This document shows positions 1 to 64,000 of a DNA stretch of 64,000 bases, in pieces. Position numbers and translations under genes: made by a program. Source of the DNA: Thiorhodovibrio winogradskyi (GTDB lineage: Bacteria > Pseudomonadota > Gammaproteobacteria > Chromatiales > Chromatiaceae); assembly GCF_036208045.1 (NCBI RefSeq), contig NZ_CP121472.1, positions 4,537,531 through 4,601,530 of the forward strand, given 5' to 3'. Numbering within the stretch: position 1 is the first letter of the stretch; every line of letters begins with the position of its first letter. The notes beneath the pieces are model-generated. The model ran no database searches, was not told the DNA's origin, and saw only the letters and a list, made by a program, of their open reading frames with translations.

Positions 1-1192
1 TTGGCGGCAAATGAGCACTGGCGGTCCCGCGCACGCGCCCGGCACGAAAGGCCGAGGACTCCCCCTGATAGCAGAAGCCCTCGGCCAAGGACCGCCCCAC
101 CCGCTCGATGGGAGCATCGGCATAGTCCTGGTAGACGCCGTCGGACTCACCGGTCAGGGCCGCATGCAGGGCATGATGGGCATCATCGTTCCACTGAGCG
201 GTATAAAAGACGGGCCGACCCTTCCCATCGCGTGCATGGCGACGGGCGTCATTATGGTCGTTTTCCAACACCAGATGAACATGGCGATCAAAACCCACCA
301 CGGATCGCACCCGCGTTGCCAATTCGTCGAGGAAATCGGGCTGGGAGCCGTCGACAATGCGATCAACCGCATCCAGGCGTAACCCATCGAAGCCGTATTC
401 GAAAATCCAAAATAGTGCGTTGCAAATAAAAAACTCACGCACAGGGGCGGCATGCGGCCCATCGAAATCCATGGCCGCGCCCCAGGGCGTCTGGCGCTCG
501 GGGTGGAAAAATCCGGGCGCGTAGCAGTGCAGATAATTGCCTTCCGGCCCAAAGTGGTTGTAGACCACATCCACAAAGACCATGAGCCCGCGCTGGTGCG
601 CGGCCTGCACTAAACGCTTGAGATCGTCCGGCGTGCCATAGCGGCTATCGGGCGCAAACAACAGGGCACCGTCGTAGCCCCAGTTCCAGCGGCCGGGAAA
701 GTCAGCAAGGGGCATTAGTTCGATGGCCGTGATGCCGAGATCGACCAGATCATCCAGCCGCGCTTCAACACCGGTAAAGTCCCCGGTGGGCGAGAAACTG
801 CCAACATGCAACTCATAGAAGACGGCCTCCGGCCAAGGACGGCCGCGCCAACGGACATCCTGCCAAGCAAAGGCATGGGCATCCACCACCTGACTGGGTC
901 CGTGAACATCCAGCGGTTGATAACGCGAAGCAGGGTCGGGCACGCAAAGCCCGTTGTTGAGTTGATAGCAGTAAAGATCGCCGGGTTGAGCGAGATCGGA
1001 GCAGTGACGGTACCAGGCGTCCCGCGTGCGTTCCATAGGGATGAGATGCTCGCGCCCATCGGATGTCAGTCGCAGCAACACCTGGCTGGCCGCCGGCGCC
1101 CACAGTTGAAAGCAAAAGCGTCCTTCTGGGTCGCGCTCGCAGCCAAATGGCATGGACTGGCACCGCCGCACCTGCCGCTGTTGTTCAGTCAA
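1..1192 (-). CDS. treZ: Malto-oligosyltrehalose trehalohydrolase, 3' part missing
   Basis: GH13 alpha-amylase-family enzyme that releases trehalose from maltooligosyl-trehalose in the TreY/TreZ route from glycogen. The reverse strand is open from 1192 to the window edge. Visible are the N-terminal CBM48-like part (FQLWAPAASQVLLRL), the TreZ-typical YELHVGSFSPTGDF stretch, ELMPLADFPGRWNWGYDG, VVYNHFGPEGNYL and the catalytic-region motif GLRLDAVDRI. A TTG start at 1192 is chosen because AAGGA lies 8 nt upstream; GTG 1171 and ATG 1153 are weaker alternatives. The C-terminal part lies outside the window, so completeness cannot be judged. Family assignment is firm; the exact start is not. Confidence 0.88.
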   Translation of the reverse strand, partial: MTEQQRQVRRCQSMPFGCERDPEGRFCFQLWAPAASQVLLRLTSDGREHLIPMERTRDAWYRHCSDLAQPGDLYCYQLNNGLCVPDPASRYQPLDVHGPSQVVDAHAFAWQDVRWRGRPWPEAVFYELHVGSFSPTGDFTGVEARLDDLVDLGITAIELMPLADFPGRWNWGYDGALLFAPDSRYGTPDDLKRLVQAAHQRGLMVFVDVVYNHFGPEGNYLHCYAPGFFHPERQTPWGAAMDFDGPHAAPVREFFICNALFWIFEYGFDGLRLDAVDRIVDGSQPDFLDELATRVRSVVGFDRHVHLVLENDHNDARRHARDGKGRPVFYTAQWNDDAHHALHAALTGESDGVYQDYADAPIERVGRSLAEGFCYQGESSAFRAGRVRGTASAHLPP

Positions 1193-1254
1193 GCCCAGTT
1201 TCCTTGCCGTGAAACAGCGGCGTCATCCGCGAGGCTGGTGCCTCTGCAAGGCCA

Positions 1255-1782
1255 TTAGAGCTCTGCCTCAAGCTCCGGGACCACTGACATTTCGGTTTCA
1301 GCTGTCACTGGCATGGCGAGATTACGTTCGGCAGCAGGGGCGCTGGCCGGACCGGACGTGGCTTTCTTGAGGCCGCAATCTCCGGCAAGACAGTTGTTAA
1401 ACTCGGCAATCACGCAGCCAATGGCGGGCACATTGCCATCGGCGGCTGGATGCAGCCGAAATACCCTATCAATATATTCATCGTTGGAGATTTCGCCACG
1501 ATAGAACTCACGCGTCAGGGCGCGAAAGGCTTGGTTGCTCTCGAGCAGCGTGCCGAGGCGCTGATCTCCAACGCTATCATTGCCGCAAAAGTGTTGAATG
1601 CGCGCCAATGCCTTTTGCTCTGAAACGCCGCTGAAGCGCGCTCCCGGCCCCGCGTCAAACAAATAGGGTCCATCGCCCGACGCGCACCCGATGAGCATCA
1701 GGGACAGAAACACCGCCGCCGCGGAGATCATCCGACGCGGCACAAGCGAGCATGAAAGCAGCCGGCGTGAAAAAGTGAACAT
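1255..1782 (-). CDS. Putative lipoprotein of unknown function
   Basis: A 175-residue protein with a lipoprotein signal: basic n-region (FSRRLLSCSLVPRR), hydrophobic stretch and lipobox LIGC near residue 35, followed by ASGDG. The mature part has five further cysteines (FCG, IGC, NNC, GDC within a helical-looking segment), so disulphides are possible after export. ATG 1782 is chosen over an in-frame upstream start at 1899 because AGGAG lies 5 nt before it and the signal peptide then sits at the N terminus. I do not recognise a named family. It lies downstream of nothing on its own strand except treZ, 63 bp further on. Confidence 0.65.
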   Translation of the reverse strand: MFTFSRRLLSCSLVPRRMISAAAVFLSLMLIGCASGDGPYLFDAGPGARFSGVSEQKALARIQHFCGNDSVGDQRLGTLLESNQAFRALTREFYRGEISNDEYIDRVFRLHPAADGNVPAIGCVIAEFNNCLAGDCGLKKATSGPASAPAAERNLAMPVTAETEMSVVPELEAEL

Positions 1783-2133
1783 CGATGCTCCTAAATGAGA
1801 TCTGAACGAGCCGAAGGTGATATGAATAAAGGTCAAAAGATGGGCGAAAAAACGCAACACAGGGCAACTGCCAACGGCGAATGAAGGCCTCGCTTCCATG
1901 CGGCAGGACGACCACTAGCTGGAAGTTTAACGGCTCAACCGCCTGCCGTCACGGCCGGGGATGGCCGCACCGCTCCGGCAGCGCCATCCCGGTCGCTGCC
2001 AAGGCTGATATCACAGCCAGCATCAAGACCAGCACTCAACTCGGCATTGCATCGCTTCAACCTCAAGCGCCCGGCAGCGCTCGGTATATAATGCCGCCCC
2101 ATCGCGCCCGGTTGGCGCCCACAGGAGGCCATG
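1783..2133. other. Intergenic region with imperfect hairpin
   Basis: No convincing gene. An imperfect inverted repeat (CCGGGGATGGC at 1955 against GCCATCCCGG ending 1992) sits mid-region. A TATAAT sequence at 2087-2092, about 40 bp before the next + strand gene, could be a -10 element, but no good -35 is visible. Confidence 0.35.
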
Positions 2134-2643
2134 ATGTCCGAGATTCTCTACCAAGCCAATCCGTCGGTCTGGCGGATGCGCCCGATGGGCACAATAATCG
2201 CCTGGCTGATGCTGGCTGGCGGACTCTTGATCGGCCTGACCGGCAACCTGCCCTACCTCGAAACACTCTATGCCAGCTTCCCTGCCCTTCATGGGTGGCA
2301 GCTGCAGCCGCGTTTCCTGGCCCGGTACGCGGGTTATGGCATCGCCGCAATTGGCGCCTTTAACCTGTTGCGCTGGTGGCTGACCTGCCTGGTCGACCAG
2401 CTGGAAATTTATCCCAACGAGATCATCTGGACTCACGGACTACTCGCCAAGAATTACACCGAGATCAACATGGGCTCCGTTCGCACCGTACAGGTTCATC
2501 AATCGCTGCTCCAGCGTCTGGTAGGCGCCGGTGATTTGCTGATCTTCACAACCGGTGATGAGCCCGAACTTGCGGTCCACGGGCTACCCCGCCCCAACGA
2601 GATTAGAGAACACATTCGCCAGCGCGCTTCAACAGCAGGCTAA
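2134..2643 (+). CDS. Bacterial PH-domain (DUF304-like) membrane protein
   Basis: A 169-residue protein with two hydrophobic helices (IIAWLMLAGGLLIGLTG near residue 20 and YAGYGIAAIGAFNLL near 70), followed by a C-terminal bacterial PH-type beta domain. The segments DQLEIYPNEIIWTHGLLAKN, INMGSVRTVQVHQSLLQRL and GAGDLLIFTTGDEPEL match the YdbT/DUF304 pattern in which the PH-like fold follows a membrane anchor. Function is unknown in most members. Start: AGGAGG lies 5 nt before ATG 2134; an ATG directly before it (2131) is too close to that site. It is 9 nt ahead of a solute-binding protein gene, so they may be co-transcribed. Confidence 0.75.
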   Translation: MSEILYQANPSVWRMRPMGTIIAWLMLAGGLLIGLTGNLPYLETLYASFPALHGWQLQPRFLARYAGYGIAAIGAFNLLRWWLTCLVDQLEIYPNEIIWTHGLLAKNYTEINMGSVRTVQVHQSLLQRLVGAGDLLIFTTGDEPELAVHGLPRPNEIREHIRQRASTAG

Positions 2644-2652
2644 GGTACCTTC

Positions 2653-3546
2653 GTGAACATTGCCAGATCCCTTGAATGCCATCAGGCTCGTGGACTCACC
2701 GCACTGCTCCTGCTGGGCGTGAGTGTCTTCCTCACACCCCTGAGCGCGCTCGGCGATAGTGGCGTGCTCGCACGCATCGCGCTGAGCCAAAAAATTCGTA
2801 TCGCTTACCCGGAGAACTCTTACCCCATCGCCTTCAAAGACGAAGACGGCCTGCCGCGGGGATATTCGGTCGACCTATGCCGGCGCATCGTCGCCAGCAT
2901 TCAGCGCGACCTCGGGCTCGACGGCATTGCCATTTCCTGGATCGAGGGCAACACTCCCAGGCGCCTGGCCGCCGTAGCCAACGGCGAGGCGGAGCTAGAC
3001 TGCGGCACCACCACCATGACGCTTTCACGCCAACAAAAGGTGGATTTCTCCTATCCGATTTTCGTCGAATCCGGTGGCATTTTGGTTTTGAAAAACGCAG
3101 GAATCGGGAGCCTCGCGGACTTGGGCGGCAAGGCCATCGGGGTGATCCCGGAAACCACCACCGAGCATCGGCTGCGCCCAGTGCTGGCCGAGCGTCTGAT
3201 CAACGCCGAGCTCAAGCCGATTAAAGACGCCAAGGATGGACGCGAGCAACTCCTGGCGGGTGCCATAGATGCCTTCGCTGATGACCGCCTGGTGTTGATC
3301 GGACAAGTGGCGGCCAGTGGCAAGACCAATGCCTATCAGGTTATTGACACCGACTTTTCAGTCGATCCCTACGCCCTTGCACTCTCGCGTGACGATGCAG
3401 ACTTTCGCCTAGCGGTGAACAGGGGGCTAGCGCAAATTTATGCGTCCGAGGAAATTGACCGCATTTTCGCGCGCTGGTTTGGCGATGATGCCCAGCCGAC
3501 GCCGCTGCTGGATTCCATCTATTTTATTTTCGCGCTCCAGGATTGA
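2653..3546 (+). CDS. Periplasmic solute-binding protein, family 3
   Basis: A 297-residue extracellular solute-binding protein (SBP_bac_3), the type that binds amino acids or acts as a ligand sensor. GTG start; signal peptide of about 34 residues with hydrophobic core LTALLLLGVSVFLTPLSALG. The fold signatures are IRIAYPENSYPIAFKDEDG, the GYSVDLCRRI loop, DCGTTTMTLSRQQKVDFSYP and ALSRDDADFRLAVNRGLAQI. No ABC permease or ATPase gene lies nearby, so it may serve a distant transporter. Ligand cannot be read from sequence. Confidence 0.85.
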   Translation: MNIARSLECHQARGLTALLLLGVSVFLTPLSALGDSGVLARIALSQKIRIAYPENSYPIAFKDEDGLPRGYSVDLCRRIVASIQRDLGLDGIAISWIEGNTPRRLAAVANGEAELDCGTTTMTLSRQQKVDFSYPIFVESGGILVLKNAGIGSLADLGGKAIGVIPETTTEHRLRPVLAERLINAELKPIKDAKDGREQLLAGAIDAFADDRLVLIGQVAASGKTNAYQVIDTDFSVDPYALALSRDDADFRLAVNRGLAQIYASEEIDRIFARWFGDDAQPTPLLDSIYFIFALQD

Positions 3547-3639
3547 AACCTGCGCATCCATGCGCTCGCAATACTGCCCAATTCTCAACTGGAGCTCTTA
3601 CAGAGATAAGCCGTAGGGAGGAAGCGCCCCGGAACTCTC

Positions 3640-3897
3640 TCAGGTCGCGACTGCGCTCGCCTCGCTTCTCAAGCGCTCATAAAGGCGATCTTTCAGCAAC
3701 AGTCGTTCTTTCTTAAGATCCTCAATGGTCTCATCGGCCACGGGCGTTCCCAACTCCTCAAGCCTGCGGACGCGTGCATCGAGCGCGTCGTATCTGTCCA
3801 TGTCCTCGGCAAAATCCGAATCGGCTCCCCGCATTGCATCGATTTTTCCGACGAGCTCAGGAAACTCGTGAATCAGGTCGTGCACTTCTCCAAGCAT
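3640..3897 (-). CDS. YdcH/DUF465 family small coiled-coil protein
   Basis: An 85-residue, largely helical protein. The N-terminal HDLIHEFPELVGKIDAM and the C-terminal LKKERLLLKDRLYERL match DUF465 (YdcH), short cytoplasmic proteins of unknown role found in many proteobacteria. The spacing of hydrophobic and charged residues suggests a helical hairpin. Monocistronic on the minus strand, in the gap between the solute-binding protein and Skp. Confidence 0.8.
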   Translation of the reverse strand: MLGEVHDLIHEFPELVGKIDAMRGADSDFAEDMDRYDALDARVRRLEELGTPVADETIEDLKKERLLLKDRLYERLRSEASAVAT

Positions 3898-4096
3898 CGT
3901 TGTATTTTCTCCACATTGTCAGCACCAGCCAAGGCCAATGCGCTTTATAATAAAGAACTAGCCTCAAAAAATCCGAGCGATCATACCCCAGCAAGTATAG
4001 CCCAGCGCTTCTAACGCGGTCAGAACCCGCGGGGCGCCCCCGGCGAAAACTCTGGGCACAAAGAACCCATCTATACCAAAAGGCTGCGCTGGGTCA

Positions 4097-4615
4097 TTAA
4101 TTCTTGTTCATCTTCTCAATCAGCTCGTCGGTGAGATCCGACTCGGGATCGAGATACAAGATCCCCGACTGACTGGACTCAAACACCGCGGAGAGTTTCT
4201 TCTTCTCGGCCAGGGCTTTCAATGCTACTCCCGCCGGCTCGAGAATCTTCGCCGCTTCCTCCTGCTGGGCCTGCATCAACTCGCGCTGCACGGCAGAAAA
4301 GTCTTGCTCGAATGCCTGGATGCGCTGACGAATCTCGGTTTCTTTCTTCTCGACCTGGGCTTCGCTCATCAGGGGTTTGTCGCGTTCGAGCGCTGCCTGG
4401 AGCTGACGAATTGCCATCTCCTTCTCGGCAAAGGGCTCGGTCTTAGGACTGAAGCGCTCCTGAAGCCGGGCCTCGGCATCGCGACCAAGCTGGCTTTCCT
4501 GCAACACCCGCTGCATGCTTACATGAGCGATATCCGCCGCCTGCGCATCCGCAAGGCCAAGCAAGGGCACACACAACAGGCTTGCAAGGTACAATAACGC
4601 GGTCTGTCGTCTCAT
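4097..4615 (-). CDS. Periplasmic chaperone of the OmpH/Skp family
   Basis: A 172-residue protein with an N-terminal signal peptide (RRQTALLYLASLLCVPLLGLADAQA) and a long charged helical region (residues about 45-130, rich in E, Q and K), then a short C-terminal strand portion ending NKN. The segments DIAHVSMQRVLQESQLGRDA and EKKETEIRQRIQAFEQDFSA match the OmpH/Skp family, which holds unfolded outer-membrane proteins in the periplasm. In many gammaproteobacteria skp sits between bamA and lpxD. Here it is isolated, so it may be a second, skp-like copy. A GGGAGAG site precedes the ATG. Confidence 0.8.
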   Translation of the reverse strand: MRRQTALLYLASLLCVPLLGLADAQAADIAHVSMQRVLQESQLGRDAEARLQERFSPKTEPFAEKEMAIRQLQAALERDKPLMSEAQVEKKETEIRQRIQAFEQDFSAVQRELMQAQQEEAAKILEPAGVALKALAEKKKLSAVFESSQSGILYLDPESDLTDELIEKMNKN

Positions 4616-4851
4616 TCACTCTCTCCCACAAGGGTATTCCCGTTAAGACTTGGGCAAGCAGGACCGACACGGAGTCGATCCAAGGCAAAAAAAACAGAGT
4701 TTATAACAATCAGGCAGGGTTTTTTTGCTTTCCGTCATCGGCGGCCGGATGATTGCGGTTCGACACGAAAAACAAGGGGTTCAAACCAGCGTCGCCGCCA
4801 GCCCGCGCGCGTTGGACTTGAAGCGTCATGAAACCAGAGCATGGGGTGCAC

Positions 4852-5382
4852 ATGGGCAATTCCTTACAGGATCAGCTTTTACAAGCCGGCCTGGTCAGTT
4901 CGCAGCAGGCCAAACAAACCCATTCCAAAAAGCGCAAACAGCGCCGCCAGGGCAGCGATACCGAATCAGCCGAACGCCGCGAGGCCCTTGCCCGCGCCGA
5001 GGCGGAGAAAGCCGCGCGCGACCGTGAGCTGAACCGCCAGCGCGAGGAAGAAGCCGCGCTGAAAGCCGCCCAAAGCGCACTGCGGGAGCTGATTCACCGC
5101 CATCGAGTGGCGCGCGTCGATGGCGACCTGGCCTATAACTTTGCCGACGGCTCGGCACTGAAACGGCTCCATGTCAACGCCGCCCAACACGCCGCCATCG
5201 TCGGTGGCCAGCTCACCATCGTGCGTCAGGACACTTTTTATGAGCTCATCCCCGCGGAGATCGCAGCGCGCGTCGCCGAACGCGACCCGCGGCGAATTCT
5301 CGTCTGGAACCAGTGCGGCGAGCAGTCGGCGGAAGAAGACGACTATGCTGAATACCAGGTGCCGGACGATCTCATGTGGTAA
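4852..5382 (+). CDS. DUF2058 (YaiL-like) protein
   Basis: A 176-residue protein. Its N terminus MGNSLQDQLLQAGLVSSQQA matches the conserved opening of DUF2058/YaiL proteins, which fixes ATG 4852 rather than ATG 4828. A highly charged helical middle (residues about 20-80, rich in K, R, E) is followed by the conserved C-terminal part (YNFADGSALKRLHV, GGQLTIVRQDTFYELIPAE, RDPRRILVWNQC). It is probably a soluble cytoplasmic nucleic-acid-associated protein, but the role is unproven. Ends EDDYAEYQVPDDLMW as usual for the family. Confidence 0.85.
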   Translation: MGNSLQDQLLQAGLVSSQQAKQTHSKKRKQRRQGSDTESAERREALARAEAEKAARDRELNRQREEEAALKAAQSALRELIHRHRVARVDGDLAYNFADGSALKRLHVNAAQHAAIVGGQLTIVRQDTFYELIPAEIAARVAERDPRRILVWNQCGEQSAEEDDYAEYQVPDDLMW

Positions 5383-5491
5383 TTGAGTCCCATGTGAGTG
5401 GGATCTGCGGTGATGGAGCCGCGGGTCATGGAAATGGCGACAAGCTCTGCCAACAACCCAGCGAGCGACCGTGCAACTGATCGACACCCAT

Positions 5492-5624
5492 CAGCAACTC
5501 CAAATTTGGGTGTTTCATCTGGTTAGAAGCGGCTTCCAGCCGCTTCATGGCGCGCCAAGATGGCACGTCTTCTGATAACCGCGCCAACAACCGGGCGCAG
5601 GAAAACGGAATCTGAAATTGCTGG
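5492..5624. repeat. MITE-like inverted-repeat element, copy A
   Basis: A 133-bp element that is closely similar to 21350-21483. The ends are imperfect inverted repeats (CAGCAACTCCAAAT on the left, TCTGAAATTGCTGG on the right), with a perfect 9-bp-stem hairpin inside (GAAGCGGCT / AGCCGCTTC, 5526-5546). It encodes no protein. Its right end overlaps the first codons of the following tatD-family gene. Confidence 0.8.
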
Positions 5625-6400
5625 ACACCCATTGCCACCTGGACTTTTCCGCCTTTGACCAGGATCGCACCGAGGTATTGGCGCGCGCCCGCGCAAGCGG
5701 TGTCCTTGCCATCCTGATTCCGGGCGTCATCAGCGCAACCTGGCAGGGCGTGTTGGACCTTTGCCAGAGAAGCCATGGCAGCTGCTTTCCTGCGCTGGGT
5801 TTGCACCCGCTGTTCATTACAGCGCATCAGCCGGCGGACATCGACCGTTTGCGCGAGCGACTGCGACAACAGCCACCTATCGCCATCGGCGAGATTGGGC
5901 TTGACTTCGCCGACCGGGACTGCGACCGCGACACACAACGCTGGTATTTCACGCGGCAGCTCATCCTTGCCAGGGAGTTCAACCTGCCCGTGCTGCTGCA
6001 TGTGCGCAAGGCCCATGACGAAGTGATTCAAGTCTTACGCACGGCCCAACTGCGAGGCGGCATCGCCCATGCGTTCAACGGCAGCTTGCAACAGGCTCAG
6101 GCCTATCTGGCACTAGGCTTCAAGCTCGGCTTCGGCGGCATGCTCACCTTCGGGCGCTCGCGCAAACTGCGGCATCTGGCGCGCGAACTCCCGCTCGAGG
6201 CGCTGGTGCTTGAGACAGACGCACCCGACATGACAGTTGCCTCGCATCAGGGACAGCGCAACAGCCCTGAGTATCTGCCCGAGGTGCTGGCCGCCCTGGC
6301 CGGGGTGCGCACCGAGAGTCTCGATGAGCTTGCCAAGGCCACCACCGCCAACGCCATCAGCGTCTTGCAACTCGACAGATCGCTGGCAAGCTTGCTCTGA
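5618..6400 (+). CDS. TatD-family metal-dependent hydrolase (YjjV-like)
   Basis: A 260-residue TIM-barrel metallohydrolase of the TatD family, whose members are DNases or other phosphodiesterases. Metal-site signatures are present: DTHCHLD at the N terminus, GEIGLDF, LLHVRKAHDE, GGIAHAFNGS and LETDAPDM. The reading frame opens only with TTG 5618 (TTG CTG GAC ACC CAT). That start, and the sequence upstream where a ribosome site would lie, fall in the right end of a repeat element, so the element apparently supplies the start region. The resulting N terminus (LLDTHCH) still matches the family length. Confidence 0.85.
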   Translation: MLDTHCHLDFSAFDQDRTEVLARARASGVLAILIPGVISATWQGVLDLCQRSHGSCFPALGLHPLFITAHQPADIDRLRERLRQQPPIAIGEIGLDFADRDCDRDTQRWYFTRQLILAREFNLPVLLHVRKAHDEVIQVLRTAQLRGGIAHAFNGSLQQAQAYLALGFKLGFGGMLTFGRSRKLRHLARELPLEALVLETDAPDMTVASHQGQRNSPEYLPEVLAALAGVRTESLDELAKATTANAISVLQLDRSLASLL

Positions 6401-6403
6401 TAG

Positions 6404-6568
6404 CCACGAATAATCCACCGGGCGATCAGCCTGGCGAAGCTGTTTGAACGGCAGGGAGGCGAACAACCACAGCCCCAGAACCGCGCTCAGCGCCAAGCCA
6501 CAACGGCCACGGCGCCGGCAGCGCAGCAAAGCAAACTTCAACGTCAGCAGAACAGCCAGCGGCGGCAA
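6404..6568 (-). pseudogene. Possible relic of a DUF218/ElyC-type membrane protein N terminus
   Basis: The reverse strand between tatD and the HDOD gene encodes about 55 residues that look like an N-terminal membrane segment (PPLAVLLTLKFALLRC, basic RRRGR, then LALSAVLGLWLFASLPF). This resembles the start of YdcF/ElyC proteins. The frame then runs into antisense of tatD and no DUF218 catalytic region follows, so if real it is a decayed fragment. The remainder of 6401-6740 shows no gene. Weak call based on composition. Confidence 0.22.
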
Positions 6569-6740
6569 AGCCTATTGTTTTAAAACCAGATACATGCCGA
6601 ACCTTTCACTCCAAGCCACCCAGGATTATTATGTGACCAAGGGCAACATCTGCCGCGCGCAGGGCTCGCCAAGCGCTCAAGAATGGCGTATTTTCAAAGG
6701 TGAACCAAATCCTCCCACGCCGAGCAGGAGCGCTGCGACC

Positions 6741-7604
6741 ATGACGCCCGAATCCCTGGTCCGCGAAGTCGACAATCTTGTCTCTTTTCCAGAAGCCGCG
6801 CTGCGCATCAACGAGCTGATCGACCATCAGGCGACCACCATTGAAGACCTCGCCGAGGTGATACTGACCGACCCGGCGCTCGCCGCACGCTTGTTACGCC
6901 TAGTCAATAGCGCTCTCTACGCCCGGCAAGCGCCGATTGACAGCGTCACACGAGCGATTCCAATGATTGGCTTTCGGGCGCTGCGTGATCTGGTCATGGC
7001 CACATCCGCCGTCGCGGTCTTTCAGGATTTGCCACCGGAACGCGTTAACATGGAGCAGTTCTGGTTCCATGGGGTTGCCTGCGGGGTCGCCGCCCGAGAA
7101 ATCGCCCAGCGCCTGGGGCACAAGGGTGGCGAGCAGCTGTTCCTCGCCGGGCTGCTGCATGGCATTGGCAAGCTGGTCTTTTTCAGCCGCTGCCCGCGGG
7201 ACTATCTGAAAGTCCTTGAACGCATTGAGAACGAGGGGCTTACTCCGGCGGCGGCCGAGGAAGCCATCTTCGGCTTTCACTATGCCACCCTTGGCGGCGA
7301 ACTCTTGCGCGACTGGCATTTTCCCGAGCGAATCTGGCAAGCCGTGGCCCATCATCAGCATCCTGAAGGCGCCGGGCAATATCGCCAGGAAGCCGAGACC
7401 ATCCACGGCGCCGAAATGATCGCTGGATTGGTTCAGGCCAAGAGTTCCGAGTCGACCGAAGCCGCCCCCCCTCAAGGCATGGAAGCAATCGCCGAGCGTC
7501 TTGGATTGGACCAGGATCAGGCGACATCCCTGCCCCTTGATATCAGTTTGCAAGTGATGGAGGTGTTTGAGGTTCTGGTTCCCGGGGCATCCATGGTCTG
7601 GTAA
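6741..7604 (+). CDS. HDOD domain protein
   Basis: A 287-residue HDOD protein. The domain covers roughly residues 10-210: LVSFPEAALRINELID, VILTDPALAARLLRLVNSAL, IPMIGFRALRDLVMATSA, FWFHGVACGVAAREIA and LFLAGLLHGIGKLVFF. HDOD proteins are catalytically inactive relatives of HD phosphohydrolases used as signalling modules. Here the HGIGK segment replaces the HD pair of active enzymes. No output domain is attached. The frame is open further upstream (to 6444), but the extra residues have low-complexity intergenic character. ATG 6741 begins MTPESLVREV, the usual family start, with AGGAG 11 nt upstream. Confidence 0.85.
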   Translation: MTPESLVREVDNLVSFPEAALRINELIDHQATTIEDLAEVILTDPALAARLLRLVNSALYARQAPIDSVTRAIPMIGFRALRDLVMATSAVAVFQDLPPERVNMEQFWFHGVACGVAAREIAQRLGHKGGEQLFLAGLLHGIGKLVFFSRCPRDYLKVLERIENEGLTPAAAEEAIFGFHYATLGGELLRDWHFPERIWQAVAHHQHPEGAGQYRQEAETIHGAEMIAGLVQAKSSESTEAAPPQGMEAIAERLGLDQDQATSLPLDISLQVMEVFEVLVPGASMVW

Positions 7605-7713
7605 ATGCGCTGGTCGATGTGCTGGCAGCTGTCATGGCAGGTGCTCTGGACAGCTAGGCTCAAGTCGCAACCCGTGCGCTGGGCCTTGCTAGTCTCTTCA
7701 ACCGGGCACGGGA

Positions 7714-8043
7714 TCAACCAGACTTGTCCAGCCCTCCGATCACGAACCCCTGCCGCGCCCAATCGATGATGCCTCCGCGCAGATTGATCACATTGTCAAA
7801 CCCCTGCTGCATCAGAAACTGGCAGGCATGGTAGGAACGCGCGCCACTGCGGCAGTAGATCACCAGATCCCGGTCGCGCGGCAGCTCGCCCTGGCGCAGG
7901 GGTAGCAGATGCATGGGGAGATGCGTTGCCCGCGGAATGGCGCCCTGAGCCACCTCCTCTGGCGTGCGAATATCGACCAGCTGGAGGTTGTCGGACGCAT
8001 CCAGACGCGTTTTAAGGGAATCGGAATCTATTTCTCGAACCAC
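7714..8043 (-). CDS. Rhodanese-domain protein
   Basis: A 109-residue single-domain rhodanese, cytoplasmic, with the active-site loop CRSGAR (Cys near residue 64) and the typical LVDIRTPEEVAQGAIPRATHLP and FDNVINLRGGIIDW segments. Such proteins transfer sulfane sulfur, which fits a sulfur-oxidising lifestyle but does not prove it. GTG start at 8043 has AGGAG 5 nt upstream. It is divergent from cysG, with 186 bp between them. Confidence 0.9.
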   Translation of the reverse strand: MVREIDSDSLKTRLDASDNLQLVDIRTPEEVAQGAIPRATHLPMHLLPLRQGELPRDRDLVIYCRSGARSYHACQFLMQQGFDNVINLRGGIIDWARQGFVIGGLDKSG

Positions 8044-8229
8044 TGTTTCTCCTACCCGTCAGGCTGAAATCTTCGTATATTGTTGTACCTTGGCAGCCGT
8101 GGCTCAAGCCTCGAACGCTGCCGCTAGCCTGAATTAGCCTGATCCGAAGGCGCCCAGGCAAGCATGCACCCAGGTCAGCCAGGCTGTCCCCTATCCGCTG
8201 TCATTATCATTTCCTGTCATTATCCCTTC

Positions 8230-9660
8230 ATGGAACAATTACCGATTTTTCTTGATGTCAAAGACCGCCCTTGCCTGGTGGTCGGCGGGGGCCGCGTTGC
8301 GTTACGCAAGCTCAACCATCTGCTGGCGGCTAGTGCGCGCGCGCGGGTCATCGCCCCAAAGGTCATCCAGGAGATTCAGACGCTCGCCGACACGAGCAAG
8401 ATCACCCTCGGCTTACGCGCTTTTGTCGAAAAAGATCTCGAGCAAGCATCCCTGGTCATTGCCGCCACCGACAACCGCGCGCTGAATCGCTCCATCGCCG
8501 AACAGGCCAAGGCACGCAAACTGCTGGTGAATGTGGCCGACCAGCCAGAGGATTGCAATTTTCTCATGCCGGCCATTATCGACCGCTCGCCGGTGGTGGT
8601 GGCGGTCTCAACCGGCAGCGCCTCACCCGTGCTGGCACGCATGATTCGCGCACGTCTGGAATCACTGGTACCAGCTGGCTACGGGCGCCTCGCCGCGCTA
8701 TGCGCGCGCTACCGTGACCGGGTCAAGGCGCGTTTTGATGATCAACGCGACCGGCGCCGGTTCTGGGACAGGGTACTCCAGGGGGGCGTTGCCGAGCGTG
8801 TATTCTCTGGCCACCTTGAAGAAGCTGATCAGACCATGGAGCGCGAGCTTGACATGGGCATCACCGACTCGGGCAAGGGAGAAGTCTATCTGGTTGGCGC
8901 CGGCCCCGGCGACCCCGACCTTCTCACTTTCCGCGCCCTGCGCTTGCTTCAGCAGGCGGATGTCGTGGTCTATGACCGCCTGGTTGCCAAGCCCATTTTG
9001 GCCATGGTGCGGCGCGACGCCCGCCACATCTATGTGGGCAAGGAACGCAACCATCACGCCATGCGCCAGGAGGAAATCAACGCCCTGCTTGCCCGCCTGG
9101 CCAAGGAAGGACATCGGGTGCTGCGTCTCAAGGGCGGTGATCCCTTTATTTTTGGCCGCGGCGGCGAGGAAATCGACACCCTGGCCGCGCAAGGGGTGCC
9201 CTTCCAGGTGGTGCCCGGCATCACGGCGGCATCTGGCTGCGCCTGCTACGGCGGCATTCCGCTGACCCATCGCGATTACGCGCAATCCGTGACCTTTGTC
9301 ACGGGCCACCTCAAGGACGGCAGCATCGACCTCAACTGGCCACAACTAGCCCATCCCCACCAGACGCTGGTGTTTTACATGGGGCTGGTCGGACTGCCGG
9401 TGATCGTGGCAAAGCTCATGGAGCATGGCGTGGCGCGCGACATGCCGATCGCGCTGGTTCAGCAGGGAACAACTCACATGCAGAAGGTTTATGTTGGCAC
9501 GCTTGATGACATACTGACCAAGGTCGCGCAGGACCCGCCGGAACCGCCAACGCTCGTCATTGTGGGAGAGGTCGTCAAGCTGCGGGACAAACTGGCCTGG
9601 TTCAGCGCCAAGCCGGATCCAGAGCGCGGCGCCACCACGCCCATCTTGCCGGGCGACTAA
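8230..9660 (+). CDS. cysG: Siroheme synthase, trifunctional CysG
   Basis: A 476-residue fusion. The N-terminal half is the NAD-dependent precorrin-2 dehydrogenase/ferrochelatase (PCLVVGGGRVALRK, NFLMPAIIDRSPVVVAVSTG, SASPVLARMIRARLE). The C-terminal half is uroporphyrinogen-III C-methyltransferase (YLVGAGPGDPDLLTFRA, VVYDRLV, LRLKGGDPFIFGRGGEE, VPGITAASGCACYGGIPLTH). It makes siroheme for sulfite or nitrite reductases, and dissimilatory sulfite reductase in sulfur oxidisers. ATG 8230 (MEQLPIFLDVKD) matches the CysG N terminus; an upstream in-frame ATG at 8164 would add 22 unmatched residues. Confidence 0.93.
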   Translation: MEQLPIFLDVKDRPCLVVGGGRVALRKLNHLLAASARARVIAPKVIQEIQTLADTSKITLGLRAFVEKDLEQASLVIAATDNRALNRSIAEQAKARKLLVNVADQPEDCNFLMPAIIDRSPVVVAVSTGSASPVLARMIRARLESLVPAGYGRLAALCARYRDRVKARFDDQRDRRRFWDRVLQGGVAERVFSGHLEEADQTMERELDMGITDSGKGEVYLVGAGPGDPDLLTFRALRLLQQADVVVYDRLVAKPILAMVRRDARHIYVGKERNHHAMRQEEINALLARLAKEGHRVLRLKGGDPFIFGRGGEEIDTLAAQGVPFQVVPGITAASGCACYGGIPLTHRDYAQSVTFVTGHLKDGSIDLNWPQLAHPHQTLVFYMGLVGLPVIVAKLMEHGVARDMPIALVQQGTTHMQKVYVGTLDDILTKVAQDPPEPPTLVIVGEVVKLRDKLAWFSAKPDPERGATTPILPGD

Positions 9661-9662
9661 TC

Positions 9663-10448
9663 TTGCGCCGCGCAACGACCGCCTTGTGGCCCGGGGTCTG
9701 GCTGAGCCTCATGCTGAGCCTTGGCGGCACGCCCGCCATGGCCGGTAGCGATCTTGAGTTGCATGTTGGTATTGCCCGCGAATCCTCCCTGCCGCTGGCA
9801 ACCGTCAGCCAGGGCGTGCTCAGCGGCCTTGCCGTTGACCTCTCCAGCCTGCTTGGCGAGCAACTGGGCATGGAGCTCAGACTCAGTCAGCTACCAGAGC
9901 GCGAGCTGATTGCCGCGCTCAAGGGCGGGCGCATCGATTTGATGCTCAGCACACTGCCGAATGAGGAGTTACGCGCGCTGCGCCTGTTAGCCAGCACCCC
10001 ATTGTTGCGAACCGGGCAACTCGCGCTGGTGCGACAGCAGGATTTGGCGCGTTATACACGCAAGATCGATATACTCTCCACCCATGGTAAGGTCGGTTTT
10101 CAGCGCGGCACCACGGCGGCGCGCGCGGTGCACGAACTCATGCCCCAGGCTGAACGCATTCCCTTCCCCGAGGCATGGCAAGCGCTGATCGCGCTCAAAG
10201 CCGGGCAACTTGACTTGCTGGTACTCGACGGCCTACGCGCCTGGAACCTGCTTGCGGATCCCGAGGAATCCGAGCTAACGGCACTGCTTGACCCACTGCT
10301 CAGCGAGCATCTGGTCTGGGCCGTGCGCGAGAAGGACGTTCACCTACTCGCGCGCATCAACAGGGCGATCGCCCAGTGGCAAACCGATGGCGCTCTTGAA
10401 CGTTTGATCAGCCGCTGGATTCCGATGCGCATTGAAGGGATCCGGTGA
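9663..10448 (+). CDS. Periplasmic solute-binding protein, family 3
   Basis: A 261-residue SBP_bac_3-type protein with a signal peptide ending AMA|GSD. Signatures are LHVGIARESSLPL, GLAVDLSSLLGEQLGMEL, LKGGRIDLMLSTLPNEE, VGFQRGTTAARAV and LVWAVREKDVHLLARINRAIAQW. It starts with TTG only 2 nt after the cysG stop, so it is almost certainly co-transcribed. A physiological link to siroheme synthesis is not obvious. As with the protein at 2653, no permease is nearby. Confidence 0.75.
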   Translation: MRRATTALWPGVWLSLMLSLGGTPAMAGSDLELHVGIARESSLPLATVSQGVLSGLAVDLSSLLGEQLGMELRLSQLPERELIAALKGGRIDLMLSTLPNEELRALRLLASTPLLRTGQLALVRQQDLARYTRKIDILSTHGKVGFQRGTTAARAVHELMPQAERIPFPEAWQALIALKAGQLDLLVLDGLRAWNLLADPEESELTALLDPLLSEHLVWAVREKDVHLLARINRAIAQWQTDGALERLISRWIPMRIEGIR

Positions 10449-10504
10449 CGGATCGCGACTCATACAAAAGCAAAGGACATTCCGATGATTGGAGCGGTTC
10501 CTGG

Positions 10505-11065
10505 CTAGGACACCGAAGTCTCCTCTGGCCCCTGCGGCATGGGCCCACGCTCGATAATCTGCCGGTAGCGAATCCGCCCGCACTGATCGGCCAGCCATTC
10601 ACCCGTCCTGGGGTCGCACAGGTCGGGCGCGATTTCCAGCAACGGCAACAGCATGAAATCGCGCTCAAGCAAGCCGGGATGCGGCACGCATAGGTCCGCG
10701 TCTTGATGCAGTTCAGCGCCAATCAGCAACAGATCTATATCCATGGTGCGCGCCGCGTTGCGATGGGAACGCTCGCGCCCAAGCGCAAGCTCAATCCGCT
10801 GGGTGCGCGTCAGCAGCCTCCGCGCCGAAAGATCGGTTTGCAGCGCCACGGCCAGATTGAGGAATTCCGCCTCGGTCGCCCCGCCCCAGGCTCTGGTGCG
10901 GTAGAGGCTCGAGACCTCCATCCGGGTAACATCAGGCAGCGCACGCAACAGCGCGAGAGCGCGCCTGACATTGCGCAAGGCATCGATATTCGAGCCGATG
11001 GACAGATAGGCCATGCGCTCGCCGCCCGCTTGCAACGGCGCCTGAGGGTGCGGGTTGTTCGTCAT
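10505..11065 (-). CDS. folK: 2-amino-4-hydroxy-6-hydroxymethyldihydropteridine pyrophosphokinase
   Basis: HPPK of folate synthesis, transferring pyrophosphate from ATP to 6-hydroxymethyl-7,8-dihydropterin. Signatures: AYLSIGSNIDALRNV, SSLYRTRAWGG, FLNLAVALQTDLSAR, the family motif around RSHRNAARTMDIDLLLIG and VPHPGLLERDFMLLPLLEIAPD. Length is 186 from ATG 11065, or 169 from ATG 11014 (MAYLSIG), which is closer to the usual family start. No folB or panB neighbour is visible on this strand. Confidence 0.92.
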   Translation of the reverse strand: MTNNPHPQAPLQAGGERMAYLSIGSNIDALRNVRRALALLRALPDVTRMEVSSLYRTRAWGGATEAEFLNLAVALQTDLSARRLLTRTQRIELALGRERSHRNAARTMDIDLLLIGAELHQDADLCVPHPGLLERDFMLLPLLEIAPDLCDPRTGEWLADQCGRIRYRQIIERGPMPQGPEETSVS

Positions 11066-11211
11066 GCACGGGTTGGGAGCCCCCGTGGCCGAACCCGAGT
11101 GCCGGTGAACCGACCCTCAAGACCCAGCACCACGGCGGCGCGCTTGCCTAGAATGTTGCCAATCGCGATTGACCTTCAGCCCATTCGCTGGTGGCCATTC
11201 GCTGGTGGCGA

Positions 11212-12231
11212 TTAGCTGGCGGCTTCCTGGTGATATTGGCGGATGCGCTCGACCTCGTTGCGCGAGCCGAGAATCACCGGCACCCGCTGGTGCAGGCTTT
11301 CCGGCTGCAACTCCATGATGCGTTCCCGCCCGATGACGGAACCGCCGCCGGCCTGTTCGACAATAAAGGACATGGGGTTGGCCTCGTACATCAGGCGCAA
11401 CTTGCCGCCCTGCCCTTTGGAGCGCATTTTCGCGTCCATGGGATACATGAACACCCCACCACGGGTCAGAATCCGATGCACCTCGGCCACCATGGAGGCG
11501 ATCCAGCGCATATTGAAATCCTCGCCGCGTGGGCCCTCCTTGCCAGCCAGACACTCATCGACATAGCGCTTCACCGGGGCATCCCAGAAGCGACTGTTGG
11601 AGGCATTGATGGCAAACTCTCGGGTATCGGCCGGTATGGTCATGTTCGGGTGGGTGAGAATAAACTCGCCGATGTTCTGATCGAGCGTGAAGCCATTCAC
11701 GCCCTTGCCGCTGGTCAGCACCATCATGGTCGAGGGGCCATAGAGCGCGTAACCCGCCGCCACCTGCTGGGTGCCAGCCTGCAGAAAGTCCCGCACCGTG
11801 GGTTTCTCGGCGCCACCCGGACACTTGAGGATGGAGAAAATGGTCCCAACCGAAACGTTCACGTCAATGTTTGACGAACCATCGAGCGGGTCAAAGGTCA
11901 GCAGATACTTGCCGCGCGGATACTCATCGGGAATCTGGTAGATGTCATCCATTTCCTCGGACGCCATGGCACCGAGATGGCCGGCCCAGGCGTTACATTG
12001 CAGAAAGATCTCGTTGGAGAGCACGTCGAGCTTTTTCTGCGTCTCGCCCTGCACATTCTCGCTGCCAGCGCTGCCCAGGGCGCCCACCAGGGCACCATGA
12101 TTGACCTGATTGGAGATCATCTTGCACGCTGTCACAATATCGTTCAGCAGCGCCGTGAAATCACCCGTCGCGCCTGGCGCGCGGCGTTGTTCTTCGCTGA
12201 TAAACTGCGTGATGGTCGTTCCGTGTGGCAT
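11212..12231 (-). CDS. fbp: Fructose-1,6-bisphosphatase, class I
   Basis: A 339-residue class I FBPase, which removes the 1-phosphate of fructose-1,6-bisphosphate in gluconeogenesis and the Calvin cycle. Key segments are [26 protein letters not shown], the metal-binding [46 protein letters not shown] and [14 protein letters not shown] 12231 ([11 protein letters not shown]) is the family start; the frame is open further upstream but that part is antisense to dacB. Divergent from dacB, so the promoters of both genes must lie in 12232-12405. Confidence 0.95.
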
Positions 12232-12405
12232 GGTGATAAAACCTCTTGAGTCAAGCCATAAGCGGCCGAAGCGGCCCGCGGGCCATCGGCCGGTGCAAAA
12301 ACCACGCATTATAGTCGCTTTTTGGCTTGGATTCGACGCCGCGATGAACCCGCAGGCCAACAGGCGCGTTCGCGCAACCGACTTAACCCATGCAGGGCCC
12401 GCCCC

Positions 12406-13647
12406 ATGAACCACAACCAAGATCCGCATGACCGCCGCCGCCTGACCGACCGACCTGCCGCGCTCGTGCTTGCCTTCAGCCTGCTGCTTGCCTGGGCACC
12501 CCCGCTCCTCGCTGGCCCCATCGAGCAAGTCCTGGCAATGGACCAGGCCAGCCTGGTCGTCGGGCCCGCCGGGCAACGGCTGATTAACCACCATGCCAGC
12601 ACCCCGATGATCCCCGCCTCCACCATGAAGCTGGTGACCGCGCTGGCGGCCATTGAGCGCTGGGGGCTGGCGCATCGCTTCACCACCGAGGTGCTGCTCG
12701 ACGCCAATCGGCGGCTGTGGATCAAGGGCGGCGGCGATCCCTACCTGGTCGCGGAGGAGATTGATCGCCTGGTCCAGGCGCTCAAGACGGGCGGATTGGA
12801 CCGGGTCAGCGGACTGGGTCTGGACGACGGACTCTACGCAAGCGACTTGCGGGTTCCCGGACGCTCAGGCAGCAACAACCCCTATGACGCGCCCCTGTCG
12901 GCACTGGCGGTCAACTTCAACACAGTGAATCTCTCCATCGGGCAAGCGGGCATTCGCAGTGGCGAGCCACAAACACCGCTGACGGCCACCGGCCTGCGCC
13001 TGGGTGCCGGACTGGGGGCCGGCACACATCGCATCAACCTGGGCACCCGAGCGAGCGCGCTCACCTATTTTGCCGAAATCCTGACCGCCAAGCTGCGACA
13101 GGCAGGCATTCAAGTGGAGGACGACCTGCTCATGGGCCCGGTGCCCGCAAGCGCCAAACGGCTGCATGCGCATGCCAACAGCCGAAGCCTCGAGCAAATC
13201 ATTCGCGGCATGCTTGAGTATTCCAACAATTTTGTCGCCAACAACCTCTTCCTGCTGCTTGGCGAACGGGCGGGCGAGACCAATTTTGCTCAGGCGCAAC
13301 AACAGATAGAAGACTGGGCAAGGCGAAAATTTGGCTGGCGCAACTTTCGCATCGAGGACGGCGCGGGGCTCTCGCGCGGCAACCGCCTGAGCGGCGAGCA
13401 ACTCATCGAGCTCCTCGGCGCCCTGGCCGACTATCGCCCGTTATTGCCGGAGCAGGACAATGAGCCCCGGGTGCGCGCCAAGACCGGCACCCTGAGCGGC
13501 GTCAGCTGTTACGCGGGTTTTGTCGAGCGCCCCGGGGGCTGGGTGCCCTTCAGCCTGATGATCAACCAGCCAGCGCCCCATGACCTGCGGCGGCGCCTGG
13601 CGCAAGCCCTGGCGGACGCGCCGACTCTGGCAACCCCGGCACCATGA
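12406..13647 (+). CDS. dacB: D-alanyl-D-alanine carboxypeptidase/endopeptidase (PBP4, class C)
   Basis: A 413-residue periplasmic penicillin-binding protein of the S13 family that trims or cleaves peptidoglycan cross-links. Signal peptide: [18 protein letters not shown]. All three active-site motifs are visible: S72-T-M-K75, S273-N-N and K359-T-G. Shorter than E. coli DacB (477), as is common outside enterics. The ATG is followed by a basic n-region (RRR). The stop overlaps the start of the downstream protease gene by 4 nt (ATGA), indicating translational coupling. Confidence 0.92.
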
Positions 13648-14588
13648 CACAAGCAGTCATCGCGGCCGTTCCCGGCGGTCTGCCAGCCAATCGCCCTTGG
13701 CCGCGAGGCACAGGCAGGCTGGCGCTCGCGTTTTTGGTCTTGACCACCTCTGCCTGCCAAGGCACCCATCCAACAGCCAGCAGGCAATCGCCTGTGCCAG
13801 AAAGCCCGGCGGCCCAGTCCGCATCCGCGCTGATACCCGAGGTGCCCTACCGCAAGGCCAGCGGCGGTTACCCCTCGCTGGCGCCCATGCTGACACGCAT
13901 TACCCCAGCGGTAGTCAATGTATCGGTGGTCTCGGAGGTCATGATCGAGGATCACCCCTTCCTGCGCGATCCGCAATTCCGCCGTTTTCTCGAGAACTTC
14001 GACATCCAGCTGCCTCCTCCGGGCGGCGGCGTCCAGCAACATGGCAGCGTGGGTTCCGGCTTTCTGCTCGACGGCCGTCGCGGACTGGTGCTGACCAATG
14101 CCCATGTCATCGAGGACGCGACCGACATCACTATCACCCTGAAAGACAGGCGCAACCTCAAAGCACGAGTCATCGGTCGTGACCCGGGCTCTGACATCGC
14201 CCTGCTGCGCATTCCGCCGGTGGCCATCGACGGACTGACATGGGGTGACTCCAACGCCCTGGAAGTCGGGGATTTCGTGATTGTGATCGGCAACCCCTTC
14301 GGGCTGGGTCAGACGGTCACCTCGGGCATTGTCAGCGCGCTCGAGCGTTCCGGGATCGCTGGCGACCGGCTGGGCGATCTGATCCAGACCGATGCCTCCA
14401 TCAACCCGGGCAATTCGGGCGGACCGCTGATTAACCTCGCGGGCGAGGTGGTCGGCATCAATTCCGCCCTGCTCGGCCCCGCTGGCGGCAATATTGGCAT
14501 CGGCTTTGCCGTGCCAAGCAATCGCGTCAGGCAATCCCTTGCCCGCATCATGGGACAGACGGATTCGGCGCGCCGGGCGCTGCCGTGA
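13644..14588 (+). CDS. DegP/DegQ-like serine protease lacking a PDZ domain
   Basis: A 314-residue trypsin-like (S1C) protease with a probable lipoprotein signal (LVLTTSACQG, Cys near residue 38). The catalytic triad is in place: H154 (TNAHV), D184 (SDIAL) and S258 (GNSGGP). The LA-type loop (residues about 90-130) is present. The chain ends about 25 residues after the protease domain (FAVPSNRVRQSLARI...), so neither PDZ domain of DegP/DegQ is present. No PDZ-like remnant is apparent downstream, where apbE converges and overlaps by 41 nt. Coupled to dacB by ATGA overlap, suggesting cell-envelope quality control linked to peptidoglycan turnover. Confidence 0.87.
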   Translation: MTQAVIAAVPGGLPANRPWPRGTGRLALAFLVLTTSACQGTHPTASRQSPVPESPAAQSASALIPEVPYRKASGGYPSLAPMLTRITPAVVNVSVVSEVMIEDHPFLRDPQFRRFLENFDIQLPPPGGGVQQHGSVGSGFLLDGRRGLVLTNAHVIEDATDITITLKDRRNLKARVIGRDPGSDIALLRIPPVAIDGLTWGDSNALEVGDFVIVIGNPFGLGQTVTSGIVSALERSGIAGDRLGDLIQTDASINPGNSGGPLINLAGEVVGINSALLGPAGGNIGIGFAVPSNRVRQSLARIMGQTDSARRALP

Positions 14589-15669
14589 GTTGCTCGAATG
14601 CCGGGCTCATCCGCGCCTGGTAGCCTGATTCTGAGCGCTCGATGAAAAAGGCCGCAATCCCCTGCTCTTTGGCAAGCGCCAGGCCGCGCTCCGGCCCCAG
14701 CACCAGCAGGGCAGTCGCCAAGGCATCGGCGCGCATGCAGCTTTCATCCAGCACGCTGACCGAGGCCAGACGATGATCGACCGGTCGGCCGCTCGCGGGA
14801 TCGATGGTGTGGGAGTAGAACACCCCGTCCTGCTCGAAGAAGTTGCGATAATCGCCCGAGGTGGCCATGGCGACATCCCGCAACGGCACGACACGAAAGA
14901 CCGCCCGCCCACCGCTTTTCAGGCGCTCGTTGGCCGGGCGCTCGATGGCAACGCGCCAGGGCCGCTGGGGATGGCGGCCGGCGGCGCGCAGCTCGCCCCC
15001 CACCTCCACCAGATAATCCGTGACCCCACGCGCGGCCAATAGCTCGGCCAGCCGGTCCACCGCATAACCCTTGGCGATGGCGGAGAGATCCACATAAAGT
15101 TCGGTCTGGGTTTTGCGCAGTGCCGGCGGGTCGGCGCGCACCTTAAGGCTGTGGTAGCCGGTCACCGCCAGCGTCTCGGCGATGGCCTCGGGCGTCGGTG
15201 TCCGATCCAGATGAAACTCAGGCCCAAAGCCCCACAGATTGACCAGGCGCCCGACACTGACATCAAAGGCCCCCCCGCTCAGGTGGCTGATCCGCTGTGC
15301 CTCCGCCACCACCCGCGCCAATTCGGGTGGGACCGCGAACCAGTCGGTTGAGTCCGACTGATTAAAGCGCGAGAGCCAGGAGTCTGGATCATAGGTGGAC
15401 ATCCGCGCGTTAATGCGCGCCAACTCCTCGGCGATAGACTGCTGCAAGGCGGCGCGGTCGAGATCCGACGGCGGCCTGGCCACCTGCACCGAGTAGCTGG
15501 TTCCCATGGTCCGCCCTTTGAGCTCGAGCAACCCGGGCGGCTCGGGCCCACCGCAGGCACCAAGCAGCAAGAGCGCGAGCCCCAGTTGCAGGCGACCTGC
15601 CCAGCGCGCTGTCACAGTCATCCAACCAGCGCCGGCGTCTGGTCTCACCGACCCTGATCGCAAGGGCAT
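14548..15669 (-). CDS. apbE: FAD:protein FMN transferase (ApbE)
   Basis: A periplasmic ApbE that attaches FMN to threonine of proteins such as NqrC or RnfG. Lipoprotein signal with lipobox LLGAC. Signatures: KGRTMGTSYSVQVARP, LSRFNQSD, SGGAFDVSVGRLVNLWGFGP, VDLSAIAKGYAVDRLAELL, DYLVEVGGELRAAG, DVAMATSGDYRNFF and YSHTIDPASGRPVDH. ATG 15669 overlaps the stop of the upstream SPOR gene (TGATG), which argues for coupling. ATG 15621 would give a shorter, more typical signal peptide. The last 41 nt overlap the convergent protease gene. No nqr or rnf genes are in the window. Confidence 0.9.
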   Translation of the reverse strand: MPLRSGSVRPDAGAGWMTVTARWAGRLQLGLALLLLGACGGPEPPGLLELKGRTMGTSYSVQVARPPSDLDRAALQQSIAEELARINARMSTYDPDSWLSRFNQSDSTDWFAVPPELARVVAEAQRISHLSGGAFDVSVGRLVNLWGFGPEFHLDRTPTPEAIAETLAVTGYHSLKVRADPPALRKTQTELYVDLSAIAKGYAVDRLAELLAARGVTDYLVEVGGELRAAGRHPQRPWRVAIERPANERLKSGGRAVFRVVPLRDVAMATSGDYRNFFEQDGVFYSHTIDPASGRPVDHRLASVSVLDESCMRADALATALLVLGPERGLALAKEQGIAAFFIERSESGYQARMSPAFEQLTAAPGAPNPSVP

Positions 15670-18341
15670 CACTGGTTTGACGGCGCGGCGGTGGGATTAA
15701 ACAGCGTCAGCTCCGTGCCCGGGTCAAAGCGACGCGGCCAGGCTTGCGGGTAGCTCCGGCGCACCGCGGGCAGATCTTCCGATACCTCCTGGTTGCTGGT
15801 GTACAACCCCTGAATCACCGCGATCATTTTTCCATTCGGGCCCGAGCGGAAGAAGTACAACGACTGACCATCGGCGCTTTTCTGGCGCGCCAATTGTCGC
15901 GCGCTTTCCTCAAGGCCAAAGGCGCCAAGCTGAATGCCATAGCGCACGGAATTCAGTACCAGACTATTGCTGGCCGGAGTCAGGCCCAGCATCCCCGGGT
16001 CCACCGCCGGCGAGGATGCAGTCGCATCCGCCTCCGCTGGGCCTTCGGACGGGGCTGGGGTCGAGGCCGGGGCCGAAGCTTGATCTGAAACCGGAGCCGG
16101 AGCCTCTTGCGCCCGCGCCAGCGGCGCGTCAGCCTGGATCTCCTCTTGGTCATCGGGTGGTCGAGCCGGTTCGGCCGCATCGGCCTCGGGAGATGGATCA
16201 TCAGACATGCCCGCATCCTCGCGCGGCGGTTGACTGGCTGGCGATTCTGACACACCCGGCACCCCCGGCATGGGCTCGGATGCCGGAGCTTGCACGAAAG
16301 CCGGAGCGCCGCCCGGCAAAGTATCTGGCGCGCTTCGGTTCCTGCCCGCGAAGTACTCCGTCAGGGCGGTCGCCTGTTGCTCGAGCCGCGCCAGGCGCTG
16401 CTCCACGCCCTCGAACTCACCCTCGATGGCGGCAAGGCGCCCTTCCACCGCTCGCGCGAACTCGGGGGGAAGTCCAGATGCCATCGTGGGTGCTTGCGCT
16501 GCCTCTCCCCCACCCGCGTCAGGGCCAGTGCCGAACAGCCACCAACCGAGCCCGAAGAGCGCCAGGGCCAGGACGGTGACCGCTCCCAGCCCCATCGCCA
16601 TGTGACGCTGGATTTGCTGGAGCTGCTGGCTCCACTCAGCGCTGCCCGGCATCTGGGGTGCCGCCCGAGGTGCGCCCCGGCGTGAATCCCGGCGTGACTC
16701 AGAAGGTGAATTGCGACCTGAATCCGGGGGTGGCGCTTGCTTTGCCAGGGCATCCTCCGAACTGACCGGTGGGGGTTCCTTGGCGAAGGCTGTCGCTGGG
16801 GACAAGGCCGCGGCTGGCTGGCCAGTGGAGAAGAGAACATCCTCTGGCTCCGCCGGAGATGAAATCTCGAGCGGCTCCTCAAGCGGCGCGGGTGACGCGC
16901 CTTCCTCCACGGACAAGGCCTGGGCAAAGCTCTCTGCAGCGATCGGATCTTCGGTGACCGGGTCTTCAGGCTCTGGGTCTTCGGGATCCAGGTCTTCCGG
17001 CGTCGGGTCTTCAGGCTCTGGGTCTTCGGGATCCAGGTCTTCAGGCGTCGGGTCTTCAGGCTCTGGGTCTTCAGAGGTCAGCGCGTCTTCCCATGACGCA
17101 TCACTTGGGTGATCAATGACCTGCCCCTGTTGTTGCTCATTTTCACTCCACTCATCATCCAGGGGAGCGGCGCGCCGATCTTCGATCTCATCGAAGGCAT
17201 CGGCCAATTCCTCCGCCTCGGCCAGGTCAATGGCCTCCTCGTCCGGGGCAACTGGCGCCCTCATTGTCAAAAGGTCTTGGGACCTGAGACTGTCATCCGC
17301 GCTCTTGGCGTCGGCGACCTTGTCACTTGATTGCGCCATGCTGGCATCCTCCCGGGGCTCGGCTCGAATTGGCTGTGGCTGCGGGTCTGGTTCGGAGATG
17401 GGTGCGTCATCCTGGCCGGCTCCGGAGTCATGGTGCGTCGCCGAGGTTTCCGGCTCATCCATGCCGGTCGCGGCAAAAAGCTCATTGGCAACCGAGGCAA
17501 TTTCCTCCTTGTCGGCGGCACTGAAGAAGGAAGCCTCTGGACCAGCATTTGCTCTGTCTTCTGGTTCCGGTTCTGGTTCCGGCTCCGGCTCTAGTTCCGG
17601 CTCCGGTTCTGGCTCCGGCTCCGGCTCTGTTTCCGGCTCCGGCTCCGGCTCTGGTTCCGGCTCCGGCTCTGGTTCCGGCTCTGGTTCCGGCTCTGGTTCC
17701 GGCTCCGGTTCCGGCTCTGGTTCCGGCTCCGGTTCAGGTTCTGGCTCCGGCTCTGGTTCCGGCCCCGGTGCCGGCTCCCCGTTACCGGGCGCCAAGCCAG
17801 CCAAATACTCCGCCACCTCCTCCTCCGCTCGCTCGTGCAGGGTTGAAAACTCCGCGAGCGTCTTTTGTGCATGGATAAGGCGCTTGTCAAGGCGATCAAA
17901 ACGGGCTTGATCCCGCGGATCGGCGGCAAAATCGTCCGCGCCATTGATCAGCATTTGCACCTCGAGCCGCAGGGCCGCGAGCCCGCACTGCAGACTTGGC
18001 AAGGCGGCGATCCCGGTTTCCGACGGGACTGGCACGCCGCTGGAGTCGCTTTCGGCAAGACCAGCGGGTACCAGGGCGGCGGGCAGACGCGCGTCGCTAT
18101 CAATGACCTGTTCCAGCGCGCGCTCGGCGGCATCAATGAAGGCGTTCAGCCGCGCGGTCAAGGCATTCGCATTGACGGGGGCGGCTGACTCAGCGTCAAA
18201 TGCCCCATCCGGGTTGGCCACGAAGGTGTCAGAGCGGCCGCGCAGCATATTGAGACTGGTCATGACCCGCGCAACGGTCTCGCCAGTTGTTGGCTGCTCC
18301 GGCGCAACGGCCGCTTCTGGCTGTTGGTGTTTGTCCTGCAT
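15669..18341 (-). CDS. Large acidic SPOR-domain membrane protein with PE repeats
   Basis: An 890-residue protein with one predicted membrane helix (residues about 580-603, [21 protein letters not shown]). It has no signal peptide, so the first ~575 residues should be cytoplasmic. These are extremely acidic and contain a Pro-Glu dipeptide tract (residues about 189-261) and a 15-residue repeat of the [15 protein letters not shown] type (about 423-467). After the helix come a short coiled coil ([20 protein letters not shown]) and a Pro/Ala linker. At the C terminus is a SPOR-like domain ([20 protein letters not shown] ... [14 protein letters not shown]), which in other proteins binds denuded peptidoglycan at the septum. 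The specific role is unknown. Coupled to apbE by overlap. Confidence 0.75.
16960..17075 (-). repeat. 45-bp coding tandem repeat (DPEPED type)
   Basis: Two complete 45-bp units begin at 16960 and 17005, with a partial third from 17050. The units are nearly identical and stay in frame inside the SPOR-domain gene, encoding a Pro/Asp/Glu 15-mer. Confidence 0.85.
17561..17776 (-). repeat. Pro-Glu dipeptide (6-bp unit) repeat tract
   Basis: About 216 bp built from a 6-bp unit (on the + strand GGTTCC or GGCTCC alternating with GGCTCT-type units), encoding roughly 36 Pro-Glu dipeptides with a few Thr and Leu interruptions. Hexamer repeats of this kind can change length by slippage without breaking the frame. 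Confidence 0.88.
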
Positions 18342-18520
18342 CTCAGACCCCAGGGGCTTGTCACTCGCTCAAGGCAATCAGCAGCATTCTATACCCATGT
18401 TCAATGCGTTTTTCGCCGCGCCACGGCCAGGGCTCATCGGGAAACCAAGGATCAGGAAACCAAGGCAGCATCCGCCGAGGTCCTCCGGACAAGGCACATT
18501 CGCACTAGGATGACTCACCC

Positions 18521-19330
18521 ATGGATCTTAGTCAGATCACGCTTCTGAGCCTGGCCCAGGGCTTAACCGAATTTCTGCCGATTTCAAGCTCGGCCCATCT
18601 CATTTTAGCCCCTTTGCTCCTGGGTTACGGGCTTCAGAGCCTGGCCTTCGACGTGGCCGTGCACCTGGGCACCCTCTGCGCGGTGATGCTCTACTTTCGC
18701 CGGGAACTCATCACCATGACGGGCGCCATGCTCGGGCGTTCCCAGCACGCCCAGGCGCGTCAGGAGCGTCGCCTGGGTTGGATGCTGGTCATCGCCACCC
18801 TGCCGCTGTTGCTCCTGGGGCTGCCGCTCAAGACCCTACTGGAGGTCTTGCGCCAGGACGAGCACCTGGTTGCTCTGGTGATTGCCGCCACCACCATTGG
18901 CTTTGGTCTGCTGCTATGGCTGGCTGATTGGCGCGGCCGGCGGGTGAAGGACGAATACAAGCTGGACTGGAAGGCGGCATTGGCCATCGGCTGTGCTCAG
19001 ACGCTGGCCATTATTCCGGGCACCTCGCGCTCGGGCGTCACCATGACCGCCGGCCTGATGCTTGGCCTGACGCGCGAGGCCAGCTCGAGATTCTCCTTCC
19101 TGCTGTCAATTCCAACCATTTTGCTCGCGGGCGCGGTGGCAACCCGCGATCTCCTGACCAGTCCAGAGCCGGTGGACTGGCTGGCATTGTGCGGGGGCGC
19201 CCTGATCTCTGCCGTGGTGGCCTACGCAACCATTCATTTTTTCCTGCGGCTGATCGAGCGCGTCAGCATGTTGCCCTTCGTGCTCTATCGTGTGCTGCTT
19301 GGTGGCATCATTCTTATTCGCATCCTGTAA
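18521..19330 (+). CDS. uppP: Undecaprenyl-diphosphatase (BacA/UppP)
   Basis: A 269-residue polytopic membrane enzyme that recycles undecaprenyl pyrophosphate to the monophosphate lipid carrier for cell-wall and O-antigen synthesis. Both family motifs are present: QGLTEFLPISSSAHLIL near residue 14 and IIPGTSRSGVTMTAGL near 165. Several membrane helices and a near-standard length (E. coli 273). AGGAT lies shortly upstream of the ATG. Confidence 0.94.
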   Translation: MDLSQITLLSLAQGLTEFLPISSSAHLILAPLLLGYGLQSLAFDVAVHLGTLCAVMLYFRRELITMTGAMLGRSQHAQARQERRLGWMLVIATLPLLLLGLPLKTLLEVLRQDEHLVALVIAATTIGFGLLLWLADWRGRRVKDEYKLDWKAALAIGCAQTLAIIPGTSRSGVTMTAGLMLGLTREASSRFSFLLSIPTILLAGAVATRDLLTSPEPVDWLALCGGALISAVVAYATIHFFLRLIERVSMLPFVLYRVLLGGIILIRIL

Positions 19331-19741
19331 GCCTGGCGCTGTTATCGCGCAGCTGCCAAGCAGCAGCCGAAACACCTGAGTTTTTCACACCGGCGCCCAG
19401 CAACCCTGTGGGTAAGCTGTTAAAGACCAGGTTTTTTGCATGGAAAATGAACACCTTCCAACTGATTGCTCATTTTTTGATCAAACCCGGGAGCTGCCTG
19501 ACCAACTGGTTTATGCCAAACTATACCAATCGCAAATGAGTTTTCGGTTTTGGGCCGGGTGCCGGGCGCGGGGGACGCCGTGAATCCATCCCTGGAGGCT
19601 TCATGGCGGCATCCATGCCGCCAAGACCCCCGCGCCCGGCACCCGGCCCAAAACAAGCCGATATCCAATGTGGGTTCGGTATATGCACCGGCAGCCAAAC
19701 ATCAGACCGCTGACATCAACCGCTAGAGACTTCCGACACTC
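19331..19741. other. Intergenic region before ubiG
   Basis: No gene supported. Apart from the large inverted repeat at 19547-19654, no clear promoter or terminator stands out. Confidence 0.5.
19547..19654. repeat. 28-bp perfect inverted repeat with structured 52-nt centre
   Basis: Arms 19547-19574 and 19627-19654 are perfect reverse complements (28 of 28, GC-rich core GGGCCGGGTGCCGGGCGCGG). The 52-nt centre contains its own hairpin (GGCGGCATCCATGCCGCC) and begins ACGCCGTGAATCCATCCCTG. In my recollection the central sequence resembles a dispersed gammaproteobacterial repeat, but I see only one copy here. As RNA it would fold into a very stable stem. There is no T tract, so it is not a canonical terminator. 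Confidence 0.85.
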
Positions 19742-20455
19742 ATGACGCAAGCAAGCGCGAACGTGGATCACGCCGAAATCAGCAAGTTCGAGCAACTAGC
19801 CGCGCGCTGGTGGGACCCGGACAGCGAATTTAAAACCCTGCACGACATCAACCCGCTGCGCCTGGCCTTTATCGAACGCAAGGTCAAGCTCGAGGGCAAG
19901 GAGGTGCTGGATGTCGGCTGCGGCGGCGGCATTCTGTCCGAGGCCATGGCCGCGCGGGGAGCCAAGGTCACCGGCATCGACATGGGCGAGATGCCACTGC
20001 GCATCGCCGAGCTGCACACGCTTGAAACCGGCGTGCAGGTCGACTACCGCCGCACCTCGGCCGAGACCCTGGCCGAGGAGGCGCCGGCAAGCTTCGATGT
20101 GATCACCTGCATGGAGCTGCTCGAGCATGTGCCAGAGCCCGCCTCGGTGGTGCGCGCCTGCGCCCGGCTGGTGCGCCCCGGTGGATATCTGTTCTTCTCC
20201 ACGCTCAATCGCAACCCCAAGTCCTATCTGTTCGCGGTGCTAGGGGCTGAGTATTTACTGCAGATGCTGCCAAGAGGCACCCATGACTATGCGCGTTTTC
20301 TGCGTCCGTCCGAACTGGCATGCTTTGCCCGCGCCGCCGGCCTGCGGCTCGATGAAATCAGCGGCATGACCTACAACCCACTGACCCGGGTTTACCGACT
20401 CGACCCCAAGGATGTCTCGGTCAATTACCTGCTGAGCTGCCAACGTCCGGCTTGA
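19742..20455 (+). CDS. ubiG: Ubiquinone biosynthesis O-methyltransferase
   Basis: A 237-residue class I SAM methyltransferase matching UbiG, which performs both O-methylations of ubiquinone synthesis. Signatures: VDHAEISKFEQLAARWWDP, DINPLRLAFIE, VLDVGCGGGILSEAMA, VTGIDMGEMPL, ITCMELLEHVPEP and FFSTLNRNPKSYLFAV, ending in the typical GMTYNPLTRVYRL ... DVSVNYLL. Followed after 13 bp by a yciK-like gene, a familiar gammaproteobacterial pairing (ubiG/gph/yciK). Confidence 0.95.
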   Translation: MTQASANVDHAEISKFEQLAARWWDPDSEFKTLHDINPLRLAFIERKVKLEGKEVLDVGCGGGILSEAMAARGAKVTGIDMGEMPLRIAELHTLETGVQVDYRRTSAETLAEEAPASFDVITCMELLEHVPEPASVVRACARLVRPGGYLFFSTLNRNPKSYLFAVLGAEYLLQMLPRGTHDYARFLRPSELACFARAAGLRLDEISGMTYNPLTRVYRLDPKDVSVNYLLSCQRPA

Positions 20456-20468
20456 GCCCCGCCCCGCC

Positions 20469-21296
20469 ATGCAAAAACACCCCCTGTCCGTCACCGCCAC
20501 GGTCCCACAGGCGCCTCTCGCGATGAACCCAAGCACCCACTCTCTTTCCTTTCCGCCCGATCTGCTCGCCGAGCGCGTGATCCTGGTCACGGGTGCCGCC
20601 GAGGGGCTTGGTCGCGCCGTCGCGCTGGCCTGCGCCCGCCATGGCGCCACCTTGGTGCTGGTTGACTATGAGGACACCGACCTCGATGGGCTATACGACG
20701 AGATCGAAGCAAGCGACGCACCCCAGCCGGCCAGTTTTCCGCTTGATCTGGAAAAGGGCGACGAAGCACTCTTCATCGGTGCCGCCGACACCCTGGGCAA
20801 CGAGTTCGGACGCCTTGATGGCATTGCCCATTGCGCGGCCTTCGCGCCCTATTTGACGCGCATCGATGACTATGAGCTCAAGGACTGGGAACGGGTGCTA
20901 CGGGTCAACCTGACCGCGCCCTTTCTGCTCACCCAGGCTTGTTTGCCGCTGCTGCGCGCGGCGCCCGACCCCAGCCTGGTGTTCGCCGCTGATCGGGTCG
21001 GCCGTCAGGGACTGGCCTACTGGGGGGCCTTTGCCGCGGCTAAATGTGGTCTGGAGGGGCTGATGGAGGTGCTGGCGGCGGAGAACCAGGCCGAGCAGCC
21101 AATTCGCGTCAACAGCCTGGACCCTGGCATTCTCAACACCGCCATGCGCCGGATTCTTTATCCGGGCGAACATCCGGGCAATCACCCACCCCCCGAGTCA
21201 GTCGCTCCAAGCTTTTTGTATCTGCTCGGTCCCGAAAGCCGGGGCGTGAGCGGGCAACGGCTTACGGCGCCCTGTTATCCTGCCGGGACGGCTTGA
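20469..21296 (+). CDS. YciK-family SDR with substituted active site
   Basis: A short-chain dehydrogenase-like protein of the YciK family; the match begins near NPSTHSLSFPPDLLAERV, so ATG 20523 or ATG 20469 may be the start. The cofactor motif is intact (VTGAAEGLGRAVA). However, the catalytic positions differ from YciK: the Tyr of YxxxK is Phe (WGAFAAAK), the Ser is replaced (AADRVG where YciK has SSSVG), and the NNAG-type motif reads HCAAFAP. It therefore may bind NAD(P) without standard SDR catalysis. An 8-bp hairpin (GGCTTGAG / CTCAAGCC, 21290-21313) spans the stop codon. Confidence 0.82.
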   Translation: MQKHPLSVTATVPQAPLAMNPSTHSLSFPPDLLAERVILVTGAAEGLGRAVALACARHGATLVLVDYEDTDLDGLYDEIEASDAPQPASFPLDLEKGDEALFIGAADTLGNEFGRLDGIAHCAAFAPYLTRIDDYELKDWERVLRVNLTAPFLLTQACLPLLRAAPDPSLVFAADRVGRQGLAYWGAFAAAKCGLEGLMEVLAAENQAEQPIRVNSLDPGILNTAMRRILYPGEHPGNHPPPESVAPSFLYLLGPESRGVSGQRLTAPCYPAGTA

Positions 21297-21349
21297 GTCG
21301 TTTTTCTCAAGCCCGCCGCTGGTCTTCAGGATCCTTGAGAGCCCCTTTA

Positions 21350-21483
21350 CAGCAATTCCAAATTCGGGTGTCTTATTCGCTGTAGAAGCGGCTTCCAGCC
21401 GCTTCATGACGCGCCAAAATGGTGCGTCTTCTCATGACCTAGCCAATCAACGGGCGCTGCAAAACAACATTTGGAATTGCTGG
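21350..21483. repeat. MITE-like inverted-repeat element, copy B
   Basis: A 134-bp element similar along its length to 5492-5624. The ends CAGCAATTCCAAAT and ATTTGGAATTGCTGG form a near-perfect terminal inverted repeat, better preserved than in copy A. The internal hairpin GAAGCGGCT/AGCCGCTTC (21385-21405) is identical in both copies. It lies between the yciK-like gene and tRNA-Leu and carries no coding capacity. Confidence 0.82.
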
Positions 21484-21571
21484 CCCCGCAACGCGCGAGT
21501 TGACAGAGGCAGGCGATCAGGCTAATCTTCCCGGCTCTGCTGCAGCCGTTCTGGCGAGCACCGCTCCCCCT

Positions 21572-21658
21572 GCCGAGGTGGCGGAATTGGTAGACGCGCA
21601 TGGTTCAGGTCCATGTGGGCGAAAGCTCGTGGAGGTTCAAGTCCTCTCCTCGGCACCA
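21572..21658 (+). tRNA. tRNA-Leu (anticodon CAG)
   Basis: An 87-nt class II tRNA with long variable arm. Acceptor GCCGAGG pairs with CCTCGGC. The anticodon stem CATGG/CCATG encloses loop TTCAGGT, giving anticodon CAG (codon CUG). The T arm has loop TTCAAGT, and CCA is encoded at 21656-21658. Confidence 0.96.
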
Positions 21659-21863
21659 TCTCCCAACTGGCAACCCAGTTTTAAGCCCCGCTTTCAATCC
21701 CTGGTTTTTCCCGGCCACTGGGTTCATCCCGTCTGTGATCGCGTGTCATCATGCCGGTCGCAAGGCGCGCTTAGCCGTTGGTGCAAATGCCCGTGATTTG
21801 CCCGACGGGCAGAGGATTCGACCCAACCTGCTCTCCACCACGCATCCGCCAACGGCCACTCCA

Positions 21864-23054
21864 ATGAAAGCCACTCTACTGTTTTTAAAAAAGGATCAGG
21901 AACGCCGCCTGCTCGCCGGTCATTGCTGGGTGTACAGCAATGAGGTCGATACCGAGCGCTCGCCGCTCAAGGGGCTGGAGCCCGGCGCGCCGGTGGAGTT
22001 GTTCGCGCGCGGCGGGCGCTGGCTGGGGCATGCCTATGTCAATCCCAATTCCCTAATCTGCGCGCGCCTGGTGAGCCGGGACCGCGCCCGACCCTTGAGC
22101 CCGGCGCTGCTGCTGGCGCGTCTGCATCAGGCGCTGGCGCTGCGTGAACGGCTGTATGAGCACCCCTTCTATCGGCTGGTGCATGGCGAGAGCGATGGCC
22201 TGCCGGGTCTGGTGGTGGATCGCTATGGCGAGCTTTTGGTGGTCCAACTCACCACCGCCGGCATGGAGCGCGCGCGCGCCGAGGTGCTGGCCGCGCTAGA
22301 GCAGGTCACAAGGCCCAAACACCTGCTGCTGCGCAATGACAGCCCGGTGCGCGCGCTGGAGGGCCTGGAACAGCAGGTTGAGTGGGTACTGGGCGATGAC
22401 CCGGGCGAGATTCACTTGCGGGAATCCGGGCTTGAGTTCCTGATCGACCCCGTGCATGGGCAAAAAACCGGCTGGTTTTTTGACCAGGCAGACAACCGCG
22501 CCGCGCTCAAGCGTTTCGGCGCGCGCGCTCGGGTGCTGGATGTCTTCTGCTACCTTGGCGCCTGGGGACTGACGGCCGCGGCCGTCGGCGCCGAGCAGGT
22601 CAGCTTTATCGACAGCTCGGGCGATGCCCTGGCGCGGGTGGGTGCCAGCGCCGAGCGCAATGGCCTGGCCGAGCGCGTCGGCGCCTTGTTGCAGGGCGAC
22701 GCCTTCGATGCACTGCGCCAAGTGCGCGATACGGGAGAACGCTTTAACTGCGTCATTCTCGACCCGCCCGCCTTCATCAAGCGGCGCAAGGATATCCGCG
22801 ACGGCGAGTTGGCCTACCAGCGCCTGCACCGCCTCGGCATGGAGTTACTAGCGCCCGACGGCCTGCTGGTCGCCTCCTCCTGCTCCCATCATTTAAGTCG
22901 CGAAGCCTTCCATCGCGGCTTGCAACAAGCGGCGCGCGCCGCCGGACGTGAGCTGCAGTTGCTGCATGACGGCGGCCAGGGGCCAGATCATCCCATTCAT
23001 CCGGCGATTACCGAGACAGCCTACCTCAAAACAGCCTTTTTGCGCGTGCTCTAA
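21864..23054 (+). CDS. RlmI-like 23S rRNA m5C methyltransferase
   Basis: A 396-residue class I SAM-dependent methyltransferase of the RlmI (YccW) family, which methylates 23S rRNA C1962 in E. coli. An N-terminal PUA-like region (LKKDQERRLLAGHCWVYSNEV) is followed by DGLPGLVVDRYG, the SAM-domain start (VLDVFCYLGAWGLTAAAVGA), FDALR..., the DPPAFIKRRKDI motif and SSCSHHLSREAF. ATG 21864 (MKATLLFLKKD) gives the family N terminus; the frame is open back through the tRNA but that part cannot be coding. Confidence 0.9.
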   Translation: MKATLLFLKKDQERRLLAGHCWVYSNEVDTERSPLKGLEPGAPVELFARGGRWLGHAYVNPNSLICARLVSRDRARPLSPALLLARLHQALALRERLYEHPFYRLVHGESDGLPGLVVDRYGELLVVQLTTAGMERARAEVLAALEQVTRPKHLLLRNDSPVRALEGLEQQVEWVLGDDPGEIHLRESGLEFLIDPVHGQKTGWFFDQADNRAALKRFGARARVLDVFCYLGAWGLTAAAVGAEQVSFIDSSGDALARVGASAERNGLAERVGALLQGDAFDALRQVRDTGERFNCVILDPPAFIKRRKDIRDGELAYQRLHRLGMELLAPDGLLVASSCSHHLSREAFHRGLQQAARAAGRELQLLHDGGQGPDHPIHPAITETAYLKTAFLRVL

Positions 23055-23136
23055 CTCCAACTCCCAATCACGCGAGCAAGGGACATCATGTCACCTCTGC
23101 TCGCGCACCGCGGGGCATCTGTCCAGGGCAATTGCT

Positions 23137-24966
23137 CTAGCTGCTCGCGCGACCGGCACGCTTGCGTTCGTGCTCCTTCAAAAAGCGCTTGCGGATGCGA
23201 ATGGCGGTTGGCGTGATCTCAACCAGCTCGTCGTCCTCGATGAACTCCAGCGCCTGTTCGAGCGAGAAGCGGATGGGTGGTGTCAGCAGGATGTTCTCAT
23301 CCGAGCCGGCGGCACGGATGTTGGTGAGCTGTTTGGCCTTGAGCGGATTGACCACCAAATCATTGTCGCGCGAATGGATGCCGACCACCTGGCCTTCATA
23401 GACTTCCTCGCCGGGAGCGACCAGCAACCGGCCACGATCCTGCAAGTTAAAGAGCGCGTAGCCGAGCACCTTGCCCTGGCTGTTGGCGATCATGGCGCCA
23501 TTGCGACGCGGCGCGATGCCACCTTGATTGGCTGGGCCATAGTGATCGAACACATGATGCTTAAGACCGGTTCCCGAGGTCAGGGACATGAACTCGGTCT
23601 GAAAGCCGATCAGTCCGCGCGAGGGGATTTCATAGTCTAGCCGCACCCGACCCTTGCCGTCCGGCACCATGTCCTTCAGCTCGCCCTTGCGCTCGCCGAG
23701 CGCCTGCATGATGGCGCCCTGATTGGCTTCTTCCAGGTCCACCGTGAGCTGCTCGTAGGGCTCGCAGATGACGCCATCGACCTCGCGGAAGATGACCTCC
23801 GGGCGCGACACCGCCAGCTCGTAGCCCTCGCGGCGCATGTTCTCGAGCAGAATGGACAGGTGCAATTCGCCGCGGCCGGAGACGCGGAATTTTTCCGGAT
23901 CCGTGCCCTCCTCCACCCGCAGCGCGACATTGTGAATCAGCTCGCGTTCCAGGCGATCCTTGAGCTGGCGGCTGGTCAGGTATTTGCCATCCTTGCCGGC
24001 GAAGGGTGAGGTATTGACCTGGAAGGTCATGGTCACCGTGGGCTCATCGACCGTTAGCGGCGGCAGCGCCTCGACCGCCTCGGGATGACACAGGGTGTCG
24101 GACACATTGGGCGCATCAATGCCGGTCACCGCCACGATGTCGCCGGCGCGGGCTTCTTTCACCTCGCTGCGCTGCAGGCCCATGTAGCCATAAACCAGCC
24201 CGACCTTGGCGCGCTGGCGATCCCCGTCGCGCTTGACCACCATCACCTGCTGATTGGGTTTGAGAATGCCGCGCTGAATCCGCCCGACACCGATGGCGCC
24301 AACAAAGGAGCTGTAGTCCAGGGTTGAGATCTGCATCTGGAAGGGGCCGTCGGGATCCACCGCCGGAGCTGGGCAGTGTTCGACAATGGACTCGAACAGC
24401 GGCGTCATGTCGCCCTCGCGCACATTCTCGCTCAAGCCCGCGTAGCCGTTGATGGCCGAGGCGTAAACAATGGGGAAATCGAGCTGCTCATCGCTGGCGC
24501 CCAGGCGGTCGAACAGATCGAACACCTGATCCACGACCCAGCTCGGGCGCGCGCCGGGCTTGTCGATTTTGTTGATCACCACAATGGGTCGCAGTCCGTG
24601 CTGAAAGGCCTTGGTGGTGACAAAGCGCGTCTGTGGCATGGGGCCTTCCTGGGCATCGACCAGCAAAAGCACCGAGTCCACCATGGACAGCACCCGCTCG
24701 ACCTCCCCACCGAAATCGGCATGGCCCGGGGTGTCGACGATATTGATGCGATAGTCCTGGTCGTTCAGCGTCAGGCGCAGTGCCGTGTTCTTGGACAGGA
24801 TGGTAATGCCGCGCTCTTTTTCCAGATCGTTGGAATCCATCACTCGTTCGACCGGGCCGAAGCGATCACCGAGGGTTCCCGATTGTTGTAGAAGCTTATC
24901 GACCAGGGTGGTCTTGCCATGGTCGACATGGGCGATAATGGCAATATTGCGCAGACGCTCGATCAC
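23137..24966 (-). CDS. typA: Translational GTPase TypA/BipA
   Basis: A 609-residue ribosome-associated GTPase involved in stress and low-temperature ribosome assembly. G-motifs are intact: [32 protein letters not shown] and [13 protein letters not shown]-like domains and the BipA C-terminal domain follow ([41 protein letters not shown]). GTG start, with GGAG about 10 nt upstream. A factor-independent terminator lies only 24 nt before the start codon, so expression probably involves read-through or attenuation. Confidence 0.95.
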
Positions 24967-24989
24967 TGAACCGTTACTCCGGAGGGGTC

Positions 24990-25019
24990 AAAAAAAGCGC
25001 GGCCAAAAAGCTGGCCGCG
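24990..25019 (-). terminator. Intrinsic terminator in the typA leader
   Basis: On the minus strand an 8-bp perfect stem (CGCGGCCA / TGGCCGCG, 6-nt loop GCTTTT) is followed by C and seven T residues. The T run ends 24 nt before the typA GTG, leaving no room for a promoter in between. It must therefore either terminate upstream transcripts or attenuate typA. Confidence 0.75.
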
Positions 25020-25439
25020 GGAGCGCGAGTATAGCGGGTTCGGCCTGCGACCGCGCGACTCGCTGAGGGTGGCATCGGCGAATGGCAAAGGATCGCGCCT
25101 GGCGCGGATGGCGGAAACCGTTCGGACACCTGATCGCAAAAGATTCGTAACCCTGCTTCCCTCTAGAGAAATCCCCCGGCATCCACAACAGCTGTGGATA
25201 ACTCTGTGCACAAGGCTTGGGCAGAGCCGCTAAGTCCGCGCCAGAGCGCGCTTTCGTTCAACTTGGCCGCATTCTGACCACCAGACTATCTCATTGATTT
25301 ATAATCAAATTAAAAAACACCATGCGAAGAGCACCGAGGCGCCATCAGGCTCTCCCCGAGCGCCGGAGCATCACCAAAGGTTGTGAATAACAGCCCAGCT
25401 CCGCTGTCAAGTACCGGCGTGCTGGTGCAGCCGGCGGTG
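25020..25439. other. Intergenic/leader region upstream of typA
   Basis: No gene supported. The region holds the DnaA-box-like palindrome at 25181-25201 and an AT-rich patch at 25285-25320. The typA promoter should lie here, but I could not fix one. Confidence 0.4.
25181..25201. promoter_or_regulatory. Inverted repeat containing a DnaA-box-like 9-mer
   Basis: ATCCACA and TGTGGAT form a 7-bp inverted repeat around a 5-bp spacer. The right half extends to TGTGGATAA, the exact complement of the DnaA box TTATCCACA. A single box is common by chance, so function is uncertain. Confidence 0.35.
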
Positions 25440-27682
25440 TCAGTCGAGCAATGACTCGAAATCCTCGATCGGCATGGGCCGGGCAAAAAAGAACCCCTGA
25501 TAATGACTGCAGCCATGGCTGGCGAGAAAATCCCGCGCGGTCGCGGTTTCCACCCCTTCGGCAATCACATCCAGCCCCAGGCTTTGGCCCAGGGTAATGA
25601 TGGTGCGCACAATGGCGGCATCATTGTCATCGCATGGCAAATCGCGCACAAAGGACTGGTCGATCTTGAGTTGATCGAAGGGCAAGCGCTTCAGATAGGC
25701 GAGTGACGAAAAGCCGGTGCCAAAATCATCCAAGGACAGCTTGATGCCTTCGGCTTTGAGGTGCGCCATGGTCTTGGTGACCTGATCAAGATTGTCGAAC
25801 AGCAGGCTTTCGGTCACCTCCAGCTTGAGTCGTTTCGGGTTGGCGCCCGATGTTTTCAGGGCATCGGTCACCTGGCTGACAAAATCGGCCTGCTGAAATT
25901 GTTTTGGGCTGACACATTAACCGACAGGCTGAGCCATTGCCGGGCCGGATGATCCTGCCAGCGCTTGAGCTGTTGGCAGGCCTGGTCCAGAATCCAGCGC
26001 CCCATGGGCACAATCAGGCCGGACTCCTCCGCCAGCGGGATGAAAGCGCCGGGGGAAATCAGACCCTGCACCGGATCTTGCCAGCGCACCAGAACCTCGG
26101 CACCCAGGGTTCTTCCCTGGCGATCAAACTGGGGCTGGTAGTACAGGCGTAAGTGCCGCGGAATGGCCTGGCGCAGCCGCGATTCCAGCGCGACCCGCTG
26201 TTCGAGCGCCTGCTGCATGCTCTGGTCGAAGAAATGCAGACAATCGCGGCCGATCTTTTTCACCTGCAGCATGGCCGCATCGGCGCGCTTGAGCAGATCC
26301 GTGACACTATCCGAGCTGCCATCAAAGGGGGAAATCCCCATGCTGGCCGTGATCACATACTGATTGCCGTCGATCTTGATCGGTTGGCGAATGGCCGCGA
26401 GCAGGCGTTCTCCGGACTGCTTGGCTCGCAGCAACGCGGCATCCTTCTGGGATCCGAGATTTTCCATCACCACCACGAACTCATCACCGCCGAGTCGGGC
26501 GACCGTGTCATCTCCACTCACAGCAGCGACCAAATGGCGGGAAATTTCGATCAGCACCTTGTCACCGACATCATGGCCTTGGGTATCGTTGAGGGCGCTA
26601 AAATCATCGAGATCGATGAAGAACACGGCACCAACAGTCCCAAGCTGCTTGCTGGTGCGCAGCGCCTGCTGCAAGCGGTCGATGAACAGGCGTCGATTCG
26701 GCAGCTTGGTCAACACATCAAAATACGAGAGGCTATGAATCTGTGCTTCGGCTTCCTTGTGTTCGGAGATGTCCTCGAAGGCGCCAACATAATGGCTAAT
26801 GCGCCCATCACCATCGCGCACGGCGGAAATATGCAACCACTCGGGATAGATCTGACCGTTCTTGCGCCGATTCCAGATCTCGCCTTGCCACTCGTCCTCC
26901 TCTTCAAGCTTTTCCCACATGGCGCGGTAGAAACCGGCGCTGTGCTGACCTGATTTCAGCATATCGGGAGTGCGGCCAATCACCTCGTCCGGCCTGTAGC
27001 CCGTCGTTTGGCAAAAAGCGCGATTGACGCGCAGAATGCGCTGCTCGGCATCGGTAATGATCATCGATTGGCGGGTTTCAAAGGCGGTGGCGGCGATACG
27101 CATCTCGCGTTCAGCCTCCTTTTGCGGCGTGATGTCTTCGGTGAAAATCACAATGCCGCCAATCGACTCATCAGCGCGATACCAAGGTCGCACCTCCCAA
27201 CGCTGCCACTGGGTACGGCCATCCGGGCGAATAAAGCAGTCGTTTTCAGCACTCAGCACCTCACCACGCAGCGCCCGCCGATGCACCTCGCGCCAGCGTT
27301 GGGGAATCTCCGGGAACACCTCGTAGTGGGAACGCCTGGTCAGATCCTGGTCCGCCAGGCCGTAATCATTCCGCCAGCGTCGACTGACAACCATGAAACG
27401 CATCTCGGTGTCGAACATGGCCAAGGCCGCCGGAGCATATTCAATAAATAGGCGTTGCCGGGCCTCGCTTGTGGCAAGCTGCCTCTCGCGCACACGCAAA
27501 ATTCCGTAGAGGAGCAGCGCGGTGGCAAGGATAAAGGCGATGCCTTTGTACTGCTGCCACTGCGCAAGCTGCGCCGCATCCCGGGCAAAGAGGGTGAGGA
27601 CCCAGTCGGACAGCAAAATCCATAGGCTGCCGAAGCCAAGATAGACCAGGATAATGCCTAACGCGGGGTTCTTCCGATCCAT
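25440..27682 (-). pseudogene. PAS-PAS-GGDEF-EAL protein interrupted by a frameshift
   Basis: Two overlapping frames together encode one c-di-GMP signalling protein. The first (27682 down to 25868) has two N-terminal membrane helices (ALGIILVYLGFGSLWILLS and YKGIAFILATALLLYGIL), two PAS domains, a GGDEF domain with intact LGGDEF, and the first part of an EAL domain (AEVLVRW in place of EAL). It breaks just after SVNVSA. The second frame (ending 25440) continues exactly where the family continues: QFQQADFVSQVTDAL..., LEVTESLL, LDDFGTGFSSLAYLKRLP, DVIAEGVET. The shift falls near 25895-25915 in an A/T-rich stretch. It is either a true mutation that removes phosphodiesterase function or a sequencing error. 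Confidence 0.8.
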
Positions 27683-27726
27683 GCCTAAGTCCTGCTTGGC
27701 TGTTTAGGTTGCAGGCCAGCACTATT

Positions 27727-28176
27727 TCAGTGCGAGCTTGGACGCAGCAGAAGCAAGAGCACCAGACTGGCCGCGCCGAGCGCCATGGCATGCAGCCGGT
27801 CTCCGCCCAGCAGCGCGTAGACGAAGCCCAGCACCAGCGGCAACTCGCATAGCGCCCAGGCAAGAACTGAGAATCCCATCAGCCGGTTCACATCCGCCTG
27901 GCTGCTAGCCGCGGCGGCAGTGTTCACAGGCTCCCGCCCGCGCTGGATTTCTCCACCAGCCCGTGCCATCAGCCAGCGCCCGAGCGCCAGCGTCAACGGC
28001 AGGGCGACCAGTGCCGCGATCAGCAAGGGTTGCTGCGCGGATGGGACAGGCGCAACCGCATTAAACCCAGGCAGCACCCAGGCCAGCACCGTTAGGACCA
28101 CCACCGAATTGATCTGCGCCAACCAGAGAATGAACTGGCGGCGCGCTGGATTCAGGCCATTGTGCTGCTTGCTCAT
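27727..28176 (-). CDS. Four-helix membrane protein of unknown function
   Basis: A 149-residue protein with four predicted membrane helices (ILWLAQINSVVVLTVLAWVL, LLIAALVALPLTLALG, LMGFSVLAWALCELPLVLGF and LHAMALGAASLVLLLLL). I do not recognise a family. The third helix with its Glu (ALCELPLVLGF) is faintly like a c-ring-type helix, but that is no more than a resemblance. ATG 28176 (MSKQHNGLNP) is preferred over an upstream in-frame TTG at 28200. It lies 43 bp downstream of a methyltransferase gene on the same strand. Confidence 0.6.
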   Translation of the reverse strand: MSKQHNGLNPARRQFILWLAQINSVVVLTVLAWVLPGFNAVAPVPSAQQPLLIAALVALPLTLALGRWLMARAGGEIQRGREPVNTAAAASSQADVNRLMGFSVLAWALCELPLVLGFVYALLGGDRLHAMALGAASLVLLLLLRPSSH

Positions 28177-28219
28177 AGTTAAAATCCCCGCACTCTCCAA
28201 TAGTGATAAATTTCCTCAG

Positions 28220-28972
28220 CTAGTCCAGCTTTTTTGCAATGTAGACGCCATAGCTGTAGTAGGCCTTATATTTCTCGTAAAGCTCTATTTCCTCGGTTTC
28301 GGCAGCGACAATAGCCTGTGCCTCATTACTATGACCATGGCGCTCAAGAAAGGCCGGGAAACGCTTTTGCATGGGTCGATAATAATTATCCCGCCAACAA
28401 TTCTCGGGTAACACAAAATACCCCATTGGCGCATACCCCTGCTTTTCAAGTTGCTGCATTTTTGCCGAGGCAACATTGATTTCGGGATATTCCCGCTCCC
28501 AGTGTCGTTGTATCTCCAATGGGCGGGAGGCAGTCGTCCAAGTGATCTCCGAGACCACCAGCATCCCGCCCACTTTCAAATAGCGCCGCCAGTCCGAGAT
28601 GCCGCGTTCAAAGCCGATGTTGTAGATGGCGCCCTCGGACCAGATCAGATCGAATTCCTGATCACCGAAGGGCAAAGCGTCCATGGAACAGCATAGGGGT
28701 TGAATCTGTTGCGAAAGCCCGGCGCCCTTGGCTTTCTCGGCAAGCAGATCAAGAAAATCTTGCAGAAAATCCACTGCTGTAATACGGGCATTTAAACGCC
28801 GCGCCAATACCAATGTGGACGCCCCGGTACCGCAGCCGATATCGGCGACATGCAAGGGCTGTGAGCCATCCAAGAGCGCCATATCAAGCGCCTTGGCCGA
28901 CTCCTCATCTCCGCCCGGTCCTTGCCGCTGACCTGCTTTATGCAACTCAATCAAGAGTTGGTAATCTTCCAC
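28220..28972 (-). CDS. Class I SAM-dependent methyltransferase
   Basis: A 250-residue methyltransferase. Motif I is VADIGCGTGASTLVLARR, motif II ITAVDF, then MDALPFGDQEFDLIWSEGAIYNIGF and GGMLVVSEITW. The fold belongs to the UbiE/Methyltransf_11 group of small-molecule methyltransferases; the substrate cannot be told. GTG start with GAGGA 8 nt upstream. Probably a two-gene transcript with the following membrane protein. Confidence 0.85.
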   Translation of the reverse strand: MEDYQLLIELHKAGQRQGPGGDEESAKALDMALLDGSQPLHVADIGCGTGASTLVLARRLNARITAVDFLQDFLDLLAEKAKGAGLSQQIQPLCCSMDALPFGDQEFDLIWSEGAIYNIGFERGISDWRRYLKVGGMLVVSEITWTTASRPLEIQRHWEREYPEINVASAKMQQLEKQGYAPMGYFVLPENCWRDNYYRPMQKRFPAFLERHGHSNEAQAIVAAETEEIELYEKYKAYYSYGVYIAKKLD

Positions 28973-29209
28973 TCGCGTATCCTCATCGATGTGACAGCAA
29001 CCGCTGACTTCTGATGGATGTTGTAATCACCTCATTGGTCCGTGGGATTTTACACTGACAATCGCACAAGCAACCTTAAAGTAGCCGGTCGGCCCTAGGG
29101 ACGCTAACATGATTGCTGGGGATCCCTAGGCGCCGCCATTCCATAAGGATGCAAGCGCCCGTGATCGGCCATCTAGACGCACAACAAAAGCAACCACCGG
29201 AGGACTTGG

Positions 29210-29788
29210 ATGAAACTCGTTCGTAATATTTTTGCCGTCATCGGCGTGATTTCCGTGCTGGCCCTGGGGTACGGTTCTCTCCGCTTGAACGCCGCCGTGG
29301 CTGACTTTGATCCCGAGTTTTCCCGCCTCTACCGTGAGTTGGCAAAGCGCCTGCTGGAAACTGGCGACCCAGGTATCGCCATCATGTGGTCGATACCAGT
29401 GGAAGATGGGCTGACCCCCGAAGACGTGATCGACTCGATGAAGAACATCGCCATCTCCCGCAACTTTCTATTTGTTGGCGAGTCGCCTTTTTATAAGCAA
29501 ATTCAGGCCATCACCGGCGAGGACTATCGGTACGTCAACTTTCTCTCCTTCTGCGATGCGCGCGTCGGGCGCATGATGCTGGAATATCGCAATGAATATA
29601 GCGGCTTCATGCCCTGCCGTATTGCCCTGGTGGAAGACACCGAAGGCAAGTTGACACTCTATAGCATGAATCTCGACCTGATGATTCATGGCGGCAAGGA
29701 ACTGCCGCCAGACCTGAAAGCCTCGGCGTTGCGGGTACGTGACACCCTGCTCGCCATCATGGAAGGAGGCGCGGCCGGCGAGTTTTGA
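29210..29788 (+). CDS. DUF302 protein with N-terminal membrane anchor
   Basis: A 192-residue protein with an N-terminal hydrophobic segment (NIFAVIGVISVLALGYGSL) and a DUF302 domain in the C-terminal two thirds. SFCDARVGRMMLEYRNEYSG and MPCRIALVEDTEGKLTLYSM, then LDLMIHGGKELP, are the family pattern. DUF302 proteins are small, widespread in sulfur bacteria and of unknown function. Probably periplasmic. It lies ahead of the hup operon with a 362-bp gap. Confidence 0.82.
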   Translation: MKLVRNIFAVIGVISVLALGYGSLRLNAAVADFDPEFSRLYRELAKRLLETGDPGIAIMWSIPVEDGLTPEDVIDSMKNIAISRNFLFVGESPFYKQIQAITGEDYRYVNFLSFCDARVGRMMLEYRNEYSGFMPCRIALVEDTEGKLTLYSMNLDLMIHGGKELPPDLKASALRVRDTLLAIMEGGAAGEF

Positions 29789-30150
29789 TGCTCGCCGACC
29801 GGACCGGCGGACTGGCTCGGGACTGGCTCGGGACTGGCTCGGGACTGGGGCGGGGCTGGCGCAGCCCGCCGCGGTCCCTTTAGTTGGCTTCCACCCCTGG
29901 TTGATAGATCAAAGAATAAAGGCGCCATGGCGTTTCAGTTATTTCTAATTTACTAAAGTTAGAAAGCCATGATGTTCAAACTTACTAATTATCTATTTTA
30001 TAAGCTTTTTTTCATGCTTTCTTGACCTGACGCAACATCCAGAGCAGAAATCAACGACAATCATCAATTCTCCCTACATATAATAGGCGTACCCCAAGCC
30101 ATCACCTGCGCGTGTGATTCCCTCCGCCTGTGATTCATTGCGAGGCGCCT
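29789..30150. other. Intergenic region upstream of hupS
   Basis: Contains the 11-bp tandem repeat at 29809-29850, then a markedly AT-rich stretch (29920-30020). A TATAAT sequence at 30079-30084 could be a -10 for hupS, but its -35 is poor. TTGACC at 30022 has no matching -10. No sigma-54 site (TGGCAC-N5-TTGC) is visible. Confidence 0.4.
29809..29850. repeat. 11-bp direct tandem repeat
   Basis: Three perfect 11-bp units of GGACTGGCTCG begin at 29809, 29820 and 29831, with a partial fourth from 29842. Located about 20 bp after the DUF302 stop codon. Confidence 0.85.
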
Positions 30151-31269
30151 ATGCCAGTGTCCGATACCTTCTATGACCAGTTCCGCCGCCAAGGCATCAG
30201 CCGGCGGAACTTCCTCCACTTCTGCGGCGTCTCGGCGGCCACCCTGGGTCTGGCACCCGGAATGGCCGGGCGCATTGCCCATGCACTGGAGACCAAGCCG
30301 CGCACGCCAGTGATCTGGCTGCATGGACTCGAATGCACCTGCTGCTCGGAGTCCTTCATCCGCTCGGCGCATCCGCTGGCCACCGATGTCATTCTGTCGA
30401 TGATCTCACTCGATTATGACGATCTGATCATGGCCTCGGCCGGGCATCAGGCAGAGGCCATTCTCGATGACATCCGCACCCGCTATCGCGGTCAGTACAT
30501 TCTGGCGGTCGAAGGCAACGCGCCGCTCGCGCAGGATGGCATGAGCTGTTTCATCGCCGGGCGGCCCTTCCACGAGCAGCTCACCGAGATGGCAGCGGAT
30601 TGCGCGGCAGTGGTGGCCTGGGGCTCTTGCGCCTCCTGGGGCTGCGTGCAGGCGGCGCGGCCCAATCCGACCCAGGCGACACCGGTGGACGGGATTATCC
30701 GCGACAAGCCGGTCATCAAGGTGCCAGGTTGCCCGCCCATCGCCGAGGTGATGACCGGCATCCTCACCTACATGCTCACCTTTGAGCGGCTGCCGGAACT
30801 CGACCGCCAGGGCCGGCCGACAATGTTCTACGGCCAGCGTATTCACGACAAGTGCTATCGCCGCCCGCATTTCGATGCCGGGCAGTTCGTCGAGCGCTTC
30901 GACGACGAGGGCGCGCGCAAGGGCTACTGTCTGTACAAAATGGGCTGCAAGGGGCCGACCACCTACAACGCCTGCTCGACGGTGCGCTGGAACAACGGCG
31001 TGTCCTTCCCGATACAGTCAGGGCACGGCTGCATTGGCTGCTCGGAGAAGAACTTCTGGGACAAGGATGGCTTCTATCAGCATGTGACCGACACCCATGT
31101 GTTTGGCGTCGAGGCCAATGCCGACAAGGTTGGCGTCGCAGCGGTCGGCGCGGTGGGCGCGGCAATTGGCGCCCATGCGGCTTACAGCAGTTACCGGCGT
31201 GGCAAGCAGAGCGTCGATGCTCCAATCGCGACCCGATCAGAAAACCAGCACGAGACCATCGGGAGCTAA
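30151..31269 (+). CDS. hupS: Uptake [NiFe]-hydrogenase small subunit, six-cysteine type
   Basis: A 372-residue electron-transfer subunit of a membrane-bound group 1 hydrogenase. The Tat signal [10 protein letters not shown] is followed by [13 protein letters not shown]. Proximal-cluster ligands C62, C65 and C160 are accompanied by extra cysteines C64 and C165. These correspond to C19 and C120 of E. coli HyaA, the mark of the oxygen-tolerant [4Fe-3S] cluster. Distal and medial cluster motifs follow ([37 protein letters not shown]), as does a C-terminal membrane helix ([18 protein letters not shown]) before a basic tail. ATG 30151 has GAGG 6 nt upstream. First gene of hupSLCDH. Confidence 0.95.
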
Positions 31270-31275
31270 GCCGCC

Positions 31276-33066
31276 ATGACCGTTACGACCCCCAATGGAT
31301 TTTCGCTCGATAACTCTGGCCGCCGCGTGGTTGTCGACCCAGTCACCCGCATCGAGGGCCATCTGCGCGTCGAGGTCAATCTCGATGAGAGCAATGTGAT
31401 TCGCAACGCGGTGTCCACAGGCACCATGTGGCGCGGGCTCGAGGTCATTCTCAAGGGCCGTGATCCGCGCGATGCCTGGGCCTTTACCCAGCGCATCTGC
31501 GGCGTGTGCACCGGCACCCATGCGCTCACCTCGGTGCGCGCGGTGGAGGATGCACTGGGCATCGACATCCCCGAGAACGCCAATTCCATCCGTAACCTGA
31601 TGCAACTGACGCTGCAAGCGCAGGACCATCTGGTGCATTTTTACCATCTGCATGCGCTCGACTGGGTGGACCTGGTCTCGGCGCTCAAGGCCGACCCCAA
31701 GGCGACCTCAGCGCTTGCCCAATCCATCAGCCCCTGGCCGCTGTCCTCGCCTGGGTATTTCCGCGATATCAAGCAACGTCTGACGCGCTTTGTCGAATCC
31801 GGCCAGCTCGGGCCTTTCATGAACGGCTATTGGGGCAGCCCGGCCTATAAGCTGCCGCCCGAGGCCAATCTGATGGCGGTGGCGCATTATTTGGAAGCGC
31901 TCGACTTCCAAAAGGAAATCGTCAAGATCCACACCGTCTATGGCGGCAAGAATCCGCACCCCAACTGGCTGGTCGGCGGTATGCCCTGTGCCATCAATGT
32001 CGATGACACGGGTGCGGTGGGCGCGATCAACATGGAGCGGCTGAATCTGGTCTCCTCCATCATCGACCAAACCATCACCTTCATCGATCAGGTCTATCTG
32101 CCTGATCTCAAAGTCATCGCCTCTTTCTATAAGGACTGGACCTATGGCGGGGGCCTGAGCAGCCAATCCTTGCTGTCCTATGGCGACATCCCGGATCACG
32201 CCAATGATGATTCGGACGACAACCTGCTGCTGCCGCGCGGCGCCATTATTGGCGGCGATCTCAATACGATTCATCCGGTCGATCTACGCGATCCCGAGCA
32301 GGTTCAGGAATTCGTCGATCATTCCTGGTTCCGCTATGCCGATGAGTCCAAGGGGCTGCATCCCTGGGATGGGGTGACCGAGCCGAACTTCGTGCTCGGC
32401 CCCAATGCCAAGGGTAGCAAAACCCATATCGAAGCCATCGACGAGAACGCCAAATACTCCTGGATCAAAGCGCCGCGCTGGCGTGGTCACGCGATGGAAG
32501 TCGGCCCCCTGGCGCGCTGGGTGATCGGCTACGTCCAGGGCCGCCCGGACTTCAAGGAGCCGGTCGACAAGCTGCTGACCGATCTTGGCCTGCCCGTCAC
32601 GGCACTCTTCTCCACCCTGGGGCGCACCGCCGCGCGCGGGCTCGAGGCCTCCTGGGCGGCGCACAAGATGCGCTATTTCCAGGACAAATTGGTCGCCAAC
32701 ATCAAGGCTGGCGACACCGCCACCGCCAACACCGACCACTGGGAGCCGCGCTCCTGGCCCAAGCAGGCCAAAGGTGTCGGTACCACCGAGGCGCCACGCG
32801 GCGCGCTCGGTCACTGGGTGAGCATCGAGAAAGGCAAGATCGACAACTACCAGGCCGTGGTGCCCACCACTTGGAACGGCTCGCCGCGCGACCCCGAGGG
32901 CAAAATCGGCGCTTACGAGGCCGCACTGCTCGGCACGCCGCTGGCCAAGGCCGAGGAGCCGCTGGAGATTCTGCGCACCCTGCACAGCTTCGACCCCTGC
33001 CTGGCCTGTTCCACCCATGTCATCAGCCCGGACGGCGCGCCGCTAACCGAGATCCGTGTACGCTGA
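31276..33066 (+). CDS. hupL: Uptake [NiFe]-hydrogenase large subunit
   Basis: A 596-residue catalytic subunit that binds the NiFe(CN)2CO centre and splits H2. The N-terminal ligand motif is RICGVC (C75, C78), preceded by the conserved [15 protein letters not shown]. The C-terminal motif is DPCLAC (C575, C578) followed by STH581. The 15 residues after His581 ([15 protein letters not shown]) are the pro-peptide that the HupD protease removes once nickel is inserted. Starts 6 nt after hupS. Confidence 0.96.
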
Positions 33067-33106
33067 TGCAACGGGACTTTTGCAACCGACCTCGGGGAGA
33101 GCGCTC

Positions 33107-33835
33107 ATGAGCGAATCCATGATCGAGCCTTGGCGGGCACGCCGCCGCGGCGGTATCCCGGTGACCCGCCGCACCGCCGTTTATGTTTACCAGGCACCCT
33201 TGCGCGTCTGGCATTGGATCAATGCCCTATCCATCACGGTGCTGGCGATCACCGGCTGGCTGATCGCCAATCCACCGCCGACACTCGCTGGCGAGGCCAG
33301 CGACCATTTCCAAATGGGGTATATTCGCTTCTTTCATTTCGCCGCGGCCTACGTCTTTGCCGTCGGCTTTTTGTTCCGGCTCTACTGGGCCTTCGTCGGC
33401 AACAGCTATGCACGCCAGCTTTTCACCCTGCCGTTCTGGCGACGTGCGTTCTGGTCCGAGCTGTGGCACGAAATCCGCTGGTATGCCTTTCTGGAGCCCG
33501 AGCCACGCAAATACTATGGCCATAACCCGCTCGCGCATTTATTCATGGTGGTCATCATCACCGTCGGCGGCCTGGTAATGATCTTCACCGGCTTCGCGCT
33601 CTACTCCGAACAAAGCGGGCTTGGCGGTTGGCAGGATCAACTCTTCGGCTGGGTGCTCCCGCTGGTCGGACAGAGCCAAGATGTGCGCATGTGGCACCAC
33701 TGGGGCATGTGGGTGATTGTTGTCTTCGTGATGCTGCATGTCTACAGCGCCGTGCGCGAGGATGTGATGTCGCGCCAGAGCCTGATCTCCACCATGATCA
33801 GCGGCTGGCGCATGTTCAAGGATGATCGGCCATGA
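33107..33835 (+). CDS. hupC: Hydrogenase cytochrome b subunit
   Basis: A 242-residue membrane cytochrome b (HupC/HyaC/HoxZ type) that anchors HupSL and passes electrons to quinone. Four helices with haem-ligand histidines are recognisable: VWHWINALSITVLAITGW, FFHFAAAYVFAVGFLFRL, PLAHLFMVVIITVGGLVMI and MWHHWGMWVIVVFVMLHVY. ATG 33107 (MSESMIEPW) has GGAG about 8 nt upstream; an in-frame start inside the hupL end is less likely. The stop overlaps hupD (ATGA). Confidence 0.93.
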   Translation: MSESMIEPWRARRRGGIPVTRRTAVYVYQAPLRVWHWINALSITVLAITGWLIANPPPTLAGEASDHFQMGYIRFFHFAAAYVFAVGFLFRLYWAFVGNSYARQLFTLPFWRRAFWSELWHEIRWYAFLEPEPRKYYGHNPLAHLFMVVIITVGGLVMIFTGFALYSEQSGLGGWQDQLFGWVLPLVGQSQDVRMWHHWGMWVIVVFVMLHVYSAVREDVMSRQSLISTMISGWRMFKDDRP

Positions 33836-34515
33836 CGACGAGCGCCATCACCTCGGGCAGGGACCAGGTCCTGATCCTCGGCATCGGCAATCTGCTGTGG
33901 GCCGATGAGGGCTTTGGCGTGCGCTGCATCGAGGCCTTGAGCGCCCGCCATGCCTTCGATGCGCGCGTGCGGCTGCTCGATGGCGGCACCCAGGGCATTT
34001 ATCTGGTCAACCAACTCGAGGGCGTCGGGCATTTGATCATCTTCGATGCCATCGACTACGACCTGCCGCCAGGGACGCTCAACGTCATGCGCGATGGGGA
34101 CGTACCCCGCTTTCTCGGCGCCAAGAAAATGAGCCTGCACCAGGTCGGCTTCCAGAACGTGCTGGCCATGGCCGAACTGCTCGGCCAGCTGCCACCCAAG
34201 CTGCTGCTGATCGGCGTGCAACCCGAGCGGCTGGAAGACTATGGCGGCAGCCTCAGCCCGAGCGTCAAGGCCATGATCGAGCCGGCCCTGAGCGAGGCGC
34301 TGATCTATCTGCATGCCCAGGGAATTCGGCCTGTCACCACGGCCACCCAAACCGAGGCCGGTCACCTGGCCCATGCAACGCGCAACACCACGCGCATGCG
34401 AGATGGCGCCCATCCGCATCCGGCGCTGGCCTTGTCCGACTACGAGAACGGTCGCCCCTCGCCTACCCAGGCCTGGCGCCAAGGCGATCCACGCTTCCTG
34501 CCTGTCGGCCCATGA
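33832..34515 (+). CDS. hupD: Hydrogenase maturation protease
   Basis: A 227-residue endopeptidase that cleaves the C-terminal extension of HupL. Motifs: ILGIGNLLWADEGFGVRCIE with the nickel-sensing Glu/Asp (DEGFG), LLDGGTQG, IIFDAIDYDLPPG, MSLHQVGFQNVLA and LLIGVQPE. It carries about 50 extra C-terminal residues (after the family end near IYLHAQG) rich in Thr, His and Pro, unusual compared with HyaD-type proteins of about 195 residues. Coupled at both ends by 4-nt ATGA overlaps. Confidence 0.93.
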   Translation: MTTSAITSGRDQVLILGIGNLLWADEGFGVRCIEALSARHAFDARVRLLDGGTQGIYLVNQLEGVGHLIIFDAIDYDLPPGTLNVMRDGDVPRFLGAKKMSLHQVGFQNVLAMAELLGQLPPKLLLIGVQPERLEDYGGSLSPSVKAMIEPALSEALIYLHAQGIRPVTTATQTEAGHLAHATRNTTRMRDGAHPHPALALSDYENGRPSPTQAWRQGDPRFLPVGP

Positions 34516-35408
34516 CAACCACCACCACCCATATCGCCATGAGCACAGCCCCTAAAACTCAGCCCGCCTTGGACATCGCCGACTGCCCGCCAGCGATTGA
34601 TGTCCTGGAACAACTGCGCGTCGGACTCGCACGCAGCATCGCCGGACGGCGCGCCCAGCCCCTGTCCATCGCATCCCTGAGTGCCGATGCCCACGCCCTG
34701 GTTATCGAAGCCTTGGGCGATGGCGAAATCCGTGCCGAACTCGACGCCACCGAGGCTCATCCGCGCGCCCTGCTCACGGAAACCAGCCTGACCGGTGTCT
34801 GGCGCTGGCGGCTGTTCGATCCGGCCGGCGGCTTGCTCGCGGATGTACTGGAGCCGGGCGATTGCCCCACACCCATGTACGAGCGCCCCTTTCAGGCCGC
34901 CAGAAACCGCATCGACTGGCCGCGAGACTCTTCAGAGGACAGCATGGACGCAGTCGCGGTGCTGGCCGAACTCGACACCTATCTTGACCTGCAGCCGGAC
35001 AGCGATGCCGGCATCCAGGCCAACACCAGGAGGCTCGACATCAATGGCGCCAAAGACCTCTCCCACAGCGTCAATCTGAGCATGCTCCCCCAGAACCCGG
35101 CGGCCATGGCGTTGATCGAGCGCTGTCTCGGGCAAGGCCCGGCGCGGATGATCAACCTCGGTTATGGCCGCTGCCAGATCGAGGCCACCTCGGTGCGCCC
35201 AATTTGGCGGCTGCGTCATTTCAACAGCAGCGGACGCTTACTGCTTGATAGCATCGAAATCAGCCCAATACCCTCAGTCGTGCTGGCAACCACCCAGGAC
35301 CTGACTGACAGCCATGAGAGGCTCGGCCAGTTGCTCGCCGCCATCGGTGACCATGGCCCGAGCAATTTCCCCAAAGGACAACCAAGGACTGCTCTCGGAT
35401 GTGATTGA
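34512..35408 (+). CDS. hupH: Hydrogenase expression/maturation protein HupH (HyaF-like)
   Basis: A 298-residue HupH/HyaF family protein. In other systems HupH assists maturation of the oxygen-tolerant small subunit and its iron-sulfur cluster. Two related halves are visible: LVIEALGDGEIRAEL with TSLTGVWRWRLFDPAG in the N half, and MALIERCLGQGPARMINLGY with RPIWRLRHFNSSGRLLLDSIEI in the C half. Overlaps the hupD stop by 4 nt. ATG 34512 gives a Thr-rich lead; MSTAPKT at 34542 is an alternative. Confidence 0.88.
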   Translation: MTTTTTHIAMSTAPKTQPALDIADCPPAIDVLEQLRVGLARSIAGRRAQPLSIASLSADAHALVIEALGDGEIRAELDATEAHPRALLTETSLTGVWRWRLFDPAGGLLADVLEPGDCPTPMYERPFQAARNRIDWPRDSSEDSMDAVAVLAELDTYLDLQPDSDAGIQANTRRLDINGAKDLSHSVNLSMLPQNPAAMALIERCLGQGPARMINLGYGRCQIEATSVRPIWRLRHFNSSGRLLLDSIEISPIPSVVLATTQDLTDSHERLGQLLAAIGDHGPSNFPKGQPRTALGCD

Positions 35409-36829
35409 TGCATGCTCCTGAACCGCGGCTTCCTGTCGCCGCACCCACGGGAGAGTCGACTAATCAGAGGGCCACGGCAACCCTGTGTCAAGAGCCCCGC
35501 TCGCCCTGCCCCATGCTGGCAACGGGCTTCGCGATTGTGTTTTTACTGCTGATGATCGAAGTGGCGCTGAGTCTTTCGCAAATGCACAGCATGCAGTCGC
35601 GCTTGGCCCAGGTGGTGGAAGAGTACAGTGTTCGCGCGGCCCTAGCGCAGGACATGCAGCGCAGCTCGCGCGAGCGTGCCATTGTCCTCCATGCCATGCT
35701 CTCCAGCGAGGATCCCTTTGAGCGCGATGAGCTCCTGGTGCAATTGCGCAACCTTGGTTCTGAGTTCCTGACAGCGCGTGACCGGATCGAGGCCATGGCG
35801 CTGAGCGAGGACGAACGCAAACTGCTGCGACAACAAGGCGAGCTCTCGCGCACCGCCGGCGCCCTGCAATACCAGGTCATCGACCTGCTTGCCGAGGAAC
35901 GCATCCAGGAGGCCAAGGCCATTCTGCTGCGTCAGGCCATTCCCGCCCAGGAACGCGCGCTGGCCGTGATCCAAGATCTCGCCGCGCTGCAACAGGCGCA
36001 CAATCGCGACGCCCTGACGGCGACCTCCGAAGAATTCCGCCGTGCCGACCGTCTACTGCTGATACTGGGCGGCGTGACCCTGTTGCTCAGCGCCTTGGTC
36101 GCGGGTTTCGTTTTGCATCGAACCGACGCCATGCTGGCCGCGCTCAAGCGTTCCAATGCTGAGTTACTGGATGCGAGGGAGCGTCTCGAAGAGCGCGTGG
36201 CCGAGCGCACCGCCGATCTGCGACGCGCCAACGCCAAGCTCCAAACCGAGATTCAGGAGCGCCGGCGCGCGCAGCGCGAACTGGCTTTCATCGCCACCCA
36301 TGATGACCTCACCAAACTGCCCAACCGCGCACTCTTTAAAGAACACCTGGAACAGGGCCAGGCGCGCGCGCGACGCGCCGAGACGCGCCTGGCGCTCCTG
36401 TTTATCGATCTTGATGGATTCAAGGCCATCAACGACAGCCTGGGTCACGAGGCTGGTGACCAGGTGCTGCGCGAAGTCGCCCGCCGGCTAAAATCCCGGG
36501 TTCGGGAGCAAGACCTGGTCGCGCGTCTAGGCGGCGACGAATTCGCCCTGCTTCTGGAACAGGTCCATCAGCCCGAGGACGCGGCCAAGGTGGCGGACAA
36601 GGTCATCGACAGCCTCTCCCGTCCCATCGCCGTCGCCGGAGACATGCACCGGATCGGCGCCAGCATCGGCATCGCCTTCTATCCCGAGGATGCCAGGGAT
36701 CCGGACGGACTGGTCCGTCTCGCCGACAACGCCATGTACGCGGCCAAAGGCTCGGGCAAGGGCCACTACAGATTTCATCGGGCACCTCGATTAACAGCTG
36801 GGATCGACCTCATGCCTTTTCAGTGGTAA
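35408..36829 (+). CDS. Membrane-bound diguanylate cyclase (GGDEF)
   Basis: A 473-residue signalling protein with an N-terminal helix (LATGFAIVFLLLMIEVALSL), a periplasmic helical sensor of the 4HB_MCP type (residues about 60-200), a second helix (LLLILGGVTLLLSALVAGFVL), a coiled coil and a GGDEF domain. The active site is intact (LGGDEFALLLEQV) and no EAL domain is attached, so it should make c-di-GMP. Start ATG overlaps the hupH stop (TGATG), so it is translated with the hydrogenase operon. An inhibitory RxxD site five residues before GGDEF is not evident (REQD lies close, at RVREQDLVARLGGDEF). Confidence 0.88.
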   Translation: MHAPEPRLPVAAPTGESTNQRATATLCQEPRSPCPMLATGFAIVFLLLMIEVALSLSQMHSMQSRLAQVVEEYSVRAALAQDMQRSSRERAIVLHAMLSSEDPFERDELLVQLRNLGSEFLTARDRIEAMALSEDERKLLRQQGELSRTAGALQYQVIDLLAEERIQEAKAILLRQAIPAQERALAVIQDLAALQQAHNRDALTATSEEFRRADRLLLILGGVTLLLSALVAGFVLHRTDAMLAALKRSNAELLDARERLEERVAERTADLRRANAKLQTEIQERRRAQRELAFIATHDDLTKLPNRALFKEHLEQGQARARRAETRLALLFIDLDGFKAINDSLGHEAGDQVLREVARRLKSRVREQDLVARLGGDEFALLLEQVHQPEDAAKVADKVIDSLSRPIAVAGDMHRIGASIGIAFYPEDARDPDGLVRLADNAMYAAKGSGKGHYRFHRAPRLTAGIDLMPFQW

Positions 36830-36927
36830 GCCAAATCGATTCGTCAAGGAAAGCACGACAAAAACGGACCAGCTCGCGTTCGACACGCTTCCTCATGCCC
36901 GGGGCTCAAGCAAGGGGCCCGAACAAG

Positions 36928-38532
36928 TTAGGTCAAATAATCGATCCCATGCTCTATCGCGCCTATGACGTTCAACTGGTTTTCGCTGCTCTCGGCAAAA
37001 CCAGCCAATACATCAGCACGACCCAGGCTACCTGCATCGAGGCTAGCAACCCAAAAGTCGAATCCACCTTGGTCATACTGTCGGTCGAGCACGTTGCTGT
37101 AGAGTGCCTCAATGTAATCCGTATTGGTAAGATTAGCTCCATAGAGGGAGCGGAATTCCAAGCTCTCCAGAAAATTCCGCGCTACCTCGGTGATCAAGGT
37201 GCCATTGTCCATGACCCCGATCCAGTAGGAAAGCCCTCCAATATCAGGGGAACGATCAAAGGCCGCCTTGTAGATCCGGTAGGCCTGCCCTGCCGTCTCT
37301 CCTATATCGACGTCCAGAGCCACCGCGCCGTCGCTGAAAATGACCCGCTCAATCCCCTCCAGGCGATCAGTTCCATAGCTTCCGCTCCCATCGATCAGCT
37401 GAAAAATGTCCTCCTCGACCCGAGTAACGATAAAACGCGACCGCTCGCCCCAGTAGGTGATAGCATCTAGCAGTTCCGCTCCAATAATGGTGTCGTCCCC
37501 GGCGCTGCCCGTGAAGCGATTCTCAATACCGGCGATGCCCCACTGCGTCTCGGACGCGCCAGGCAAGCTCCCGTCACCCAAGGCAAGTGCGCGCAGCCCG
37601 GAGTAACTATAACTGCCGTCATCGAAGCCAATCGTTTCAATGGTATTGTGGATAAACTGCGAGACGCCGTTGCTTGTCGCCGTGAGCCAATCGCCGCTCG
37701 CTTCGTAGGTATAGGAGGCAGTGCTCCCCAAAAGGGTCAGGGAATCATTCCCGCCTTGTCCATCCCATGCCGCGCTTTCCCATCCCCCGCTGAATGACTC
37801 GTCGTGGGAGGTTCCGGAGTAGTACTTGACCGCCCCATCCACTCCATAATCGCCAGCCAGCCCATCGATACCATAGAGATAGACCAGGGCCGAGATATCA
37901 TACTCTTGAAAGGTACTCTTAAATCCGCCGCTGCCATCGGTATAGGACATGACACTGTTGTCCGTGTTATCCGCGGAAGTGGGCAGCTTAAAGGGAGCTT
38001 CAAACGGGTGCTGCAACCCCAAGGCATGGCCAATCTCGTGGAGTAGCGTCTCGTACCCTTGCGTCCCCTTGACCGGGTTTGCATTCTGGAACGCCCATTC
38101 ATTGTTATCGAGAAAAACACCGCGATCCGTCGTGTACGACGTAATTCTTCCCGAATCCGGCGCATACCTCCAATAGTCGTTGCGCGAGGCTTTTCCGGAG
38201 GTACTGGCGGCGCCCCAGATGTCGCAATAGCCGAACAGGATATCGGCGCTGCCCGAGGCGCTCTCCACGAAGTTGATGCCAGTCACCGCGGCCGCATGGT
38301 CCATGATCTCCCGAGCCGCAGCGCGCTGAACGCTGTTGAACGGGTAGGTGGTATCAGCGGTGACTTCCCGTTCCAAACCTGCGGTGGCGGAAACCTCGAA
38401 GGTGTAACTGACGGTATTGTCGGAACGACTGACGGCCAGCGGGTTGAGATCCACCCGCCCACTGTCGGCACTGATCAATGCATCGATCCAATTGGCATTC
38501 GAGTAGAGCGTGGTTAAATCCGAGATATTCAT
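36928..38532 (-). CDS. Secreted M10-type zinc metalloprotease with DUF4214 C terminus
   Basis: A 534-residue serralysin-like protease. Zinc motif HEIGHALGLQH (H165, E166, H169, H175), with the Met-turn SVMSYTDG downstream. A beta-rich middle region with weak RTX-like segments follows (DGQGGNDSLTLLGS, FTGSAGDDTIIGAELL). The C terminus is a DUF4214 domain (AGQAYRIYKAAFDRSPDIGG ... IEALYSNVLDRQYDQGGFDFW). There is no signal peptide, consistent with type I secretion, but no type I transporter genes are in the window. Serralysin RTX repeats are few here. GAGGA precedes the ATG. Confidence 0.88.
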   Translation of the reverse strand: MNISDLTTLYSNANWIDALISADSGRVDLNPLAVSRSDNTVSYTFEVSATAGLEREVTADTTYPFNSVQRAAAREIMDHAAAVTGINFVESASGSADILFGYCDIWGAASTSGKASRNDYWRYAPDSGRITSYTTDRGVFLDNNEWAFQNANPVKGTQGYETLLHEIGHALGLQHPFEAPFKLPTSADNTDNSVMSYTDGSGGFKSTFQEYDISALVYLYGIDGLAGDYGVDGAVKYYSGTSHDESFSGGWESAAWDGQGGNDSLTLLGSTASYTYEASGDWLTATSNGVSQFIHNTIETIGFDDGSYSYSGLRALALGDGSLPGASETQWGIAGIENRFTGSAGDDTIIGAELLDAITYWGERSRFIVTRVEEDIFQLIDGSGSYGTDRLEGIERVIFSDGAVALDVDIGETAGQAYRIYKAAFDRSPDIGGLSYWIGVMDNGTLITEVARNFLESLEFRSLYGANLTNTDYIEALYSNVLDRQYDQGGFDFWVASLDAGSLGRADVLAGFAESSENQLNVIGAIEHGIDYLT

Positions 38533-38866
38533 AGAATCCTCGACACATGTATAGTTTCCAGCTCGTCGCGGAAAACCACTGACGCGACATTTAGGGGCTG
38601 AGACAGCACGAAGGTGCCCACCCTTTGTCTAGGCATAGCTCAAGCATAGTTCAAAGCAGCAAAGCCGTCCCTGGGCTCGAAAGCCTTCGGAGTAACCGAG
38701 TGAAAGGTGGCGCCGTCACAAAAACATCATAGAAAGCTGCCAAGCTCTTGCGCTGGTGCGTTTCCATGGCTCACGAACAGCCCTGTTCGCCTGACGTCAT
38801 CCGCGTTCCGCGACCCCTTCACCAATAGTATTAGGTTGCTGCTCCCAGCGAGAGAGGTTTTTTCAC
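38533..38866. other. Intergenic region between divergent secreted-protein genes
   Basis: Must hold the promoters of both flanking genes. Short direct repeats CATAGCTCAAG and CATAGTTCAAAG occur near 38634-38658. I see no clear promoter pair or coding frame. Confidence 0.35.
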
Positions 38867-41800
38867 ATGAGCGATTCCAGCTTGCAAGTCTTCCAGCACC
38901 CTGGCCTGTCCCTGAACCTGATTCACAGATTCGACCCCGGATCGGGCGAGGCCGGGGCCGAAAGTGTTGTGGCAGAAAGCAATGTCCTTTTTGTCACCAA
39001 TGGCGCAGACGCGCGTATTGAAATATTTAGCCCCGGAATCGAAGGCAGCCTCGCGCGGATCGATCTGAGTGCCACCCCGGGGTTTGACGACCTCACCTCG
39101 GTCGCCGCGAAAAATGGTCTGGTCGCGGTCGCGATCAAACTCGTCGACAGCGAGGGTAACCTCGCGCCGGGCAAGGTTGCCATTTACGATGCCAGCGATC
39201 TCGGCGATATCCGCTTGCTGGAACAGATCGAAGTCGGCTTCCTGCCGGACATGTTGACCTTCTCAGAGGATGGCAAACAGCTCTACGTAGCCATTGAGGG
39301 AGAGGCAGTCGAGAGCGTTGCAACACCTGGCGGCGTGACCATCATCGACTTACCAACAGACTATGATGGCAGCACCGTGCCAGCGACCGCGACCTTCGTC
39401 GGCTTCAGTGAGTTCGACAGTCAGATCGAAGCTCTGCGCGCCCAGGGCGTGCGCATCTTTCCTGGAGAGGCACCCTCGACAGACTTCGAGCCGGAATACA
39501 TCGCCATCGACCCGACCACCGGCGACCTGCTCGTTACCCTCCAGGAGGCCAACACAGTCGCGCGCATCGACCCGACGGCCAAAACCGTTCTCGCCCTCTA
39601 TCCCATGGGCATACGCGATCACAGCCAGGACGGCAACGGCCTCGATCCCTCCGACCGCGACGACGGCATCAACATCGCCAATTGGCCAGTCTTCGGCATG
39701 CCGATGCCCGACGCCATCGCCACCTTCCAGGTCGACGGCCAGACCTACTACATCACCGCCAACGAGGGTGACGCGCGTGACCTGGCGGAAAACGAGGCGC
39801 GCATCAAGGATCTCACGCTCGACCCGACCGCCTTCCCCGACGCCGCCACTCTGCAGGAAGACGAAAACCTCGGCCGCCTTCAAGTATCAACCTTCGACGG
39901 AGACACCGACAACGACGGTGACCAGGACGCGCTCTTCTCCTACGGTTCGCGCTCCTTCAGCATTTACGACGCAGACGGCAACCTGGTCTTCGACAGCGGG
40001 GACCACCTCGAACAGCTCATCTCCGCGCGCGCGCCCTGGCGGTTCAACAACGACGACGGTGAGCCCATCGCCACCGAAGGCGACAACCGCTCCGACGCCA
40101 AGGGACCGGAACCAGAGGCGGTCGCGGTGCTTGAAGTCGAGGGTCGCGTGTTGGCTTTCATCGGCCTTGAGCGCGATTCCGGCGTCGCCGCCTACGACGT
40201 CACCGACCCCAGGGCCCCCGTCTTTCTCGATTACATCGATGGCTTCGCCGCCGGCGATATTGCCCCGGAAACCATCGCCGTTATCAACGCCCAGGACAGC
40301 GGCACCGGCAACCCGCAGATCGCCATCGCCTACGAGGGCAGCGGCACCACGAGCGTCTACGATATTAACCAGGCCGCCTACAGCCTCGAGCTGCTGCACC
40401 TGACCGACCAGGAGGCCGCCTACGGCGCCATCGAGGACGCCCCGCGCCTATCCGGCGTGCTCAACGCACTCAAGGCCCAGGATCTTGGCAATGACGGCAT
40501 GGAGGACAACACCCTGGTACTCTCCTCCGGCGACGCCATCATCCCTGGCCTGTTCTTCAGCGCCTCGGCGGACGTCTATGGCGAGGCCGGTGTGGCCGAT
40601 ATCCTGATCCAAAATGAACTCGGCGTTCAGGCAATCGCCTTCGGCAACCACGAATTCGACTTCGGCACCGAATTCCTTGCCAGCCTGATCGACGGCAGCG
40701 CGGCGGAAGACTTTTCCGGAACCGCCATGCCCTACCTGTCCGGCAACCTCGACTTCAGCACCGACCCCAACCTCGCCGGCCTGGTGGTATCCGACGCCCA
40801 GGCACCACGGGCGAATAGCATCGCCGCCTCCACTTACTTCGAGGTTGGCGGCGAGAAGATCGGTGTACTCGGCGCCACCACACCAACGCTCGCCAGCATC
40901 TCCTCCCCCGGCACCGTCGGCATTCAGCCCGCGGGTTTCAGCACCAACCCCACGCCCGAGGATCTCGACGCCCTCGCCGCCGTTATCCAGGCGGATGTCG
41001 ATGCGCTCCTTGCCGCGCATCCCGACATGGACAAAGTCATACTGCTTGCGCACATGCAGCAAATCAGCATCGAACAGGAACTGGCCACCCGCCTCAGCGA
41101 CGTCGACATCATCGTCGCCGGCGGTTCCAACACGCGCCTGTTCGACGGCAACGATAGCCTTCGCGCCGGAGACACCGACCAGGGTCCCTACCCGATCTTC
41201 ACTACCGATAGCGACGGCAACCCCATCGCCGTCGTCAACACCGACGGCAGTTACAAATACTTGGGCCGCCTGGTCATCGACTTCGACGCCAATGGCCACA
41301 TCCTACCCGGGAGTTACGACCCCACCGTCAGCGGCGCCTACGCCACCGACGCCGCCGGACTGGCGGCGCTCGACGCCGAAAGCCTCATCGACCCCGACAT
41401 TCAGAACATTGCCAACGCCATCGAGGACGCCATCCTGGCCAAGGAGTCCAATGTCTTTGGCCTCAGCGAGGTGTTCCTTAACGGCAATCGCTCCGGCGGC
41501 TCAACCGACGGCGTGCGCACCCAGGAGACCAACCTCGGAAATCTCACCGCCGACGCAAACCTCGCCATCGCCAACCAGATAGCGGTGGAACGCGGTGAAA
41601 CCGAAGCAGTCGTGCTCTCAATCAAGAACGGCGGCGGGATCCGCGCATCCATCGGCCAGACAGTGGTTCCCCCCGGTGGCACCGAGGCACAACGCCTGCC
41701 GAACGAGGAAATCCCGGGCGTCAAACCCGCTGGCGGCATCAGCGAGAACGACATCGCCACAACCCTGGCATTCAACAACGGACTGACACTCATGACCCTG

Positions 41801-43117
41801 ACCGGCGCGGAAATCGCCGCCCTCTTTGAACATGGGATCGGCGGCCTGCCAGATGCCTCCGGCCGTTTCCCACAGATCTCAGGCGCCAAATTCAGCTTCG
41901 ACCCCGACGCGCCAGCCGGGGAGCGCCTGATCAACGCTAGTCTGTTCGACGACAAGGGTGACCTCCTCGCCGATCTGGTCCGTGATGGCGAATTGGTCGA
42001 AGCCAACGCCAACGCCACCTTCCGGGTGGTGACGCTAAACTTCCTCGCCGAGCCACGATTCGATGACGCTGGCAACTACATCGGCGGCGGCGACGGTTAT
42101 CCCTTCCCCAACACCAACACCGACCCAAGTGTTGGTGCCGTCGCCGACCCATCGGTCGTCGCCCGCATCAACCTGGTGCAACTCGCTGAGGACGACACCA
42201 CTACCGCCGACGGCAATGCCACCTTCGCGCCCGATGGCAGCGAGCAGGACGCATTGGCAGAGTACCTTTACGACAACTTCATGACCACGCCCTATGCCGA
42301 GGCCGATGTCGAAGCCGCCTGGGATACGAGAATCCGTAACATCGATCCGCATCGCGGCGACGCCAGCACGGATCCAGGCGACGGCACCCTGATTAAGGGC
42401 GTTAGTGTCCTCGGCGGCGACGGGGATAACCTGTTCGTGGGCAGTGCCGGCGACGACATCTTCGAGGGCGGTGCTGGCAACGACAGCTTCACCGGCTTGG
42501 GCGACCAGAGTGGAGATTTCTTCTACGGCGGAGATGGCATCGACATCGCCGTTTTTCGCGGCGTCCTTGCCGATTACAGCATCAGCGCCTCGGATGCAAT
42601 CACTGATTTGCGCGGCGGCACCGAAAAGCTCAATGGCCTGGTGGTGGTCGACCAGCAATCCGGTCGGGACGGCACCGACTACCTCGTCGGCACCGAGCGT
42701 CTAGCCTTCGAGGATGTCAGTCTCGCCTTTGACATTGATGGGTCCGCGGGCCAGGCTTACCGTCTCTACGAGGCGGCTTTTGGGCGCACCCCTGACTTGA
42801 CTGGCATCGGTCACTTCATTGGCCAACTGGATGCCGGCGTTTCGCTGACACAAATCGCCCAGTCTTTCATCGACAGCGCCGAGTTCTTTTCACGCAATGG
42901 CGCAAATCCCAACAACGCTGAATTCATCACGGCAATCTACGCAAACATCCTTGATCGCGCCCCTGACACCAAGGGTCTCGCGTTTTGGGACGACGCGCTG
43001 GAAAACGGCTTGAGCCGCGCGCATTTCCTGGTGAACATTTCAGAGTCGGCGGAAAGTCAAGAGAACGTCATCGAGTTAATCGGAAGCGGAATCCAATATC
43101 TGGACCTCCCGCTCTAA
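38867..43117 (+). CDS. Choice-of-anchor-I / 5'-nucleotidase fusion with DUF4214 C terminus
   Basis: A 1416-residue secreted protein. Residues 1 to about 500 form a choice-of-anchor-I beta-propeller-like domain (LARIDLSATPGFDDLTSVA, VGFLPDMLTFSEDGKQLYVA). Residues about 505-1160 are a metallophosphatase plus 5'-nucleotidase C-terminal domain (ELLHLTDQEA, LSSGDAIIPG, AIAFGNHEFDFGTEF, VLSIKNGGGIRAS). The first metal motif is DQE rather than the usual DxH of UshA. A short RTX-like segment (GGDGDNLFVGSAGDDIFEGG) and a DUF4214 domain close the protein. No signal peptide, so type I secretion is likely. AGAGAGG precedes the ATG. Probably frees phosphate from extracellular nucleotides. Confidence 0.87.
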   Translation: MSDSSLQVFQHPGLSLNLIHRFDPGSGEAGAESVVAESNVLFVTNGADARIEIFSPGIEGSLARIDLSATPGFDDLTSVAAKNGLVAVAIKLVDSEGNLAPGKVAIYDASDLGDIRLLEQIEVGFLPDMLTFSEDGKQLYVAIEGEAVESVATPGGVTIIDLPTDYDGSTVPATATFVGFSEFDSQIEALRAQGVRIFPGEAPSTDFEPEYIAIDPTTGDLLVTLQEANTVARIDPTAKTVLALYPMGIRDHSQDGNGLDPSDRDDGINIANWPVFGMPMPDAIATFQVDGQTYYITANEGDARDLAENEARIKDLTLDPTAFPDAATLQEDENLGRLQVSTFDGDTDNDGDQDALFSYGSRSFSIYDADGNLVFDSGDHLEQLISARAPWRFNNDDGEPIATEGDNRSDAKGPEPEAVAVLEVEGRVLAFIGLERDSGVAAYDVTDPRAPVFLDYIDGFAAGDIAPETIAVINAQDSGTGNPQIAIAYEGSGTTSVYDINQAAYSLELLHLTDQEAAYGAIEDAPRLSGVLNALKAQDLGNDGMEDNTLVLSSGDAIIPGLFFSASADVYGEAGVADILIQNELGVQAIAFGNHEFDFGTEFLASLIDGSAAEDFSGTAMPYLSGNLDFSTDPNLAGLVVSDAQAPRANSIAASTYFEVGGEKIGVLGATTPTLASISSPGTVGIQPAGFSTNPTPEDLDALAAVIQADVDALLAAHPDMDKVILLAHMQQISIEQELATRLSDVDIIVAGGSNTRLFDGNDSLRAGDTDQGPYPIFTTDSDGNPIAVVNTDGSYKYLGRLVIDFDANGHILPGSYDPTVSGAYATDAAGLAALDAESLIDPDIQNIANAIEDAILAKESNVFGLSEVFLNGNRSGGSTDGVRTQETNLGNLTADANLAIANQIAVERGETEAVVLSIKNGGGIRASIGQTVVPPGGTEAQRLPNEEIPGVKPAGGISENDIATTLAFNNGLTLMTLTGAEIAALFEHGIGGLPDASGRFPQISGAKFSFDPDAPAGERLINASLFDDKGDLLADLVRDGELVEANANATFRVVTLNFLAEPRFDDAGNYIGGGDGYPFPNTNTDPSVGAVADPSVVARINLVQLAEDDTTTADGNATFAPDGSEQDALAEYLYDNFMTTPYAEADVEAAWDTRIRNIDPHRGDASTDPGDGTLIKGVSVLGGDGDNLFVGSAGDDIFEGGAGNDSFTGLGDQSGDFFYGGDGIDIAVFRGVLADYSISASDAITDLRGGTEKLNGLVVVDQQSGRDGTDYLVGTERLAFEDVSLAFDIDGSAGQAYRLYEAAFGRTPDLTGIGHFIGQLDAGVSLTQIAQSFIDSAEFFSRNGANPNNAEFITAIYANILDRAPDTKGLAFWDDALENGLSRAHFLVNISESAESQENVIELIGSGIQYLDLPL

Positions 43118-43163
43118 AGCGTTCCAGTTCATTGCGCGACTGACGCGCGCACGACAAACCTGG

Positions 43164-43194
43164 CCCGTCGGCGCAAACGCCGACGGGTTTTTTT
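43164..43194 (+). terminator. Intrinsic terminator after the nucleotidase gene
   Basis: A 10-bp perfect stem (CCCGTCGGCG / CGCCGACGGG) with CAAA loop is followed by seven T residues. The opposite strand has no T tract, so it acts on the + strand gene. Confidence 0.93.
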
Positions 43195-43350
43195 GCAGCA
43201 GCAGTCGCCTTTGGCCTTATCTATGATCAAGGCCCAAGGAACAGATTGCATCGACCAAGCCCATCAGCATGCCGTGTTTCAGACAGCCTTAGTCATAACA
43301 TGCTCTCGGGATTGATCATCCGACTCGGTCGAACGCAAAGATCGAAACCG

Positions 43351-45381
43351 TCACTTCAGACCACTGCCGTCAAGCTGGCTAAGCTGTTTGACGGACCAGA
43401 TGGCGCTGACCAAGTCCTCGAAGCTTGGATACAACACTTGATTGCCGTATGCGCTGAGATGATCCGCGTCGAAGAACAACGGTTTCTCGCCATCGAAAGC
43501 CGAGCAGGTCGATCCCGGACAAAGAATTGGGAATGGATCCCAGACGTGCAGTGCGGGAAAACGTTGCTGGAGCCTTTGTAACGAGTCCATCACTCCGGCG
43601 CGATGCTCCACAAGCATTTCCCGCGGCATCGTCATGCCGCCGGCACAAATGGGGTTATGACGGTTGAACCAGTCCGCGCAACGAAAGGGAGGAGCGAGAA
43701 ACACCGGCTTTGGCGCATCAATGACCACCTCAAGCCCCTGCTTCAGCAATCGCTCGAGCAGATAGTTGGCTTCCTCAAGCGCCTTCTCACGATCCGCAAC
43801 ACTGTCCCGGGCAGCGATCACCTGATCACGCGGAAAAACCGCGTACTGATCCACAAAACGGTACATACGAAGCGCAGCCAGGAAGACGATGTCACCCGGC
43901 AGGGCGCGCCCCTCAATCCGCTGCAAAGCTTGTTCGACCAAGTCCACGCAAGCGGGGCCCGCATTCCTGAGCAGACTAGCCGGAGTGCATGCTCCGGCAA
44001 AGTCAATCGTGGTCACGACCCCACGGCGCTCGCTAAGCGCTTGCAGCATGGTGGCATAGGCACCAGCATGCGAGTCCCCAAGCGCAAAGAGTTGGCGGCC
44101 TTGAAGATCTTGTTCATGACTGCCGGTCGCCCCCGGCCAAGCGAGGGGATACCACAATTCCCTATCCTTGGTGACACTGAGACTCAGTTGCGCACGTGAA
44201 TTTAGCATTTCCTGCGCGACAGAAAACGACAACACGATGGTTGCGACGCCAGCAGTCACCGTCTTCCAGTTTGCCTGTCGCCGGCTCCACCCGTTCCGCC
44301 TCACCGGCACCTCGACAAAGCGATAGGAAGCCTCCGCGAGCAAGAAAGACAGCAAGACAGCCATCAACAACTGCCACCCATATTCCAACCCGAGGGTCCA
44401 ACGCATCATTACATAGACAGGCCAGTGCCACAGGTACAGTGAATAGGAAATCTTCCCGACATGAATGGCCGCGGGATGTTCCAACAGACGTTGGGGCCAA
44501 GGCTTGGCCGCCTTGTCAGCTGCCACGGCAATCGCCGCGATGACAAGAGAGGTGCCCAAAACTGCCGGCAGCGCCCATGGAAAGGGCATCGCCCCTTTAT
44601 CGGACCAGCCGAGCCCAAACATGACCAAACCAAGCCCCGCTGTCAAAAAGAGTATTCGCTGCGTCTCGTTGCGCGCAATCAACACCCCCCTTTGGTGCAA
44701 CTTAAACAGGAGGCCGCCCGCGGCAAGCTCCCAAAATCGACTCGGCAGAAGGTAAAACGCATGATCAAGGGATCGCGGAGTCTCCCACCACGCATACACC
44801 AGTGACGCGGCCATTAGCACCACCAGTAAGGCCTCGGCACTCAGGCCAGCCAAGCCCCGGCGGTGTCGAAAATGAATCCAGACAAAAAAGATCAGCGGAA
44901 ACACCACATAGAACTGTTCTTCGACCCCGAGCGACCAAGTGTGCGTAAAAGGATTGAACTCCGCGCGCGGAGAAAAGTAGCCGTCATCGAACAGCACCAG
45001 AGCGACGTTGCTAACGCCGAAAAAGGCGAACAATCCGGTCCTATGGCTCGTTTCGCTAAGCCATGCCTCGGGAATCAAGGCAATGCTCGCCAGCATCACC
45101 AGCAACAGGCAAAGGATCAATGCCGGAAAGATGCGCAGAATGCGGCGCGCGTAAAAACCGAGCGTAAAACTCAGGAAATGCCTCGCCTGGTCACGCGCCA
45201 AAGAACCGCTCACCACATACCCGGAAATAACAAAAAAGATGTCGACCCCCGTGAAACCGCCGGGCAGCCAGCGCGGTTCCAAGTGGTAGACAAGTACGGC
45301 CATGACAGCCAACGCACGCAGTCCGTCGATACTAGGAATGTACCGCCCACGCCCTCTCCCCAACACCCCAGAATCTGTCAT
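43351..45381 (-). CDS. OafA-like acyltransferase with C-terminal SGNH domain
   Basis: A 676-residue polysaccharide or lipid O-acetyltransferase. The N-terminal acyltransferase-3 membrane domain starts YIPSIDGLRALAVMAVLVYHLEP and contains GVDIFFVISGYV, RILRIFPALI and HTWSLGVEEQFYVVFP, within about ten helices. The C-terminal periplasmic SGNH-like domain has LFALGDSHAGAY (GDSH, Ser near residue 437) and the C-terminal Asp/His pair DADHLSAYG. It probably O-acetylates a surface glycan. It sits between the secreted nucleotidase and two DUF4214 proteins, suggesting a surface-related island. Confidence 0.9.
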   Translation of the reverse strand: MTDSGVLGRGRGRYIPSIDGLRALAVMAVLVYHLEPRWLPGGFTGVDIFFVISGYVVSGSLARDQARHFLSFTLGFYARRILRIFPALILCLLLVMLASIALIPEAWLSETSHRTGLFAFFGVSNVALVLFDDGYFSPRAEFNPFTHTWSLGVEEQFYVVFPLIFFVWIHFRHRRGLAGLSAEALLVVLMAASLVYAWWETPRSLDHAFYLLPSRFWELAAGGLLFKLHQRGVLIARNETQRILFLTAGLGLVMFGLGWSDKGAMPFPWALPAVLGTSLVIAAIAVAADKAAKPWPQRLLEHPAAIHVGKISYSLYLWHWPVYVMMRWTLGLEYGWQLLMAVLLSFLLAEASYRFVEVPVRRNGWSRRQANWKTVTAGVATIVLSFSVAQEMLNSRAQLSLSVTKDRELWYPLAWPGATGSHEQDLQGRQLFALGDSHAGAYATMLQALSERRGVVTTIDFAGACTPASLLRNAGPACVDLVEQALQRIEGRALPGDIVFLAALRMYRFVDQYAVFPRDQVIAARDSVADREKALEEANYLLERLLKQGLEVVIDAPKPVFLAPPFRCADWFNRHNPICAGGMTMPREMLVEHRAGVMDSLQRLQQRFPALHVWDPFPILCPGSTCSAFDGEKPLFFDADHLSAYGNQVLYPSFEDLVSAIWSVKQLSQLDGSGLK

Positions 45382-45479
45382 GTCTGTCCTGACGATTGTA
45401 GATTCATCCAGTTACCCTGAACCACTTAGGACATTGCGCTTGCAATGACCCAGCACGACCAAGCACGCACACTTCAGGA

Positions 45480-46415
45480 TCAAAAGAACCAGTCGTCTCC
45501 CACCTGATACAGCGTATCCACATAGGCCGCCTGACTGCGATTTTCCGTGCTGTCGGCAAAGAACATCAGAACCTCTTCTCGAGCAAGCCCGCGCTGCGCC
45601 ATCGCATCTTCCCAATAGGCAAAACCCGCCGTGTCGGGCAGTCTGCCCAGAACATTTTCGTACATAACACCAAGGAACCTCTGCGCCGACATGACATCGT
45701 CGTCGCCATAACGGTTTGTGAATTCCGGCGAATCAAGAAAAGCACCGGCGATCAACTCGAGCGACATGCCGTTGGCACGCTGATCGATCCAGAAATTCAA
45801 GCCATGGACATCCGGATCTCTTCCCAGACCCGCACTATAGAGCAGCGCGACAGTTGTTGCCTCCGACCGCGTGATTTCAACACCTGGATAGACTTCATAA
45901 TGTGCCGCCCAAGCGCCAGCTTGCAAGATCATGCTGTCCAAGTACTGTGGATCCCCGAACAAGGCCTCGGATGAGAGATGTCCAAGCGCTTCTGGCGAGG
46001 ACTCGATGATCTGTCGATACTCCTCGTAACTAAATGTGCCCAAACTTGTCGACATGGTCTCGATGCGATTAGCGGGATCCTTCCAGTCCAAAAAAAGAAC
46101 ACCCGATGTCAGCGACAGATTAAAGATGCCAAAATGCCTTTCGTCCACCAGAAAGCCCAGATAGGGTTCAGTCATTGCCCCGGTAATCTCGTAAAAGACA
46201 TCATCCGGGGAATTGCCCGCGTCTTGAATAATGGTAATAGAACCTGGGCGAGCGGCATAGTAATCCCCGCCTGAACCTCCAACGAAATAGGCGTTGTTGG
46301 CATTATCATTCAAAAACCAGTCGGCTCCAGCCGAACCGAAATAAATGCTGTCGTCTTCCGCGTTGAAGCTATCAGCACCATGAGTGCCAACTTCCACTAG
46401 ATAAGATCCAATCAT
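45480..46415 (-). CDS. Small RTX-like protein with DUF4214 domain, copy 1
   Basis: A 311-residue protein. The N-terminal part is RTX-like (GTHGADSFNAEDDSIYFGSAG, FVGGSGGDYYAARPG). The central part has no recognised fold. The C-terminal DUF4214 is well formed: TVALLYSAGLGRDPDVHGLNFW, IAGAFLDSPEF, FLGVMYENVLGRLPDTAGFAYW and VLMFFADSTENR. It lacks a signal peptide. It is paralogous to the protein at 46734-47681 along its full length. No enzymatic domain, so it may be a surface-layer or adhesive component. Confidence 0.8.
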   Translation of the reverse strand: MIGSYLVEVGTHGADSFNAEDDSIYFGSAGADWFLNDNANNAYFVGGSGGDYYAARPGSITIIQDAGNSPDDVFYEITGAMTEPYLGFLVDERHFGIFNLSLTSGVLFLDWKDPANRIETMSTSLGTFSYEEYRQIIESSPEALGHLSSEALFGDPQYLDSMILQAGAWAAHYEVYPGVEITRSEATTVALLYSAGLGRDPDVHGLNFWIDQRANGMSLELIAGAFLDSPEFTNRYGDDDVMSAQRFLGVMYENVLGRLPDTAGFAYWEDAMAQRGLAREEVLMFFADSTENRSQAAYVDTLYQVGDDWFF

Positions 46416-46733
46416 TGTGACTTTCCTGTTTCAATCTTTACCAAGATACTGACACACACCGCCGCGGAAGACAGTGAAAGCGCGCGGAGCGCGCATTCGC
46501 CGTCATAAGGGCTTCCAACCTTGATGGTCACGCGCCAGGATGGCCTCTTGAGGCAAGCGGACAACCCACGTTGGCCTATCGTTTTCCCAGGACTTGAAGG
46601 AACACAACAACATCCATCCACCACCCTGCCGCAACCGGCACCTCAATAATGTCGAACCATCCATTTTATCAGCGAAAAAGTTATCAGCGAAAAAAATATT
46701 AGCGAAAAAGGCGCGCAAAGTGAATAGCGCGCA
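46416..46733. other. Intergenic region with decayed repeat and 15-bp triplication
   Basis: Separates the two DUF4214 paralogues. It contains a sequence (46506-46560, around GGCTTCCAACC ... CGCGCCAGGATGGCC) related to 48862-48914 and, more distantly, to the internal part of the 133-bp element. The triplication at 46666-46710 is listed separately. No gene is supported. Confidence 0.45.
46666..46710. repeat. Three tandem 15-bp units
   Basis: Units TTATCAGCGAAAAAG, TTATCAGCGAAAAAA and ATATTAGCGAAAAAG are contiguous. They lie about 25 bp before (on the minus strand, after) the downstream end of the 46734 gene. Confidence 0.85.
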
Positions 46734-47681
46734 TCAGATCAGGGTAAACAAATTATCCTCGACTGGAAACATTAAGTCGATATAGGTGGCATTAGCACGA
46801 TTCTCCGCGCTGTCGGCGAAAAACATCAGGACATCTTCCCGATCAAGTCGCCCCTGGGTCATTTCCGCCTCCCAAAAGACGAATCCTCCCTCATCTGGCA
46901 GCCTTCCGAGAACATTTTGGTACATGACGGTGATAAACCAATGCGTGGACATGAGGTCATCATCTCCGTAATTGGTGGTGAATTCAACCGATTCGAGAAA
47001 GGCACCGGCGATAGTCTCGAGCGACATGCCAGCAACGCGTTGATCGATCCAAAAATTCAATCCACTGACATCCGGCTCCCTTCCCAAAGCCGCGCCATAG
47101 AGCAGTGCGACATTAATTGCCTCAGCGCGCGTGATCTGAACACCAGTATTGAACTCATAATGCGCTGACGACGAGTATGCCTGACCCATCATAGTATCCG
47201 GAAAGTCCGGGTTCACAAAGGACGTCTCAGAGCGGATCTGCCCCAGCGCTTCGGGTAAAGGTAGGATGCAATCTCGATAGTCCTCGAAATCTTGCCTTCC
47301 GTTGGTGGTCGAGAAGATCTCAATACGATTTGCTGAGTCCTCCCAATCCACAATAAGCACCTTTGTTGCAAGCGTTCTCTCGGGAACAGCCAAATGTCTA
47401 TTATCGACAATCAAATCCACAGGGACTTCTATCAATGCTCCCACTATTTCGTGACACAGACCCCAAGGGGAATTGCCAGCATCCTGAATGTTATTCAATA
47501 CACCCGGTTTCGCCACATATTTATCCACGTCTGAACCCCCGACAAAATCGTCATCGGCCACCCTGTCATTTCCACACCGATCCCCCACGGAGCCACCGAA
47601 GTCAATCCTTGCTTCACCCGCCGTGACGCTGTCAATCGCATTTTCAACGACTGCAACCTGATAGGTTCCAACCATGATCAC
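46734..47681 (-). CDS. Small protein with DUF4214 domain, copy 2
   Basis: A 315-residue paralogue of the protein at 45480-46415. Shared blocks include IQDAGNSP, WEDSANRIE/WKDPANRIE, GLNFWIDQR, DDDLMST, VLGRLPD and VLMFFADSAENR. The N-terminal calcium-binding-like part is degraded compared with copy 1 (VENAIDSVTAGEARIDFGGSVG), while the C-terminal DUF4214 is intact. The pair arose by tandem duplication and has diverged. No signal peptide. Function unknown. Confidence 0.8.
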   Translation of the reverse strand: MIMVGTYQVAVVENAIDSVTAGEARIDFGGSVGDRCGNDRVADDDFVGGSDVDKYVAKPGVLNNIQDAGNSPWGLCHEIVGALIEVPVDLIVDNRHLAVPERTLATKVLIVDWEDSANRIEIFSTTNGRQDFEDYRDCILPLPEALGQIRSETSFVNPDFPDTMMGQAYSSSAHYEFNTGVQITRAEAINVALLYGAALGREPDVSGLNFWIDQRVAGMSLETIAGAFLESVEFTTNYGDDDLMSTHWFITVMYQNVLGRLPDEGGFVFWEAEMTQGRLDREDVLMFFADSAENRANATYIDLMFPVEDNLFTLI

Positions 47682-48361
47682 TCTCCGGTATCAAGCATTG
47701 CCTGTAAGCTGAAGACTTCACCTCAGTATACTCGCGGCAAGTTGATCGAACCCAAGTCTCCCTCCCGTTTCGGCATTGCCGCATGCAACAAAGACAGGTT
47801 ATCCCCGTCGGCCGGTGATGTTGTTCCTCGCTGCACTCAATGCCCATGGACCGATGATGGAAGGATGTCGCGACTATTACTGGGATGCTAGCTGACAAAG
47901 CAAGCAGCTGGCTCCTGTTGTCGAGAGGATCCGCGGCGGCAACTGTTGCTCCATCAGGCTCCGCCACGAGGGTACTCATCATCGGTTTGCAACCCCTCCC
48001 GGCGCTAAGATTTTCTAAACCCTGGTCCACCTGTCTCGGCCTGACAAGTCATGCGTCAGGGCTGCCCGCCCCTCTGTCCATTGACTTGACGAAGTGCTAA
48101 ACTGTGTCCTCGAGACGAGAGCCTTGCAGGGGCGAGCAGTTCCTACGATCCGATTCCCATCATCAACCCCGTCGGCACCAATGCCGGTCTGGGCGGGAAT
48201 AAAGCCCGTCACCAAGGGCGCATTCATCAGGGGGATCTAGAGCCATAACCCAGATCCCCCCTTGACCTGCGCTCGCCTTGACTTGCGCTAGGTGAGCCCT
48301 TTGTCACGAGGTTCACCTCTGATATTTAATCTTTTTCCCGTTTTTTATTTGGATAATACCG
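47682..48361. other. 680-bp region without a convincing gene
   Basis: Short open frames occur on both strands (for example 47644-48030 minus, 47885-48100 plus, 48015-48227 minus), but none has a recognisable domain or ribosome site. Part of 48120-48240 reads like protein-coding debris in one + frame (YDPIPIINPVGTNAGLGG). I cannot assign it. Confidence 0.4.
48301..48328 (+). promoter_or_regulatory. Candidate sigma-70 promoter with palindrome between -35 and -10
   Basis: TTGTCA, a 16-bp spacer, then TATTTA, 33 bp before the DUF6447 gene. The spacer contains a perfect inverted repeat GAGGT-TC-ACCTC (48308-48319), placed as a repressor operator would be. The promoter match is moderate. Confidence 0.35.
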
Positions 48362-48580
48362 ATGACTGAATCAACCGAGGCCAAGCTAACCATTGATGGC
48401 AAGGAGTACCGCGTTGCGGATTTGCCGGATGCGGCCAAGACACAAGTGCAAAATCTTCGGGTTTCGGAATTGGAGCTGCAACGGCTTCAAGCCCAGATTG
48501 GGATGATTCAGACTGCCCGTAATGTATACTTGAAGGCACTCAAAGCCGCATTACCTGTGGAGCCTCCACTTAAACATTGA
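48362..48580 (+). CDS. DUF6447-like small protein
   Basis: A 72-residue acidic protein. KLTIDGKEYRVADLPDAAKTQ followed by a helical LQRLQAQIGMIQTARNVYLKAL matches, from memory, the DUF6447 family of small proteins of unknown function. No membrane or export signal. Weak ribosome site. It stands alone between repeat-rich non-coding stretches. Confidence 0.6.
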   Translation: MTESTEAKLTIDGKEYRVADLPDAAKTQVQNLRVSELELQRLQAQIGMIQTARNVYLKALKAALPVEPPLKH

Positions 48581-49201
48581 CAAAACGGCCACATTTAGTT
48601 ATCACTCAATGGATTTCCGCGCCATGAAGTCAGCCGATTGGTAGGCACTTCCGAGAGCTTTGGTGCCCACCCAGGTGACTGAAGGGCCTGCCTATTCGTC
48701 GGCCTGTCGATGCATGGTGAGACGGTCGATGCATGGTGAGATTAAGTGATCGGACAAAACCACCGACCCAGTTCCATGGCAAATTCTAGCCTCCATCACG
48801 ACGAACAACATGAACGGCCTTGATCATAAACCGGGCCAAAGGCAAGCGCACCAAGCGTCGTCAAGGCTTCCAGCCCTGATTCTGCCAGGCCAAGATGGCC
48901 TGTCTCCGCAAGCGGCACGATCAGGTGGCTCACCTTGATAATAGGTCGCTATAGGTGATCCTGGAGAAAGAAGTCTGATCCATGGGAGGGGTTCGACAAA
49001 ACCCACATCACCAAGGACGTCCAGCCCATCTGACCGACTCCACCTGACCGCGGGTTTTCATCTTCTAGCCTCCGAGGTATGCGCCGCGGGGGCTTTTGTG
49101 TTGTGCGAACCGACGAAAACCAAGCAGGCTAGGAACCTCGGTTAGCGGGCGGTTGCAATGCGAAATGATTAACAGAGATTTGGGAGTCTTTTTCTTCAAC
49201 G
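48581..49201. other. Repeat-bearing region upstream of the PKS/AONS operon
   Basis: No gene is supported before 49202. It holds a 17-bp tandem pair (48706-48741), a decayed element copy around 48862-48914, and a possible weak hairpin AGCCTCCG/CGGGGGCT followed by TTTT near 49068-49098. The operon promoter should be here, but I could not pin it down. Confidence 0.45.
48706..48741. repeat. Two 17-bp direct repeats, 19-bp period
   Basis: GTCGATGCATGGTGAGA occurs at 48706-48722 and again at 48725-48741. Confidence 0.9.
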
Positions 49202-49363
49202 ATGACAATCATCGACATTGGTTGGCATGTAACTGGCGGGGTCATCGCTGCCGCCAAGTTTCCGAGTATTTGTATCCAGGGGCGGCGATGGAACTGGACA
49301 ATCAGTGAACTGAACGGGATCCTCTTGGAATACCTGTTATCCGCGCCTCCGGTGGAAGAATGA
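49202..49363 (+). CDS. Short ORF (53 codons) coupled to the oxoamine synthase gene
   Basis: ATG 49202 opens a frame that ends TGA 49361-49363, overlapping the ATG of the next gene by ATGA. The peptide starts MTIIDIGWHVTGGVIAAK and ends LLEYLLSAPPVEE. No family is recognised, and no ribosome site lies at normal spacing (GGGAG is 15 nt away). The overlap is the typical arrangement of translational coupling, but chance cannot be excluded for an ORF this short. Confidence 0.35.
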   Translation: MTIIDIGWHVTGGVIAAAKFPSICIQGRRWNWTISELNGILLEYLLSAPPVEE

Positions 49364-50634
49364 ATATCGAGCAAAAACGGGAATTGTCGCGGGCGAAGCG
49401 GTCATCTTTACGCGAGGGTGAAGCACGGCAAGGGTTTTGTCTGCGGCAGGATTTGCTCAAGCATCGCAAGGCATTAGCAGATTTGCAGACGAGCGTCGGT
49501 CATTCGATTTTTTTCCAGGCCTCCGAAGGAACTAACACCAATCACACGGTCATCGACGGTCGCTCTTTCATTAATTTCTCCAGTTACAATTACTTAGGAC
49601 TGTGCAGCCACCCCGGGGTCATGGCTGCGGCACAACAGGCCATCGACCAATACGGGACTTCGGTCTCCGCCTCGCGCCTGGCTTCGGGCGAGCGTCCCCT
49701 ACATCGCGCGCTTGAAGGTGAAATCGCGCGCATCCTGGGCACCGAGGATGCCTTGGTATTTGTCGGCGGATTTGGCACAAACGAGACCCTGATCGGCCAT
49801 TTGTGCGCCAGGGGGGATCTGATCCTGCACGATTCCCTCATTCATGCGAGTGTCCTGGCAGGGGCACGACATTCAGGGGCAACCACGCGCCCTTTCCCTC
49901 ACAATCAAGTCGCCGCCTTGGAAACAATCCTCTCGCGGGAGCGTCATCGCTATCGCCAGGTCTTAGTGGTGATCGAAGGGGTTTACAGCATGGATGGCGA
50001 TCTTCCGGACCTGCCCGCGTATGTCCGCTTGAGAGAGCGCTACGGCTGCCTTTTAATGGTGGATGAGGCCCATTCTTTTGGCGTGATTGGCGCGAACGGA
50101 CGGGGTATCAGCGAGCACTTTGGAGTTGCGGCGACTGATGTCGATCTTTGGATGGGAACCTTAAGCAAGTCGCTTGCCAGTTGTGGTGGTTATGCGGCCG
50201 GTCCGGCTAACCTGATGGAGTATCTTCGCTTTAGCGCGCCTGGATTCGTCTACAGTGTTGGCATCAGTCCGCCAAATGCCGCTGCCGCGCTTGCCGCCCT
50301 TGGAGTAATGCGCGATGAGCCGTGGCGGATCGCACGCTTGCACGAGCGTTCACGGCAGTTTCTCGTGCAAGCGCGACTGGCCGGCCTGGAGACGGGTTCA
50401 AGCGGCGATTCGCCAATTATCCCGGTGATAACGGGTGATAATCAGCGCGCGGTGCGGCTGTATCGTGTGCTGTACGACGATGGGATCTATGCGCTGCCGA
50501 TCTTTTATCCCGTGGTGCCAAAAGGCATGTCCCGAGTGCGTTTTTTTCTTTCCTGTCTTCATGGTGAAGACGACATCGAACGAGCCGTCTCAACGGCGCG
50601 CAAAGCGCTCGATCTCGCCGCCGTTCATTTCTAG
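49360..50634 (+). CDS. Alpha-oxoamine synthase (SPT/BioF/KBL family)
   Basis: A 424-residue PLP enzyme (fold type I, class II aminotransferase) that condenses an acyl thioester with an amino acid, losing CO2 to give an alpha-amino ketone. Visible: NFSSYNYLGLCSHPGV, GTSVSASRLASGERPLH, HDSLIHAS (H157 expected to stack on PLP), VDEAHSFGVIGANGRG and the Schiff-base lysine K270 in TLSKSLASCGG. Length matches SPT/AONS. The next gene is a PKS without thioesterase, so its likely acyl donor is the PKS-bound chain, as for fungal Fum8. The amino-acid substrate cannot be told; an orthodox SPT acting on acyl-CoA is possible. GGTGGAAGA precedes ATG 49360. Confidence 0.92.
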   Translation: MNIEQKRELSRAKRSSLREGEARQGFCLRQDLLKHRKALADLQTSVGHSIFFQASEGTNTNHTVIDGRSFINFSSYNYLGLCSHPGVMAAAQQAIDQYGTSVSASRLASGERPLHRALEGEIARILGTEDALVFVGGFGTNETLIGHLCARGDLILHDSLIHASVLAGARHSGATTRPFPHNQVAALETILSRERHRYRQVLVVIEGVYSMDGDLPDLPAYVRLRERYGCLLMVDEAHSFGVIGANGRGISEHFGVAATDVDLWMGTLSKSLASCGGYAAGPANLMEYLRFSAPGFVYSVGISPPNAAAALAALGVMRDEPWRIARLHERSRQFLVQARLAGLETGSSGDSPIIPVITGDNQRAVRLYRVLYDDGIYALPIFYPVVPKGMSRVRFFLSCLHGEDDIERAVSTARKALDLAAVHF

Positions 50635-50696
50635 AGCGACTTTTACACGACAACTCAAAGAAAGCACTTAAAGCCGTCGCACAGGAGTTAATAAAC

Positions 50697-53600
50697 TTGT
50701 CTCAGTCCAGAATGCCCATCGCAATTGTTGGTGCCGCGTGTCGCTTACCCGGCGGGATAGACACACTGGAGAAATTCTGGTTGGCCCTGCGCGAAGGACG
50801 AGATCTGGTCACCGAGATCCCGCGGGATCGCTGGAGCCGAGAGGCTTTTTTCCACCCGCGCAAAGCCACCCGCGGAAAATCCTATACCTGGAGTGCTGGC
50901 GTGCTTCCACAGGTCGACCATTTCGATGCGGCATTTTTTGGCATTTCTCCACGAAAAGCGCGGCAAATGGATCCCCAACAGCGCATTTTGCTAGAGCTGG
51001 CCTGGGAGGCCCTGGAAGACGGCGGCCAGATTCCAGAAAAACTCAAGGAATCAGCTTGTGGTGTTTACCTAGGACTAGCCAGCACTGATTACCGTGAGCA
51101 TTTCATAGAAGACCCCAGTTCCGGAGATGGCCACTTCATGACCGGCGCCACGCTGAGCATCGCGGCCAATCGCCTGTCTTTTTTCTTCGACCTACGCGGC
51201 CCAAGCTTGGCGATCGATACCGCTTGTTCCTCGTCCCTAGTAGCATTCGACATGGCGTGTAAGGCTCTTTGGAACGGCGAGATCGCCACCGCCCTGACTG
51301 GCGGGATCAACCTATTGCTGAGCCCCTTCCCCTTCGTCGGTTTCTCGCAGGCGAACATGCTGTCCCAGACGGGGCGTTGTCGAGCCTTCGACGCCTCGGC
51401 GGACGGCTATGTCCGAGCCGAGGGGGGCGCGCTGCTGTTCTTGAAACCCTTGGAAGCCGCCTTGCGCGACGCTGACCCCATTCACGCGCTGGTCGTCGCC
51501 TCCGGGGCCAACTGCGATGGACACAGTTCCTCGCTCGCTGTCCCGAGTGTAGACGGGCAGGCATCATTGTTGCGTGAGGTCTATGACAATGCGCGCATCG
51601 ATCCCAATGACCTGGCCTACATTGAGGCCCACGGCACAGGAACAGTCGTTGGGGATCCGGTGGAATGCAGCGCCATTGGGCAGGTGCTCGGACAACGGCG
51701 ACCTGCCCAACATCCTCTGCCGCTTGGATCGGTAAAAACCAATCTTGGTCACCTCGAACCCGCCTCCGGCGTGGTCGGTTTGCTAAAAGCCATTTTGGCA
51801 CTCAAAAATCGTGCTATTCCGCCTTTGTTGCATCTGCGCGAGCCAAATCCGGCCATCGATTTCGGTGCCTTGAATTTGAAATTGGTCACGGATCTCACCC
51901 CCTTGGCCGATACGGGCAAACCCCTATACATGGGGGTCAACTCCTTCGGTTTCGGCGGAGCGAACGCGCATGTGGTGCTAGCCAGCGCGGTGACGGAAAT
52001 GGCCGTGGAGCCCACCCCCGCCAAGTCTTCGGCCCCCCTCTGTCTGCTATTGTCAGCGCGCAGTGAGTCCGCCCTCGGTGCACTGGCGGCGACTTACACG
52101 CAATGCCTGGAACGGGAAGAGGACGCCCTCCAAGATCTGCTTCATCACGCCGCCCTGAGACGCCAACATCATGAATATCGCCTCGCCGTCCTCGGCTCCA
52201 GCCGCGATGAGCTGCTGCGCCGCCTTGGTGCCTTGCTGACCACGGGAACGGCACCAGGATCAGCAAGAAAACGGGTGATCAACACAGACCGGGTCGGAAA
52301 TGTTTTCGTGTTTTCGGGCAATGGCTCTCAGTGGCAGGGAATGGGGTTGCAATTGCTGAGGACAGAACCAGCTTTCCGCCGTGCCGTCGAGCAGGTCGAT
52401 GCGCTCTTAAAGAAGCGTTCCGGCACATCCATCGTCAAATCACTTCGGCTTTCGCCAAGGAGAAGTCGGCTTGCCTTGACGGAAGTGGCCCAGCCGGCAT
52501 TGTTTGCGATTCAGGTCGGGCTTGTCGAATTGCTCCGAACCCGCGGTATTACCGCCGACTACTGCGTTGGACACAGTGTCGGCGAGGTCGCGGCGGCCTG
52601 GGCAACCGGTGCCTTATCCCTGGAGCAGGCGGTAGCCGTGATCGATATCCGCGGCACGGCCCAGGCACGCACTCATGGAAGCGGGCGCATGGCGGCATTG
52701 GGTCTCGGACCGGACCAGGCTCGACGGCTGCTCGATCAACTGGAAGTATCGCTTGAGATCGCCGGCAAAAACTCTCCTCGTTCGGTGACACTTTCCGGCG
52801 ATGCGCATGAGCTTGAGCAGGTGGAACGGGTTGCCACCGAGCAAAATCTGTTCTTCCGCCGGCTGGATCTGGAGTACGCCTTTCATAGCCGCAAGATGGA
52901 GGCAATCCGGGATATAATACACGAAGGGCTGAGCCGACTAAGCCCAAATCCGGGAGTCTTGGGCTTTTATTCAACCGTCACCGCTGGCAAATTGCCGGGC
53001 ACGGCACTCGATGCCGACTACTGGTGGCGAAATATTCGTCAACCCGTTCTTTTCGCGGATGCACTTGCGGCCGTGACCGCCGATGGGGGGCGACTGTTCT
53101 TTGAAATTGGGCCTCACCCCGTGTTGCGCTCCTACGTGAAAGAATGCCTTACAGACCTAGCGACCAGCACACGAATTATCACCACCTTGAGGCGGGACAT
53201 CGAGGACCAAGCCACTTTAATGAATGAGGCCCTGGCCTTGGCCTATGCCCACGGCGGCCGCTTGGACCTGAAAGCGCTGTTCCCGCTCCCCACGCGCCCC
53301 CGACGCCTGCCGCCCTATCCCTGGCAGCATGAAGCATATTGGTATGCAAAGACCGGAGAAAACTCCGGCATCCTTGCCCCTCAGCAGGTGCATCCTCTGC
53401 TTGGCCACAGGGTCATTAAGGCCGAGGCGACATGGGAAAGCCAGGTCGATTCACTGACCCACCCGTATCTCGCCGATCATGTCGTGGATGGGGCTCATAT
53501 TTTCCCAGCGGCTGGATTCGTCGAGATGGCCTTGGCCGCTTCCCGCGCTTGGCATGGCGGAATCACGCACGACCTCGAAGACCTGGAAATACACGCGCCT

Positions 53601-56600
53601 TTGTTGCTGGATAAAGAAGCAACCAGGGCGTTACGGTTCGTGCTTTCCCCGGACGATGGCCGTTTCAGTATTCGCAGCCGTCCACGTTTGTCCAATGAGA
53701 CTTGGGTGGAGCATGTCACCGGCCGCTTGCGGGGGGCGGTCTTGCCCCGCCCCCGGATCTTCTTGGATTTCGACCGCGAACGCGGCCATTACGCAACCTG
53801 CGTCGACGCAGACACCCATTATCGCGCAGCGGCGCGCGGCGGCTTGGAGTATGGTCCGACCTTTCGTGTCATCGACAAGGTTTTTCTCGCCGAAGATGGC
53901 GGGTTAGCGCGCATCCAGGTGCCAAAACTGAATCAGACCGCAACTCGGGATTATCTGCTGTATCCGCCCTTGCTTGATGCCGCCTTTCAAATGCTACTGA
54001 ATCTTGGTGACCCCGATGACCTCGCGGAGCCCAGGTTGCGTGTGCCTTTTCGGGTGGGCCGCCTGCGTTGGCTCGGCGCGGGAGAAGTCGCCTTAAGCAA
54101 GACAGTGCTGAAAAGGATTCACCCCTTCTCTCAAGTCGCGGATGTCGTGCTGGCCGATGCCGAGGGGCACGGCGTCGCGGTGCTCGAGGATTGCCGTTTT
54201 CGCGACCTGCCAGGCGCGGCCGTGACAAGAATGCCCGGTCTATTCGCGCCCTTTGCCCGGTTGCAGCCGCTGCTGACCAATGCGCCCGTCTCCTCGCCTA
54301 TCGATTTGGATGCGCTGTCACAGGCCGGCCGGACCTGGCTGGCCTCGGCTGCTATCGACATGAGACGGGATCTGCATCAGCGCAAAATCCGGCCACTGCT
54401 CGCTGAGCTCGTGACGGCTTTTGCCTTGGAAGCGGTGCGGCCGCTGCTCACCAGCGCGCGCTCTGATCGCGATGATGCTCGACCCGGCCTCTATCCACAG
54501 CCACTTGATCCACGTCAGCGGCCCTTGTTCGACTGGTTACTCGAGCAACTCAACAGGAGGGGCCTGGCAAGCCAGCACCACGGGGTCTGGTCCCTGGCTC
54601 CGCAATCAGAGACTGTTGACGCGGCGCGACGCTGGCAGTCGATGCTGCATCAGTACCCGGACTATCTGTCCGAACTGCTGATGGTGGGCCGCTGCGGACT
54701 GGCATTGGAAGCCTTGCTGTGCGATGCCGATGCGCGCATGGAGGAGGTGCCATTCCCCTCCAGTAAAAGCGGCACCCGCGACCACCTTTTCGATGCCTCG
54801 CCCAGTTACGAGATCGGCAACAAACTGGTGGAACAACTGGTGACCAGGATAGTGCGCCAATGGCCTCCACGGCAACGCCTCAAAGTCCTGCTGTTGAGCG
54901 CGGGGGAGCTTGGGCTAGGTCGGCGGCTGTCGCGCGTCCTGCCCGCAGACCGGACCGATTTGCATATCGAGATGTTGGATGCCGCGGCTGGCGTTCGCGC
55001 GCATGCCGAGTTCTCCACGCAGTCGTGGATACAAGTGCGTGCCCCGGAGCCGGAGTCGTCATCGCCCGGAGCGCACACGCCGACCGCGTTCCCTTACGAT
55101 CTGATCATCGCCCCCCATGTGGTGCATCGTGCCGACGCGCCAGAAGACCGCTTGAAGACGCTCTCACGCTCCCTGGCCGCGGATGGAATCATACTGCTGC
55201 TCGAACGCGCCCCCGAGCCCTTCAGTTGCCTCGCCGATGGGGTAAAACCTGGGTGGTGGATAAACTCCCGGCCCGATGGGCGTCCAAGACCCAGACTGAG
55301 ACACGCCATTGAATGGCCTGCACTGCTTGACGCGGGCGGTTTTAACACGCCCGTCCTCCTGAGCGAGGAAGACCCCGCGGAGGCGGAGATCTTTGTTCTT
55401 CTCGCACGCAAAGCAAAGCTTGCCGTGCCGTCACCACCTCGCCCCCAGGGCAATAGGGTCAAGGGCACCAATTGGCTGTTATTAACGGACACCAACGGAA
55501 GTTCCGCCGATTTGGGCAAGGCCGTCGCGCGTCTGCTGCGCACCGCTGGCGCGCGAGCGATTATCCTGGAGTTGGGCGGACCGCGCCGGCGGACGGGTCC
55601 GGATGATTTTCGCGCCGACGCCGTACAAGAGGATGATTGGAACTGGGTGCTGATGGAACTGCGCCGGGACACTGTGGACTCTCTGGGGATCATTCACCTG
55701 TTGGGATGGAATGCGAAGGGCCAGGTCGATGCAGAGGATGCGCTAACCCTTCAGGATCAGCGTTGTCTAACGACGATCACACTGTTAAGAGCCGCTGCAA
55801 GCGAGGAAACTCCCGCCTCGCTCAGTCTGTGGCTGGTTGCCTCGGGCGGCGCTCCGGTGAGTTCCCCGCTGCCAACCAGTGACTGGGCTCGGTGTCCGGA
55901 TCAAGCGCCACTTTGGGGGCTCGGCCGGGTGCTGCGCAACGAACATCCGGAATTGAACTGCCGACTCCTGGACCTGCATCCGGGGGCAGGCATGGAAGAT
56001 ACCGCCGGGCGCTTGTTCGCCGAACTGGCGGAGAAAGACCCCGCGCCCGAGGTTGTGTCAACCGCTCAAGCGCGCTACCTGGTCTCCGTGCGCGCGCTCG
56101 AGGCGTCTGACCTGAACCCACCCGCTAGCAGCAAGGCTGATTCCAAACCCGCGCGGGTGAAGCTCGGCTTTTCCAGCCCAGGCACCTTGCGCAACCTGCA
56201 GTGGGAGACTGTGCCGCGGGTTGAACCATCCGCCGGAGAGGTGCAAATTCAGGTGTGTGCCGCCGGCGTCAATTTCCGCGACCTCATGTACACCATGGGT
56301 CTGTTGCCAGATGAAGCGCTTGAGTCTGGCTACGCCGGCGCATCCTTGGGGTTGGAGGCCGCGGGAAATATCCTTGCCGTGGGACCGGGAGTGGAGCGTT
56401 TCGCTGTCGGTGATCCCGTTCTTTGTTACGCGCCGGCGAGCTTCGGCTCCATGATCACCACCTCCACGGCATCCGTCGCGCACAAACCGCAACACTGGAG
56501 TTACGCGCAGGCCGCGACCGTCCCCGCCGTCTTCTTCACGGTTCATTACGCCCTGATTCATCTAGCCCGTGTGCAACAAGGTGAACGCGTATTGATCCAC

Positions 56601-58295
56601 GGTGCGGCAGGTGGTGTCGGCATCGCCGCCATCCAATACGCGCGTCACTTGGGTGCCGAGATTTTCGCCACCGCCGGAACGCAAGAGAAACGCGATTTCC
56701 TGCACCTGCTGGGTGTCGATCATGTGATGGATTCCCGATCCCTCGCCTTCGCCGACGAGATCATGCGCATCACCATCGGCAAGGGGGTGGATGTCGTACT
56801 GAATTCAATCGCCGGTGAAGCTGTGCGAAGAAATCTTGCGGTGCTCGCACCCTTCGGGCGCTTTCTCGAGCTCGGTAAACGCGACTTTTACGAAAACAGT
56901 CGCATCGGTCTGCGTCCGTTCCGTAACAATATCTCTTTTTTCGGCATCGATGCCGATCAGGTCATGCGGCATCAGCCGGAACTGGCCGAGCGGCTGTTTC
57001 AGGAGATGATGCAGTTATTCGCGCAGGGGGTTCTGCAACCTCTGCCATATCGGCAATTCCCGAGCGCGGATGTCGCGACCGCATTCCAAACCATGCAGCA
57101 GTCGCGCCATATAGGCAAACTGGTGGTGTCCATGGCGGAAACACCAACTCCGCGCCTTGCGGCAAACAACGCCAGTCCTAGATTGAAACTCGCCCCGGAT
57201 GCGACCTATCTCGTAACCGGCGGTTTGACTGGTTTCGGCTTGGCGACGGCACTCTGGCTTGTGAAGAAAGGTGCCCGCCAGTTGGTCCTGATGGGGCGGC
57301 GCGGTGCAGCGACACCAGGCGCGGCCGCAGCGGTCGCGGATCTCCAGGCGGCGGGGGCGGCGGTTCAAATTTTTCCGGGTGATGTCTCCGATCCCCAGCA
57401 ATGCGAGCAACTCATGGCTAACTTGCAGGCTGGAGCTTATCCCTTGCGGGGGATTATTCATGCCGCCATGGTTCTGGACGATGCCATCCTGGTAGGCACG
57501 GACCAAGCTCGCTTGCGCCGGGTACTGGCCCCCAAGCTGCTTGGCGCGCGCAACCTTCATCGCCTGACCGCGACACTCCCTCTGGACTTCTTTGTGCTTT
57601 ATTCATCGCTCACCACGCTTATTGGCAATCCAGGGCAAGCAAGCTATGTGGCTGCGAACAGCTACCTGGAGGCTTTGGCCCTTCAGCGACGCGAACAGGG
57701 TCTGCCGGCTCTTTATGTGGCTTGGGGAGCAATGGATGATGTCGGTTATCTCACCAGAAACCCAGCCATCAAGGACTCCCTCACAAAACGCATGGGAGCG
57801 GCTGGCATCAAGGCGGCGCTTGCATTGAATATTCTCGAACGACTGATGACGCGTGATCAGGTCGGGCTTGCCGTTGGCAATGTCAACTGGAACCTTCTGC
57901 GGCGATCATTGCCGATGGTGTTGCTGCCGGAAGAGGAAACAGTCGAACCCGCGCAGGCGTCCGAGGACGATGCGCTCGACCCTCGCGAATCCCTGCGGGA
58001 ACTCAATCCAAAAGAGCGCCGAGCACGTGTCTCCAGCCTGTTGATAGCCGAACTATCGAAAATACTTCAGTTGCCGCCAGAACGGATCGATGTCCAAGCA
58101 TCTGTCTTTGATCTGGGTCTCGATTCACTGATGGGAGCGGAATTGGCGCTGGCCGTGGAACGTCGGTTTGGAGTCAGGGTTCCAATCATGACCATCAGCC
58201 AGGGTATCTCGCTCAAGAAGCTTATTGATCTTATCGTTGCAGACTATGCGGAGACCAGCTCGTCCAATCCAAAAAAGACACGCCACGCCCCCTGA
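50697..58295 (+). CDS. Highly reducing type I polyketide synthase (KS-AT-DH-psiMT-ER-KR-ACP)
   Basis: A 2532-residue single-module PKS. KS: C177 (DTACSSS), H312 (EAHGTGT), H352 (GHLEPASG). AT: S627 in GHSVGEV and an AFHS motif that suggests malonyl. DH: H928 (DHVVDGAHIFP) and D1094 (LLDAAFQ). Residues about 1230-1560 look like a C-methyltransferase, but its SAM motif is degenerate (LLSAGELGLG). ER about 1820-2135 (GAAGGVGIAAIQ). KR from about 2169 (LVTGGLTGFGLA) with S2304, Y2317 and a VLDD motif. ACP: S2477 (LGLDSLMGAEL). There is no thioesterase. TTG start has AGGAG 8 nt upstream; ATG 50712 is the alternative. With full reduction and possible iterative use it should make a saturated long chain, presumably handed to the oxoamine synthase. 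The architecture equals fungal HR-PKS. Confidence 0.94.
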   Translation: MSQSRMPIAIVGAACRLPGGIDTLEKFWLALREGRDLVTEIPRDRWSREAFFHPRKATRGKSYTWSAGVLPQVDHFDAAFFGISPRKARQMDPQQRILLELAWEALEDGGQIPEKLKESACGVYLGLASTDYREHFIEDPSSGDGHFMTGATLSIAANRLSFFFDLRGPSLAIDTACSSSLVAFDMACKALWNGEIATALTGGINLLLSPFPFVGFSQANMLSQTGRCRAFDASADGYVRAEGGALLFLKPLEAALRDADPIHALVVASGANCDGHSSSLAVPSVDGQASLLREVYDNARIDPNDLAYIEAHGTGTVVGDPVECSAIGQVLGQRRPAQHPLPLGSVKTNLGHLEPASGVVGLLKAILALKNRAIPPLLHLREPNPAIDFGALNLKLVTDLTPLADTGKPLYMGVNSFGFGGANAHVVLASAVTEMAVEPTPAKSSAPLCLLLSARSESALGALAATYTQCLEREEDALQDLLHHAALRRQHHEYRLAVLGSSRDELLRRLGALLTTGTAPGSARKRVINTDRVGNVFVFSGNGSQWQGMGLQLLRTEPAFRRAVEQVDALLKKRSGTSIVKSLRLSPRRSRLALTEVAQPALFAIQVGLVELLRTRGITADYCVGHSVGEVAAAWATGALSLEQAVAVIDIRGTAQARTHGSGRMAALGLGPDQARRLLDQLEVSLEIAGKNSPRSVTLSGDAHELEQVERVATEQNLFFRRLDLEYAFHSRKMEAIRDIIHEGLSRLSPNPGVLGFYSTVTAGKLPGTALDADYWWRNIRQPVLFADALAAVTADGGRLFFEIGPHPVLRSYVKECLTDLATSTRIITTLRRDIEDQATLMNEALALAYAHGGRLDLKALFPLPTRPRRLPPYPWQHEAYWYAKTGENSGILAPQQVHPLLGHRVIKAEATWESQVDSLTHPYLADHVVDGAHIFPAAGFVEMALAASRAWHGGITHDLEDLEIHAPLLLDKEATRALRFVLSPDDGRFSIRSRPRLSNETWVEHVTGRLRGAVLPRPRIFLDFDRERGHYATCVDADTHYRAAARGGLEYGPTFRVIDKVFLAEDGGLARIQVPKLNQTATRDYLLYPPLLDAAFQMLLNLGDPDDLAEPRLRVPFRVGRLRWLGAGEVALSKTVLKRIHPFSQVADVVLADAEGHGVAVLEDCRFRDLPGAAVTRMPGLFAPFARLQPLLTNAPVSSPIDLDALSQAGRTWLASAAIDMRRDLHQRKIRPLLAELVTAFALEAVRPLLTSARSDRDDARPGLYPQPLDPRQRPLFDWLLEQLNRRGLASQHHGVWSLAPQSETVDAARRWQSMLHQYPDYLSELLMVGRCGLALEALLCDADARMEEVPFPSSKSGTRDHLFDASPSYEIGNKLVEQLVTRIVRQWPPRQRLKVLLLSAGELGLGRRLSRVLPADRTDLHIEMLDAAAGVRAHAEFSTQSWIQVRAPEPESSSPGAHTPTAFPYDLIIAPHVVHRADAPEDRLKTLSRSLAADGIILLLERAPEPFSCLADGVKPGWWINSRPDGRPRPRLRHAIEWPALLDAGGFNTPVLLSEEDPAEAEIFVLLARKAKLAVPSPPRPQGNRVKGTNWLLLTDTNGSSADLGKAVARLLRTAGARAIILELGGPRRRTGPDDFRADAVQEDDWNWVLMELRRDTVDSLGIIHLLGWNAKGQVDAEDALTLQDQRCLTTITLLRAAASEETPASLSLWLVASGGAPVSSPLPTSDWARCPDQAPLWGLGRVLRNEHPELNCRLLDLHPGAGMEDTAGRLFAELAEKDPAPEVVSTAQARYLVSVRALEASDLNPPASSKADSKPARVKLGFSSPGTLRNLQWETVPRVEPSAGEVQIQVCAAGVNFRDLMYTMGLLPDEALESGYAGASLGLEAAGNILAVGPGVERFAVGDPVLCYAPASFGSMITTSTASVAHKPQHWSYAQAATVPAVFFTVHYALIHLARVQQGERVLIHGAAGGVGIAAIQYARHLGAEIFATAGTQEKRDFLHLLGVDHVMDSRSLAFADEIMRITIGKGVDVVLNSIAGEAVRRNLAVLAPFGRFLELGKRDFYENSRIGLRPFRNNISFFGIDADQVMRHQPELAERLFQEMMQLFAQGVLQPLPYRQFPSADVATAFQTMQQSRHIGKLVVSMAETPTPRLAANNASPRLKLAPDATYLVTGGLTGFGLATALWLVKKGARQLVLMGRRGAATPGAAAAVADLQAAGAAVQIFPGDVSDPQQCEQLMANLQAGAYPLRGIIHAAMVLDDAILVGTDQARLRRVLAPKLLGARNLHRLTATLPLDFFVLYSSLTTLIGNPGQASYVAANSYLEALALQRREQGLPALYVAWGAMDDVGYLTRNPAIKDSLTKRMGAAGIKAALALNILERLMTRDQVGLAVGNVNWNLLRRSLPMVLLPEEETVEPAQASEDDALDPRESLRELNPKERRARVSSLLIAELSKILQLPPERIDVQASVFDLGLDSLMGAELALAVERRFGVRVPIMTISQGISLKKLIDLIVADYAETSSSNPKKTRHAP

Positions 58296-58373
58296 ACAGT
58301 TGGAAATAGCGCAACAACCACGGATGTCAGGTTGTTTTTCAACCCAAGGCCCCCGCGCAAGGACAATCAATCG

Positions 58374-59333
58374 ATGACCGACAATCGCCGAGCCTCAAGT
58401 TTGTTGCGCTTCCTTTTCCTCCTTCTTGTCCTGCTGACCAGTTCAATCTGCCAAACAGTCTCTGCGGATAGCAAGATTGGGGCCGTTGGGGAGCTGCAAC
58501 CGGTCAGCGGGATTCTGGATCTTATCGGCACGCCAGGTGCTCGCATCAGCGAAATCCTCGTCAAACAAGGCCTGCATGTCAACAAAGGCGATGTTCTCAT
58601 CGTCTTCAGCAACTTTATGACACTTCAAGCACAACTTGATCTTGCTCGGCTCGAACTCGAAGAGCAACTGAAAACCAAGGGCACCAAGCTGGCATTACAG
58701 CGCCATCTCCTTGAAAACGCGCAACTTGCCCTGAAGCGGTCGGAACGCAAGCTAGCGGATCAGCAGCAGCTAGGGCCTGTCGCAAGCTCCAAACGTGAGC
58801 TCACCGACCTCGAAGACGCCGCTATCGACGCGAAACGACGACTCGAAGAGGAAACCCTGAAGCAGCGTCAGTTGGAGATTCAGCTTGAGCTCGAGCAGCT
58901 GAAAGCAAATGCCAGGCTGGAATTGGCGCGCTCCCAATTTGCCGACGCAATGATCAAAGCACCGATATCTGGCACCGTTCTCGAAGTGCTCAAAGAGGTC
59001 GGAGAAAGTTTGGGTGTGGGCGAGATTGGGAGTTCGACGCTCGATATCGCCGCACTCCGCCTTGCGGACCTCTCACAAATGTATGTCGTCAGCGAAATTT
59101 ACGAGGGCGATCTGTTGCGGATCAAGGTAGGCATGAAGGCGACGGTCTCGAGCCCCGCCCTTGATGCCGACATTCCCGGAGTCATCGAGCGCATTAGCCG
59201 ACAGGTCGAGACAAAAAGCCGGCTGGCCAAGGTGTGGGTGCTATTGGACAAAGCGGAACTGGCCTCGCGCTTTATCGGAATGGAAGTTCAAGTGGATATC
59301 CATGCACAGCCGGCCCCAGAAAACCCACGCTAA
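58374..59333 (+). CDS. Membrane-fusion protein, DevB/HlyD-like
   Basis: A 319-residue periplasmic adaptor. N-terminal hydrophobic segment (RFLFLLLVLLTSSICQTVSA), lipoyl/barrel-sandwich part (PGARISEILVKQGLHVNKGDVLIVF), a long alpha-helical hairpin of about 110 residues (LARLELEEQLKTKG ... KANARLELARSQFADA), then API-SGTVLEVLKEVGE and the beta-barrel (MYVVSEIYEGDLLRIKVGM). It matches the DevB family, which works with DevC and DevA and an outer-membrane TolC partner to export heterocyst glycolipid in cyanobacteria. ATG 58374 is 78 bp after the PKS stop. An upstream in-frame TTG at 58332 would add 14 residues. Confidence 0.88.
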   Translation: MTDNRRASSLLRFLFLLLVLLTSSICQTVSADSKIGAVGELQPVSGILDLIGTPGARISEILVKQGLHVNKGDVLIVFSNFMTLQAQLDLARLELEEQLKTKGTKLALQRHLLENAQLALKRSERKLADQQQLGPVASSKRELTDLEDAAIDAKRRLEEETLKQRQLEIQLELEQLKANARLELARSQFADAMIKAPISGTVLEVLKEVGESLGVGEIGSSTLDIAALRLADLSQMYVVSEIYEGDLLRIKVGMKATVSSPALDADIPGVIERISRQVETKSRLAKVWVLLDKAELASRFIGMEVQVDIHAQPAPENPR

Positions 59334-59397
59334 CGCTCTTTTACTTGACAGCCCAGAGTCCGGGGATAACGGCAATCGCGCAAACCAGGCTTTTGAC

Positions 59398-60540
59398 ATG
59401 TCCCTGTTGAGCGCGGCTTTCACTTTTAGCTGGCGCAATCTCACCGCCAACAAGGCACGCTCGGCCGCCGCGTCCGCTGGGATTGCCTTTGCCCTTTTTC
59501 TGGTCTTCTTGCAGTGGGGGTTTCTCGATGCGGCCAAGAAACAGGTGACAACAGTTTTCGATTTCTTTGACTATGACATTGCCATCCTAAAGAATACCTA
59601 TCAATTCCTTTTCACCACCGAGCCTTTCGACCGTGTGCGTCTTATCCAGGCCAAGGCACTGCCAGAAGTTGAGAAAATCTTCGCCGTGAATTTTTCCCTC
59701 GCCACATGGGAAGACGACATCTCTGGCTTACGCTCCAGCTTAATGCTCTTTGGGGTCGATCCTGATCCAGACTTCGTTGCCGACCGCCACATCGGGCGCG
59801 GCTTGCAACATCTCCGGGGAAAACGCGACGTCATCGTCGACGCCTATTCTCATCCTGATTTTGGCCCTTTGGCGAAGGGCACCAGGGCCTTTATCAACAA
59901 CCAGGAAGTACGAATCGCCGGACATTTCTTGTTGGGGATGTTTTTCTATACCGAGGGATCCGCGCTGGTCGACAATAACGGATTCTCCTTGCTAACGGGT
60001 CGCTCTTCGCGCCAGACCAGCTTCGGCTTCATCCAGTTGAACTCTGGCGCCAGTCCCGACCAGACTCGCGCACGCCTGCAACATCTGTTACCTGATGATG
60101 TAATAGCCATTACCAAAACGGACTTGATCGCCAAGGAACAGGAGTATTTCATCGAAGTAAAGCCACTGGGATTCATATTTTCCGCGGGTGTGGTGATTTC
60201 TTTTCTCACGGCCTTCGTTATCCTGTTCCAAGTGGTCGCGACCGATATCAACACGCGGGTGCGGGAATATGCCACACTCAAGGCCATGGGCTTTGGCTTT
60301 GGTTTTATCTATGGCACAGCGCTGCTCCAGGTTTTTCTCATTGCCGCGGTCGCCTTGCTGGCTGCAACCTTGCAGGCCGCACTGCTCTTCCATTACGTGG
60401 AGCAGCAGATTCATCTGCCCTTGGCAATGACTGGCGAGCTGCTGGGTATTGTCTCGGGAGTCAGCCTAGCCATGGTCGTTATCACTGGATTCGCGTCACT
60501 GTTCGACCTGGCGAAGGCCAATCCGGCGGATCTCTATTGA
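59398..60540 (+). CDS. ABC exporter permease, FtsX/DevC-like (1)
   Basis: A 380-residue permease. N-terminal helix (SAAASAGIAFALFLVFLQWGFLDAA) then a ~220-residue periplasmic domain, then three helices (LGFIFSAGVVISFLTAFVILF, ALLQVFLIAAVALLAATLQAALL, LLGIVSGVSLAMVVITGFASL) ending with the coupling motif DLAKANPADLY. This is the FtsX/MacB-permease topology seen in DevC, with the REYATLKAMGF signature near the cytoplasmic loop. ATG 59398 is preferred, giving a compact N terminus. It forms a pair with the overlapping next gene; DevBCA systems normally have one permease. Confidence 0.85.
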   Translation: MSLLSAAFTFSWRNLTANKARSAAASAGIAFALFLVFLQWGFLDAAKKQVTTVFDFFDYDIAILKNTYQFLFTTEPFDRVRLIQAKALPEVEKIFAVNFSLATWEDDISGLRSSLMLFGVDPDPDFVADRHIGRGLQHLRGKRDVIVDAYSHPDFGPLAKGTRAFINNQEVRIAGHFLLGMFFYTEGSALVDNNGFSLLTGRSSRQTSFGFIQLNSGASPDQTRARLQHLLPDDVIAITKTDLIAKEQEYFIEVKPLGFIFSAGVVISFLTAFVILFQVVATDINTRVREYATLKAMGFGFGFIYGTALLQVFLIAAVALLAATLQAALLFHYVEQQIHLPLAMTGELLGIVSGVSLAMVVITGFASLFDLAKANPADLY

Positions 60541-61652
60541 TGGGCACCGGACTGGCAATCATTTGGCATGCCAAAAGCCGGTTGCTGTTTTCGGTTTCAG
60601 GTATCGCCATGGCGGTCGTCATCATTTTTGTTGAACAAGGCTTCTTGTACGGTGTGCTGGATTCCCAGGCCCGGATTACCCGGCACCTGAATGGTGAACT
60701 CGTCGTGATACATGAGAGCCGCACGCATCTCAATAAATGGAACACCTTCAAAAAGGCCCATATTCACCGACTCGCGGCGGTCGCTGGCGTCGCCACTGTG
60801 ATTCCTATCTACAAGACCAAGGTCCGTCTTCGCAATCCCGATACCGAACGCGAAAAAATGATTCTAGCCTATGGGTTTCCTCCCTCGACAACGCCCTTCC
60901 ATGGCCTGATTGACAATGTTGCGCGCTCCACCCTCAAGCGCCGAGGATCCGTCCTTTTTGACCAACTCTCGCGCAACATTTACGGAACTTTGACCCTTGG
61001 TTCCGACCTTGAAATCAATGGTGAAAACCATCGGCTGGAAGGATTCTTCCGCATGGGGCCAACCATTGTTTACGATGGCGCCCTGCTCATGGGTGATGGA
61101 ACACTATTGCCACATCACCCAGGCATCGAACCGATCATGGCCGTGGTCCAGTTGGAGCAAAATGCCGATCTCGCGGCAATACGTCTCACGCTCGAACGGG
61201 CAGCGCCGCAACTCACCGTCATGACCCCAGGCGAACTTGAAGGCAAGGAAAAAGCCTTCGTTGAACAATCGACTCCAATCGGCATTCTGTTTGGCATTGG
61301 CATGGTCGCTGGCCTGGTCATCGGCGTCGTTGTTTGCTATCAGGTGTTGTTCAATGACATCAATAATATGCTGCCGCAATACGCGACACTCAAGGCAATG
61401 GGTTATTCCAATGTCTTCCTCGCCGCTGTCGTTGTCGAACAAGCCCTCTTCATGAGCGTTCTGGGTTTCATCCTGGCCTTACCAATCGTTTGGTTGTTTT
61501 TCGATTACTTGGCCGAGCGAACAGCCATGTTAATGTTTATCGACTGGCAACGCATCCTCCGGGTCTTCGTGCTAACTCTCGGTATCGGTCTGACCGCGGC
61601 CGTGCTCGCGGTGCGTGTGGCGCTGCGCGCGGATCCCGCCAGACTGTTTTGA
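60540..61652 (+). CDS. ABC exporter permease, FtsX/DevC-like (2)
   Basis: A 370-residue paralogue of the preceding permease. The same layout is visible: N-terminal helix (LFSVSGIAMAVVIIFVEQGFLYG), a large periplasmic part, LPQYATLKAMGYSN, helices (ILFGIGMVAGLVIGVVVCY, AAVVVEQALFMSVLGFILALPIVWLF, VFVLTLGIGLTAAVLAVRVAL) and the C-terminal RADPARLF coupling motif. ATG 60540 overlaps the first permease stop by 1 nt (TGATG), so translation is coupled. Two different permeases would form a heterodimeric transporter. Confidence 0.86.
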   Translation: MGTGLAIIWHAKSRLLFSVSGIAMAVVIIFVEQGFLYGVLDSQARITRHLNGELVVIHESRTHLNKWNTFKKAHIHRLAAVAGVATVIPIYKTKVRLRNPDTEREKMILAYGFPPSTTPFHGLIDNVARSTLKRRGSVLFDQLSRNIYGTLTLGSDLEINGENHRLEGFFRMGPTIVYDGALLMGDGTLLPHHPGIEPIMAVVQLEQNADLAAIRLTLERAAPQLTVMTPGELEGKEKAFVEQSTPIGILFGIGMVAGLVIGVVVCYQVLFNDINNMLPQYATLKAMGYSNVFLAAVVVEQALFMSVLGFILALPIVWLFFDYLAERTAMLMFIDWQRILRVFVLTLGIGLTAAVLAVRVALRADPARLF

Positions 61653-61668
61653 ATCGCTCCGGAGCAAT

Positions 61669-62379
61669 ATGAGCAAGACACCTTCGAACAGCCTTTGGGT
61701 CAAGGCCTTCGGGGTGGATTATGCCTATGGCGCGGGGCGCACGGAAAAGCAGGTTTTATTTCATTGCCATCTTAGCCTTATCCGGGGGCAATTTGTCATT
61801 CTGACCGGTCCCTCCGGATCGGGGAAAACCACACTGCTAACACTCATTGGCGCACTCAGGTCACTGCAGTCCGGTTCTATTGAACTGGGCGGTCGACAAT
61901 TGCTTGGCATGCAACCGCGGGAAATGAATTTTGTCCGTCGCGACATCGGCTTTATTTTTCAGGATCACAATCTGTTTCGCGCCCTGACAGCAGAGCAGAC
62001 ATTGCGCTTGGCCATGCGTCTTTTTCCCCACCGGTATTCACGACAGGATCTGCGTGAAGCACCATCCCGCATTTTAGACGCCTTGGGCATGGCGGAACAC
62101 ATGAAGGCACGCCCTGATGAAATCTCTACAGGTCAAAAGCAGCGCGTAGCCATTGCACGTGCCCTGATCAATCGTCCTAACACCATTTTGGCTGATGAGC
62201 CAACGGCATCACTCGACAGAGACACGGCACAGATCGTGATTGATCTTCTGCGGGAAAGGGCAAAAAAAGAGAACGCCCTGGTGCTGATTGTCAGCCACGA
62301 TCAACGGCTGTTCACAACTGCTGATCGTGTAATAAGAATGGTGGATGGAAGCATCCTGGCTCAGGACAGCGATACATGA
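61669..62379 (+). CDS. ABC exporter ATPase, DevA/LolD-like
   Basis: A 236-residue nucleotide-binding protein. Walker A is GPSGSGKTT, the Q-loop lies in FIFQDHNLF, Walker B and following residues are ILADEPTASLD, and the H-loop is VSHD. The signature reads ISTGQKQR where LSGGQ is usual, so the first Gly is Thr. GGAG is 5 nt before the ATG. It follows the second permease by 16 bp and completes a DevBCCA-type export set. Confidence 0.9.
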   Translation: MSKTPSNSLWVKAFGVDYAYGAGRTEKQVLFHCHLSLIRGQFVILTGPSGSGKTTLLTLIGALRSLQSGSIELGGRQLLGMQPREMNFVRRDIGFIFQDHNLFRALTAEQTLRLAMRLFPHRYSRQDLREAPSRILDALGMAEHMKARPDEISTGQKQRVAIARALINRPNTILADEPTASLDRDTAQIVIDLLRERAKKENALVLIVSHDQRLFTTADRVIRMVDGSILAQDSDT

Positions 62380-62474
62380 GTCCTTGGTCTATCGCTTAAT
62401 CATGTTTATTATCCACACTTTGCCCCCTACTGTGGTCATTTACCAATCATCTTCCCACCGAGTTCTCCAAGATC

Positions 62475-63194
62475 ATGATTTTAAAGAACGGCAAGGACCG
62501 AACATACCACTTTTTCCGTTGGGTTTTTGACAGCCGACGCCGAACGGACGCGCTCTACCATGCCGTTTATCTGCCAGTGCGGTTGCTATTCGGCCTAATA
62601 GTTAGAGGCGCCGAAAACCTTCCATCGACAGGCCCGGCAATCTTTGCTTTCAATCATGGATCGCATTATGACGGTTTCTTCATGATGTTTGCCTTATACC
62701 GGTTTCGACCATATCCACGCGCTCTACCGGTTTATTGGCATGGCATGTTGAGCATGCCGGTGATCAGCAGTTTTCTGCGCGCCCACGGTGGATTTTCAAT
62801 TTCGCACGACGCATCACAAGCGCAAACGCGAACAGGGGAAGTCATTGCCATGCGCAACGCCCTGGAGAGTGGCATCCCGATCTTAATGGCGCCTGAGGGG
62901 AAACGAAATAGTCGGCTGGGAAGGTTTCAACAAGGGGCGGCGATGCTTTCACTTAACACCGGCTGTCCGATCGTTCCCTGCTCATTGCGCGGTGTTAACA
63001 AGCTTTATGATCAACTGCCATTCCCAAATCGCATCTGCGGACGGGTTGAAGTCTGTTTTCATCCGCCTATCATCCCCAGCGGACCCGTAACCGAACAGCC
63101 TGACATGCTCACCGTGAAATCCCTGACCCAATCGCTTTGGAAAGTGATCGCTTCGGGAATAGATTATCCCGTGGCGACTGAACTGATGGATTAA
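62475..63194 (+). CDS. PlsC-type 1-acyl-glycerol-3-phosphate-like acyltransferase
   Basis: A 239-residue acyltransferase of the LPLAT family. Catalytic motif I is NHGSHYD (H61, D66, HX4D) and motif III is PEGKRNSR (E141). The segment LPVYWHGMLSMPVISSFLRAHGG is also typical. No multi-pass membrane region; short hydrophobic N-terminal part (LYHAVYLPVRLLFGLIV). Substrate is unknown. In context it might O- or N-acylate the amino-alcohol lipid, but conventional phospholipid acylation cannot be excluded. ATG 62475, 95 bp after the ATPase gene. Confidence 0.82.
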   Translation: MILKNGKDRTYHFFRWVFDSRRRTDALYHAVYLPVRLLFGLIVRGAENLPSTGPAIFAFNHGSHYDGFFMMFALYRFRPYPRALPVYWHGMLSMPVISSFLRAHGGFSISHDASQAQTRTGEVIAMRNALESGIPILMAPEGKRNSRLGRFQQGAAMLSLNTGCPIVPCSLRGVNKLYDQLPFPNRICGRVEVCFHPPIIPSGPVTEQPDMLTVKSLTQSLWKVIASGIDYPVATELMD

Positions 63195-63203
63195 ATCCTG
63201 GCT

Positions 63204-64000
63204 GTGACTGCCCCTCACGCATTCATCACTGGTGGCTCCAGTGGCATCGGACTTGCTGTCGCCAAGCGGTTGGCACTCAAAGGCTGGCGCTTATCCCTTC
63301 TGGCGAGGGATGAGCACAAGCTCGAGCAGGCAAAAAACGCCCTAGCACTCTTGCGATATCGCCGCGGGCAGTGCAGCTCAATTAGCGAGCAAATAGGCGC
63401 AGAGCCGTCGGTCCCAATTGATATATTAACACTCAGCGCCGACCTGACCGACCCCGCACAAACGGTCAATGCGGCGCGGCATGCTATTGCCACCATGGGT
63501 GCACCCCAACTACTGGTTAACTGTGCTGGGATGGCCCGTCCTGGTCATTTTATCGAAATGCCCCTCGACATCCATCGACGCACAATGGATGTTAACTACT
63601 TTGGCACACTCACAATGATTCGGGCGCTCGCACCCGCCATGATTGACATGGGTGGGGGAAAAATTGTTTTAATATCCTCAGGCGCCGGACTTGTTGGCAT
63701 TTTTGGGTACTCAGCCTACAGTCCAACAAAGTTCGCGGTACGCGGACTTGCGGAAGTGCTGCGCGCGGAACTCAAACCCTTGGGCATCAGGGTGTTTGTT
63801 GTCTATCCACCCGATACTGACACACCCCAACTCGCTGAGGAAAACAGGTACAAGCCCCCCGAGACGCGCGCCATCACCGGTTCGGCGACAACACGCAGTG
63901 CCGAGATGGTCGCTGCAGCCATCCTGTCAGGCATCAACAAAAACCGTTTCCTGATCGCCCCAGGATGGGAAATGGCGCTACTCGCCCGACTACACAGTCT
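63204..64000 (+). CDS. 3-ketodihydrosphingosine reductase-like SDR, 3' end beyond window
   Basis: The open frame starts GTG 63204, 9 nt after the acyltransferase stop and in the same frame, and runs to the window edge (265 codons). NAD(P) motif: TGGSSGIG. NCAG motif: LVNCAGMARPG. Active site: S159 (SSGAG), Y172 and K176 (YSPTK). After it come VRGLAEVLRAELKPLG and YPPDTDTPQLAEEN with KPPETR, very close to the motif that marks 3-ketodihydrosphingosine reductases (KDSR/TSC10) of eukaryotes. This would reduce the 3-keto group formed by the oxoamine synthase. The last part of the gene and any downstream genes are not seen. Confidence 0.88.
   Translation, partial: MTAPHAFITGGSSGIGLAVAKRLALKGWRLSLLARDEHKLEQAKNALALLRYRRGQCSSISEQIGAEPSVPIDILTLSADLTDPAQTVNAARHAIATMGAPQLLVNCAGMARPGHFIEMPLDIHRRTMDVNYFGTLTMIRALAPAMIDMGGGKIVLISSGAGLVGIFGYSAYSPTKFAVRGLAEVLRAELKPLGIRVFVVYPPDTDTPQLAEENRYKPPETRAITGSATTRSAEMVAAAILSGINKNRFLIAPGWEMALLARLHS

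Follow-up and report, generated by a model that had tools for sequence, protein, structure and literature searches.

A strain-variable gene island with a predicted pathway for an exported, polyketide-made sphingolipid

The window, i.e. the whole 64-kb stretch of DNA that was analysed, ends within a run of eight genes on the plus strand (49360-64115), and the locus of interest reaches beyond its end. As the sequence-only reading had claimed, an alpha-oxoamine synthase (AOS), a polyketide synthase (PKS), an exporter, a PlsC-like acyltransferase and a KDSR-like reductase lie there on one strand; all frames are intact, and a profile search finds the expected Pfam domains. With the located start codons, gaps between adjacent genes stay below 100 bases wherever the genes do not overlap. 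The genes are listed below, together with a kinase gene downstream of the window:

49360..50634, + strand: AOS, SgaB-like, proposed chain-releasing enzyme of the serine palmitoyltransferase (SPT) type (Pfam Aminotran_1_2; PLP lysine present at position 270)
50697..58295, + strand: iterative fully reducing type I PKS, KS-AT-DH-(degenerate MT)-ER-KR-ACP (Pfam, motifs)
58374..59333, + strand: DevB-like membrane fusion protein (Pfam HlyD; NCBIfam DevB)
59398..60540, + strand: DevC-like permease 1 (NCBIfam DevC)
60540..61652, + strand: DevC-like permease 2 (NCBIfam DevC)
61669..62379, + strand: DevA-like ABC ATPase (Pfam ABC_tran; NCBIfam DevA; Walker A/B motifs present)
62475..63194, + strand: PlsC-like acyltransferase (Pfam Acyltransferase PF01553, 72.6 bits; HX4D and PEGKR present)
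63204..64115, + strand: KDSR/TSC10-like short-chain reductase, SDR (solved-structure match; S-Y-K motif intact)
64272-65783, opposite strand to the operon: SphK1-like kinase (best solved relative human sphingosine kinase 1)

The PKS gene starts at TTG 50697 or ATG 50712, the DevB-like gene has an alternative TTG start at 58332, and an ATG start of permease 2 would create a one-base overlap with permease 1. The final 115 bases of the SDR gene, including its stop at 64115, lie past the window end. A promoter and terminator scan of the locus gave counts close to the shuffled expectation. The catalytic motifs checked in the proteins of the locus follow their customary definitions.

The PKS may act iteratively, extending a long and saturated acyl chain that stays bound to its own ACP. 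Its motifs are intact (KS Cys-His-His, AT GHSVGE, DH HxxxGxxxxP, KR S-Y-N, ACP Ser), and its previous description as highly reducing and lacking a thioesterase is borne out by fully reducing domains and no thioesterase Pfam match in the protein. The MT stretch is called degenerate because its methyltransferase match (23.3 bits) stays below the Pfam cut-off of 30. Among the eight operon genes, Pfam finds neither a cognate stand-alone ACP nor an acyl-ACP synthetase. The closest KS in a 54-row set, at 65% identity, comes from a genome of the same family (repeat locus copies and hits below 150 bits or 350 residues left out). In the KS tree, which like the AOS and DevC trees is a quick search with SH-aLRT support only, the window PKS also groups closest with a same-family genome and not with G332, one of two other genomes with a related exporter.

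Chain release would fall to the AOS, which would condense the acyl chain with an amino acid, in all likelihood L-serine, under loss of CO2 to give 3-ketosphinganine. Its best solved relatives are SPTs (3a2b/8guh, 238.6 bits), followed by a KBL/AONS-type enzyme at 232.7 bits, i.e. the SPT lead is only 6 bits. The protein falls under every NCBIfam equivalog cut-off, with bioF on top (354 bits versus a cut-off of 426). Its YNYLG motif is non-discriminating: it occurs in 66 of 92 rows, another 8 show a near form and 18 are off-pattern (repeat copies of the same locus, hits below 200 bits and spans below 330 residues left out). In the AOS tree, with its long branches and low support, the three exporter-linked AOS form no supported clade. 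Use of glycine, alanine or another amino acid, yielding a 1-deoxysphingoid or amino-ketone lipid that is decorated afterwards, appears unlikely. Such a product would fit the variation of the amino acid among AOS families, the lack of any passed equivalog cut-off and the KBL/AONS-type structures just below the SPTs, but the neighbouring SphK1-like kinase would need a primary hydroxyl at C1, and of serine, alanine and glycine only the first can provide it. In addition, PfSgaB, the AOS of a Pseudomonas fluorescens system, is described as strongly preferring serine (PMC12134224). As a separate observation, a cyanobacterial AOS with SPT-like sequence is reported to make no 3-ketosphinganine, its host being without sphingolipids (PMC8895605), which counts against an SPT reading of the AOS of the locus.

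On the co-occurrence proposed as a check in the sequence-only reading, the comparison shows that the exporter adjoins the AOS in three genomes, and a PKS bearing KS and ER adjoins it in 42 of 80 AOS loci. PKS and AOS are fused in G332 (one frame of 2,611 aa) and on a Planktothrix plasmid (one 7.6-kb CDS). Because PKS-AOS adjacency or fusion recurs so widely, an ordinary BioF or Kbl enzyme beside a chance PKS was rejected. The G332 cluster adds genes for an outer membrane efflux protein, a KDSR, a CdsA-like enzyme, an inositol-phosphate synthase and a PI-phosphate-synthase-like enzyme. The 40 kb analysed around it gave no match to PlsC. The wider PKS-AOS family is linked to capsule loci, with an LTA-synthase-like or KpsS-like neighbour at 26 of the 42 PKS-AOS loci versus none of the 38 in which KS plus ER went undetected. 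This suggests a testable answer to the question of which lipid anchors those capsules. Among the literature matches listed for capsule genes that we take to be named rkp and wcb (one list being the best 10 of 106), no paper is on the lipid itself by its title.

A TSC10-like reductase could then convert 3-ketosphinganine into sphinganine. The best solved relative of the SDR is the 3-ketodihydrosphingosine reductase TSC10 (8jat, 100.7 bits; next 81.1). With its counterpart in the G332 cluster, also closest to TSC10 among solved structures (120.2 bits, next 87.8), the SDR shares 48.6% identity. For a reductase of the SgaC kind, encoded in a capsule-linked Sga-like locus, the closest solved relative is not TSC10. 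The PlsC-like enzyme would attach an acyl chain.

For the exporter, the DevB/DevC/DevC/DevA order recognized earlier stands and the parts are DevBCA-like, but an identity with DevBCA does not hold. Tested against TIGR02971, TIGR01185 and TIGR02982, the DevB-like protein reaches 116.9 bits (cut-off 129), permeases 1 and 2 reach 192 and 176 bits (cut-off 290.35), and the DevA-like ATPase reaches 266.9 bits (cut-off 295.8). The term "DevBCA-like" is used because these scores lie below the cut-offs of the NCBIfam heterocyst families; together with the tree, they rule out a classical DevBCA locus. The same DevB-DevC-DevC-DevA order follows the AOS in G153 and G332, i.e. in three genomes with that of the window, and G332 belongs to another class. 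The two permeases fall into distinct clades, DevC1 and DevC2, which have full SH-aLRT support and each contain G153 and G332 copies, and the branching over the three genomes is the same for both (repeat locus copies and hits below 250 aligned residues left out). No outer membrane efflux gene as a TolC-type partner was found by Pfam in the operon, and one is present in the G332 cluster. This two-permease tripartite pump is a candidate dedicated exporter of the lipid, which it may carry toward the outer membrane.

Outside the operon, the SphK1-like kinase and a CarS-like CDP-lipid synthase are encoded just beyond the window, and a GtrA-like protein in the same variable stretch. The kinase matches human SphK1 with 160 bits, versus 42 for bacterial DgkB, and keeps DVDxESE and GGDG segments, which presumably hold the place of SphK1 Asp81 and Asp178. 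Roles of these two residues are described elsewhere (PMC9045371, PMC8560647). In a SphK1-like search, the kinase is the sole match in the window genome at E 0.001, and at E 1e-12 the window genome alone among 398 Pseudomonadota genomes has such a match; the gene was found in neither G153 nor G332 (the latter 71% complete). Searches of two congeners found no AOS, DevC1 or kinase protein, and the match to their DNA ends on both sides of the locus. The locus is a strain-variable, putative lipid island.

Two further readings of the island can be weighed here. The lipid could be a polysaccharide anchor, the exporter moving a glycolipid or lipid-linked glycan, as the capsule-type neighbours of the family and the GtrA-like protein would suggest. 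This is disfavoured and quite improbable, given that a search of the flanks gave nothing Kps-, Kdo- or LTA-synthase-like at 50 bits or more, that no capsule-type Pfam domain was found in the operon, and that the TSC10-like reductase is about 28% identical to that of the capsule-linked Sga-like locus. Far-fetched by comparison seems a secreted diffusible small amino-polyketide (signal or antibiotic) leaving through a MacB-type drug exporter. The island varies between strains, and drug exporters are described among DevBCA paralogues (PMC8277102), but the PlsC, CarS-like and SphK-like genes encode enzymes of membrane-lipid metabolism, and with no oxygenase encoded in the operon, a fully reducing PKS would be expected to give a plain alkyl chain.

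Taken together, the gene set makes it probable that the locus is an island for an exported, likely phosphorylated, PKS-made sphingolipid. Release of the PKS chain by the AOS, 3-keto reduction and export, as first proposed, stand at the gene level through the fusions, the TSC10 likeness, the kinase and the recurrence of the exporter; the amino acid, chain length, acylation, order of kinase, acyl and CDP steps, exported cargo and destination are parts that we infer. In the predicted pathway, the SphK1-like enzyme would phosphorylate sphinganine, and the CarS-like enzyme could activate a phospholipid with CTP for head group attachment. Conceivably, though more doubtfully, glycerophospholipid logic is applied to a PKS-made sphingoid base: phosphorylation by the kinase, PlsC acylation of a lysophosphatidate-like substrate, formation of a CDP-lipid by CarS, head group attachment and dedicated two-permease export. 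The head group in G332 would then be inositol phosphate, in line with its inositol-phosphate-synthase, CdsA-like and PI-phosphate-synthase-like genes. We know of no established step via a CDP-activated sphingoid lipid.

The first steps of the proposed pathway resemble the PfSgaAB route of P. fluorescens to C24-C28 sphinganines, which is backed by chemistry and in vitro SPT activity and was reported in 2025 as the first PKS route to bacterial sphingolipids (PMC12134224). PfSgaAB with SgaC (MYb115), the role of the latter being proposed, shares with the locus a monomodular iterative PKS, an AOS and a KDSR-like SDR; here, too, a monomodular reducing PKS without thioesterase adjoins the AOS. The order is AOS then PKS at the locus, and PKS then AOS in MYb115 and in the compared Sga-like loci that hold both. 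The PfSgaAB head group is given as phosphoglycerol, and the main text mentions no exporter in its passages on PfSgaAB (PMC12134224), while the locus adds an exporter, PlsC, a SphK1-like kinase and a CarS-like enzyme, and has a TSC10-like reductase. The comparison with PfSgaA and PfSgaB rests on their published description. Fumonisin is a fungal, alanine-derived toxin, and to our knowledge its cluster has neither a DevBCA-like exporter nor a lipid kinase. Fum1, Fum8 and Fum13 follow the same PKS, AOS and KDSR logic, FUM13 being named a KDSR homologue (PMC12134224).

The PKS-AOS sphinganine route is already known. The whole gene set, for which the sequence-only reading knew of no described system in a purple bacterium, was found in no system among the matches listed in the open-licence PMC literature. 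The locus represents a distinct branch, whose export and head-group parts look new. The heterocyst glycolipid exported by DevBCA-HgdD is PKS-made. That exporter combines a membrane fusion protein, a DevC-type permease and a DevA-type ATPase, as here, but its operon is described with one DevC (PMC8277102), whereas the locus has two co-inherited DevC clades. In the rhodobacterial SPT-AcpR-AasR sphingolipid route, as proposed here, a proteobacterial enzyme of the AOS family takes its thioester from acyl-ACP; there, an acyl-ACP synthetase is reported to load a specialized ACP (PMC9386255), whereas the chain would be built on the PKS here. A bacterial SphK1-like kinase acting on dihydrosphingosine is described in Porphyromonas gingivalis (dhSphK1, PG1348), where it pairs with the acyl-CoA-using SPT PG1780, with no PKS named in the passages concerned (PMC9045371). 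Set beside these systems, the locus contributes to the PKS sphingolipid route a putative pump of its own, another possible way of furnishing the head group and a kinase resembling SphK1. It comes from a purple sulfur bacterium, a member of a photosynthetic family, and every gene can be tested directly.

An eight-gene, same-strand locus does begin in the window (bases 4537531-4601530 of the Thiorhodovibrio winogradskyi genome, a single contig of 5,478,625 bases), and the sequence-only reading, which had proposed a PKS-based locus for an exported sphingoid-like lipid, proves mostly correct. Neighboring genes overlap or are separated by fewer than 100 bases, and the family of each is backed by Pfam:

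49360-64115, + strand, operon of eight genes encoding, in order, an α-oxoamine synthase (AOS), a reducing type I PKS, DevB-like, DevC-like 1, DevC-like 2, DevA-like, PlsC-like and KDSR-like proteins

Catalytic motifs are present in the operon enzymes; for the methyltransferase stretch of the PKS, the match is only weak. The AOS scores below all listed NCBIfam AOS equivalog cut-offs. As had been noted, the PKS has no thioesterase match in Pfam, which makes the AOS the natural releasing enzyme. The suggested DevB/DevC/DevC/DevA exporter stands as to genes and Pfam families, but its components stay below the NCBIfam cut-offs of the heterocyst family. The G+C content of the cluster is 57.4%, compared with 60.4% in window bases 1-49000.

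Two further candidate genes lie just past the window (window coordinates, i. e. position in the adjoining stretch L003 + 63000):

64272-65783, opposite strand to the operon, kinase of 503 aa (DAGK_cat, 88.5 bits)
65993-66559, CarS-like CDP-lipid synthase (32.6 bits; Pfam cut-off 22)

The best solved relative of the kinase is human sphingosine kinase 1 (SphK1; 160 bits, residues 151-493), ahead of acylglycerol kinase (75) and bacterial DgkB (42). The alignment to SphK1 takes in its GGDG and DVDxESE segments. Published work describes Asp81 as general base (PMC9045371) and Asp178 as ligand-anchoring residue (PMC8560647). A SphK1-like enzyme from P. gingivalis phosphorylates dihydrosphingosine (PMC9045371). 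The kinase is the sole match found in its own genome at E 0.001. Across 398 Pseudomonadota genomes, none but this one gave a hit at E 1e-12 or better. After the CarS-like gene come one gene with an unassigned product, one for a flavin oxidoreductase and one for a GtrA-like protein.

In the proposed pathway, an acyl chain on the ACP of the PKS would be condensed by the AOS and the product reduced by the KDSR-like (TSC10-like) enzyme. The resulting sphinganine would then be phosphorylated, acylated and CDP-activated in some order, before export of the decorated lipid as the last step. PlsC enzymes acylate lysophosphatidate, which sphinganine-1-phosphate resembles; by this analogy, an order of kinase, PlsC and CarS would be attractive. 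The steps as far as sphinganine are probable and the sphingosine kinase step is slightly less so; a CDP-activated lipid is doubtful.

DevC permease searches covered 55, 398, 369, 48 and 210 genomes in overlapping sets. Together with an AOS search, which first revealed G153, they place an adjacent DevC pair beside an AOS in three genomes: T. winogradskyi, G153 from the same family and G332 from another class of the phylum. Directly upstream of the exporter stands the PKS in T. winogradskyi, the AOS in G153 and a PKS-AOS fusion in G332. The G153 contig breaks off within the DevA gene and leaves only about 200 bases upstream of the AOS; no PKS was seen in this short stretch.

G332 cluster, same strand, inositol-phosphate synthase, PKS-AOS fusion (2,611 aa), DevB, DevC, DevC and DevA with a cNMP domain; also on the strand of the fusion, an outer membrane efflux protein, a TSC10-like reductase and a CdsA-like gene
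L133:5831-13666, - strand, PKS-AOS fusion in one reading frame, G332 (proteobacterium of another class)
L152:8512-16110, PKS-AOS fusion in one reading frame, Planktothrix plasmid
L119:7008-8791, opposite strand, near the G332 cluster, archaetidylinositol-/PI-phosphate-synthase-like gene and GT4 glycosyltransferase

The synthase-like gene at L119 scores below the NCBIfam cut-offs of those families; together with the GT4 gene, it hints at a glycosylated inositol sphingolipid.

A 31-row tree groups the three DevC1 proteins in one clade and the three DevC2 proteins in another (SH-aLRT 100 each), with identical branching within the two. The window reductase shares 48.6% identity with that of G332, compared with about 28% with a capsule-locus reductase. 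At four other DevC loci (L122, L123, L124, L127; 20-kb stretches), neither an AOS nor a KS match reached 40 bits; for the remaining DevC hits, the neighborhood comprised about 1.5 kb per side. A single, simple family of exporter-linked loci is opposed by both synthase trees: the AOS tree recovered no supported clade of the three exporter-linked proteins, and the KS nearest to that of the window belongs to G072 (same family), whose PKS locus has no exporter match in 18 kb. The exporter partnership may be old, with exchange of the synthase, or may have arisen more than once.

Operon, kinase and CarS-like gene appear to lie within one variable stretch of about 34 kb, judging from flanking matches and from proteins missing in two single-contig congeners. 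Upstream matches end at about 36832 (query 33001-49400, E 1e-30) and downstream matches begin at about 70551 (query L003, E 0.001). At the protein level, neither congener yielded the AOS (E 1e-100), DevC1 (E 0.001; E 1e-25) or the kinase (E 0.001). Each of the two DNA searches scored only 40 of 115-193 first-look candidates per genome, and the flanks match at different congener places, so no clean empty site emerged. At the right edge (L003:7551-8106), sequences of about 70-170 bases occur in many copies in both congeners. Within the variable region, just upstream of the cluster (36928-47681), several genes, including those for serralysin-like and nucleotidase-like proteins, share a C-terminal segment that is DUF4214-like by eye.

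More widely, among the best 80 of 388 AOS relatives given by a pattern scan, 42 have both KS and ER matches, each of at least 200 bits, beside the AOS. An LTA-synthase-like or KpsS-like gene accompanies 26 of these 42 and none of the other 38. Many contigs are short, which makes such counts lower bounds. The gene co-occurrence implied by the sequence-only reading holds for the DevC pair and AOS in three genomes, this one included, and for the TSC10-like reductase in G332. DevB, DevC, PlsC, SphK-like and CarS-like neighbors were found at none of the 80 loci (thresholds used, flanks present). Several planctomycete relatives (L008, L015, L016 and others; 50-55% identity) show no KS match in the flanks present.

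Annotated plasmids agree with the capsule association. A Pseudomonas plasmid encodes PKS, AOS, a phytanoyl-CoA dioxygenase-family protein, a capsule gene, GNAT, LTA synthase, SDR and a second capsule gene, with KdsA, KdsB and KpsF nearby; both capsule genes are Capsule_synth matches in Pfam, labeled KpsC and KpsS by us. At E 1e-20, the sole hit of its reductase is clavulanic acid dehydrogenase rather than TSC10. Sinorhizobium pSymB and Caballeronia p2 carry PKS, AOS and SDR amid polysaccharide genes. By gene content, the widespread PKS-AOS form thus often resembles a module of capsule loci, in which the LTA-synthase-like enzyme would explain a phosphoglycerol head group. Group 2 capsules have a lysophosphatidylglycerol anchor, which phosphoglycerol-sphinganine, outside the window's own content, could replace. 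At the loci L005-L084 and L152-L155, PKS-AOS clusters often have LTA-synthase-like, SDR and KpsS/KpsC-like genes as neighbors, which suggests that many group 2 type capsules may be anchored by a phosphoglycerol sphingolipid of PKS origin.

For the first half of the proposed pathway, a chemically characterized precedent exists. PfSgaAB from Pseudomonas fluorescens MYb115 comprises a PKS and an AOS with serine palmitoyltransferase activity on serine, and with a proposed KDSR leads to sphinganines of C24, C26 and C28 and to phosphoglycerol sphingolipids; its authors count 6,101 homologous clusters (PMC12134224). A cautionary case is a cyanobacterial AOS, thought to be a serine palmitoyltransferase, that yielded no sphingoid (PMC8895605). 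The sequence-only reading knew of no described system with this exact gene set in a purple bacterium. The PKS, AOS and KDSR part has its precedent in P. fluorescens; the exporter and head-group branch appeared in none of the papers listed by searches of the open-licence PMC literature. The main text on PfSgaAB names no exporter for it (PMC12134224); the T. winogradskyi operon carries DevB/DevC/DevC/DevA-like exporter genes, and the exporter and head-group branch set the locus apart, within that literature, as a variant of the recently described PKS-AOS kind.
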